This document shows positions 1 through 37,140 of a stretch of DNA of 37,140 nucleotides, one piece after another. This stretch comes from a virus. Under the pieces are notes generated by a model, which made no database searches, was not told the DNA's origin, and saw only the letters and a program-made list of their open reading frames with translations. Position 1 is the first letter of the stretch. Every line of letters starts with the position of its first letter. The DNA lies in IMG/VR virus record IMGVR_UViG_3300032331_000809, positions 1-37,140 of that record; one strand, written 5' to 3'. A program made the position numbers and the translations under genes.

Positions 1-3000
1 ACGAAGGGAGCAGCAGAAACTCCTCTTTTAATTAATTTTATTGCTAAATCGGAAGCTTCTTTTTCAGTATCGCCAAATGCTATTTCTGCTGAAAAGCCAC
101 TTTTGGTTTTATCAATAACCACATAGTCATCCCTATTATCTTTCTCAAAAGTATTTTTTTTAATTTCATACCTTTTAGGGTCTAATGAAGTTATAGCAAA
201 CCCTTCCTTCTTCCCTTTTTGCCCCCAATCGCTTTGAACCTCCTCTAAGAATAATACCTTGTTACCGTCTGCATCTTTTCGGGTGTTCATGCGGAGGTGG
301 ACAAGGATGTTGGGTTCGTCAAAGTGGGTGGATTTGAATTGCTTTCCGCCTTGACCACTTTCAATAGTATTTTTATATACTTCGTTTACTCTGTTTTGTC
401 TTGATTGAAATGAGTTTGGATATTCTGCAACTAATTGCGAATAGGAAACGCCATATAAATCAACAGAAATATCATCTAATGTCTTTGACTTACTCGGCAT
501 CGTAACCAAGACCTCTTTGTAGTTTTCTTTTTCTCCTTCTAATTGGTATTGAGAGAATTTACTTCTTTGTTTTTCAGGATTAGTTTTTGCATTTGCTTCT
601 ACATAAGATTTAGCGTCTAAATATGTAAAATCTCTGCCGTATTCCGTTCCATTAATACGAAGATTATACCTTCTTTCGTATTCATTTGATTTATCTGATA
701 ACTTAGCAAATACCCCACCATAAACTTCTTCCCAATCGCTTCCGACACTTTCAAATGCTTGTTTTATTTGTTTAAATGGTCTATCTGATTTAATCACTTC
801 CACAACCTCTACTCTGTTATCTTTTAGGAATTGTTGTATCTCTTCTTTTGATACTTTGCCTTGCTCGTTAAGCCATGCTTCAAGTCCTGTCCACTTTAAT
901 TCATCAGGTTTCGCTCCTGCATTTTTTAGTTCACTTAAAACTTGCTTCCCACTCCCCCATTTAGAAGCTTTTAAGTTTAATATTGATTTTTCTAATGGAC
1001 TATAGAAACCATTTACAATGTCAGGAGATGCAGGCTTTACAAGTTTTTGAGTACCATCAGGCATTGTTACTGTTCTCTCCTCTTCTCTAATCGAAGCTCT
1101 TGAGACTTCTCCTAACTTTGCAGCTTTCTCAACATCTGCAGCTTCCCCTTTTGCCATTGCTTCAGTAACTTTATTTACAAAGTCAAGAAGCTCTTGCACA
1201 TCAGTAATTTCTTGAAATGGTTTAAATGCACCATTAGTGATTCTTGAAACATATTCATTGATGATAGTTGCTATTTTCCTAGCAGTACTCAACTCAAGCT
1301 TTGTACCTTGCTCAGATAATAAAGCTTTTAATTCAGCCATATATTCCTCGTAAGTTACTCCTGCTTTTTGGTATGCAGGATTGTTTGCAAAATCAAGTAA
1401 TGCTTGATTTGATTCTTTGCTTAGAACTGTTGCAATTTTTTCTTGGAACGACTTGAATAGTTTTTGATTGTCCCCAAATGCTTTTTGTAAAACAACATGA
1501 GCTACTTCATGGGCAACAACAGCAGAAGTTGCTTTGCTTAAATCAATATCAATACGAACTATTGATTCTCCTTTAGCGTTTTTAGCCATCATAAAGTGTC
1601 CATCACTACCTTTGTAGCCATTAATCTGCCTCATTGCCTCATTGTAAGAACTTTCATTTTCATGGAAATGAATATCGGAATTTGGGAACAAAGACTTTAA
1701 TGTATTAACCAATCTCTGTCCTGTCTTGATTGTTTTAATGACACGTTCATCCTTTGTTCTCGACAATAATTTTTCGACACCTTCCTTATTTGATGCTTGC
1801 AAAGCTAACGCTTCCTCCTGTTTTTGTTCTTTACCAAGCAATAGGTCCTCTACTGCTTTTACTAACTCAGGATTGCTACCATCTGCTTTTGCTGCATGAT
1901 AAGCCTCGGCAACTGCCATGTTATACCCACCTTCCTTTTCTAAATTAAAAACTGTATCTCCGGGCAATAAGTCATATATCTGCCTAGTTTCTTTACTGAC
2001 AGGAATTTCTTCCAACGCCTTGGCTGTATTTTCTACATCTCTTAATTGAGGAGCTTCTTCCAAAGCTGTCTTCAAAGACACTTCTGCAGCATCTATTGCA
2101 GATTGCTGAGATGGTGTTCTTTCTTCTTCAGGAATGTCAATAGCTTCATGGTACATATCAGCTAACAACTTCTCATTGCCTTCGATAGATACCTCTTCTC
2201 CTTTGTTGTTTGTAAACGTAAGGTTTACTTTGTCTTCAGAAGATAACTCTTGTAAGGCTTTGAACGTGTCATCTACCGTTGCGAAGACTTGCGGTTTCTC
2301 ATTTTCGATGGCTTTTTCAGCTCCTTTAGATTTGTCTCCTTCGCCCACTTCTTGCAATCCCACTTGGGGTTGTTCTGTGCGTAGCACGCCTGCATTTGTT
2401 TCAGACTCTTGAATGGCATTGTATTTATTTTTAATTATTTGTGCTGTTTCAGGGTCGTTGCTTACCGCTAACACAACCCTATTTAATTGTTCTTTAGGTA
2501 ATGATTCTACTTTTTCTATAAACTTCTCCTTAGTAAACCTTCTTCCATCTATAGAATATTGAGCTATACCTGCTCTTTCTGTTCCTGTGATTTTACTTAA
2601 ATCCACAGATTTATCTTCAGGAAGCAAGGTTTTTGTTTCTCCTATAGCCGCAAGCTCCTCATTTATCTGCTGTATCTTTGAACGATATATTTCCTTTCTG
2701 TTTGTCGTTGAAGACAATTCGTTTCTTGCCGATAACAATTCCATTGTTCTACCTAATATCTCAGAGTTGGGAGTCTTGTCTGTACCTACCGATAACAATT
2801 CTCTTGCATCTCTTCTTAAACCAACATTATCATTTATCCTTTGAGCAACATCTGCATCAATTTTTTTAAGCTGAAGCATATTATTAGCCCAAGAGCTTAT
2901 TTTTTCATCAGAAGCTTTATCTGCGCTTATATTTTTAATATCGGTTAAGCTATTGGCAATATCTACATTGTTTCTGTTTCTTATATCCTTATAAGTGTTA

Positions 3001-5579
3001 AATCCCCAATTTATTGTATTATTCCCTAATCCTCCTAGTGATTCTTCAGCAATTTCACTCCAAGACACTTTTTTTCTTCCTCTTCCTGTCATAATCTCAG
3101 AACCTTGAGCTGCAAGTTCCCCTGCTCCCTCCATAAGAGGGTCAAATACTAAACGCTCAGCGACTCCGTGAACTACCCTTGAACCTGTAGAAGCTAATGC
3201 ACTAGCAGGCTTAAATACTCTTCCTGCAAGGTTTCCTGATACCATATCTACTATTGCAATAGGGATACCTCTTGCTAAACCTACAGCTCTACCCTCTTCC
3301 CACACTGATTGGTCTTGCAATGCGGCAGCCAAAGATTCAGGGTCTGTTGGGTTATATCCTTTATTTTGAACAGCAGCCATTACAGCATTTGTGTATTCAG
3401 CAGCAAGACTTGTGATAGCCATACCGCCTGTAAAACCTTTGCTTGCACCTGCTATAGCTCCTGCCGGAACTGTAACTTCACTAAACGGACCTCCTGCTAG
3501 ACCTGCAGTAGCACCTGCGGCTGTTCCTGTAGCTGTTGTAGCTGCTACTATCTTTAAACCATAAGGGAGAATCTGACTAAGACTTGAAGCAACAAATGTT
3601 GAAACCATTTCGATAGGGTCGCTTGCAAAAGCGGACGCTGACTCTTTAAATCCTCTTGATTCTCTCCAACGAGCCATTGCTCTGTCTTCAGTATTTGACA
3701 TATCTTCATACTGCTTTGCAATGTATTCTGAAGCTTCTTTTACATCTTTAAATGAAGAAATATCTTTCCCACCCGGCATAGAAAAAGACAACAATTGCTC
3801 TCCTATTTTTCCGTTTTTATAAGCATCTGTTGTAGCGTTCCAAAAACCTCTTAGATTCTCTTTAAATTCTCCGTTTACTTGCTTGTCAGCCTTGGCATCA
3901 AAATAAGTTTTGGAAATATCAAATTTTGTAGCTGCTTCTTTTTGAGCTTGCTCAGATGAGTAATACGCTTCTGTCAATGCATTAAATTCTGATTGGGTGC
4001 TTGGGTCTGTGTTTTTATACTTTATAAGGTCTTTAATTGGAACTCCAAACTTTTCAACAGATTGAGCATCTAATTCGTATTGAGTAGCCTTAGCTTGATT
4101 GTTTATTCTGATGGCTTCTCCTGCAATTTCTTTTTGTCTTTTTGCAAGTTCTGCATCCCAATCCATACGAGCTTTTTCCGATTTCCCCTCAGATAAAAAT
4201 CCGTAGTCTTTTACAAGAGGCTCTAGTTCATCTCTTTGCTTTTTTAACTCTTTTATATATTGAGCTGCATCGCTTCTAAGCTTTCCTTTTATAAATAGCT
4301 CAGGATTAGATTTTTTTAATCCCTGCTCCCCATCCTCGTAATTGCCTTCAACAAAATCTATAATATCATCAAGCTCTTTGTATTTGTCCCATCTATTTTT
4401 TTCTGTGATATAATCTAAGCCTCTTTCTTTGTAGAATTTGTCTGCCTCAATATCTCTTGTACTTACATCTTTCCAAGACCCATTAGCAAAATCTTTTGCC
4501 TCTTGGTCTGTTTTGAATTGGAAAATTTCCCCTCTTTCTTTTGCTACCTTAAATGCTTCTTTAAATGGAAGCTCTTGCCAAGTAGATGGGCTTGAATTGT
4601 AATTGTTTGGGTCTTTAGGGAATAGTGTAGGCATTGCATAAAACTTACCATCTTGTTCAAAAGATGTCATCTTTACGGTAGATTCTGAGCCATCCTCATT
4701 TAATCTTCCTACATTTCTTAAATTCTGAACTTTGTATGCTTTGTTTAGAAAATCCTCGTTGTTTATCTTGAAATTTTCTTGAGCATAAGTGTTTAAAAAC
4801 TGACGAAGTTTTGCTGATTCTGCTACTTCTGTTGCATTTGTATATGGGTCTAAGTCGATTTCTACAGAATGTTTGCCATCAAATGAGCGTGCAATCATGG
4901 CATCTCCAACTCCTGTCTTTTCAAAAGTAAAACCATATTTACCAAAATCTTTGTTTAATTTTTCAGTAACATAATTTTCTTCTTTGTCTATAAGTTTATC
5001 GTCAACAACCTTTAATTTTTCTTGAAACTCAGGAGACTTTACAATGCCAAGATTGTTTGCTTTTATGCGAGCTTCATTCTCTTTTTGTTTTTGTGTATCC
5101 TGTATTTTCTGAGCATTTAAAAGCTTTGCATTTTCAGCTTTGTCTTTAGCTATCTGCAAACGACCTTGTTCTGCTTGTATTTTGTTTACAGGCGGAGCTA
5201 GAGATGTCGCATCAGACGACATTCTTGGTTGCTCTAATTTAAACGAACCTGCATCAAATTTAAAATCACTCTGTCCTTGTGAAGCCAAAGAACCATCTTC
5301 CGAAGATGATTCCATAGAAACCTCCTCTTGCGTAATCGGCTTGAGTGTAGCCAACGGTTCTTTTTTTTTTAATTCTTCAGGAGCAGTAGCAGCAGTTTTC
5401 CCAATCAATGTAGAGAAAGCAGTTTCATCCTTTTGATAGCCTTTGCTTTTTACATAAGAATACATATCTGAAAACACTTCAGAATCGTTATGCAAAAGTT
5501 TAATAAACTCTTCACGATTTTTTCTGTATCCACTAGATTGCGCTTTTTGATATAAGTCATCAATTACTTGTTCGTCCAT
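1..5579 (-). CDS. Giant ejected/polyvalent virion protein with HEVAH metalloprotease motif (3' end outside window)
   Basis: This open frame starts with ATG at 5579 and runs without a stop to the window edge, so the protein is longer than 1859 residues and its C-terminus is missing here. Visible parts in order: a charged N-terminus beginning MDEQVIDDLYQKA; a small module near residues 295-355 containing FYAMPTLFP and later FKTDQEAKDFA, like a module seen in other phage internal proteins; long helical, charged stretches; a Gly/Ala-rich hydrophobic segment at about 655-765 that could enter a membrane; an HEVAH motif at 1357-1361, with E1412 or E1416 in EEYMAEL as a possible third zinc ligand; and C-terminal segments (about 1535-1590 and 1745-1800, the latter with HFDEPNILVHLR and EEVQSDW) resembling domains of phage large polyvalent proteins. 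It is last in a trio of internal proteins, the place T7 gp16 holds. Ejection into the host and peptidase activity are inferences. Confidence 0.8.
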   Translation of the reverse strand, partial: MDEQVIDDLYQKAQSSGYRKNREEFIKLLHNDSEVFSDMYSYVKSKGYQKDETAFSTLIGKTAATAPEELKKKEPLATLKPITQEEVSMESSSEDGSLASQGQSDFKFDAGSFKLEQPRMSSDATSLAPPVNKIQAEQGRLQIAKDKAENAKLLNAQKIQDTQKQKENEARIKANNLGIVKSPEFQEKLKVVDDKLIDKEENYVTEKLNKDFGKYGFTFEKTGVGDAMIARSFDGKHSVEIDLDPYTNATEVAESAKLRQFLNTYAQENFKINNEDFLNKAYKVQNLRNVGRLNEDGSESTVKMTSFEQDGKFYAMPTLFPKDPNNYNSSPSTWQELPFKEAFKVAKERGEIFQFKTDQEAKDFANGSWKDVSTRDIEADKFYKERGLDYITEKNRWDKYKELDDIIDFVEGNYEDGEQGLKKSNPELFIKGKLRSDAAQYIKELKKQRDELEPLVKDYGFLSEGKSEKARMDWDAELAKRQKEIAGEAIRINNQAKATQYELDAQSVEKFGVPIKDLIKYKNTDPSTQSEFNALTEAYYSSEQAQKEAATKFDISKTYFDAKADKQVNGEFKENLRGFWNATTDAYKNGKIGEQLLSFSMPGGKDISSFKDVKEASEYIAKQYEDMSNTEDRAMARWRESRGFKESASAFASDPIEMVSTFVASSLSQILPYGLKIVAATTATGTAAGATAGLAGGPFSEVTVPAGAIAGASKGFTGGMAITSLAAEYTNAVMAAVQNKGYNPTDPESLAAALQDQSVWEEGRAVGLARGIPIAIVDMVSGNLAGRVFKPASALASTGSRVVHGVAERLVFDPLMEGAGELAAQGSEIMTGRGRKKVSWSEIAEESLGGLGNNTINWGFNTYKDIRNRNNVDIANSLTDIKNISADKASDEKISSWANNMLQLKKIDADVAQRINDNVGLRRDARELLSVGTDKTPNSEILGRTMELLSARNELSSTTNRKEIYRSKIQQINEELAAIGETKTLLPEDKSVDLSKITGTERAGIAQYSIDGRRFTKEKFIEKVESLPKEQLNRVVLAVSNDPETAQIIKNKYNAIQESETNAGVLRTEQPQVGLQEVGEGDKSKGAEKAIENEKPQVFATVDDTFKALQELSSEDKVNLTFTNNKGEEVSIEGNEKLLADMYHEAIDIPEEERTPSQQSAIDAAEVSLKTALEEAPQLRDVENTAKALEEIPVSKETRQIYDLLPGDTVFNLEKEGGYNMAVAEAYHAAKADGSNPELVKAVEDLLLGKEQKQEEALALQASNKEGVEKLLSRTKDERVIKTIKTGQRLVNTLKSLFPNSDIHFHENESSYNEAMRQINGYKGSDGHFMMAKNAKGESIVRIDIDLSKATSAVVAHEVAHVVLQKAFGDNQKLFKSFQEKIATVLSKESNQALLDFANNPAYQKAGVTYEEYMAELKALLSEQGTKLELSTARKIATIINEYVSRITNGAFKPFQEITDVQELLDFVNKVTEAMAKGEAADVEKAAKLGEVSRASIREEERTVTMPDGTQKLVKPASPDIVNGFYSPLEKSILNLKASKWGSGKQVLSELKNAGAKPDELKWTGLEAWLNEQGKVSKEEIQQFLKDNRVEVVEVIKSDRPFKQIKQAFESVGSDWEEVYGGVFAKLSDKSNEYERRYNLRINGTEYGRDFTYLDAKSYVEANAKTNPEKQRSKFSQYQLEGEKENYKEVLVTMPSKSKTLDDISVDLYGVSYSQLVAEYPNSFQSRQNRVNEVYKNTIESGQGGKQFKSTHFDEPNILVHLRMNTRKDADGNKVLFLEEVQSDWGQKGKKEGFAITSLDPKRYEIKKNTFEKDNRDDYVVIDKTKSGFSAEIAFGDTEKEASDLAIKLIKRGVSAAPF

Positions 5580-5600
5580 TTCTTGTAATTTTTAAGTTTA

Positions 5601-7508
5601 TTATTTAGTACTATAATCTACTCCTCCCGAAAGAGTTCCTGTTCCACGAAGAGATTCAATCCATTTTTCTTGTTCTATAGGTGTTTTGCCTTTAGGGTTA
5701 GCTTTCAAAAAGTTATCTATTGCACTTTTTGCTTTTACAGGGTCAGATAAATCTATTTCATTTGACTCCGCTCCGTTAGGAGCTTTAACAACTATATAAT
5801 CTCCTGCTGTGTATGGTATTCTTACGCTAGCTCCAATTGCACTTAATGATGCATTTAATTCATCGAAAGCTTTCTCTTCATCTTCATTTATCTTTCCTGT
5901 AATGTTTGGTATAGAAGCCCCATATTCTTGCATAGGAGTTAATTTGATAGGCTCTGCTTCAAATGCTGATATGGTTTCAGTTGGGACAGCCATGCTTCTT
6001 CCTTGTGGCAAAAATTCCTTAACATACTTCATTACATTATCTTCATTCAATCCTTGCGTGTTTAAAGCTCCAACCATTGACTTAGCAAATGCAAGTGGAT
6101 TTGTTTCCGCTTGTCTGTAAGTAAATACTTGCTGTCTTCCATCTTTATTGGTAATAGTGTATCCTGTGCCTGTCTTTTCTATTGGTAATCCTGTCTTAGA
6201 CCCTAAATATTTTGTTCCGGCTGACTGCTGAGATGCATCTCCTACTAATGAGTAAACCAAATTCTGAGCAAAGTTTTTAGCATCCTCAGACTGTTTACCC
6301 ATCTCGTATTCTACAGCAGTAGGCGACCTACGCTCTTGAAGTTGTATTTGAGGAGTAGTTTTTATTTGCTCGCTTCTATCGTATCTCAAACGTGCGTTTG
6401 TACGCAAATAAGATAATGCATCCTCTTCTTGCTTTTCGCTAAATACAGGAACAGGGCTACCGTTAGATTTATTCTTTAAAAGAATTTTCTCAGGGTTCTG
6501 CTTTGCATCATTCTCATCCCAAGTATATGTGTATGGTTTATTGTTTTCAGGACAAATATCAAGAGCATTTGTAAGAATAGATGAGGTATTGTAAGGGTTT
6601 GCTAGTTGAGATTTTAAAGCTTTTGTTTCAGCTTGTTCAAAACTTATAGCAATGCTCTTCAAGTCTTTTTGGTTTTTCAACCATTGTTCTTTGCTTCCTT
6701 TATATCCTTGCTGAACAGCCTCCTCATACATCTGCCTAACTTTCTCAGGGTCTGCCAAGAAATTGTCTTTTTTTGTTACATCAAGAGTCTCGCTAATCAA
6801 ACCTGTTGAGCCTAGTGTTGACTTAGCAACTTGTATAGATGTCAATTCTTTGCCTAATCCTTTTACAAAACCATCTAAATAACCATCTACATCATATCTA
6901 TCAAATTGACCTTTTATTCTATTGCGCAATGCATTTATTTCAGTAAACTTATTTGGATTAGGATTCATTTTATAAACGCCATCCTCTCCTTTTTCTTTAT
7001 AAGCCACATTTACCTTGCCATCCGTAGGATTAATGTACAATTGTGTTTCGTTAAAGTTTCCAAATCCTTCAGCTTCAGCCATTAAGAATTGCTCTAAGTC
7101 TTGAGAATTACCACCCTTCATTCTATCCCATTTATTCTTAAATTCTGTTTGGTATTCCTTTATCAAACCAAACGCAGCAGATGTACCATCTGTAAGATTT
7201 TGTCTTTGTACTAAATAGTCATTTAATTTTAACTGACCCGACTTCAATAATTTATCTTGCATCAATCTTGCAGCCTGAGCATCTGAAGCGTATTTCAACG
7301 CCCATTCGTTCATCTGAGTATTCTCTCCTTGTGGAGTTTCAGATAAAGTCATACCAAAATCACGAGAAGATTTGTCTATTGCAGCCTTCTTCTCCTCACG
7401 AGCTTTGTTCTCGTTGAGTAACATCTCGCTCATATTCTTGGTAATATCCGCCCAATTTATATAGCTATCTGCTTCTCGTTCTGCGTATTTATAATATGTA
7501 TTTGCCAT
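5601..7508 (-). CDS. Putative internal virion (ejection/cargo) protein, 635 aa
   Basis: A soluble, mostly helical, charged protein with no membrane segment and no motif I can assign. Its N-terminus (MANTYYKYAEREADSYINWA) leads into a Lys/Glu/Ala-rich helical region, and low-complexity Gln/Asn/Lys stretches follow. It lies 21 nt upstream of the giant ejected protein and 3 nt downstream of the gp14-like gene. That order matches podoviruses such as T7 (gp14-gp15-gp16) and crAss-like phages, which package cargo proteins. The role as the middle ejection protein therefore comes from position, size and composition. The ATG is preceded by an A/T-rich leader typical of Bacteroidota. Confidence 0.6.
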   Translation of the reverse strand: MANTYYKYAEREADSYINWADITKNMSEMLLNENKAREEKKAAIDKSSRDFGMTLSETPQGENTQMNEWALKYASDAQAARLMQDKLLKSGQLKLNDYLVQRQNLTDGTSAAFGLIKEYQTEFKNKWDRMKGGNSQDLEQFLMAEAEGFGNFNETQLYINPTDGKVNVAYKEKGEDGVYKMNPNPNKFTEINALRNRIKGQFDRYDVDGYLDGFVKGLGKELTSIQVAKSTLGSTGLISETLDVTKKDNFLADPEKVRQMYEEAVQQGYKGSKEQWLKNQKDLKSIAISFEQAETKALKSQLANPYNTSSILTNALDICPENNKPYTYTWDENDAKQNPEKILLKNKSNGSPVPVFSEKQEEDALSYLRTNARLRYDRSEQIKTTPQIQLQERRSPTAVEYEMGKQSEDAKNFAQNLVYSLVGDASQQSAGTKYLGSKTGLPIEKTGTGYTITNKDGRQQVFTYRQAETNPLAFAKSMVGALNTQGLNEDNVMKYVKEFLPQGRSMAVPTETISAFEAEPIKLTPMQEYGASIPNITGKINEDEEKAFDELNASLSAIGASVRIPYTAGDYIVVKAPNGAESNEIDLSDPVKAKSAIDNFLKANPKGKTPIEQEKWIESLRGTGTLSGGVDYSTK

Positions 7509-7511
7509 TGT

Positions 7512-8327
7512 TTATTTAGGTGTTTCAAAAACAAAAGGGTTTAAATCAAATCTATATGGAGCTCCTTGCTGAGGTTGCGCTTGGTCTTGAATTTGAGATT
7601 GGTCGCTTCCACTCCATCCTCCATTTTTGCTAAGACTCATATTAAATTGATATTGCTTGTATTGTTCAGGTGTCAAATCCATAGTCTGTCCGGGAATTGT
7701 AGGATGAGGGACAGTAACCCTATCTCCTCCACCTATCCCTGCAGGGGTACTTACAGCGTCCGTAGTTGTAGTTGTTTTTGGATATAAAGGAACTAAACTT
7801 AAACCCTGTTGCCCCATAGATGTCAATCCTTGTATGCCTTGTCTTGTTGCTGCTGCTGCGGCTTGTTGTGCATCTCTTGCAGCCAACTGAGCACCTTGCA
7901 CTTCTGCTAAATCTAAGTTTACACCTAAATCACGCAAACGAGCGTCCTCTGCCAATTTCATCTTCTCAATATCTGTCATCTCTTTACCCATTGCAGTTCT
8001 AATTGCAGCCTGCCCTTCGTTCATAGCCATCTGAACTCTGCCTGCTGTAGCAGCAGCACCTCGCTCTGACTCTTGAGCTACTCGTATTGCTTGCGCCCCT
8101 TGAGAAAGCATAGCTTCTCTTTCTAATTCGTAAGGCTCTTTTTTTACAGCTAATTCGTCATAATAATTTGTTTCAAGTTTTTTACGAGCTTCCGCCATAG
8201 CAGCGTCTGCATCTGCCTGTGCTTGTTTTTGTAATTTTTTTTCTTTACTCGCATCGGAGAAAGACTTAGCTGTTCCTGCGGCTGTAACCGCTAAACTGCC
8301 TATTGCTATTGCTGTTGCTACTCCCAT
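7512..8327 (-). CDS. Putative internal virion protein, T7 gp14-like
   Basis: A 271-residue protein. A short hydrophobic Ala/Gly N-terminus (MGVATAIAIGSLAVTAAGTA) is followed by a long Ala/Gln/Glu-rich helical or coiled-coil region (about 25-185) and a Pro/Gln-rich tail. This layout is seen in the small internal or ejection proteins of podoviruses (T7 gp14-like), which insert in the outer membrane to start the DNA channel. It is first of three consecutive putative internal proteins, 3 nt before the 635-aa gene. I see no enzymatic motif. The match is by architecture rather than by alignment. Confidence 0.6.
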   Translation of the reverse strand: MGVATAIAIGSLAVTAAGTAKSFSDASKEKKLQKQAQADADAAMAEARKKLETNYYDELAVKKEPYELEREAMLSQGAQAIRVAQESERGAAATAGRVQMAMNEGQAAIRTAMGKEMTDIEKMKLAEDARLRDLGVNLDLAEVQGAQLAARDAQQAAAAATRQGIQGLTSMGQQGLSLVPLYPKTTTTTDAVSTPAGIGGGDRVTVPHPTIPGQTMDLTPEQYKQYQFNMSLSKNGGWSGSDQSQIQDQAQPQQGAPYRFDLNPFVFETPK

Positions 8328-8328
8328 T

Positions 8329-8730
8329 TTATAAAAGTTTTATCATTTCTGTTGTGTAATTGTCTCCCTTAATGTATCCACATCCTTCATATATCTCAAT
8401 CAAACTTGGATGTTTTATTAAGGCATAAGTATATTTATATCCCACCTGTTTACATAATTCTGTCAATGCTGAAATCAATAGTTTTATGGCTTCCTTTCTT
8501 GTTGGCTTTATATTGTATGTTTTACTTGAGATAATCCAATCTACCCATGCAACACTTGAATTTGTTGTGTACATAAACCCTGCACAAATAGGAATATCCC
8601 CATCATAAACAATGAAACCTGAATCAGGGAGAAAATCCTTTGCAGGAGCTTCCCAACCCCAATCCCTCCACCAACCTACCAATATACTATCGTAATCAGT
8701 CTCATTAAGACCTCTTATAGTTAAACTCAT
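8329..8730 (-). CDS. GNAT-fold acetyltransferase-like protein
   Basis: This 133-residue protein reads like a compact GNAT domain: an N-terminal beta-alpha unit (MSLTIRGLNETDYDSILVGW), a central strand pair (GFIVYDGDIPICAGFMY), a helix with Lys/Arg-rich lead-in (KPTRKEAIKLLISALTELC) and the closing YEGCGYIKGDN segment typical of GNAT motif B. The canonical Q/RxxGxG/A acetyl-CoA loop is not clear. Small GNAT-like proteins often sit in phage structural operons, where their role is unknown. It lies 1 nt from the gp14-like gene and 21 nt from the tail gene upstream. Virion modification or a degenerate structural role are both possible. Confidence 0.6.
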   Translation of the reverse strand: MSLTIRGLNETDYDSILVGWWRDWGWEAPAKDFLPDSGFIVYDGDIPICAGFMYTTNSSVAWVDWIISSKTYNIKPTRKEAIKLLISALTELCKQVGYKYTYALIKHPSLIEIYEGCGYIKGDNYTTEMIKLL

Positions 8731-8751
8731 ATTAGATACAAAGATATGAAT

Positions 8752-9558
8752 TTAAGGGAAACTTTTCATAACTTCTGACTCAACAGCAAATAATTCAATT
8801 TTATCTGACGAGTTGTTCTCCATTGTAAATGTGCAATAGTGTCCTAAAACGCCATGAGACTCAGCTACAGAGTTTTTAATGTATAAGAAATAATTTATAT
8901 TACTTGGTATTGGTACTGTACCCGGAATGGTAGTATTTATAACAATTTGATTTGTTCCTATAGGTAAATTTACATTGACAGCAGTAACCTGACCTGCAAG
9001 CTGAGGAGTAGTACCAAAGTAAAGGTAGTCCCCAACACTAATGATGCTGCCTATTTGTACTAAAGGATTTATACTAAAATTAACAACAGTACCGCCACTT
9101 GTAACTGTTTGACTATTGCCTATACCATTTACACTTCTAAGCGAAAGTTGCCCTGTTGAGTTGTTTCTTATAAAAGCAAAATAAACAGATTCTTTTTTAG
9201 CAAACCAACTATAATCCATGTATCCTGAAGTTTCTAAGTCTGTTTCTAATTGCACCGACCAAGGAGAGTCTCCTTGCAAAGACATTGTCTTGAATAGTTT
9301 ATTTTCAAGTACTGCCTTGTTTAATACGCTTTGTATTCTTGTTGGTGTAAATGCGCCGCTAGGGTTACCCATACGAACCCACCAATCAGCGTAGAATGTA
9401 TTTCTTGTACCACTTACGCTTGAGTTGTGTCTGTAAAGGTTGCCTCCACGAAAAGTATATAAGTAATTGTTCATTCCAAGTATCCAATCAGGGTAGTAAG
9501 AATAAAAAGAAACCCATCCTTTTACGCTGTCGCTATATGTTAGTGTGTAATTTGCCAT
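8752..9558 (-). CDS. Putative tail/baseplate structural protein, 268 aa
   Basis: The N-terminal part (MANYTLTYSDSVKGWVSFYS, then PDWILGMNNYLYTFRGGNLYRHN) is a pattern I know from tail proteins of Bacteroidota podoviruses, with aromatic-rich beta structure. The C-terminal half is beta-rich (TVTSGGTVVNFSI, SVGDYLYFG). There is no signal peptide or membrane segment. It lies between the 315-aa tail gene and the GNAT-like gene in the tail block, 15 nt downstream of the former. The structural role rests on context and this N-terminal pattern; the exact virion location is unknown. Confidence 0.6.
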   Translation of the reverse strand: MANYTLTYSDSVKGWVSFYSYYPDWILGMNNYLYTFRGGNLYRHNSSVSGTRNTFYADWWVRMGNPSGAFTPTRIQSVLNKAVLENKLFKTMSLQGDSPWSVQLETDLETSGYMDYSWFAKKESVYFAFIRNNSTGQLSLRSVNGIGNSQTVTSGGTVVNFSINPLVQIGSIISVGDYLYFGTTPQLAGQVTAVNVNLPIGTNQIVINTTIPGTVPIPSNINYFLYIKNSVAESHGVLGHYCTFTMENNSSDKIELFAVESEVMKSFP

Positions 9559-9573
9559 GCTTTATTTTAATTT

Positions 9574-10521
9574 TTAAAACGGACAATTGTTTAGTGTTAT
9601 GATAACTCCATTTTGTACTTCCATAGATTGGTCCGTGCCATTGTTATTAATCTTATACCAACCATCAGCTAGCGGTGTCTCTCCGTTTACATCAGTAAAC
9701 ACATAGTCGTATATATCTAAAGTTGTAGAGCTACCTGTTAATGAAGCAAAATAGTAAGTACTTGTTGTATCTTCTGCACAAACAAGTTCAGAATCTGTCG
9801 AGACTACACTTGCCTGAACGGAAGGTAAATCTTGAGGACAGCTTATCTGTAATTGGAATAAAGTGCCATCTACATTTGGACAAACGCTTGCTACTATAAC
9901 GGTTAATAATGATGGTGTTGCAGTTGTTTTTGGTATTACCATCAAGTTAAATGCATTATTTGTAGTTGAAGTTAAAGAAACATCTCCTGAAAGAACAGCT
10001 ACTACAGACGAGCTGCCCTGTAAAGTATAGTTAGATACTGTATTTAATACATAGTTCGGTATGCCTGCATAAGGAGAACCTGCGACTATACTGCAATCGT
10101 AAGAGGTTACACCAACCCATGTAAAGTTAGACGAGCCTGTGCTTTGGTGTACTCCATCAATCGGAGAAGATAACTTATTGTAAATGCTTGGACCAAAAGC
10201 AGCTCTTATCCCCCTAGGTTTATACATTGGCGCAAACTTAACTAATATTGCTCCTGTTGCTGTCCCTGTATCTATGTATGCCTGATAATATCCTTCGTCT
10301 CCTGTAGATGGAGATAGTATAGTTATTGGATTGCAAGGCACGGTACAAGCTTGACATAGTTGGGCAGGAAGTAACCCTCCGCTACCCAACCACTCTCTTG
10401 TTACTAATCCATCTGAATAATATCCTATACTAGCGAATGTTGTTAATCCGCTATCTATGTAAATTGCTGTCGCTGTACTAAGCGTAGGAGCATCTAAATA
10501 ATATGAACCTGTTGTTGCCAT
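9574..10521 (-). CDS. Putative tail-associated structural protein, 315 aa
   Basis: A Thr/Ser/Gly/Val-rich, beta-type protein with several cysteines (QACTVPCNP, SVCPNVDG, ISCPQD, LVCAED, NNCPF). The start (MATTGSYYLDAPTLSTATAI) and the late segment TPLADGWYKINN followed by VQNGVI resemble small beta modules repeated in tail proteins of Bacteroidota phages. It follows the 1720-aa tail protein by 12 nt and precedes the 268-aa gene by 15 nt. I infer a tail accessory or receptor-contact role. The scattered cysteines echo the Cys-rich C-terminus of the 1720-aa neighbour. Confidence 0.55.
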   Translation of the reverse strand: MATTGSYYLDAPTLSTATAIYIDSGLTTFASIGYYSDGLVTREWLGSGGLLPAQLCQACTVPCNPITILSPSTGDEGYYQAYIDTGTATGAILVKFAPMYKPRGIRAAFGPSIYNKLSSPIDGVHQSTGSSNFTWVGVTSYDCSIVAGSPYAGIPNYVLNTVSNYTLQGSSSVVAVLSGDVSLTSTTNNAFNLMVIPKTTATPSLLTVIVASVCPNVDGTLFQLQISCPQDLPSVQASVVSTDSELVCAEDTTSTYYFASLTGSSTTLDIYDYVFTDVNGETPLADGWYKINNNGTDQSMEVQNGVIITLNNCPF

Positions 10522-10533
10522 TCTTTTATTTTT

Positions 10534-13500
10534 TTATGGTAATGTACAATTGCATCCGTTAGAAGTTATTTCAAAATCCCATCCTGAAGGACCACTTGTT
10601 GTAAAGTAAGGTGCGTTTGGATATAAACAACATATCTGAAAAGGGTCTGTTCTTGAATCCAAAGATACACTTACTAAAGTATTACTACAGTTTATGTAGT
10701 TAATAACCGTAGTTCCTTTTGTTCCCGGTGCAAATACATTGAATGTAATACAATCAGTAAATGGATTACAAAGACCACAGTCAATCGTTTTAAGCAATCC
10801 TCCTTCTGTAGTTCCTGTAACTGTAGGAGTAGTTCCTGCACAAGCATCTACTTTTAATACCGTGTGAGGAGTAACTGAAACTGTAGTTGTAGAGCCATCA
10901 CATCCGCCCTCTGTTGAGCAAGCTATATAATGAACATCATTTGACAAATCTCCTTTATTTACATAAAACCATTGAGAACAAGGGTCTGTACATCCGCAAC
11001 CACAAGTAGAGCCAACCGTAACATCTCCATCTATAATTTGATACAAAGTTACACCTGCTACATTGTTCACGCATAATTGATAAGTCTCTTCAGGGTTTAA
11101 GAATACTGAGAAAGGACCTACAGCTCCTCCGCAATTATCAGCTCCATAAGGGAAGTATATCTCTGCTGTATTTACTAAAGAGTTATTTGTAAGAGTAAAT
11201 GATATACAAGCATCTTGACAAGCATCACAATTACAACAAATATCTGTTATTGGATTAGGGTCTTCATAAGAAGCATAACACAAGTCTAATGGCAATGCAT
11301 CTCTATAATCCCAAATCAAATAAAGATAATTTCCAAGCGAAGATAATGGGACTGTAAACTGAGCCTGATAAAGCGAGCCTCCACCTGTATTTGGAGTTGC
11401 AATACTAGATGCTGCCAATAAATTACTAATATCAGTTGGTGTATTACTATAAAAAGTATTTGTTCTTAAATATCTGAACTTGTCATTCGTAGGGTCAAAA
11501 ACAAAATTATCAGGAACAATGCTATTAGAGATTAAAGTCATTGTACTTCCTTGCGGAGGGAACGAGCCGCTACCAACAAAACCTACAGTTAAATTATACC
11601 TAGAAACAACAGGAGCAAGCATAGAGCTTGCAAATACAACTCCCGACGATATAAGAGGACCTATAAAAGCTCCATTTGTATATCTGTATTGAATATGAGA
11701 TGTGTCTCCTGCCTCTACGTTGTTGGTAACAACAACTTCTATAATCGTTAACGACTCAGCATCAGGGCAGCTCATTTTAATATCAAGTATAAGTTGAATA
11801 TCAGTATAATAAACTCTTATGACAGCAATCTGTTCGTTAATATCGTTTTTGTTGAACGTATAACTACCTGAGGTCGTTGTTGGTCCTATACTGAATGTAG
11901 CTCCTGCATAGTCTATTTCAAACTCAAAATTACCAACCCCTGTAGATGACACTACAGTCCAAGTCATTGTGGTATCTCCAATTAAGCTCCCTAAATTTAC
12001 GCAATACTCAAAGTACTGAGAATCCTGAGAAGCATTAGCTAAATTAAGCGTTTGACTAACACCACAATCAAGACATTGAGATGGATTTGGTATTAACCTG
12101 TCGTTAGTGCTAAGAACATATTCGTTCATATAAGGGTCGTATCCGCCAAGCTTTTGTGTTGTGAAAGAGCTATTAAATTCATCTCTAAACCAAGTTCTCA
12201 TATTGGCTTCTGAGATTATCTTTAATCCATCCTGTTGCATTGAATCTCCCTTGATATTAACTACAACGCCACGTTTTACGTCTGTAAAAAATCTGTCATA
12301 GCCCCATTGAACATAGCTTTCAGGATTAAAACTGATACCATACTTTTCAACACGAGCAATTTGAGTTCCTAATACTTCAGGGACAGATGATATTGCTCCG
12401 CCTGCTGCCGAGTCTGATAATAAATTTTTACCGGCAAGAACGTAAGATATTTTATCTTCTTGTAGTGTTAATACATCTGTTTCTCTTCCATCTAATATGA
12501 ATATTGGACCAAAAGAGGATTCTAAGTATTTGTAGTTCAAAAGACCTAAATTGAACTCATTGAGTTTATTTAGGTTTGATTCAGTATTGTATATACCACT
12601 ATAAGTTATATCGGCAAATCTATCAGCTTCTTTGTAGTCCTGAGATGATACTGCTGTTACTCTCTCTCCAATAACGAAAGGTCTTCCAATAATTGAATCA
12701 CGTATTTTGTAGCTCTCTGCACCATTACCGAAAGAAAAGCAATTGAAAAATTCAGTATCAACAATAGCAGGGTCTCCTGCTGATATATTTTGGTCTTGCA
12801 AATTCCCATAGTGATTACCATATTCATCAATATTGAATGAAAGGTTGTTTTCAAAGAATACGTCAGGAGCTGCGTCTGATGGTTCTGTTTCAAATATAAG
12901 AACATCCAACGCTCTAAATACTGTTATTTCAACATTCATAAAGTATCTCCTTCCATCGTCATTCCCACCTATACAGCTTTTCCCTGAACTAAACTGTATA
13001 AGAAGTTGATTGTTTGAAAGGTCTCTATAAAATTGTATATAACAAATATTAAAATTAGTAGCAGTCAAAAACCCATTCGTAGGTATATATTGAAGGCTTG
13101 TCGAGCCATTATCTAGTGAAGTCCCACTACTTAATGTAGAGGCTACATTATCTCCATTAAACCAATCCTCCATATTATCATAATTACGAGAAGCTATAAA
13201 TTCCCTATTGTACACATAGCCCCTTCTTTCGCATTTGCTACCTGTTCCTCCCCTTTCAAAATGCCAATCGAGTACTATTCTGCTTCCTGCCGGAACACTA
13301 TAGTCAATAAAAGAACCCGGATTAGAAGGGTCAGGTAGATTCATAGGATACCTTAAATGGATATAATTACCACCAATCCCTGCAAACATACTTATCAATC
13401 CCGGAGCAACAGTTGAGTTAGCGTCTTGTGCAGAATTAAAAGAGTTAGGATTCATCTTCATGTAAGTCCCTGCCGGAACTACAGCCCCTGATGTTGGAGT

Positions 13501-15696
13501 GATAAACGCTGAAGACTTTGAGGATTTTTCAAGAACAGTTGCATAAGCACAATTTTGAACAGGACCTGAAGTGTCGGCTTTTACTATAAGCCTATCCCCC
13601 TGCTCAACTTTTCTTGACGATTCGCCTTCGAGCAAAATCCAAAGCTCGCCTGTATATGGGTCTGTAAAGAAAAACTTGCAATAAATTGTTTCGTAAAACT
13701 CAGCATCAGGTTTTATTACAAATTTATATCTCTTTGCCCAATACGGAGCTACTTGTGTAGCAGGTATTGTTACTTGAATTGAGTTTTTGCGAGAAGAATA
13801 AGCACATGGAACATATTGAGTATTGTTTGGACTTACTAATGCTGTTGAAGCTCTATTAAACTCATCCATATAGACAATACCAATCTCATACCCCCTATTA
13901 CTATGCAAACTTTTTGAGTTCGCTATTCTTTTATAATAGGCATCAGTAGCTGTAATTGTATAATATTCTGTATTTTTATAAACAGCCATTGGAGGGCTAA
14001 GTTGAACATAGTAGAAGCCCATTGCAGGGAACTGAAATCCAATCTCATTACTTCCCGGACTTGTTATAATCATTATAGATTCTCCATAGGCGTTCTGTCC
14101 GCTTGCATATTTTGTTAGCAGTCCTATGTTTGTAGGTATCAAGCAATTAAAATCATCAGTCAATGTAGTGCCATCACAAGAAGTATCAACTCCCGGAGTA
14201 AAAGAAAAAACAGGCTTTATATTCCCAAGCGGCAAAGAAGTACCAATGGCTTGCTGAAATTCAGGGCTTATGGCTAATTGATAAACAGAAGAATAGTTTT
14301 GACCTAAATAAAAAACAAAAGAAATGTCTATTGGAGCTGTTGTTTGTGTAGGGTAAGGTGTTATTCCTTGCCAAAGAGCGTGCTCTACAGTAAAATTAAC
14401 GGTAATAGACGAGCCGGCAACCAAAGGTATCCCTGTTAAATCAATAAACGTCCTACCATCTGATACGGATGTAGGTCCATTTATAGTCCAATAACCTACC
14501 TCTTGCCTGTCAGGTATAGATTCACTACCTATTGGAAGAGATATTAAATTAGTGAAGTATTCTAACTTTATTGGGGTTTCATCTCTGTCTATTAAATCAT
14601 ATCCTTCTACATAGTTTCCGTACATAAGCCTATTACCCATAATTGTTTGAGCTTTGGCAAATCTTGGGACATTGTCGTATAGTCTTAATAGTTCACTCTC
14701 GGATATAATTGTAAATATTTTGCTATTATCAAAAATATATTGAGCATCTTGATTATCAGGTATTCCTAAATTTTTCTTATCTAATTTCTCAATTATCTTA
14801 ATAATGTTATTAGCAGATTGCTTAAACAATAAATCAATACCAACAACAAGAGGACCGCCTGTGTTGTAAGTAATTATGGCTGTGTTGCAAGAGTTTATCA
14901 TCCCTTCATTTAGCATACTTTCTATACTAAATTCAAATGGATTGGGAATAAAAGCAACCTGAGACCATTGAGATGTGGCAGAATACTCTCCATCTATGTA
15001 TTTGTACCTGTAAGCAAATGAAAGAAATCTTTCTTCCATGAAGTTTTCTTGACCATCTCTGCTAATAGGCTCAACTGTAGGAGATTCTGTTGGCGGCTTC
15101 TTTATAACAAGCAAAGACTCTTCAAATACCTGTTGAGGTATAATACCATTAGGCAATGGCGTAAGACCACCGCCATCAACTCCATTAACAGGCAATGGAT
15201 AGCCTCTATTTATATTTATAAACCTTGGTGCATTGTAGTCATCGGTAAAGAATAGCAAATCCTTTATGATATTTACACCTGTTATAACATATTTATTGCT
15301 AAAGTTGAGCGTAGATTTTACGTTTCCACCATCATTTATGCTTACTACATGGTAAGTTAATATGTTTGTTAGGACATTATAAGAAACAATCAAATCACAA
15401 ATCCCTATTGCAGATGGGAAGTTTTCGTCATGCACAAACCAAAATATATTCTCATGGGAACTATCTTCAATAGCCCCAATACATCTTGCGTCTGCACTCA
15501 ATTGAACATTACCCGGACCATATAGAGCTGTAAGAGCTATGTTGCCTTTTGTGTTTTCAATTGCTCCAAGCTCAGACTTTTCTGTAGAACCCATCCTTAC
15601 GTTCATTGCATCGCTATACTCTCCTTCAGGTAGTACACGTTGGTCCACCACCTTATTCATCCTTCCTGCTATAAAATTTGTTGAGATTTTTCCCAT
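10534..15696 (-). CDS. Very large tail protein (nozzle/stabilisation-like N-terminus, Cys-rich repeats at C-terminus)
   Basis: A 1720-residue protein starting MGKISTNFIAGRMNKVVDQR, followed by EGEYSDAMNVRMGSTEKSE. That opening, in which a phage protein lists a trajectory of mutually similar beta blades, is characteristic of tail nozzle or stabilisation proteins of P22-like and crAss-like podoviruses. The middle is beta-rich with many aromatic residues. The last ~240 residues contain about three tandem modules with clustered cysteines (CCNCDACQDAC, GCGCTDPC, DCGLCNPFTDC, SNGCNCTLP), each ending in an Ig-like beta unit. It begins 1 nt after the 304-aa ring-like gene ends. A tail-tip or nozzle role is inferred; the Cys repeats may be metal-binding or disulphide-stabilised outside the cell. 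Confidence 0.7.
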   Translation of the reverse strand: MGKISTNFIAGRMNKVVDQRVLPEGEYSDAMNVRMGSTEKSELGAIENTKGNIALTALYGPGNVQLSADARCIGAIEDSSHENIFWFVHDENFPSAIGICDLIVSYNVLTNILTYHVVSINDGGNVKSTLNFSNKYVITGVNIIKDLLFFTDDYNAPRFININRGYPLPVNGVDGGGLTPLPNGIIPQQVFEESLLVIKKPPTESPTVEPISRDGQENFMEERFLSFAYRYKYIDGEYSATSQWSQVAFIPNPFEFSIESMLNEGMINSCNTAIITYNTGGPLVVGIDLLFKQSANNIIKIIEKLDKKNLGIPDNQDAQYIFDNSKIFTIISESELLRLYDNVPRFAKAQTIMGNRLMYGNYVEGYDLIDRDETPIKLEYFTNLISLPIGSESIPDRQEVGYWTINGPTSVSDGRTFIDLTGIPLVAGSSITVNFTVEHALWQGITPYPTQTTAPIDISFVFYLGQNYSSVYQLAISPEFQQAIGTSLPLGNIKPVFSFTPGVDTSCDGTTLTDDFNCLIPTNIGLLTKYASGQNAYGESIMIITSPGSNEIGFQFPAMGFYYVQLSPPMAVYKNTEYYTITATDAYYKRIANSKSLHSNRGYEIGIVYMDEFNRASTALVSPNNTQYVPCAYSSRKNSIQVTIPATQVAPYWAKRYKFVIKPDAEFYETIYCKFFFTDPYTGELWILLEGESSRKVEQGDRLIVKADTSGPVQNCAYATVLEKSSKSSAFITPTSGAVVPAGTYMKMNPNSFNSAQDANSTVAPGLISMFAGIGGNYIHLRYPMNLPDPSNPGSFIDYSVPAGSRIVLDWHFERGGTGSKCERRGYVYNREFIASRNYDNMEDWFNGDNVASTLSSGTSLDNGSTSLQYIPTNGFLTATNFNICYIQFYRDLSNNQLLIQFSSGKSCIGGNDDGRRYFMNVEITVFRALDVLIFETEPSDAAPDVFFENNLSFNIDEYGNHYGNLQDQNISAGDPAIVDTEFFNCFSFGNGAESYKIRDSIIGRPFVIGERVTAVSSQDYKEADRFADITYSGIYNTESNLNKLNEFNLGLLNYKYLESSFGPIFILDGRETDVLTLQEDKISYVLAGKNLLSDSAAGGAISSVPEVLGTQIARVEKYGISFNPESYVQWGYDRFFTDVKRGVVVNIKGDSMQQDGLKIISEANMRTWFRDEFNSSFTTQKLGGYDPYMNEYVLSTNDRLIPNPSQCLDCGVSQTLNLANASQDSQYFEYCVNLGSLIGDTTMTWTVVSSTGVGNFEFEIDYAGATFSIGPTTTSGSYTFNKNDINEQIAVIRVYYTDIQLILDIKMSCPDAESLTIIEVVVTNNVEAGDTSHIQYRYTNGAFIGPLISSGVVFASSMLAPVVSRYNLTVGFVGSGSFPPQGSTMTLISNSIVPDNFVFDPTNDKFRYLRTNTFYSNTPTDISNLLAASSIATPNTGGGSLYQAQFTVPLSSLGNYLYLIWDYRDALPLDLCYASYEDPNPITDICCNCDACQDACISFTLTNNSLVNTAEIYFPYGADNCGGAVGPFSVFLNPEETYQLCVNNVAGVTLYQIIDGDVTVGSTCGCGCTDPCSQWFYVNKGDLSNDVHYIACSTEGGCDGSTTTVSVTPHTVLKVDACAGTTPTVTGTTEGGLLKTIDCGLCNPFTDCITFNVFAPGTKGTTVINYINCSNTLVSVSLDSRTDPFQICCLYPNAPYFTTSGPSGWDFEITSNGCNCTLP

Positions 15697-15697
15697 A

Positions 15698-16612
15698 TTA
15701 TTTTATTGTCTTATCCATCCCTCTTAAATTCATTAAAAGTCTTCCGGGATGTATGTTACTAATTCTTATTTTAGCGTTATTAAGTAAAGCCTTTCTTTCC
15801 TTTCTTGCTCTATTTATTATGTATTCTTGAATACCAAATTTAGAGTTTAATATTTCAAATTTTATCTCAGCATAGATATATTGTTCAAAAAGTTTGTTTA
15901 CCATTATTTTTGAAATATCTCCATTCTCCATGCCATCTGAAATATACTCAAGTATGCATAATTCATTAACCATTGATGAGTCAAAATTTATAACACCTGC
16001 TTTTTTATCTATGTTAAAAGTAGGGTTAAAATTAGCAGTTTCTGTATTTAAACCAAAAGCAGCTCCTATTTGATATTGAAAATACCAAGTCCCATCTATA
16101 TCCCAACCATATTGACCATTAAATTGATGTCCTTGGTTTAAGTAAATACTTTTTTTTGTTTTGTGTAATCTATCAAAATCAATCTGAGAGTTTTGCGGTT
16201 GAAGAGCGTTTCCATTTTGGTCAAACAAAATCATACCTGCATTATCTTGTAGGTAGGCTTTTGATGAAAGTGTTTGAATATTCTCAGTTAACGGTCTCAA
16301 CCAACCATCTTTATACATAGATATTCTAACCCAATTTACATAATCAGATGGTAATATATAAATCAAAGATTCTGCAACCGTTAATTCTAAAACTTTTGTT
16401 TCCTTAAATGCATCGTAATTCAATTCCTGTATAGCACGTTTTGCATGGAATAATATCTTGTATCTCTCTTCGTTGTTTACCAATGAGTGATTTCCTGAAT
16501 ACATTAAAAGAAAATTGTTTACGATGTCCTGAAGGCTTACGTATTGGTAAGACCCCCAATTGGCATCTGTAGGGCTATTCCCATTATTTTCATAATATTC
16601 ATATTGTGTCAT
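15698..16612 (-). CDS. Putative tail ring/connector protein, 304 aa
   Basis: A soluble mixed alpha/beta protein. The N-terminal segment (YQYVSLQDIVNNFLLMYSGN, then ERYKILFHAKRAIQELNYD) is a helical adaptor-like region, followed by VLELTVAESLIYILPSDYVNWVRI, a pattern common in connector or gatekeeper proteins of podoviruses. It lies between the 331-aa gene (18 nt upstream) and the 1720-aa tail protein, where head-to-tail adaptors are encoded. The function comes from this order and pattern, not from a catalytic signature. Confidence 0.6.
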   Translation of the reverse strand: MTQYEYYENNGNSPTDANWGSYQYVSLQDIVNNFLLMYSGNHSLVNNEERYKILFHAKRAIQELNYDAFKETKVLELTVAESLIYILPSDYVNWVRISMYKDGWLRPLTENIQTLSSKAYLQDNAGMILFDQNGNALQPQNSQIDFDRLHKTKKSIYLNQGHQFNGQYGWDIDGTWYFQYQIGAAFGLNTETANFNPTFNIDKKAGVINFDSSMVNELCILEYISDGMENGDISKIMVNKLFEQYIYAEIKFEILNSKFGIQEYIINRARKERKALLNNAKIRISNIHPGRLLMNLRGMDKTIK

Positions 16613-16630
16613 AGCTTATTGTTTTTATTG

Positions 16631-17626
16631 TTATTGTTGCATACTGAACGATGGCTGTTCGTGTTGTTCTTGAGCCATTGCGTATTGAGTAACCTCTACT
16701 TCACGAATAGATATACCACAATATTGACATATCTTCATAACCAATTTATATCCATCTTCATTAGGCATTTCAAAGTCTTGATAATCAGGTTGAGTTTGGT
16801 CGAATACCGGCTCACCACCTGAAAGCGTAACGTATGTCCATTTTGGAACTTTAGGATACCTAAAATAATCAGCCTTAACCGCACCATAACCCTTTATCGT
16901 TGAAGGATATATAGTCAGGTAGTCATTTGTGTTTGTATAAGCAGGATAAGTTAAAGATGGAGCTGTTAATAATGAATTTTGCAATAAAAGTATCTTGCTA
17001 TTTGATACCTTCTCTGCCTCTGCATAAGTGCTTGCTGAATATACAGCGTAAGATTCTCCTGTAGCTGTAAATATATCGTCATTTAGCATTAAGGTATCTA
17101 TACCAACTAGAGCCTCCACCGTTGTACTTTGGTATGTATCTCTATTTACAACAATATCCCCAACGCTAACTCCTGCCAAAGTAAAATCTGCTAACGTATC
17201 TATTAAGCTAAATGAAGCAACTGCGTCAGATAATCCTTGAGCTTTTATTGTTGGATATACAATTAATTTATTAATCATATACGCTGCATTTCCAACTGTA
17301 GTTATAGATGGTACGTAATAGTTGTTTACAATATTGCTTGAAGGGGTTAATTTTGGAGTGATAAAATCACTAACTAAAAAACTTTCTAAAACCTCCATTA
17401 TTGGTTTACTAATATCAGCGTAGTCAGAGCCTGAGGTTCTTCCTCTTGGAGACCCTGATGACATTCCGTTCTCAGCATTAATTGTCTTATTGTAGCTACT
17501 AAAATACTCCTCGTAAAGCTCCATCTGTGCATTAGCTGCAAACAAATTAAAATCTGATGGAGATATGTATCCATAATTATTTTTATTAAGGATGGATAAA
17601 ACCGAGTTTCTTACTTCATTTATCAT
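16631..17626 (-). CDS. Putative ring/head-tail connector protein with beta module, 331 aa
   Basis: The N-terminus (MINEVRNSVLSILNKNNYGY, then SPSDFNLFAANAQMELYEEY) is a helical segment that recurs in Bacteroidota phage structural proteins and resembles adaptor proteins. Residues about 148-198 contain a beta module (VSVGDIVV, LNDDIFTATGESYAVYS) also seen in the 161-aa protein at 31131-31616. The C-terminus is helical and Gln-rich. It is first gene of the unit after the 17.66-kb terminator and has a TACATTTG promoter match 18 nt before its ATG. A head-tail connector role is inferred. Confidence 0.6.
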   Translation of the reverse strand: MINEVRNSVLSILNKNNYGYISPSDFNLFAANAQMELYEEYFSSYNKTINAENGMSSGSPRGRTSGSDYADISKPIMEVLESFLVSDFITPKLTPSSNIVNNYYVPSITTVGNAAYMINKLIVYPTIKAQGLSDAVASFSLIDTLADFTLAGVSVGDIVVNRDTYQSTTVEALVGIDTLMLNDDIFTATGESYAVYSASTYAEAEKVSNSKILLLQNSLLTAPSLTYPAYTNTNDYLTIYPSTIKGYGAVKADYFRYPKVPKWTYVTLSGGEPVFDQTQPDYQDFEMPNEDGYKLVMKICQYCGISIREVEVTQYAMAQEQHEQPSFSMQQ

Positions 17627-17644
17627 TACTCAATATTTTTTTTA

Positions 17645-17652
17645 CAAATGTA
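17645..17652 (-). promoter_or_regulatory. Possible Bacteroidota promoter -7 element for the tail unit
   Basis: The minus strand reads TACATTTG, a full match to TAnnTTTG, 18 nt before the ATG at 17626 and just after a terminator. There is no good -33 TTG at 17-21 nt (the nearest is about 15 nt away, inside the terminator stem). The element is also half of the short palindrome TACAAATGTA. Confidence 0.4.
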
Positions 17653-17682
17653 CAAAAAAAAAGGGCACAATTTTGCACCCTT
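17653..17682 (-). terminator. Rho-independent terminator after the 248-aa gene
   Basis: On the minus strand AAGGGTGCA pairs with TGTGCCCTT (9 bp with two G-T wobbles) around a 4-nt loop, followed directly by a run of T. It lies 30 nt after the stop of the 248-aa gene and separates it from the tail unit. Confidence 0.75.
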
Positions 17683-17712
17683 TTCCCACTAACAATATAA
17701 ACAAAAAATAAA

Positions 17713-18459
17713 CTATTCTCCTAATGTTGTCTCCAACATACTCAATGAATCCAAACCTTCATCGCTTTTCAAGAATAATGCAACTACACTATATGGGTCT
17801 TCGCCAAAAGGAATAGATAACATCTTCTTTTTGTTGGTCGGTGTATTATAAAAAACTTCCTTTTCATTGTTTCGGAAGGTCAATAATTTGTTTTCAAAGA
17901 ACAAACGAACCTTAGATAAAAATCTCAAATCAGGGTCGTTTAATATATTTAGAAATTCTCTTGGTTGCGTTTTAGCAAACACCAAAATGTCTCTCTTTAA
18001 TTCAGGGGTTGAGATTGTCGATGGGTCTTTACCAAACATTACACGAGTAAGCATTTCGATTTGGTCTATAGAAAGCTGACGAGCTTCAACCAATGCATCT
18101 ACTTCTACGTTTAAATCGCTGATTTCAGCAGTAGCATCTTTTTCTTTATCAACCTCAGAAAATATAATATTATTCATTGGATGGTAATGTAAAAATGCTT
18201 GTAATACAGGATTTTGTTTTGGTACTCTTAGGAATCCATCTTCAAAAATGATAGGCTCAAGTATTGCATTTCCATCTTGTTCGTCTTCAAATGGAGACTT
18301 TTGATTTTTCGCATATCTAAGAGCTCTGTTTACATTATTCTTCTCATCGTACCACATAAGAGGGTATCTCGGATGATTTCTTGAAGCTAATGTGTATGAT
18401 AATGGGTTGCCGATTAATAATCGGTAAATTTTGTCTGTTGGTACTACGTTTTTTTCCAC
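17713..18459 (-). CDS. Conserved-looking phage structural-region protein, GTG start, 248 aa
   Basis: The start codon is GTG at 18459 (GTG GAA AAA AAC); no in-frame ATG lies usefully upstream. The protein begins VEKNVVPTDKIYRLLIGNPL and contains RYPLMWYDEKNNVNRALRYA, an acidic middle and an extended helical C-terminal half (VDALVEARQLSIDQIEMLTR; RLFFENKLLTFRNN). I do not recognise a domain. It is isolated between two strong terminators, just after the capsid gene, so it may be made at a level different from its neighbours, by read-through of the capsid terminator or from a promoter I cannot see. A virion or capsid-linked role is plausible only from position. Confidence 0.65.
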   Translation of the reverse strand: MEKNVVPTDKIYRLLIGNPLSYTLASRNHPRYPLMWYDEKNNVNRALRYAKNQKSPFEDEQDGNAILEPIIFEDGFLRVPKQNPVLQAFLHYHPMNNIIFSEVDKEKDATAEISDLNVEVDALVEARQLSIDQIEMLTRVMFGKDPSTISTPELKRDILVFAKTQPREFLNILNDPDLRFLSKVRLFFENKLLTFRNNEKEVFYNTPTNKKKMLSIPFGEDPYSVVALFLKSDEGLDSLSMLETTLGE

Positions 18460-18496
18460 TTTTATATGATTTGATTTTATTTGAATTTAATTTATT

Positions 18497-18529
18497 AAAA
18501 AAAGGAGAGTGTCTTTGAAGACACCCTCC
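18497..18529 (-). terminator. Strong rho-independent terminator after the major capsid gene
   Basis: On the minus strand GGAGGGTGTCT pairs with AGACACTCTCC (11 bp, one G-T) around a TCAA loop and is followed by seven T residues. It lies 20 nt after the capsid stop codon. A terminator right after the capsid gene fits very high capsid transcription and mRNA 3'-end protection. Confidence 0.88.
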
Positions 18530-18549
18530 AATTTTATATTCTTTAAATA

Positions 18550-19968
18550 TTATCCATAACGGAATAATACAAAGTTGTTTGCACCTAAAGTACATACGCA
18601 ACGCTCAGATAAGAAGTTAACCTCCATAGCATCTAAGTCGCTTGTTTGCGCTCCACCTGCAGAACCTGTAATCCAAGTTTTGTATCTGCGGTCTTCAGCT
18701 TCAGAAGCACGGTATCTAACGTGTAAGAATGGTCTCTTAGCGTTTTTACCCATGATTTGGTCATAAACTGAAGTAGAACCTGCAGGAACTAATAAACCTG
18801 TGATTGTACCTGTTGCTGTAGAAGCAGTAGTATTTAAACCACCACGCATTGTTGGGTCATTTAAGTATTTCCAATCAGACTTGTAGAAGTCATAACCTCT
18901 ACGGAATCCTGTAAATCCTAAATTCAACGCCATGTTTACATCATTGTCGAATAAACCAAATGAAGCTGACTGAGCAACACCACCTGAAGTATATCCATTC
19001 AATGTAGCTAACATATTGTCGATGTCAAAAGACAATCCACGATTTACGAATACTACGTTTTCTTCGATAGCACCTTGCTTATCTAAACGAGATACAATTG
19101 AATCCCAATCAGATAATGCAGTTGGAGTACCACCGCCCCATACGTTACCACGAGAGTTTACAACATAGAAGATACCTTCAGACCCTTTATAGCCTGCAGC
19201 CAAAGCACCTGAAGTTGCAGCAGCAGGAACAGCTTCAATCATTGCAGTTTCTAAGTAATCTTCAAAACGTAAACGAGTTTCGTGTTCTGATTTCAAATAC
19301 CACAAGTAACCTGTAGCACCATTTTCAGTAGTAACTTCAACCCAACCAATCTGAGCCATGTCAGAACCATTAACAGCATATCTGTCTTTGATAATGATTG
19401 GAGAGTTAGAGTAAATGTCATCTTCGCCTTCTAATGAGCCAACCATACCATTTGTTCCTTTTTTAAATTCAGAACCATAAATGAATACAGTACAAGCTGT
19501 AGAAACAGCAAATGCTTGACCTGCAGTTTCATAGTAAGCTACCGTAAAAGTAGTTGCAGAAGGAACTGCTGTAACAATAGCCTTGTTGTAAACGCCTGAT
19601 GTATTGTTTTGAATCATCAAAGTTTGACCAACACGGATTGCAACATAAGTTACCCCTGTATCAGCTACAGTAAAGGTTGCTGTTGCAGAAGTTGCTGCTG
19701 CCGCAGAAGTACAGCTTGTGTACTTAATGTGTAAACGACCTTGTTCTGCCCATTTAATTTGGTCAGAGTTAGAAGGCATTTCTGCGCCAACCATACGAAG
19801 GAATGATGCGATTGTACGATTACCGTAACGCTCAAATTCTTTCTCATAAGTATCAGGTAAATACTGATTCAAAAAGCTGAACGATGTAAGGTAGTTTGTT
19901 TGTAACGCTACCTGTTCTGCTGCCGGTTGTAAGGCATAGGTAGGTGTTGATAATAATGCACTTGCCAT
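18550..19968 (-). CDS. Major capsid protein (crAss-like/HK97-fold type)
   Basis: A 472-residue protein placed directly after the scaffold gene and followed by the strongest terminator of the region. The N-terminal arm (LQTNYLTSFSFLNQYLPDTY, then EKEFERYGNRTIASFLRMVG) and the C-terminal segment (DLDAMEVNFLSERCVCTLG, then ANNFVLF) match what I recall of capsid proteins of crAss-like and other Bacteroidota phages. Residues about 88-165 look like an inserted beta domain (RVGQTLMIQNNTSG; FTVAYYETAGQAF), probably surface-exposed. Many Ala/Thr/Gly residues and a spread of tidy codons fit a highly expressed gene. The HK97 fold is inferred from family, not seen directly. Confidence 0.85.
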   Translation of the reverse strand: MASALLSTPTYALQPAAEQVALQTNYLTSFSFLNQYLPDTYEKEFERYGNRTIASFLRMVGAEMPSNSDQIKWAEQGRLHIKYTSCTSAAAATSATATFTVADTGVTYVAIRVGQTLMIQNNTSGVYNKAIVTAVPSATTFTVAYYETAGQAFAVSTACTVFIYGSEFKKGTNGMVGSLEGEDDIYSNSPIIIKDRYAVNGSDMAQIGWVEVTTENGATGYLWYLKSEHETRLRFEDYLETAMIEAVPAAATSGALAAGYKGSEGIFYVVNSRGNVWGGGTPTALSDWDSIVSRLDKQGAIEENVVFVNRGLSFDIDNMLATLNGYTSGGVAQSASFGLFDNDVNMALNLGFTGFRRGYDFYKSDWKYLNDPTMRGGLNTTASTATGTITGLLVPAGSTSVYDQIMGKNAKRPFLHVRYRASEAEDRRYKTWITGSAGGAQTSDLDAMEVNFLSERCVCTLGANNFVLFRYG

Positions 19969-19993
19969 TTTGTGTTAATTTTTTAATTTGTTT

Positions 19994-21088
19994 TTAAATA
20001 CGTTTTGCGCTGCTTATTTTAAGACTCCTTCCTGAGTCAGGATTAACAGCTTTAACCTTCATTCCGCTTTGATTTGGTGTAATCTCAGGCGTTTTTCTTT
20101 CAGACATATTGATATTCTTTATGCCTCTTAATGTACCCTCTACTGCGTCTGCTTGTCCTTGTTCATAAAAGAACTTTGCAAACTTTTCAGGATTCATCGC
20201 TATTGCCAAGGACCTATGATAACCTGCAGCATCTTTTATTAAACCACTCTCGTCTAAAAATTTATTAATAAAATTTTGCGGAGTTGATTGTAATTTTTTC
20301 AATTCTTTTGGGTCTCCCGGATTAAACGTAATTTTCTTATTATTGACATCAAATTCAAAACCTTTGAATCCTGAGTCAAAAACTTCATTTGTCTTTTGGT
20401 CAAACCATTGACGCTTACGATTGTTCTCCTCTTCTATGGTCTTAGCTTGCTTTGTATATTCACGATACGAATTAAATTCTTCTTTTTCTTCTTCGGAAAA
20501 CCCTGCCGACCTTGACTCAAGGGGTAGTTTATATTTTTCCTTCTGATTATTAAAAAACTTCTTCGCCTCGTTGATAATCTTCTTTTTTTCGATTTTTACT
20601 TTCTTAATCTTATACTCATCATCAATATCTTCATCGTATCTGTAATCGTCCATCAAAGCCTCAACATCGTCTTTATCAAGACCTTCTTGAGTAGCTGCTA
20701 GATATTCTCTTACAAGTTCTTCTGAATCCATTGATTCAAAATCTTTATTCAACTTGATAAAATCTTCAAACCCTCTTCCTGTTTCTTTTTTATACTTCAT
20801 AAAAGCAGCAACATCCTCAGGTAAAGCTTCTTTATCTTGTCTTTCTGTTATCAACTCATCAAATGAATTGATTTGTTTGTTGTATCGTTTACCGATATAT
20901 GAAAGAACTTTTTGCTCGTCTAACTCTTCGGTTTGTTGAGTTTCTGTTTGAGGTTTTTCTTCCTCTTGCGCCTGCTCAGTACCTGCTTGTGTTTGTTCTT
21001 GTTCGTGCTTTTCAAGTAATTCTTTTTCTACTTGAGCTACACCTTTTTCTTCCACTCCATCTAAGAGTCTAACTTTTATGTTCTCCAT
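19994..21088 (-). CDS. Probable scaffolding protein
   Basis: A 364-residue, very charged protein: a Glu/Gln-rich N-terminus (residues about 25-60 with repeated EQ/EE/TQ), several acidic and Lys-rich helices (DDEYKIKKVKIEKKKIINEA), and a basic C-terminus (KVKAVNPDSGRSLKISSAKR). This composition, its place between portal and major capsid genes, and its size are what is expected of a capsid assembly scaffold that binds capsid subunits through a basic C-terminal tail. It lies 25 nt upstream of the capsid gene and shares its promoter candidate at 21110. No protease motif was seen. Confidence 0.75.
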   Translation of the reverse strand: MENIKVRLLDGVEEKGVAQVEKELLEKHEQEQTQAGTEQAQEEEKPQTETQQTEELDEQKVLSYIGKRYNKQINSFDELITERQDKEALPEDVAAFMKYKKETGRGFEDFIKLNKDFESMDSEELVREYLAATQEGLDKDDVEALMDDYRYDEDIDDEYKIKKVKIEKKKIINEAKKFFNNQKEKYKLPLESRSAGFSEEEKEEFNSYREYTKQAKTIEEENNRKRQWFDQKTNEVFDSGFKGFEFDVNNKKITFNPGDPKELKKLQSTPQNFINKFLDESGLIKDAAGYHRSLAIAMNPEKFAKFFYEQGQADAVEGTLRGIKNINMSERKTPEITPNQSGMKVKAVNPDSGRSLKISSAKRI

Positions 21089-21109
21089 TTTATTATATTT
21101 AATTTATTG

Positions 21110-21117
21110 CAAAAATA
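21110..21117 (-). promoter_or_regulatory. Possible promoter for scaffold and capsid
   Basis: The minus strand reads TATTTTTG (fits TAnnTTTG) 21 nt before the scaffold ATG, in the only sizeable gap between portal and scaffold genes. No clear -33 TTG is present. A promoter here would give capsid and scaffold a transcript of their own ending at the 18.5-kb terminator. Confidence 0.4.
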
Positions 21118-21137
21118 TATATTTATTTGATATTTTT

Positions 21138-23570
21138 TTAACGAGGTTCAAATTCCGCTAAATCAAAGCCATCTAAACTATCTTCATTTGATTCAAACTC
21201 CAAAGGAGGAAGATTATTTTTCTTTTGATTTATCAATTTTGAATGTTGCGTATTCTGCAAACTAATCCTCTTTGATTTTGCTTCTTCTTTAATTTGGTCT
21301 CTCTCGTTCATCGAGCCTGCATTTACTTTAGCTAGCTCCATGCTATATTGAAATTCTTTATCCATAAGCATTAACTTCAATTGAGCCTGCTTTTCCATCA
21401 CTTGCAAATCAAATTGAGACTCTGCTTGTTTTAGCTGAATCTTACCTTGCATTTCTGACTGAATCTTTTGCATAGAAGTTTGAGCTGCCATTTCTTGAGA
21501 TTTCAATTGTTGTTGAGCAACCATTGCTTGTTTTTGCATCTCCATCTTTTCTGCTCTGTCTTGCTTTTGTATTCTCTTTAATTTTAATAATTGATTGGCA
21601 AGTTTAAGATTTTTAATCTCACGAATATCAATAGCATCCTCAAGATTAATATCTCCCTTAGATAAGGCTATTTGAATATTTGCTTCAAGTTGAGATTTTT
21701 GCTCTTCATCAGGTGCTACCTCTATGAATATACCAAAATCATAAATATACAAATCACTTATTTCTGAAAGTAAATTTACATTGTATTTACCTATTTGGTT
21801 AATGAACTCTTCTTTAAAATCAGAGTATTCTAAAATGTCAGATATTCTATATGTCAAAGCCTCAGCCAATGTTCTATAGATAAATAAACCTGACTCAAGA
21901 ATATGTCTAGTTGCTGTGTTTGAGTTCAATGCAGCCAACTTTTGAATACCAACTAAAGAGTTAGGGTCAGGAGAATCGGACCTTGCTTCGGACAATCCTG
22001 TTACGGTCCTAAGCATATCCATATAATGATTATAATTAGCAAGTAACATCTGCGTTTTACTAGCTCCTGAATTAGATGTAAGCTGAGTTATAGGAACTTT
22101 TGCATTGTTAAAATCTCCGTCTGATGTGAAACTACGACCAATAACACTACCTGTTTGGAAGTATAATCGTAATGCATCTTCAGGGTTGTAGGCTGCTCCT
22201 GTTCCTAGGTCAATCTCGCTCAAGCCATCGGCATCTATAAATACACCATCAGGCACTACACGATTAATAACTTGCTGTAATTTTAAATGCGTAATCTGAA
22301 TCAAATCGGCAAATGGTATCATTCTACAAACCAATGATTCAACAATCCCTTTATACAAGCGAGGTGCACACGCAACATAGTTAGGTATAGCATATTGAGA
22401 TGCAGATTTAGGTCTAACCATATTCTGAGATAACTCCCACTTTAAAAGAATATTCGTACCCATTACCATAACACCTTCGTACCAAACGTCAATTGTCTTC
22501 TCAATCTTCTCAAAACCTGCTTCCTCCATCATTTCTTGCGGAGGATTGAATGTGTCTTCTTTTGGAATAACTCTTACGCCTCCATTGTCAAGCACTTTCT
22601 TTTTGTAAACAATCTTTTTTGATGTCTTGTAATTAAAGTAAAGTAATGTACAAGTATCACGGAAGAACATATCATTTTGATAGAACTGAGCTACATTAAA
22701 ATAATCGTACCAAGAATTGCTATATTGAGATATTTTTTGCAAATCTTCACTAGTCAAAGATTGGTCTATCTTATATAGCTCTGTCAATGGAACAGTTTTA
22801 ATTTCTCCCCAATAAAAACAATCTTTGAAGTATGGGTCTTCTGTATAACTGTAAACAACATTTGCCGGGTCAACATAAGATATTCTAACGCCATCTCCTT
22901 GCAAAAATTCATGTTTTGCAACTGCTATTCCAAGTACGGTTGCATCATAGTCAAGTCTTTTTCTTACATCATCATATTTGTTGTTATCAAATATTGTATT
23001 AATAGCCTCTTCTTCTGCTATTTCAATTGCCGGCTTATAACTAAGTTGCATATGCAACTTAACTTCCTCGTCATTAGTAGGCAATTTATCAGGGTTCATC
23101 ATAAATGGATTAGCACCTGTAGAGTCTTGTATAATAGTAAGAACATCTTTCGCAGCTACTTGACCTTCTAATTGTTCTTGGTATTGATTTCTATGCTCTT
23201 GAGACATGGCATCTTGAGAGTATGCTTTTACCTTAAACAATCTTTCAGACATTCCATTTACTACAATATCTACAAACTTTGGTATAATAGGAACAGGTGT
23301 CCAATCTATGTTTAAATAGGACAAATCCCCATCAATAGCTAATTCATTTTTATACTTAGCTACAGATTGTTCTCCTCTTGCGTATAGCCTACGTCTATGG
23401 TATTCTCGCCATTGACCATAGTAACGACAAGTGTTTCCATCTTTTTTAAACCACTCATACTGAATAGCTTGACCAACTTGAAGACCGTATGCTTTCGATT
23501 CTTTTTCAGCATCAGTAGCCATTTGGGTTGGAAAAACCGTAGAAGATATGTCTATTGCTATTTCTTTCAT
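21138..23570 (-). CDS. Portal protein
   Basis: An 810-residue protein in the position of the portal, immediately after TerL. Its start overlaps the TerL stop by 4 nt (ATGA), suggesting translational coupling. The N-terminal segments RYYGQWREYHRRRLYARGEQ and LSYLNIDWTPVPIIPKFVDI with VVNGMSERLFKVKA are typical of portals of crAss-like and related Bacteroidota podoviruses. The C-terminal third (about 645-760) is a long Gln/Lys/Glu-rich helical region (MEMQKQAMVAQQQLKSQEMA), fitting the portal crown or barrel. It is expected to form the dodecameric DNA channel at one capsid vertex and dock the terminase. Confidence 0.85.
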   Translation of the reverse strand: MKEIAIDISSTVFPTQMATDAEKESKAYGLQVGQAIQYEWFKKDGNTCRYYGQWREYHRRRLYARGEQSVAKYKNELAIDGDLSYLNIDWTPVPIIPKFVDIVVNGMSERLFKVKAYSQDAMSQEHRNQYQEQLEGQVAAKDVLTIIQDSTGANPFMMNPDKLPTNDEEVKLHMQLSYKPAIEIAEEEAINTIFDNNKYDDVRKRLDYDATVLGIAVAKHEFLQGDGVRISYVDPANVVYSYTEDPYFKDCFYWGEIKTVPLTELYKIDQSLTSEDLQKISQYSNSWYDYFNVAQFYQNDMFFRDTCTLLYFNYKTSKKIVYKKKVLDNGGVRVIPKEDTFNPPQEMMEEAGFEKIEKTIDVWYEGVMVMGTNILLKWELSQNMVRPKSASQYAIPNYVACAPRLYKGIVESLVCRMIPFADLIQITHLKLQQVINRVVPDGVFIDADGLSEIDLGTGAAYNPEDALRLYFQTGSVIGRSFTSDGDFNNAKVPITQLTSNSGASKTQMLLANYNHYMDMLRTVTGLSEARSDSPDPNSLVGIQKLAALNSNTATRHILESGLFIYRTLAEALTYRISDILEYSDFKEEFINQIGKYNVNLLSEISDLYIYDFGIFIEVAPDEEQKSQLEANIQIALSKGDINLEDAIDIREIKNLKLANQLLKLKRIQKQDRAEKMEMQKQAMVAQQQLKSQEMAAQTSMQKIQSEMQGKIQLKQAESQFDLQVMEKQAQLKLMLMDKEFQYSMELAKVNAGSMNERDQIKEEAKSKRISLQNTQHSKLINQKKNNLPPLEFESNEDSLDGFDLAEFEPR

Positions 23571-25819
23571 CGTATTAATTGGCTTAGGTTGCCATCCTGT
23601 TTATATCTTGCGAAGTTAAGAATTAATTTTGATTCTTTTTTTTCAGGCATATATAAGTGCTTCTGATTAGCCATAATAGCCAATCCTGAACTTATAGAAG
23701 CGTCATATTTTGTTCTCTCATTTATGTCAAATTTAGCCCAATCTTCAAGCGTTCTTGTAAATGGCATTGTACCCATTTGGTCAGGGTCTCTATATTTCCC
23801 TTCCAAATCCAATCCTACATACTTTTCAATATAAGATTCTATTGCTGCCGCATGAGCTTGCTTTACATCTTCTGAAGAGTTAGGAATACCGCCAAGTTCT
23901 TTTTCTGTTTTCGATAGTTTTGAGTATTGTTTATCGGGTCTGTTTAAACAAAATCCACGATAGCCTCTATTTTTAAAATGATATAAAAGCCTAGGCTTAT
24001 TATTCTCTATCAAGATAGGCATACCATAAAATACACAAGCCATAAGTACCTCTTCAAAGAATATCTCTGCTGTTTGTGGTCTAGCTGTATATTCTAGGAA
24101 GAACTCATTTGTTGGTGCTTCATCCATGTGGAACTTGGTCAGACCATGAAGAGAACCATTAGACCCTCTACCATCAACAACAGCAGATATGTCATAAGAG
24201 TCGCAACCAAAAGACCCTATATGCTCATTTCCGGGATGTTTGATACCGTTTTTTACATGGACATTATTCTGAAGATGCTTCTGAGGAATCCAACTAATAT
24301 AAAATCTACCATTCTTGTCAGGAGAGAATATAACCTCAGTATCTTTCACTCCATCTCTCCAACTAAAAGACCCACGAGTGATATAGTGTTCCTTAATCAT
24401 TGAGTCATTGTAATCTATTTGGTGGTATATCTTGGTTAAGTTAAATAAAGCTTGCTTTGCCTCATCTCTAAACGCATGAGATTCTGTGCGTGGAAATTGA
24501 CGATAAAACTCATTGAGAGCATCTGAGTCTTGCTTTAATGATTCAACCTCAGCCTCCCAATAATCTATAGCCCCATTAGTTATCCAACCACTATCTACGC
24601 CTTCTATTTTCTCTTTTGGCTTTCTAAACACAGGCATACCGTACTTGTCAATAAATCCTTCCATATTCCACTCCATAGGAATGAATAATTTATACAATCC
24701 ACTCTTGGTTTGACCGTTGCCATTTCTTGAGTAGATAGAGGAATCCTCATAGATGTCTTTAAAGTTCTTTCCACCTTTTGACAATGCATTTGAGGTTGAC
24801 CCCATCATACATTTGCCAATTATCTTAGACCCTAATCTCAAACAAGTCTTAGTAATCCTCCAATTTTCTTTTATGTTTACAGGCTTTGTCCATTTACCGC
24901 TCTCGTCATGTGCTAAGAATAAAAGTTTTTCCCCATCGTAAGAGTTGTCTTCTGTATTTTTCCAATCTATTGTTGTATCCAATCCATCTACGCCTTCATC
25001 GCCTATATCATACATATTCTTCTTGGTAATTTTTGCGGCAGGGACACGAAAAGCTAATTCAGTTTTCGGCTTGTCCATACCATCCATTACCGGCTTAAAA
25101 AAGAATGGCAATCTATTGTTGATTGGAACTACTTTATCAGTAAACATCTTCTTGGCATCAGCTCCGGTCTTAGACAAAATACCTATCCTTGCATCTCTTG
25201 CAAGCGTACCTATATTCACGCACTCAGAAGAAGCCATAAATGAAAATCCTGAACGTCTTATCTTTAAATAAATCATTCCGAAACATCTTGGGTCTGCTCT
25301 GCAAGCTTCCCAAAAAATCCAATAAATTCTATTTGCTTCTCTGTAATCAGGATAGCCAATATCAATACTTGACCATTGTAAATACATCCAATGAGAACCT
25401 GTTATGTATGTATCTACCCCATTATTCTTAAACCAAAATCCATTCTCTCTATTATTGAATTGTCTTTCAATATAGTCAACCCACTTGTTTTTAAACTCAG
25501 GCGGTTGATTGTTCCAATGAAATATTGATTGTATTTTTAACAACTCCGTAGGCGGCTGCTCTCGCTCCCAATATTGCTCAGATGCTTTGCTACTTCTCTG
25601 AAAACATTCTGTCGGAGCTAATGGCAATGCTATAACTAGCCCTGCAATGCTTACAATCTGACCAACTTGACCTGTTTTGGATATGACAACCATTTTGTGC
25701 TTTTCGTCATAGCCATATAGCCAAGTTCTTGCTTTATTTTTATGAGCAAGAGTGGTGTTAGGGATGTAATCATTGAGAACCCTGTATAAATCATCTTTTT
25801 CTTGAGCGTCTCTCTGCAA
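23567..25819 (-). CDS. Terminase large subunit (DNA packaging ATPase-nuclease)
   Basis: 750 residues with both domains readable. ATPase: a non-classical P-loop-like segment KIRRSGFS at 186-193, a Walker-B-like LLFLAHDE at 299-306 (D305, E306) and a coupling motif GSTSN at 340-344. Nuclease: FGCDSYD with D540 and PILIENN with E605 as likely metal ligands. The RRxGFS form in place of GKS/T is what I recall for crAss-like terminases. Its start lies inside the end of the upstream 95-aa gene (29-nt overlap), and its stop overlaps the portal start. It translocates DNA into the capsid through the portal. Confidence 0.9.
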   Translation of the reverse strand: MQRDAQEKDDLYRVLNDYIPNTTLAHKNKARTWLYGYDEKHKMVVISKTGQVGQIVSIAGLVIALPLAPTECFQRSSKASEQYWEREQPPTELLKIQSIFHWNNQPPEFKNKWVDYIERQFNNRENGFWFKNNGVDTYITGSHWMYLQWSSIDIGYPDYREANRIYWIFWEACRADPRCFGMIYLKIRRSGFSFMASSECVNIGTLARDARIGILSKTGADAKKMFTDKVVPINNRLPFFFKPVMDGMDKPKTELAFRVPAAKITKKNMYDIGDEGVDGLDTTIDWKNTEDNSYDGEKLLFLAHDESGKWTKPVNIKENWRITKTCLRLGSKIIGKCMMGSTSNALSKGGKNFKDIYEDSSIYSRNGNGQTKSGLYKLFIPMEWNMEGFIDKYGMPVFRKPKEKIEGVDSGWITNGAIDYWEAEVESLKQDSDALNEFYRQFPRTESHAFRDEAKQALFNLTKIYHQIDYNDSMIKEHYITRGSFSWRDGVKDTEVIFSPDKNGRFYISWIPQKHLQNNVHVKNGIKHPGNEHIGSFGCDSYDISAVVDGRGSNGSLHGLTKFHMDEAPTNEFFLEYTARPQTAEIFFEEVLMACVFYGMPILIENNKPRLLYHFKNRGYRGFCLNRPDKQYSKLSKTEKELGGIPNSSEDVKQAHAAAIESYIEKYVGLDLEGKYRDPDQMGTMPFTRTLEDWAKFDINERTKYDASISSGLAIMANQKHLYMPEKKESKLILNFARYKQDGNLSQLIR

Positions 25820-26078
25820 AGCCTTGTTTTGTATTGTTTAAATTTTGTCCTTGACTCAATAACTCTATATTTTCTTTTTCTGCTTCTATTCTTTCTAAAA
25901 TCTCAAAAGCATCAAATATTGCCAATTTTTTAGTTGCTGCAGCATTTTTAAGCTTATCGGCAGCCAAATCTCCACCATCCGCTAATGGATTAAGTATTGA
26001 TTCTTCCGCTACTTTTATAAGCTCTTCAACAGCCTTATGACCTGCTTTAATTATTTTTAATTTGATTTCTTTGCTCAT
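25791..26078 (-). CDS. Putative small terminase subunit-like protein, 95 aa
   Basis: A small helical protein with MSKEIKLKIIKAGHKAVEEL, a LAADKLKNAAATKKLAIFDA segment and a very basic C-terminus (RRSRKR). Its location directly before TerL, with a 29-nt overlap, is the classical place of the DNA-recognition subunit. I see no clear helix-turn-helix, so the terminase role is positional. The pattern in the middle is one I associate with conserved proteins next to TerL in Bacteroidota and marine phages. Confidence 0.55.
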   Translation of the reverse strand: MSKEIKLKIIKAGHKAVEELIKVAEESILNPLADGGDLAADKLKNAAATKKLAIFDAFEILERIEAEKENIELLSQGQNLNNTKQGFAERRSRKR

Positions 26079-26079
26079 A

Positions 26080-26646
26080 TTATTTATAAAACATTACATA
26101 TACCATTCTACCTTCTGACCAACCTAGATTGGGATATTTGCTATGAAAATAGTTGCATGGATAAGATACAACTCGATTAACTTTGTAACCAATTACTGAA
26201 CCCAAATCCCACTTGTCTATATTATTTGCTTCGTTAGCAAGAATGTTGTCATAGTCTTCTGAGCTAATATTGCTTGGTAAACAATCTCCAAGCTCTTTAT
26301 GTTTCCAAAAAGCTGTCCCATGTAAACCCTCCATTGTAGATGGAGACAAATAAAGGACCAAAGCTCTTTCAGGTCTTTCTCCATCAATGATGGCATCAGA
26401 ATGGATGCGCCAATCTGTATCAAGCTCATTGGTAGCCAACCTGAAAAAACTCAAAATATTACGCCTGCTACTCCTTTCTATCTTGTTTATTTTATCTAAA
26501 ACAATTCCATCAAAGTCAACCCAACTATTTTGAACCCAAAAATGACCGTCTCTAACGCTAACTCCGTTAAATTCATTTTCTAATAACGTACCATAAACAT
26601 AGTCATAAACATCTTGACTAAGAAAGTTGTCAGTTACATTTATCAT
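26080..26646 (-). CDS. 2-oxoglutarate/Fe(II)-dependent oxygenase-like protein
   Basis: This 188-residue protein shows the facial triad of the 2OG-Fe(II) family: H82-x-D84 in WRIHSDAI and H168 in YFHSKYP, plus R180 (EGRMVYVMF) where 2-oxoglutarate is bound. The strand ERALVLYLSP between them fits the double-stranded beta-helix core. Relatives hydroxylate proline or other residues or act on nucleic acid bases; the substrate here cannot be read from sequence. Its start overlaps the end of the upstream gene (ATGA), and its stop is 1 nt from the start of the TerS-like gene, so it is co-translated with the packaging genes. Confidence 0.75.
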   Translation of the reverse strand: MINVTDNFLSQDVYDYVYGTLLENEFNGVSVRDGHFWVQNSWVDFDGIVLDKINKIERSSRRNILSFFRLATNELDTDWRIHSDAIIDGERPERALVLYLSPSTMEGLHGTAFWKHKELGDCLPSNISSEDYDNILANEANNIDKWDLGSVIGYKVNRVVSYPCNYFHSKYPNLGWSEGRMVYVMFYK

Positions 26647-27206
26647 AGCTTTATTGTTATTTGGTGGTCATACATTCTGTATAGTTTCTCTCCATCGACA
26701 TCAAATTCGTACTCGCTGTCAGGACAAAAGCAAATCTTATCTCCTTCGTTTACTCCGCAATTTTTTAAATAATCGTTTGGATACTTCATTATACCCATCA
26801 AAGGTTCTTCTGAAAATGGTTTTTTTATGTAAGACTCAATTGCAGGGATAGGCTTTACAAAGCAATATCTTGAGTAAGCGTTCCAAGTAGAACCTTTTTT
26901 ATAAAGGAAAAATTGTTCCTCATCAATAAAGAATACATCATCTCTAAAAAATGACCTACCACTTTTTTGTCTTCCTTTTACATCATTGTAAAACTTAAAT
27001 GCATTATGATGAACAAGCAACGTATCGCCCTTTTCTATAGGACCTTCATATCCGGCAGGAAGCTCTAAAACTTCAGCATATCTGTTTGAAAACTTGTGGT
27101 CTTCTTCAGAAGTGCTAACTATTATCTCTATTCCGGACATCTCTTTTGTATTATTATATCTCTTGCCTTGTAATGGCTTGACTATAAAGTAAAATGGAGA
27201 CCTCAT
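26643..27206 (-). CDS. GroES-fold, double-domain co-chaperonin-like protein (putative)
   Basis: 187 residues. The first half has SGIEIIVSTSEEDHKFSNRY, then AEVLELPAGYEGPIEKGDTL, LVHHNAF and a closing DVFFIDEEQFFLYK. This order resembles GroES: mobile-loop region, then strand, then a KxGDxVLF-type turn, then a strand bearing the 'I-x-E-x-D-I' end. The second half repeats it in short form (GVNEGDKICFCPDSEYEFDV, then DGEKLYRMYDHQITIKL). So it reads as two GroES-like barrels in tandem. That is a pattern reading and needs structure prediction. It is distinct from the small GroES at 33496. It overlaps genes on both sides by 1-4 nt, inside the packaging operon. Confidence 0.55.
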   Translation of the reverse strand: MRSPFYFIVKPLQGKRYNNTKEMSGIEIIVSTSEEDHKFSNRYAEVLELPAGYEGPIEKGDTLLVHHNAFKFYNDVKGRQKSGRSFFRDDVFFIDEEQFFLYKKGSTWNAYSRYCFVKPIPAIESYIKKPFSEEPLMGIMKYPNDYLKNCGVNEGDKICFCPDSEYEFDVDGEKLYRMYDHQITIKL

Positions 27207-27430
27207 TAAAAATTTATATTAAATTCAATTGAAATTGGAACAGCATCATTAAACTGTTTCCACAAAACTACTTCATCTTTTTGATTAATTATATAAATAA
27301 GGATAGAATTTGTTTTATCGTCCTGTTTTATTATGTGTATTTGGTTGGTATCAGATAGAACGGACTGACCAACAATGTAATGCATTGCGGTCTTGTAATC
27401 TGTCCCTATCGCTATCTTTCTAATATCCAT
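27206..27430 (-). CDS. Hypothetical small protein, 74 aa
   Basis: I do not recognise this protein. It is a compact beta-type sequence (NQIHIIKQDDKTNSILIYII, DEVVLWKQF, VPISIEFNINF) with no membrane or signal segment. It starts inside the last 11 nt of the endolysin-like gene and its stop touches the start of the GroES-fold gene, so it is part of one coupled operon from 28055 to 21138. Confidence 0.6.
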   Translation of the reverse strand: MDIRKIAIGTDYKTAMHYIVGQSVLSDTNQIHIIKQDDKTNSILIYIINQKDEVVLWKQFNDAVPISIEFNINF

Positions 27431-28055
27431 TAAAAGTCTCTATTAATGTTAATGTTTTGATGTCTCCATCCTTGAATATGTTTATAGCCTTCAACCAATG
27501 TATAGGTTGAGTAACAAAACAAGCAGCAGACCAATTGTTTATAAAGTTTTCAGCTCCGCCATGATGCCAATTGTCCCCAATCAGCCCTGAATAAAGCTTA
27601 TTTTTATCTATATTTCTATCTTTATTCCCATCTCTATAGTAAGCGATAGGAGATATTTGTTGGAAATAAGGTTGACCCAACCAAAGTGTTTTCCAATTGG
27701 CTGAAGTAACAAACTTATGCGAATTTAATACTTGCTGTTCTGCGGCTACCGCAGTTCCTGTAATACCTCCTACCGTTAATGGGTTGAATATATAATAATC
27801 CCCTGCAGTTGTTGTGCAAGGGAATATCATATCTATAACTCCTTTATTATACCTAACGCAAATATCGTCATAAGTATTAGTTAGTTTATTGTCTAATCTT
27901 AACCAAACAAAATCTGTTAATGGCATAGTCCATCTTCTCTTAGATATTTCTCTGAATATAAAACTATGAGTAGCAGCCAAGGTTTCCGTACCAACAATGC
28001 CATCTATTTCAACATTGTACCCTTTACTTCTAAGTAATTCTTGTAAAGCTCTCAT
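27420..28055 (-). CDS. Putative peptidoglycan hydrolase (PG-binding domain plus L,D-transpeptidase-like C-terminus)
   Basis: 211 residues. The N-terminus (RALQELLRSKGYNVEIDGIV, GTETLAA) is a peptidoglycan-binding type 1 motif (residues about 1-28). The C-terminal part has DNWHHGGAENFINNWSAACF (about 161-180): the H(H)GG and S-A-A-C179 order recalls the YkuD-like H-x-G and SxGC catalytic motifs and a related motif in phage lysis proteins. It is therefore a good endolysin candidate. It lies between the tail fibre and the packaging cluster, with two membrane proteins encoded about 3 kb upstream. The Ala before C179 where YkuD enzymes have Gly or His is a departure from the classical motif. Confidence 0.6.
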   Translation of the reverse strand: MRALQELLRSKGYNVEIDGIVGTETLAATHSFIFREISKRRWTMPLTDFVWLRLDNKLTNTYDDICVRYNKGVIDMIFPCTTTAGDYYIFNPLTVGGITGTAVAAEQQVLNSHKFVTSANWKTLWLGQPYFQQISPIAYYRDGNKDRNIDKNKLYSGLIGDNWHHGGAENFINNWSAACFVTQPIHWLKAINIFKDGDIKTLTLIETFNGY

Positions 28056-28061
28056 TTTATA

Positions 28062-29684
28062 TTAGTTTAATTGTACCCAAGCTGTTCCTGTGCTTTGAAC
28101 TCTTACCGATTTAGCTGCATTTGCTAATAATGTTAACGATGTTGGGGTTGTTGCTACGTTTAAAAATGTTTCTGAAGATGTTGTTGCAATTGTTATTGAA
28201 ACAGTACCTGCATTAACTATCTCATATATACGACCTGTTATACCTACCGATGTAGGTAGTGTCATAGTTTGAGCAGCAGTCGAACCTGTAAATACAATAG
28301 AATAATCACTAGCAGTCAATGTATATGAAGCTGTTTTGGTCGATAGAGTTTGAGCAAATGAACCACTAACCTGTAGTGTACTATTTGCTGTAGAAGTACT
28401 GCCAACATTTACAACACTATTAACAAAATTAATAGGTACAGTTGTAGCCCAAGCATCAATTATTAATCTGTCTAAATAAGTACCTGATGTATTTTTACTT
28501 CTTATTTTAAAACTATTCCCTGCATTTGTTCCTGCATGGTCAATTGTAGCTATACCATTGAAAGTGCTTATTGAAAGTACTGAAATTAAATTCCCTCCTA
28601 TACTTACATTTGTAGTTCCTGCACCAAAAGAGGTTTTCCCAAAGAAAAACGCTCCATTAGCATCTGTTGTTGTAAAACAAACACCCTGAAAACTACCTGT
28701 TGAATTATAACTCATATAACCACTTGAGCCTACTCTAACAGTTCCACTACCTGTTGTGCTACCAAATGTAGCTGCAATACTTGTTAATGAGCCTCCCGGA
28801 ACAGGAGTTAGCGTAAAGTTTTGGTTAACTGAAAAGTTGTTTGAAGTTCCAAACAAATCAAACCATGACGGAGTAGTTGCTCCTGCTTGCAACATATATC
28901 CTGTTGTTCCTAATGCTAATCTTGTTGCTAATCCACTTGCACCTCCATAAATCAAATCTCCCTGAGTAGTCATTGGATTTGATAATGCAGGTACATAGCT
29001 TAATACACCGCTACCATTATTTTGCAAAACGCCACTTGCATTTGCTAAACTACCAAATGTTGTTAAAATAGTATATCCGGCTTGCTTAGCATTCCAAGTT
29101 GCAGCACTTGCTATTCTTGAATCAGCCAATGTTCCGGTCCACCCTAAAGTTAATGAAACATTTTGCAACAAAGCACTAGAAGGACTTCCTCCTAAAGTTA
29201 ATGTTACATTTGTATCATCTGTTTTTGTTAATGCACTTGGCGTAACACTTGGTATATTTGATGTTAATGCTATCGTTCCATTTGTATCAGGAAGAACATA
29301 AGTCCTATTATTTGTGTTTAAATAAGTACGAAATGTTGTTGAGAAAAGTATATCGTTTTGCCATGACAAATCCCCATTGGTATCAGCAAATAAAGCAGTT
29401 TGATTTGATGCAGGTACAGGTGTGGATGATTGACGTTCCAACCCTAAAAAACCACTATTCCCTGACCCTGTAACCTTCAATGATTCTGCAATTAATTTGT
29501 ATGCTCCTAGGTCAACATCGGCTGTTGCTCCTGTGTATGGCACATAAGATGACACACCCATAAGGTTCAATATAGAACCTATTGTAAAATTCTTTGTAAT
29601 GTTGTCGTTTGTTGAATCTGTACCGATAAGTTTATCAGATAAAGAAGGAACACTAATGTCAGAGTAAGTGCTTATTTTTCCCAT
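28062..29684 (-). CDS. Tail fibre/appendage protein, 540 aa
   Basis: The N-terminus (MGKISTYSDISVPSLSDKLI) resembles the virion-attachment start of many Bacteroidota phage fibres. It is followed by YVPYTGATADVDLGAYKL (about 47-64), a repeat-type motif typical of such fibres. The rest is Thr/Ser/Gly/Val-rich beta sequence with short recurring patterns (STTFRTYLNTNNRTYVLPDT, TASYTLTASDYSIVFTGSTA). There is no clear chaperone-like C-terminal endosialidase domain. It probably determines receptor binding. It sits 7 nt upstream of the endolysin-like gene, an uncommon place compared with tail-cluster fibres. Confidence 0.7.
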   Translation of the reverse strand: MGKISTYSDISVPSLSDKLIGTDSTNDNITKNFTIGSILNLMGVSSYVPYTGATADVDLGAYKLIAESLKVTGSGNSGFLGLERQSSTPVPASNQTALFADTNGDLSWQNDILFSTTFRTYLNTNNRTYVLPDTNGTIALTSNIPSVTPSALTKTDDTNVTLTLGGSPSSALLQNVSLTLGWTGTLADSRIASAATWNAKQAGYTILTTFGSLANASGVLQNNGSGVLSYVPALSNPMTTQGDLIYGGASGLATRLALGTTGYMLQAGATTPSWFDLFGTSNNFSVNQNFTLTPVPGGSLTSIAATFGSTTGSGTVRVGSSGYMSYNSTGSFQGVCFTTTDANGAFFFGKTSFGAGTTNVSIGGNLISVLSISTFNGIATIDHAGTNAGNSFKIRSKNTSGTYLDRLIIDAWATTVPINFVNSVVNVGSTSTANSTLQVSGSFAQTLSTKTASYTLTASDYSIVFTGSTAAQTMTLPTSVGITGRIYEIVNAGTVSITIATTSSETFLNVATTPTSLTLLANAAKSVRVQSTGTAWVQLN

Positions 29685-29691
29685 TTCGTTT

Positions 29692-30033
29692 TTAGTTTAA
29701 TGTTAATAGATACAATGTCTTGTCCACTAATCCAAGCATTTCATCTATAATATTTTGAAGCTCAGAAGGATAGTTATTTCTTTCTGTATCAAGAATAGAT
29801 TTCAATTCTTTTAAGTGGGTTACTGAATCAACAACTTTAGCTTCAGGAATAATGATTTCAACTCTTTTACTATGACCAAAATAAGCCTCAGTAAATGTAT
29901 CAGTCAGGTCAAGAATACCATCATAGTAAGCATTTAATGCTTTGTGTTCTGCAAATGATGTAGTCTGTAAATGAGCAATATGCATTGCATCTCTTGAATG
30001 GAACAATGTTCCAATAAATTTTCCCGGTGTCAT
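29692..30033 (-). CDS. Ferritin-like/DUF5856-type small phage protein, 113 aa
   Basis: All-helical 113-residue protein with a first half rich in conserved ligands: SRDAMHIAHLQTTSFAEHKA (H18, H21, E29, H30) and DLTDTFTEAYFGH (D42, E49). The pattern resembles the DUF5856-type phage proteins and, loosely, the Dps/ferritin four-helix bundle with His/Asp/Glu metal sites. I cannot tell from sequence alone whether it binds iron. It sits between a coiled-coil gene and the tail fibre, each within 10 nt. Confidence 0.6.
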   Translation of the reverse strand: MTPGKFIGTLFHSRDAMHIAHLQTTSFAEHKALNAYYDGILDLTDTFTEAYFGHSKRVEIIIPEAKVVDSVTHLKELKSILDTERNNYPSELQNIIDEMLGLVDKTLYLLTLN

Positions 30034-30034
30034 A

Positions 30035-30271
30035 TTAGTCTTGTTTTTTAGTTACTTCTCCTGTTTGAATATTAATAACTGCATCTTTTCCGTACTTTTC
30101 AATCAACTCCATCTCATGTTTAGAGAAATCCATTCTCATCATTTCGATTGATTTTATAATACTTTGCTTTTGCATTTCTAAATCTCCAAGAGCTAATTTA
30201 GCTTTTGTAAATTCGTTGTTCATTTCTTGGATTTTACCAAGTTCTTCCTGTGTTAAAATTGTTTTTTCCAT
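30035..30271 (-). CDS. Small coiled-coil protein, 78 aa
   Basis: A helical hairpin-like protein: two Gln/Lys/Glu/Met heptad-rich helices (TQEELGKIQEMNNEFTKAKL; LEMQKQSIIKSIEMMRMDFS) then a short beta end (DAVINIQTGEVTKK). I know similar small proteins from Bacteroidota phages without function. The layout recalls prefoldin-beta or other small coiled-coil helpers, but no specific feature proves it. It ends 1 nt before the DUF5856-type gene and has a TATATTTG promoter match 22 nt upstream. Confidence 0.6.
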   Translation of the reverse strand: MEKTILTQEELGKIQEMNNEFTKAKLALGDLEMQKQSIIKSIEMMRMDFSKHEMELIEKYGKDAVINIQTGEVTKKQD

Positions 30272-30293
30272 TTTATTTGATTTAAAATTTTTA

Positions 30294-30301
30294 CAAATAT
30301 A
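30294..30301 (-). promoter_or_regulatory. Possible promoter -7 element before the coiled-coil gene
   Basis: The minus strand reads TATATTTG (fits TAnnTTTG), 22 nt before the ATG at 30271, in the gap after the holin candidate. No -33 TTG is visible at the usual distance, so this is weak. Confidence 0.3.
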
Positions 30302-30307
30302 GTAATT

Positions 30308-30766
30308 TTATGGATGCACATTTTTCTTTATTGAGCTGCCAAAGTAATATCCAAAAATAGATAGTACAACGCCCTCTGATATACCAATTAAATGTATCCA
30401 TATCTCTTTGTTTTGCTCAGGTATCTGTAGATACACAATAGCATAAACTATAAAACAAAAGATACTCAATCCTACAAGTCCGGTTAAGTAAAAAAGAAAG
30501 TCAAATTTAATTACTTTTGCAATCTCGACCTCTCTCAACCTTGCAGATTCTCTATCTTTTACCTCAGCCTCAAAGGCTGCTATCGAATCCTGCAATTGAC
30601 CTAGTGCAGTTTCTTTATCCTCAGAAGATAATTCTTCAGACATATTGATTAAGTTCTTCACAATGCCAAATGTACCATTTGAAGGAAGTACATCCCCAAC
30701 GGTACTTAGTATTTTAGGAGCTTTATCAACTAAAAATTTTCCGACTTTTGTATCTTTAAATTTCAT
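30308..30766 (-). CDS. Holin candidate with two membrane segments, 152 aa
   Basis: A charged N-terminal half (to about 85) with DRESARLREVEIAK, then two hydrophobic helices at about 90-113 (FLFYLTGLVGLSIFCFIVYA) and 122-143 (WIHLIGISEGVVLSIFGYYF), ending in GSSIKKNVHP. The YYFGSS ending after the last helix is a mark I know from phage holin-like families. It precedes the lysis candidate by several genes and sits next to another membrane protein. Membrane-pore function is inferred from this topology. Confidence 0.65.
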   Translation of the reverse strand: MKFKDTKVGKFLVDKAPKILSTVGDVLPSNGTFGIVKNLINMSEELSSEDKETALGQLQDSIAAFEAEVKDRESARLREVEIAKVIKFDFLFYLTGLVGLSIFCFIVYAIVYLQIPEQNKEIWIHLIGISEGVVLSIFGYYFGSSIKKNVHP

Positions 30767-30800
30767 CTGCCTTTATATTGTTTTTTTTTGTATAAGAAGA

Positions 30801-30809
30801 TGTGGATAA
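30801..30809 (-). other. DnaA-box-like match between two membrane-protein genes
   Basis: The minus strand reads TTATCCACA, the consensus DnaA box, in the 54-bp gap between the holin candidate and the 97-aa gene. A single perfect 9-mer may occur by chance, so function is unproven. Confidence 0.3.
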
Positions 30810-30820
30810 TACTTTTGCCA

Positions 30821-31114
30821 TTATTTAGAAGTTAAAAAGTCAATAATTACTTTTAATCCACCAATAGAAACCAATGTAACAATAGCATAGAAGTATGCCT
30901 TATACTTTCTTAGTTGGTCTTTTATTTCATCTAACTCTTCTTTCATATCTTTAAAATCACTCAACAACCCACCGGAATCCCTATCAATTGGGTTTCCTGC
31001 CAACAAAGTATGAATATCTTTTAGCATAGTCTTCATCTCAGAAACCTCCTCTTTAATAGTTTCTAGTTCTTCTGCCATTGATTGCAATCTTTTTTCTTGT
31101 TCTGTTAAAGTCAT
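30821..31114 (-). CDS. Coiled-coil protein with a C-terminal membrane anchor, 97 aa
   Basis: Two heptad-rich stretches (about 3-38 and 51-70, with Glu/Lys/Leu/Met) and a C-terminal hydrophobic helix at about 73-93 (YFYAIVTLVSIGGLKVIIDF) before a short LTSK tail. This layout resembles XhlA-type or other holin-associated phage proteins. It lies 54 nt upstream of the two-helix holin candidate, so the pair may act together in lysis. A spanin-like role is possible but no lipoprotein motif is seen. Confidence 0.6.
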   Translation of the reverse strand: MTLTEQEKRLQSMAEELETIKEEVSEMKTMLKDIHTLLAGNPIDRDSGGLLSDFKDMKEELDEIKDQLRKYKAYFYAIVTLVSIGGLKVIIDFLTSK

Positions 31115-31130
31115 TGTTAAAATTTTTATT

Positions 31131-31616
31131 TTACCAAAGAGCGTTTACTAGTGTTGCTGTTGTTCCTGTGGCTCTAAGTCTTCTAACCTGAATAGGAAGC
31201 ATAGTTCCTGCCGGAACAGCATTGAATGTAATTTGGTCTCCACCAATAGTTGTAATAGCCACATTTCCTGAACCGCCTACATATAACATACATCCGGGAT
31301 TACCCATACTTGTCTGCGAAGACATTGAATAAACTGTGTATGATTGAGCTGTAGCAGTAAAAATATTTGCATTTAAGGTTAATTGAGTTTCGCTATCTAC
31401 TGAAACCACAGTTGCTGCTGTTCCTGATGTGTCATTATGAACAACATCGCCTACAGCGACATTATTTGTAATAAATAACCCTGTTGAGTCAATTAGTTTT
31501 GAGGCAGTAACCGTAGTACTCGTTCCTGTTTCAATTACATTAGGATAAGCTATATCAGCATTATCTGAAGGATGAGCTCTTAAAGCTCTCGAAAATGATG
31601 TTTTAAATACAGACAT
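31131..31616 (-). CDS. Small beta-rich virion protein (decoration/head fibre candidate), 161 aa
   Basis: Short basic N-terminus (MSVFKTSFSRALRAHPSDNA), then a beta module at about 41-98 with VAVGDVVH, LNANIFTATAQSYTVYS, then a Gly/Thr/Val-rich beta domain (VGGSGNVAITTIGGDQITFN; PAGTMLPIQVRRLRATGTTA). The module repeats, almost word for word, a segment of the ring-like protein at 16631-17626. Similar proteins in Bacteroidota phages are annotated as structural. A capsid-decorating or head-fibre role is inferred from this and the late-operon setting. Confidence 0.55.
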   Translation of the reverse strand: MSVFKTSFSRALRAHPSDNADIAYPNVIETGTSTTVTASKLIDSTGLFITNNVAVGDVVHNDTSGTAATVVSVDSETQLTLNANIFTATAQSYTVYSMSSQTSMGNPGCMLYVGGSGNVAITTIGGDQITFNAVPAGTMLPIQVRRLRATGTTATLVNALW

Positions 31617-31625
31617 TTTATTTTT

Positions 31626-31823
31626 TTATTGTTTGTTATAAAATATTTTGTTTACAAGTAACTCAGGGTTATTTAACATCTTCCTTCTTTCTTCGCAAGG
31701 AGTACATTGTTCTTGCCCCTTTGCTTTAGCTGAATCATCAACAAGTTTTTTTATACCTGTTGCTGTTGTTATTTTTAAAATTGTATCCCCTAACCCTTGT
31801 GAATGACGTACTATTTTTGCCAT
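31626..31823 (-). CDS. Conserved-looking small phage protein with CxxC, 65 aa
   Basis: Sequence begins MAKIVRHSQGLGDTILKITT and ends with QCTPCEERRKMLNNPELLVN and KIFYNKQ. The pattern 'GLGDTI-x-K-x-TxATGI ... C-x2-C-E-E-R-K/R' recurs in small phage proteins I have seen without function. The CxxC could bind zinc, but only two cysteines are present. It lies between the beta-rich structural gene (9 nt) and the 111-aa gene (11 nt). Confidence 0.6.
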   Translation of the reverse strand: MAKIVRHSQGLGDTILKITTATGIKKLVDDSAKAKGQEQCTPCEERRKMLNNPELLVNKIFYNKQ

Positions 31824-31834
31824 TGTTTATTTTA

Positions 31835-32170
31835 TTAGATTTTAGATACTCTGCGACCCATACCTACTCTTGACTTTTCTGCTTTTTTAGCTGCCAATTT
31901 TGTAGGCGATATTTCGCTTTTTGTTTTAGGTGTTTGTGAACTAACTCGCTTTGTAGGTCTGCAGTATTCATTTTTACCGCCTGCACCACAAGGTTTGCCT
32001 GTTCTTGTGTCAACCCATTTCTCGGATTGCCATCTTTTTAGGCTTGTGCCTTCGTTGCTTTTTCTGACATTCCCTGACTCTTTGCGACACTTAGCAATAG
32101 CTTGTGAAGCACGAGCGGATGGAAACACGTCATACTGAGCTTTTACTTTTTTATAGCAAGCGTCTTTCAT
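31835..32170 (-). CDS. Basic Cys-containing phage protein, DUF5872-like, 111 aa
   Basis: A basic protein with MKDACYKKVKAQYDVFPSAR, ASQAIAKCRK, SLKRWQSEKWVDTRTGKPCG and KNEYCRPTKRVSSQTPKT. This order (CYKKV.....W/FPSA.AS.AI.KCRK, then WVD..TGKPCG...YCRPTKRVSSKTPKT) matches the conserved core I associate with DUF5872, known from phages and large DNA viruses. Four cysteines could bind a metal. Its start overlaps the stop of the next gene upstream by one base. The high Lys/Arg content suggests DNA or RNA contact; function is unknown. Confidence 0.65.
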   Translation of the reverse strand: MKDACYKKVKAQYDVFPSARASQAIAKCRKESGNVRKSNEGTSLKRWQSEKWVDTRTGKPCGAGGKNEYCRPTKRVSSQTPKTKSEISPTKLAAKKAEKSRVGMGRRVSKI

Positions 32171-32460
32171 TAGTATTTACCTTTTCGTCCTTTAGGATTA
32201 CTTGTTGTTGGACCACCCGGTCCTTTCCACAGGTAACTGCAAGCCCAATGGCGTGCTGTTAATTTATCTGAAGCACTATCGCATCCATGTCTTGCACGGA
32301 ATGATTTCCTAGCTGCAGCAGAGTAATTGTTACCATAACCCTTAGCACCAAAATGAATAAGCTTCTCCTTGCCATTACTGCAAGCTTTGACCATCATTTT
32401 TTTGCCCGGTCTGTCCGATGGGACAGGGTGGTTACATTTCATTTTTGACTTATCTGCCAT
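32170..32460 (-). CDS. Basic Cys-containing phage protein with ARKSFRARH motif, 96 aa
   Basis: Very basic, with MKCNHPVPSDRPGKKMMVKA and LIHFGAKGYGNNYSAAARKS, then FRARHGCDSASDKLTARHWA and CSYLWKGPGGPTT. The pattern 'IHFG..G...S..ARKSFRARH.C......LTARxWAC..LW' recurs in small proteins of tailed phages and giant viruses. Cys and His at several points (C9, H11, H57, C59, H69, C72 by count) could form a zinc site. It is paired with the DUF5872-like gene (one-base overlap), so both may work together. Function unknown; nucleic-acid binding is likely from charge. Confidence 0.65.
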   Translation of the reverse strand: MADKSKMKCNHPVPSDRPGKKMMVKACSNGKEKLIHFGAKGYGNNYSAAARKSFRARHGCDSASDKLTARHWACSYLWKGPGGPTTSNPKGRKGKY

Positions 32461-32465
32461 AGTTT

Positions 32466-32681
32466 TTATTCGTAAAAGTTACGACTTTGTGCTCCTTGAG
32501 TATGACCTTTTTCGTCCTCTACTACAGGAACTTCCTCTACTACAGGAGTAGTTGTCTCTTCTACTACAGGAGTAGTTATCTCCTCAGTTGTCGAAGTTTC
32601 TTCGACTACAGGAGTTTCTTCGACTACAGGAGTTTCTTCGACTACAGGAGTTTCTTCAGTTGTTGTTTTTGCTTTTCCCAT
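32466..32681 (-). CDS. Acidic repeat protein (PVVEET repeats), 71 aa
   Basis: The protein is almost entirely a low-complexity Thr/Glu/Val/Pro repeat: after MGKAKTTTEE come about six copies of (T)PVVEE(T), ending in EDEKGHTQGAQSRNFYE. It is strongly acidic, in contrast to its very basic neighbours on both sides. The DNA has an 18-bp tandem repeat (32596-32649) encoding part of it. The open frame is kept through repeats and it starts with ATG in the same A-rich leader style as neighbours, so it is probably a real gene. A disordered linker or charge partner for the basic proteins is possible. Confidence 0.55.
   Translation of the reverse strand: MGKAKTTTEETPVVEETPVVEETPVVEETSTTEEITTPVVEETTTPVVEEVPVVEDEKGHTQGAQSRNFYE
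32596..32649 (-). repeat. 18-bp tandem repeat, three copies, coding
   Basis: Three exact copies of an 18-bp unit (plus-strand GTTTCTTCGACTACAGGA) lie head to tail, with diverged copies on both sides. Each encodes six residues (PVVEET), so repeat-number change keeps the frame. Confidence 0.9.
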
Positions 32682-32702
32682 TTTAAAAATGAATTTTAAA
32701 GA

Positions 32703-32897
32703 TTAACAAATTGGTCCGTAAGGATTAGAACCCTTCATTCCTTTTTTACCTCTTGCTGAAGCAGTAATAGATTTATAAGTTTTACCTCCACCCATTCCGC
32801 CATACTCAGTTATTTTTTTACCTAAGCCATCGCCCATACTAGGCATTTGCATTCTTGAAGAAGAAGGTAATTTTGGTGTGTCTTTAGTCTTTGCCAT
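32703..32897 (-). CDS. Small basic Gly/Met/Ser-rich protein, 64 aa
   Basis: MAKTKDTPKLPSSSRMQMPS is followed by a Gly-rich middle (MGDGLGKKITEYGGMGGGKT) and a basic end (ASARGKKGMKGSNPYGPIC). No known domain. It shares a 'P-S/A-S-S-R/K-M-Q/K-M-P' motif with the 40-aa protein encoded next upstream. Such tiny basic proteins in a late operon may be virion or DNA-packing proteins; that is an inference from charge and place. Confidence 0.55.
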   Translation of the reverse strand: MAKTKDTPKLPSSSRMQMPSMGDGLGKKITEYGGMGGGKTYKSITASARGKKGMKGSNPYGPIC

Positions 32898-32898
32898 C

Positions 32899-33021
32899 TT
32901 AGTATTTTTGTTTTTTAGTCATTGATTTCATTGCAACTTTAGTTACAGTTTTCTTTGCTGTAGCCGGCATCTTCATCTTTGATGAAGCAGGCATATTGTT
33001 TTTTGATGTAGATTTTTTCAT
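32899..33021 (-). CDS. Tiny Lys-rich protein, 40 aa
   Basis: I chose the ATG at 33021, giving MKKSTSKNNMPASSKMKMPA and a Lys/Thr/Met-rich end (TAKKTVTKVAMKSMTKKQKY). A longer frame reaches 33150, but its extra N-terminus is hydrophobic, unlike the rest, and lies antisense to the plus-strand gene start. The chosen ATG follows a run of A (AAAATAAAAAAAATG), the usual leader style here. Extremely basic, no Asp or Glu. The motif shared with the 64-aa gene suggests a common origin. Confidence 0.6.
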   Translation of the reverse strand: MKKSTSKNNMPASSKMKMPATAKKTVTKVAMKSMTKKQKY

Positions 33022-33064
33022 TTTTTTTATTTTAAAAATGTGGTAAAATTTTATAACTTCGCAA

Positions 33065-33097
33065 CAAAGATAATAAATTAAATTAAATGAAAACAAA
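33065..33097 (-). promoter_or_regulatory. Bacteroidota-type promoter for the small basic gene cassette
   Basis: On the minus strand TTTG (33097-33094) and TATCTTTG (33072-33065) are 21 nt apart, matching -33 and -7 elements. The -7 is about 43 nt before the ATG at 33021. The -33 element lies inside the first codons of the plus-strand gene at 33087. Confidence 0.55.
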
Positions 33098-33530
33098 AAC
33101 AAATGATTTCTTGAAATATTGGAGAGTAATACGATATTACTACAAAGCAAAGTATAAATTAAACCAAGCAGACCTTGATATGCTGCTGTTTCTCTACTCA
33201 GAACCTCACTTTAGCAAAGACAAATTCGCAGAGTTTAATGAATTATTATCTTGGGATGAAAAGCGTTTCAACAGATTGAGACAGGAAGGTTGGATTGAAG
33301 TGTTCCGAAAACGTGTCGGAGTACATAAAGGGTTATATCATCTGTCCTTTAAAGCTCAACGTATGATTGCTGAAATCTACAAAAAGCTAAATGGGGAAGA
33401 AATCGCATCAAGCGAAAGACATAACCCTATGTTTAGGAAAAGAGTGCCATATACCGATAAGGTTTATCGAAATATGATTAAGAGTATGAAAGAAGCTACT
33501 CGACAATCACGACATCAGACTCCCGAATAA
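33087..33530 (+). CDS. Winged-helix-like DNA-binding protein, 147 aa
   Basis: The only complete plus-strand gene. The sequence YKLNQADLDMLLFLYSEPHF, then FAEFNELLSWDEKRFNRLRQ and EGWIEVFRKRVGVHKGLYHL, then SFKAQRMIAEIYKKLNGEEI reads as helix-helix-recognition helix and wing (the 'GWIEVFRKR...KGLYHLSFKAQRMI' hairpin) of a MarR-like winged helix. Basic residues dominate the C-terminus. It diverges from the small basic cassette and converges on groES, with 3' ends overlapping by 35 bp. It may regulate phage transcription, but related phage genes are also found among structural genes. Its start is preceded by an A/T-rich leader, with only a weak promoter match (TAACTTCG). Confidence 0.7.
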   Translation: MKTKTNDFLKYWRVIRYYYKAKYKLNQADLDMLLFLYSEPHFSKDKFAEFNELLSWDEKRFNRLRQEGWIEVFRKRVGVHKGLYHLSFKAQRMIAEIYKKLNGEEIASSERHNPMFRKRVPYTDKVYRNMIKSMKEATRQSRHQTPE

Positions 33531-33753
33531 CAGTAATCTGCTCGTCATTTATGTGCATGGTGTAGCTATGACCTTTGTCGTAGTATAGAACATCGCCCTT
33601 TTTTATCGAGGTAACGTCAGTTCCCGGTTCGACTACTATGCCTTTTTTGTACCGTAATTGGCTCGTATCCTCTCCGGATAGTAAAAGACCCGACTTAGTC
33701 TTTATCTCCTCCTCAATGGCTTTAATTGCGATATATTTGCCTATTGGTTTCAT
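33496..33753 (-). CDS. groES: GroES-like co-chaperonin, 85 aa
   Basis: The order of GroES is plain: KPIGKYIAIKAIEEEIKTKS with GLLLSGEDTSQ in the place of the mobile loop and its hydrophobic tripeptide (LLL), then KKGIVVEPGTD, then IKKGDVLYYDKGHS and the closing INDEQITVIRESDVVIV. At 85 aa it is shorter than a typical 95-97-aa host GroES. It should cap the GroEL-like ring encoded two genes upstream. Its 3' end overlaps the plus-strand winged-helix gene by 35 bp. Confidence 0.85.
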   Translation of the reverse strand: MKPIGKYIAIKAIEEEIKTKSGLLLSGEDTSQLRYKKGIVVEPGTDVTSIKKGDVLYYDKGHSYTMHINDEQITVIRESDVVIVE

Positions 33754-33769
33754 TGTGTTTATTTTTTGT

Positions 33770-34018
33770 TTAGTTTAAAAAATCTTCTACAACCCATATT
33801 GGGGTCTTGTCCCCTACGTAAGCCTGCTCAATGTTGTGATGAAAGTAGTCAACAGCCTCAATGTAGCTCATACCATGCTCCGCCATCAGTATGTCAATTG
33901 TCTTTGGAACAGAATAGATTAAGACCTCTTTTGAGCTGACACCAATAACAGCATCATCAAACCCATTAGCCTTCACGAAGTCAACGTCAGGGTATGCTTC
34001 TAGTATTTGTTTTAGCAT
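33770..34018 (-). CDS. Conserved-looking small protein between groES and groEL, 82 aa
   Basis: The sequence MLKQILEAYPDVDFVKANGF, DDAVIGVSSKEVLIYSVPKT, IDILMAEHGMSYIEAVDYFH and HNIEQAYVGDKTPIWVVEDF follows a pattern familiar from uncharacterised small proteins of many phages ('AYPD..F..A.GFDDAIIG.....LIYS...CI..L...GM...EA.EYFEFN...AYVG..TPI'). No known fold can be named. It is spaced 6 nt from groEL and 16 nt from groES, so it is certainly co-expressed with the chaperonin. Confidence 0.7.
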   Translation of the reverse strand: MLKQILEAYPDVDFVKANGFDDAVIGVSSKEVLIYSVPKTIDILMAEHGMSYIEAVDYFHHNIEQAYVGDKTPIWVVEDFLN

Positions 34019-34024
34019 ATTGTT

Positions 34025-35641
34025 TTATTTTGTCTCGTAACTGCGAGCCATTGTTACGATTGCGTTTGTACTTAAAATTGTTACAGCAACACTTACAGCA
34101 TTTTGTAATGCATTTCGTGTAACCTTCAATGGGTCAATAACACCCATTTTGATTAAATCCCCAAACTCATTTGTTTTGACATTGTATCCATGACCATCTG
34201 CCGGGCTGTCCTTGTAGATATTGCCGGCATCTAGCCCTGCGTTTGAAAGGATTTGATAAAGGGGAGCGATAAGAGAGTTGCGTAGTATCTCAATTGCAAC
34301 ATTGTACTCATCAGGAAACCCTTCAACTGCTCCTAACTTTGAAGCCTCTTCAAGTAATGCTTTGCCTGCACCCGGAAGGATACCCTCCTCAAGAGCTGAA
34401 CGAACTGCACACACAGCGTCATCGACACGGTCATATAGTTCTTTTTGCTCAAGGTCAGTCTTGCCTCCAACGAAGATGACACCAATACCACCTGTCAATG
34501 AAGCGATACGCTCCAACAAAAAGTCCTTGTCCGCTTTCTTTTTTGCCTGAGCCTCAGCCTCAAACAACTGCTTTATTCTGTCCTGAATCTTGTCCTTGTT
34601 TGTTCTTGCCTCAGATTTTATGATAACGGTCTTGTCTTTGCTTACGATTATCTTCGCTGCATGACCAAGGTCTCCGTAGTTGATATGGCTTAAATCGTCC
34701 CCTGTCTTTTCGCTAAAGTAATTAGCTCCAACACTAATGGCGATGTCTTGCATTATCTCGTGCTGCTTGTACCCAAAATTAGGCGGTGGTACAATACAAA
34801 CTTTCAAATTACCTTTCACAACATTTGCCGCCAACGTATTGACAACATTTGTGCTACAAGGAGATATAATCAATAATTTCTTCCCTTCAGATATGATTGG
34901 TTTCAGAACATTCTCCAACTGCAACACGTTCCCTATCTCCATATCGGCAACCAAGACCATCACGTCCTCAAGGATGCACTCATCTTTCTTTTGGTCGTTG
35001 ATGAACATAGAGCTCATGTAACCTTTGTTGAACTTTAAACCCATTGTAACCTCAGAGTAGGTGTCAGCAGTCTGACTCTTCTCCACCGTTACAACACCAT
35101 TTCGCCCAACGGTTCTGTAAACGTCAGAGATTATTTTCCCTATCTCCTTGTCATTATTTGCCGATAGGCTTGCTACGTCAGCTAGCATCCCATTGTTAAC
35201 CTTCTTAGCTTTCTTCTTCAGCCCATCCACCACACTCTCGCTTATGTCCACCATGTACCTTAACACCTCAGTCCGATTATGGCTAGGTGTAATCAAACTA
35301 TTGGCAGCAAGAACCAACGCCTCCGTTAAAACAATCGCTGTTGTCGTTCCGTCCCCGGCACTAGTGGCAGTTTTATCTGCCGCCTCTTTCATCATCCTAA
35401 CCGCAAGGTTCTCGATAGGGTCAAGTAAATCGACAGCCTTAGCTACCGTTACTCCATCCTTGGTTACTGTGATGCCATGAGTATGATGTGGGGATTCGAT
35501 TAGTACCGTGTTACCTGATGGTCCTAAAGTGCTCTTTACAGCCTTGGACATTTTAGCTACACCACTAATCAACTTTGCTCTACCTTCTTGACCAAAACTT
35601 AGGTCCTTCGGTAAATAACTTGTTTCTGTTTTGAAGTCCAT
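34025..35641 (-). CDS. groEL: GroEL-like chaperonin (phage-encoded group I), 538 aa
   Basis: Full-length group I chaperonin. ATP-site motifs are present: LGPSGNTV (39-46, host form LGPKGRNV), KDGVTVA (61-67), GDGTTTA (96-102), DDAVCAVRSALEEGILPGAG (407-426) and the late IDP (502-504). The apical domain is recognisable (KFNKGYMSSMFIN) but much diverged, as is the mobile-loop contact region. The Gly/Met-rich C-terminal tail of bacterial GroEL is absent; it ends MARSYETK. Together with the GroES-like gene it forms an operon with its own promoter. Phage chaperonins known from other viruses fold capsid or large phage proteins; here the client is unknown. The divergence argues against a recent host copy. 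Confidence 0.93.
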   Translation of the reverse strand: MDFKTETSYLPKDLSFGQEGRAKLISGVAKMSKAVKSTLGPSGNTVLIESPHHTHGITVTKDGVTVAKAVDLLDPIENLAVRMMKEAADKTATSAGDGTTTAIVLTEALVLAANSLITPSHNRTEVLRYMVDISESVVDGLKKKAKKVNNGMLADVASLSANNDKEIGKIISDVYRTVGRNGVVTVEKSQTADTYSEVTMGLKFNKGYMSSMFINDQKKDECILEDVMVLVADMEIGNVLQLENVLKPIISEGKKLLIISPCSTNVVNTLAANVVKGNLKVCIVPPPNFGYKQHEIMQDIAISVGANYFSEKTGDDLSHINYGDLGHAAKIIVSKDKTVIIKSEARTNKDKIQDRIKQLFEAEAQAKKKADKDFLLERIASLTGGIGVIFVGGKTDLEQKELYDRVDDAVCAVRSALEEGILPGAGKALLEEASKLGAVEGFPDEYNVAIEILRNSLIAPLYQILSNAGLDAGNIYKDSPADGHGYNVKTNEFGDLIKMGVIDPLKVTRNALQNAVSVAVTILSTNAIVTMARSYETK

Positions 35642-35670
35642 TTAATTTAATTTTATTTAATTGTTGGGGA

Positions 35671-35702
35671 CAAATGTAAAACAAAAATATGAAACCAACA
35701 AA
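35671..35702 (-). promoter_or_regulatory. Bacteroidota-type promoter of the chaperonin operon
   Basis: On the minus strand TTTG (35702-35699) and TACATTTG (35678-35671) lie 20 nt apart, matching the -33/-7 pattern well. The -7 end is 29 nt before the groEL ATG. Confidence 0.65.
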
Positions 35703-35802
35703 ATAGTTTTTGTGTCGGAATGTCATTTTTTAAAAATCCCTATTCTCTATATATATTACCTCCTTTTATATATATTTTTTTAAATACAGTTTGACTTTTA
35801 AA

Positions 35803-35884
35803 TCGACATTTTCGACATTATCCTTTATTATTAATACTTTTACTATTTAAAATCGACATAAAAACTAACATAAATAATGTCGAT
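35803..35884. promoter_or_regulatory. Cluster of four TCGACAT motifs upstream of groEL
   Basis: TCGACAT occurs at 35803-35809, 35812-35818 and 35853-35859, and its reverse ATGTCGA at 35877-35883. The last two form an 8-bp inverted repeat (ATCGACAT/ATGTCGAT) with a 17-nt spacer. The stretch 35642-35935 has no gene; besides these motifs and the groEL promoter it is plain AT-rich sequence. The motifs are 100-200 nt before the groEL promoter, so an operator or enhancer-like role is possible. Confidence 0.45.
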
Positions 35885-35889
35885 ATTAT

Positions 35890-35922
35890 AAAAAAAGAAG
35901 GGATTCTAAGAAAAGAACCCCT
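35890..35922 (-). terminator. Rho-independent terminator after the 70-aa gene
   Basis: On the minus strand AGGGGTTCT pairs with AGAATCCCT (9 bp, one G-T) around a 6-nt loop, then TCTTTTTTT. It lies 13 nt after the stop of the 70-aa gene and insulates it from groEL. Confidence 0.85.
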
Positions 35923-35935
35923 ACCTCTTGGAAAA

Positions 35936-36148
35936 TTACTTACAGCAATCTCCCATGTTTCCAATCATAATGGCTTCAGAATACATCGAAACCTTCTCAG
36001 CTCTCTTCATAGATTTTCTGATTTGAGCTAATTGTTGGATACCTGTTTGTCCATCCGGTCTGTTGTTAATCAACATACCATCCTTAACATTTAAACCCAT
36101 CCCTGAGTTCTTCTGTTGGTAAATACTGTTTGATAAATTTGGTCTCAT
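35936..36148 (-). CDS. Small protein of unknown function, 70 aa, first gene of the minus-strand region
   Basis: MRPNLSNSIYQQKNSGMGLN is followed by VKDGMLINNRPDGQTGIQQL and a basic helix (AQIRKSMKRAEKVSMYSEAI) ending GNMGDCCK. No domain recognised. It is a single-gene transcript: a TATCTTTG element lies 13 nt before the ATG and a strong terminator follows the stop. Such an isolated short transcript beside the origin-like region could encode a regulator or an early protein, but this is only a guess from placement. Confidence 0.6.
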   Translation of the reverse strand: MRPNLSNSIYQQKNSGMGLNVKDGMLINNRPDGQTGIQQLAQIRKSMKRAEKVSMYSEAIMIGNMGDCCK

Positions 36149-36161
36149 AATAAATTTTTGA

Positions 36162-36169
36162 CAAAGATA
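36162..36169 (-). promoter_or_regulatory. Possible promoter -7 element for the 70-aa gene
   Basis: The minus strand reads TATCTTTG, 13 nt before the ATG at 36148. No -33 TTG at the right distance is visible, so the match rests on the -7 only; the stand-alone terminator downstream supports a separate transcript. Confidence 0.4.
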
Positions 36170-36304
36170 GTCTTTTTAGTTACTCGTAGTGTTTGGGTAT
36201 CCACCCCATTTGGCGTTGCTGCCCCCAATTTTGAAAACCGAAATTTTTTTGGGGGTGGGGGTGTGCTTTTTCTAAATTTTCTACTAATTTTTTGGGACTC
36301 CTTA

Positions 36305-36328
36305 CGCCTACCTTTGCGCCTACCTTTG
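36305..36328. repeat. 12-bp tandem repeat, two copies
   Basis: CGCCTACCTTTG occurs twice head to tail (36305-36316 and 36317-36328) in non-coding DNA just before the larger 27-bp repeat. Confidence 0.85.
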
Positions 36329-36336
36329 TTTAATTT

Positions 36337-36390
36337 TTTGTTGGTTCGGTTCGGTTCGGTTCGTTTGTTGGTTCGGTTCGGTTCGGTTCG
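36337..36390. repeat. 27-bp perfect tandem repeat built of GGTTC units
   Basis: Two identical 27-bp units (36337-36363, 36364-36390) each begin TTTGTT and then carry four GGTTC pentamers. This is the most GC-rich patch in an otherwise very AT-rich region, so it stands out as a deliberate or slippage-generated element. Confidence 0.9.
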
Positions 36391-36650
36391 TTATATCTAT
36401 TTAAAACATATATACATTTATTTATATCTATTAAAGTTTATATCTAATTTAGTTTATATCTAATTTAGTTTATATACAATTTTATTCATATTAGTTTCAA
36501 TTTATATTTAATTCAATTTATATTTATAATTATTCATATTTATAATTATTTATATTCAATTCAATTTATATCTATTTATAAACGTATGCAAAATTTTTTA
36601 TATTAGTTTCAATTCATATTCATTTCAATCTTAATTTATATTATTTTTTC
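36391..36650. repeat. AT-rich degenerate repeat field
   Basis: Short related phrases recur: AGTTTATATCTAATTT in tandem, TATTAGTTTCAATT twice (one before TATATTT, one before CATATTC), AATTCAATTTATA twice, and TATATCTATTTA several times. Almost no G or C occurs for about 250 bp. It would melt easily, as a DNA-unwinding element would. Confidence 0.65.
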
Positions 36651-36684
36651 AGCACAAAAAATTGATTAAAAAAGTATTTTAAAA

Positions 36685-36743
36685 GTACATTATTTGCATA
36701 TAATAAGTATGTTATTTGCATCTAGTTCGTACATTATTACCCT
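36685..36743. repeat. Three iteron-like motifs at exact 22-bp spacing
   Basis: GTACATTATTTGCAT (36685), GTATGTTATTTGCAT (36707) and GTACATTATTACCCT (36729) start exactly 22 bp apart, two helical turns, with consensus GTAYRTTATT. Regular phasing on one face of the helix is typical of initiator binding sites. The third copy is degraded after the core. Confidence 0.65.
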
Positions 36744-36781
36744 TAATTTTTTCACTTTCTAAATTTTTTTACCTAACTGAC

Positions 36782-36812
36782 AAGGCTCAAAAGCCTTGAT
36801 AATAAAGGCTTT
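36782..36812 (+). other. Mutually exclusive hairpins
   Basis: AAGGCT (36782-36787) can pair with AGCCTT (36792-36797) around CAAA. The same AGCCTT arm, as AAAGCCTT (36790-36797), can instead pair with AAGGCTTT (36105 relative position written in full: 36805-36812). No T-run follows. It lies upstream of the early promoter, so it is more likely a protein-binding or origin element than an attenuator. Confidence 0.5.
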
Positions 36813-36841
36813 CACACGTTATTAACATTTCCTTTTAAAAA

Positions 36842-36850
36842 TGTGGATAA
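36842..36850 (-). promoter_or_regulatory. Perfect DnaA-box match
   Basis: The minus strand reads TTATCCACA. It lies about 100 bp from the iteron-like motifs and 20 bp before the early promoter, supporting an origin-like reading of this stretch. Confidence 0.5.
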
Positions 36851-36868
36851 ATAAATTTAGCAAAATAC

Positions 36869-36898
36869 TTGCATTGTGCTAATTGTGTGCTATCTTTG
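36869..36898 (+). promoter_or_regulatory. Bacteroidota-type promoter of the plus-strand (early) unit
   Basis: TTG (36869-36871) and TATCTTTG (36891-36898) are 19 nt apart, a good match to -33/-7. The leader to the ATG at 36976 is about 70 nt and A-rich. Confidence 0.7.
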
Positions 36899-36907
36899 TG
36901 CCGTTAA

Positions 36908-36924
36908 TGTACGAATAACGTACA
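36908..36924. promoter_or_regulatory. Operator-like palindrome at the early transcription start
   Basis: TGTACGAATAACGTACA is a 17-bp palindrome (6-bp arms TGTACG/CGTACA, 5-nt centre). It begins 9 nt after the -7 element, right at the expected start of transcription, where a bound repressor would block initiation. Confidence 0.55.
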
Positions 36925-36975
36925 CACAATAAACTAACAATAATTAACAATAACAAAAAAAACAAAACAAACATC

Positions 36976-37140
36976 ATGACAAACTTATTAGCAATTGAAA
37001 GTAATTTTTTACAAAATGCTGAAATTAAAAGCGCATTAAAATTAAATGACATTAAGAGACTACAAACTAATTTAACCAATGCACAAAAAAGAAAATTTGA
37101 GCAAAGTATTGAACTGTCTAAAATAGTTGTGGAAGCAACT
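36976..37140 (+). CDS. Start of a probable early gene (3' end outside window)
   Basis: An ATG at 36976 opens a frame of 55 codons to the window edge without a stop. It begins MTNLLAIESNFLQNAEIKSA, then LKLNDIKRLQTNLTNAQKRK and ends IVVEAT: a helical, Lys/Asn/Leu-rich start with no domain visible in this fragment. It follows a good promoter, a palindrome and an A-rich leader, and diverges from all late genes, so it is likely first in the early or replication operon. Confidence 0.7.
   Translation, partial: MTNLLAIESNFLQNAEIKSALKLNDIKRLQTNLTNAQKRKFEQSIELSKIVVEAT

Follow-up and report, generated by a model that had tools for sequence, protein, structure and literature searches.

A giant polyvalent-type phage protein with a conserved zincin-like peptidase domain carried as an optional cassette

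Results

A giant, probably virion-borne mosaic with a probable zinc peptidase

Evaluating the gene at one end of a 37,140-base virus record (the whole of which we refer to as the window), we found that it encodes a giant protein which is very likely a virion polyvalent protein, and that this protein carries a zincin domain which, judging from residue conservation and a predicted fold, can be regarded with high confidence as an active zinc peptidase. Related giants are mosaics of the same modules in varying sets and orders, and the peptidase is an optional cassette among them. The reading that we put forward, and to which we give an even chance, is that the giant is packaged into the particle and delivered alongside the DNA, with the zincin cutting its own chain to free the cargo downstream. 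Features are collected in Table 1, where L numbers denote related loci.

Table 1. Features of the giant and of the two genes that accompany it, in window coordinates
Feature	Residues	Coordinates	Strand	Basis or occurrence
Giant polyvalent-type protein, 3' end missing	1-1859	3..5579	-	uninterrupted frame, ATG 5579
N-terminal tag, two tandem ~30-aa copies (..DLYxxAxxxGYxKxxxEFxxLL..), then KKK	1-75	5355..5579	-	self-repeat
'Fill' module, variable	195-363	4491..4997	-	common to L015, L056, L063, L087, L088, L097, L106, L107
Core module	520-894	2898..4022	-	common to L056, L090, L095, L100, L101, L104, L107
Gly/Ala-rich stretch, inside core module	655-765	3285-3617	-	hydropathy
'Post' module, short, conserved	1042-1096	2292..2456	-	in giants with and without zincin
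Zincin metallopeptidase domain (predicted)	1285-1475	1155..1727	-	30+ homologues, AlphaFold2, structural matches
HEVAH (H1357, H1361 predicted zinc ligands, E1358 predicted catalytic)	1357-1361	1497..1511	-	30/30 conserved
EYMAE (E1412 probable third ligand, E1416 nearly invariant helper)	1412-1416	1332..1346	-	alignment, model
EN module (GFYSPLE...)	1512-1637	669..1046	-	always directly before EEVQSDW domain
EEVQSDW domain, cut by contig end about half way	1636-1859	3..674	-	homologues continue beyond
Trio gene 1, 271 aa, virion structural protein		7512..8327	-	phrog_13764 (virion structural protein), E 8.8e-11
Trio gene 2, 635 aa, probable virion/ejection protein		5601..7508	-	phrog_35506; MW202828 644-aa homologue, E 7e-59

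A preliminary description of this DNA had reported a frame of more than 1859 codons, and the single open frame is real; it has to be corrected in that the frame lies on the minus strand, starting at 5579 and staying open as it runs off the contig at base 3. As the record itself stops at window base 1, the contig truncates the protein, and the 1859 residues are its N-terminal part only; complete relatives measure about 2,000-5,700 aa. The motifs that had been picked out were all found where they had been placed, namely HEVAH, EEYMAEL (1411-1417), HFDEPNILVHLR (1752-1763), EEVQSDW (1779-1785) and the Gly/Ala-rich hydrophobic stretch, which contains no strong transmembrane segment (best 19-residue Kyte-Doolittle mean 1.27), such that a membrane-spanning role for it is not supported. 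Searches of Pfam, PHROGs, NCBIfam and PDB with the whole giant returned no meaningful match. Elsewhere in the window, frames at 34025-35641 (-) and 33496-33753 (-) resemble, by reading only, phage-encoded GroEL and GroES, and annotated GroEL and cpn10 genes are present in phi38:1 and MW202828. An exact, GGTTC-rich 27-bp tandem repeat (36337-36390) is followed by an AT-rich array of 16-bp period (36409-36640), both in apparently non-coding DNA, while Rfam and tRNA scans of the window returned no match.

The gene lies in the virion module of a probable Flavobacteriia-type podovirus

Phage identity was assessed from the large terminase (TerL), which is 78% identical to that of MW202828 (Podoviridae sp. 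ctfjg026), followed by Flavobacterium elemo phages (45%) and then by Maribacter phage Panino, Cellulophaga phi18:3 and phi38:1 and Tenacibaculum Gundel_1, with crAss-like TerLs as distant matches. The phage is most likely a podovirus of Flavobacteriia-type bacteria whose giant is carried in the particle and injected. Genomes of these TerL relatives span about 60-79 kb, and the window therefore probably covers slightly over half of the phage genome.

These phages share a gene order of TerL, portal, capsid, tail genes, a large spike-like protein, a small protein, a protein of ~500-640 aa and the giant; in the window, too, the giant gene comes after TerL, portal, a major capsid candidate and other virion structural families, a late/virion neighbourhood. 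The proposal that the giant is the third member of an ejection trio was borne out in position, and in phi18:3 the positional counterparts of all three members, gp120 (227 aa), gp121 (499 aa) and gp123 (1935 aa), are annotated 'experimental MS/MS proteomics', that is, as seen in the virion. The accompanying comparison with T7 gp16 stood as to third place in the trio but is a positional analogy only, there being no similarity to lysozyme/transglycosylase domains (no Pfam, PHROG or NCBIfam match to a lytic transglycosylase domain in the 1859 residues at hand). Next to trio gene 1, the window has a 133-aa frame at 8329-8730 (-) that has no Pfam match and whose MW202828 positional counterpart is named 'N-terminal acetyltransferase complex subunit'.

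Homology between phi18:3 gp123 and the window giant is chained, leading from gp123 to phi38:1 gp101 (E 1e-16) and to Gundel_74 (6e-14), from Gundel_74 to the MW202828 giant (2e-12) and from there to the window giant (1e-84), through differing segments. Direct homology between the window core and gp123 was rejected (hhalign probability 40 over 18 columns only), so that the virion argument is one of position plus chained homology, by which the MS/MS evidence mainly transfers. Packaging in this phage is probable, and virion location together with the related phages suggests that the giant enters by injection.

The zincin domain keeps its catalytic residues across divergent homologues

For a protein of such length and composition, chance predicts 0.008 HExxH motifs, and the combination of this motif with a Glu 51 residues past the second His, kept in divergent homologues, is not chance. 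H1357, E1358 and H1361 are invariant (30/30 non-redundant sequences), E1412 is found in all 29 sequences with a residue at that place and E1416 in 28 of the 29. As one zincin search had used a pattern containing VAHEVAH, conservation was recounted on the 13 matches that came from searches made without the zincin, 11 of which keep H, E, H and E1412; the remaining two (L005 and the second frame of L017) are poor alignments in which HExxH is absent at that place. The domain was also recovered in giants retrieved through other segments of the chain, among them L014, L020, L050, L004, L073 (the elemo giant) and the MW202828 giant, and overall identity drops to 17-20% while the catalytic residues stay conserved.

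The AlphaFold2 model of the domain, built from 28 sequences (pLDDT 85.7, pTM 0.74), runs in the order H2-13, E17-22, E43-49, E55-62, H68-84 (HEVAH at 73-77) and H126-143 (E128, E132), with E1412 and E1416 both in the last helix. This layout is the published one for polyvalent-protein metallopeptidases, that is, a helix, three strands, the HExxH helix and a Glu helix (Iyer et al. 2017, PMC5512222). The preliminary description had read a zinc-protease motif here with a downstream Glu as possible third ligand, a reading upheld by the invariant HExxH and E1412, by the predicted zincin topology with E1412 in a helix downstream of the HExxH helix, and by domain-bearing homologues, which keep the His and Glu residues.

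Among solved structures in the PDB no match at E<=0.001 was found, by sequence or by fold, whereas predicted viral structures gave five matches at that threshold, all to large proteins of which four are unnamed. Large phage structural and polyvalent proteins among these predicted structures match the model with probability up to 1.00; lower-ranked matches comprise polyvalent-named proteins, structural proteins of KPP25, phi17:2 and Gundel_1, and IrrE and SprT, the last two at probability 0.90-0.99 with E above 0.01. Anthrax lethal factor rows also occurred in the fold search. The best Pfam rows, Peptidase_M91 (0.0085), Serpin (0.0004) and eCIS_core, were below cut-off and were not used, and no curated Pfam or NCBIfam family includes the subfamily at cut-off.

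Scanning viral contigs with the single window sequence gave no match, whereas a pair alignment did find relatives. Applied to 84,980 bacterial/archaeal genomes, the same pair alignment yielded no relative, in a pattern-based search that distant forms could escape; genome contigs retrieved through the EEVQSDW domain do give weak zincin profile matches. Comparison with the metallopeptidase of the N4 virion RNA polymerase (HELVH at 2228) gave an hhalign probability of 2.4, outside the motif, a weak test given that N4 is a single sequence.

The peptidase is an optional cassette in a reshuffled chain

Comparing giants, we found that the modules tag, fill, core, post, mid, zincin, EN and EEVQSDW combine in varying sets and orders. 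In one relative (L015) the layout is tag, fill, post and zincin, with EN and EEVQSDW following 1500 residues on; in another (L100) it is tag, core, post, zincin, LPD23, SprT-like and ART-like; and in a third (L004) zincin, EN and EEVQSDW are adjacent, as in the window giant. Wherever these modules occur with the zincin, tag, core and post precede it in the chain and most of the variable part follows it. Complete tag-bearing giants (L058, L060, L064 and L066) have no HExxH, which makes the peptidase an optional cassette and means that self-cutting is not required for loading or delivery in general.

Pfam found no named polyvalent-associated domain (LPD, MPTase-PolyVal or ART-PolyVal) in the incomplete 1859 residues. 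LPD23 is above the Pfam cut-off in four relatives that share the zincin (L089, L091, L100 and L104), which places the family among polyvalent proteins, and the earlier assignment of the giant to this type is supported by that domain together with the reshuffled modules. ART-PolyVal in L100 is below cut-off, and in L015 and L107 a GNAT module stands directly ahead of the zincin. A second metallopeptidase-like motif, HExQH, with SprT-like/DUF6782 similarity, occurs ~300-800 residues past the zincin in L091, L093, L094, L095, L097, L100, L101 and L104.

A duplicated N-terminal tag and a widespread uncatalogued domain

The window-type tag heads 27 related giants, starting at residues 1-10. Its self-repeat score in the window giant is 57, against maxima of 30 in shuffles and 38 in internal windows, and most of the repeat scores computed for the giants likewise lie above those of all shuffles and all internal windows of the protein concerned. 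Among the non-redundant ORFs that reach 1700 aa, 32 of 56 have a score of at least 50 in the first 90 residues. Of the 296 shorter ORFs from these loci 14 have such a score, and several of the 14 are themselves truncated or shorter giants (Fisher p 1e-19, a value that ignores shared ancestry). The 32 duplicated-tag giants sort into 14 groups between which no similarity was detected, and for a tag shared with other proteins of the same loci we found no clear case above background. Lysines and low-complexity sequence often come after the duplicated motif, for example in L015, L056, L006, L102, L107 and L074.

Taking the T4 capsid targeting sequence as a model, we consider the duplicated tag a candidate virion-loading or ejection signal. 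We suggest only tentatively, with our judgement leaning against it, that such two-part tags, fast-evolving and repeatedly duplicated, serve swappable chains as a general code for loading or ejection order, with the zincin as one self-release device. If the tag is a loading signal, it would account for the packing of very different giants and could serve for loading foreign proteins, as the T4 sequence does.

The EEVQSDW domain, with which the truncated window giant ends, has the family pattern EExQSDWGQxGKxxGF ... WTTGxQQxxRY ... GGxGMKxFY (members L002-L055 and L111-L170), with 15 invariant positions in 37 sequences, and its homologues continue past the point of truncation as APFVTxTxxWxxLxLKxALxxAxxxGxxxxxWTTGxxQxxRY...GGxGMKxFY. 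It occurs in viral contigs and in 60 bacterial or archaeal genome contigs, and one protein of Dolichospermum phage Dfl-JY45 has two copies; it belongs to no Pfam or NCBIfam family, and one member partly matches phrog_7348, 'endolysin'. Its model (pLDDT 82) drew mostly acetyltransferases as top Foldseek PDB rows, at low TM and below significance (best E 0.049), and none of the 37 members matched Pfam GNAT. A divergent GNAT-like enzyme is no more than a possibility. This widespread, uncatalogued domain and the duplicated tag are both worth following.

Discussion

What the peptidase may cut

We propose that the N-terminal half, with its duplicated tag and Gly/Ala-rich core, would load the giant into the particle and guide its exit, and that the chain would be delivered together with the DNA. 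The C-terminal part would then be a set of swappable enzyme-like cassettes. Between the two, the zincin would act as a zinc endopeptidase, with H1357, H1361 and E1412 as ligands and E1358 as base, and would cut its own chain, either in the course of delivery or afterwards, so that the downstream cargo is set free. That self-cutting is the main role of the zincin is a proposition on which we stand evenly divided. Its place between the tag, core and post modules and most of the variable part counts for cutting in cis, and self-processing is the usual proposal for zincins of polyvalent proteins (PMC5512222).

That usual proposal weighs against the other destination for an injected peptidase, a host protein such as a defence component, which the preliminary description had favoured alongside a phage protein and which we judge to be rather unlikely. 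A host-directed effector is among the options of Iyer et al. (PMC5512222), and the optional zincin, present or absent among close relatives and moved in position, behaves as expected of an effector in an arms race; GNAT, ART-like and LPD modules adjoin it in relatives. Action before packaging, whereby the zincin would trim the giant or other head proteins during maturation, seems improbable. It has been proposed for P1 DdrB, which has a zincin and is processed before packaging (PMC5512222), and the giant gene does sit within the late structural module; however, there are complete tag-bearing relatives without any HExxH, phi18:3 and phi38:1 have no zincin by profile, which indicates that assembly in this group can do without it, and the N4 virion RNA polymerase is packaged unprocessed despite its zincin (PMC5512222). 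Finally, that the zincin is a structural relic, its fold kept only as a channel or packing element, as could be supposed given that an N4 region including the metallopeptidase is needed for packaging (PMC5512222), is highly improbable, as the retention of all catalytic residues at 17-20% overall identity points to selection on catalysis.

A zincin subfamily with defined catalytic residues and borders, present in giants of related phages that can be cultured (Elemovirus, with Flavobacterium sp. BAL314 as host, and Gundel_1, with Tenacibaculum), makes a testable system, one that could answer the old question of what the metallopeptidases of injected polyvalent proteins cut.

Comparison with known systems

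The nearest annotated relative is the MW202828 giant (ctfjg026, 3859 aa), which has the same gene order, tag, fill, core and post modules and is 34% identical to the window giant over residues 362-1082. It differs in that its zincin lies far downstream (2434-2621) and is of a divergent type that retains HEH and the first E while lacking the second, and the EEVQSDW domain was not found in it. The name of its gene, 'reticulocyte binding/rhoptry protein' (12001-23580 (+), L056), is probably a misannotation, and neither this name nor 'tRNA methyltransferase' in related records was trusted.

In the same place as the giant, after a small and a ~500-aa virion protein, stand the last structural gene of Elemovirus (3694 aa), Gundel_1 gp74 (2482 aa), phi18:3 gp123 and phi38:1 gp101 (1691 aa). 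The elemo and Gundel giants carry the zincin (E 6.7e-30 and 7.1e-7), their 'structural protein' label being given in the records without an experimental basis; the phi18:3 and phi38:1 giants, unlike the window giant, are those without it.

PhicrAss001 cargo (gp45-gp50) likewise consists of large virion-stored proteins of a Bacteroidetes podovirus that are thought to be ejected before the DNA, but its giants are RNA-polymerase-related, and the available part of that report describes no zincin, LPD or duplicated tag (PMC10172136). T4 internal proteins carry a conserved N-terminal loading signal (CTS) on highly diverse injected counter-defence proteins (PMC3012670), a functional analogue of the proposed tag that is likened to it by function and not by sequence; T4 cargo is small, whereas the window-giant tag is duplicated and varies between phage groups.

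The closest class remains the polyvalent proteins (PMC5512222), which resemble the giant in multidomain length, late/virion neighbourhood, zincin-like metallopeptidase and cassette shuffling, and also in LPD23 and GNAT, these two being found in the window giant's relatives. It differs from them in a zincin subfamily and an EEVQSDW domain that lie outside curated Pfam/NCBIfam families at cut-offs, and in an N-terminal duplicated tag of which the available portion of that paper makes no mention. Its membership in this known class of phage proteins is well supported.
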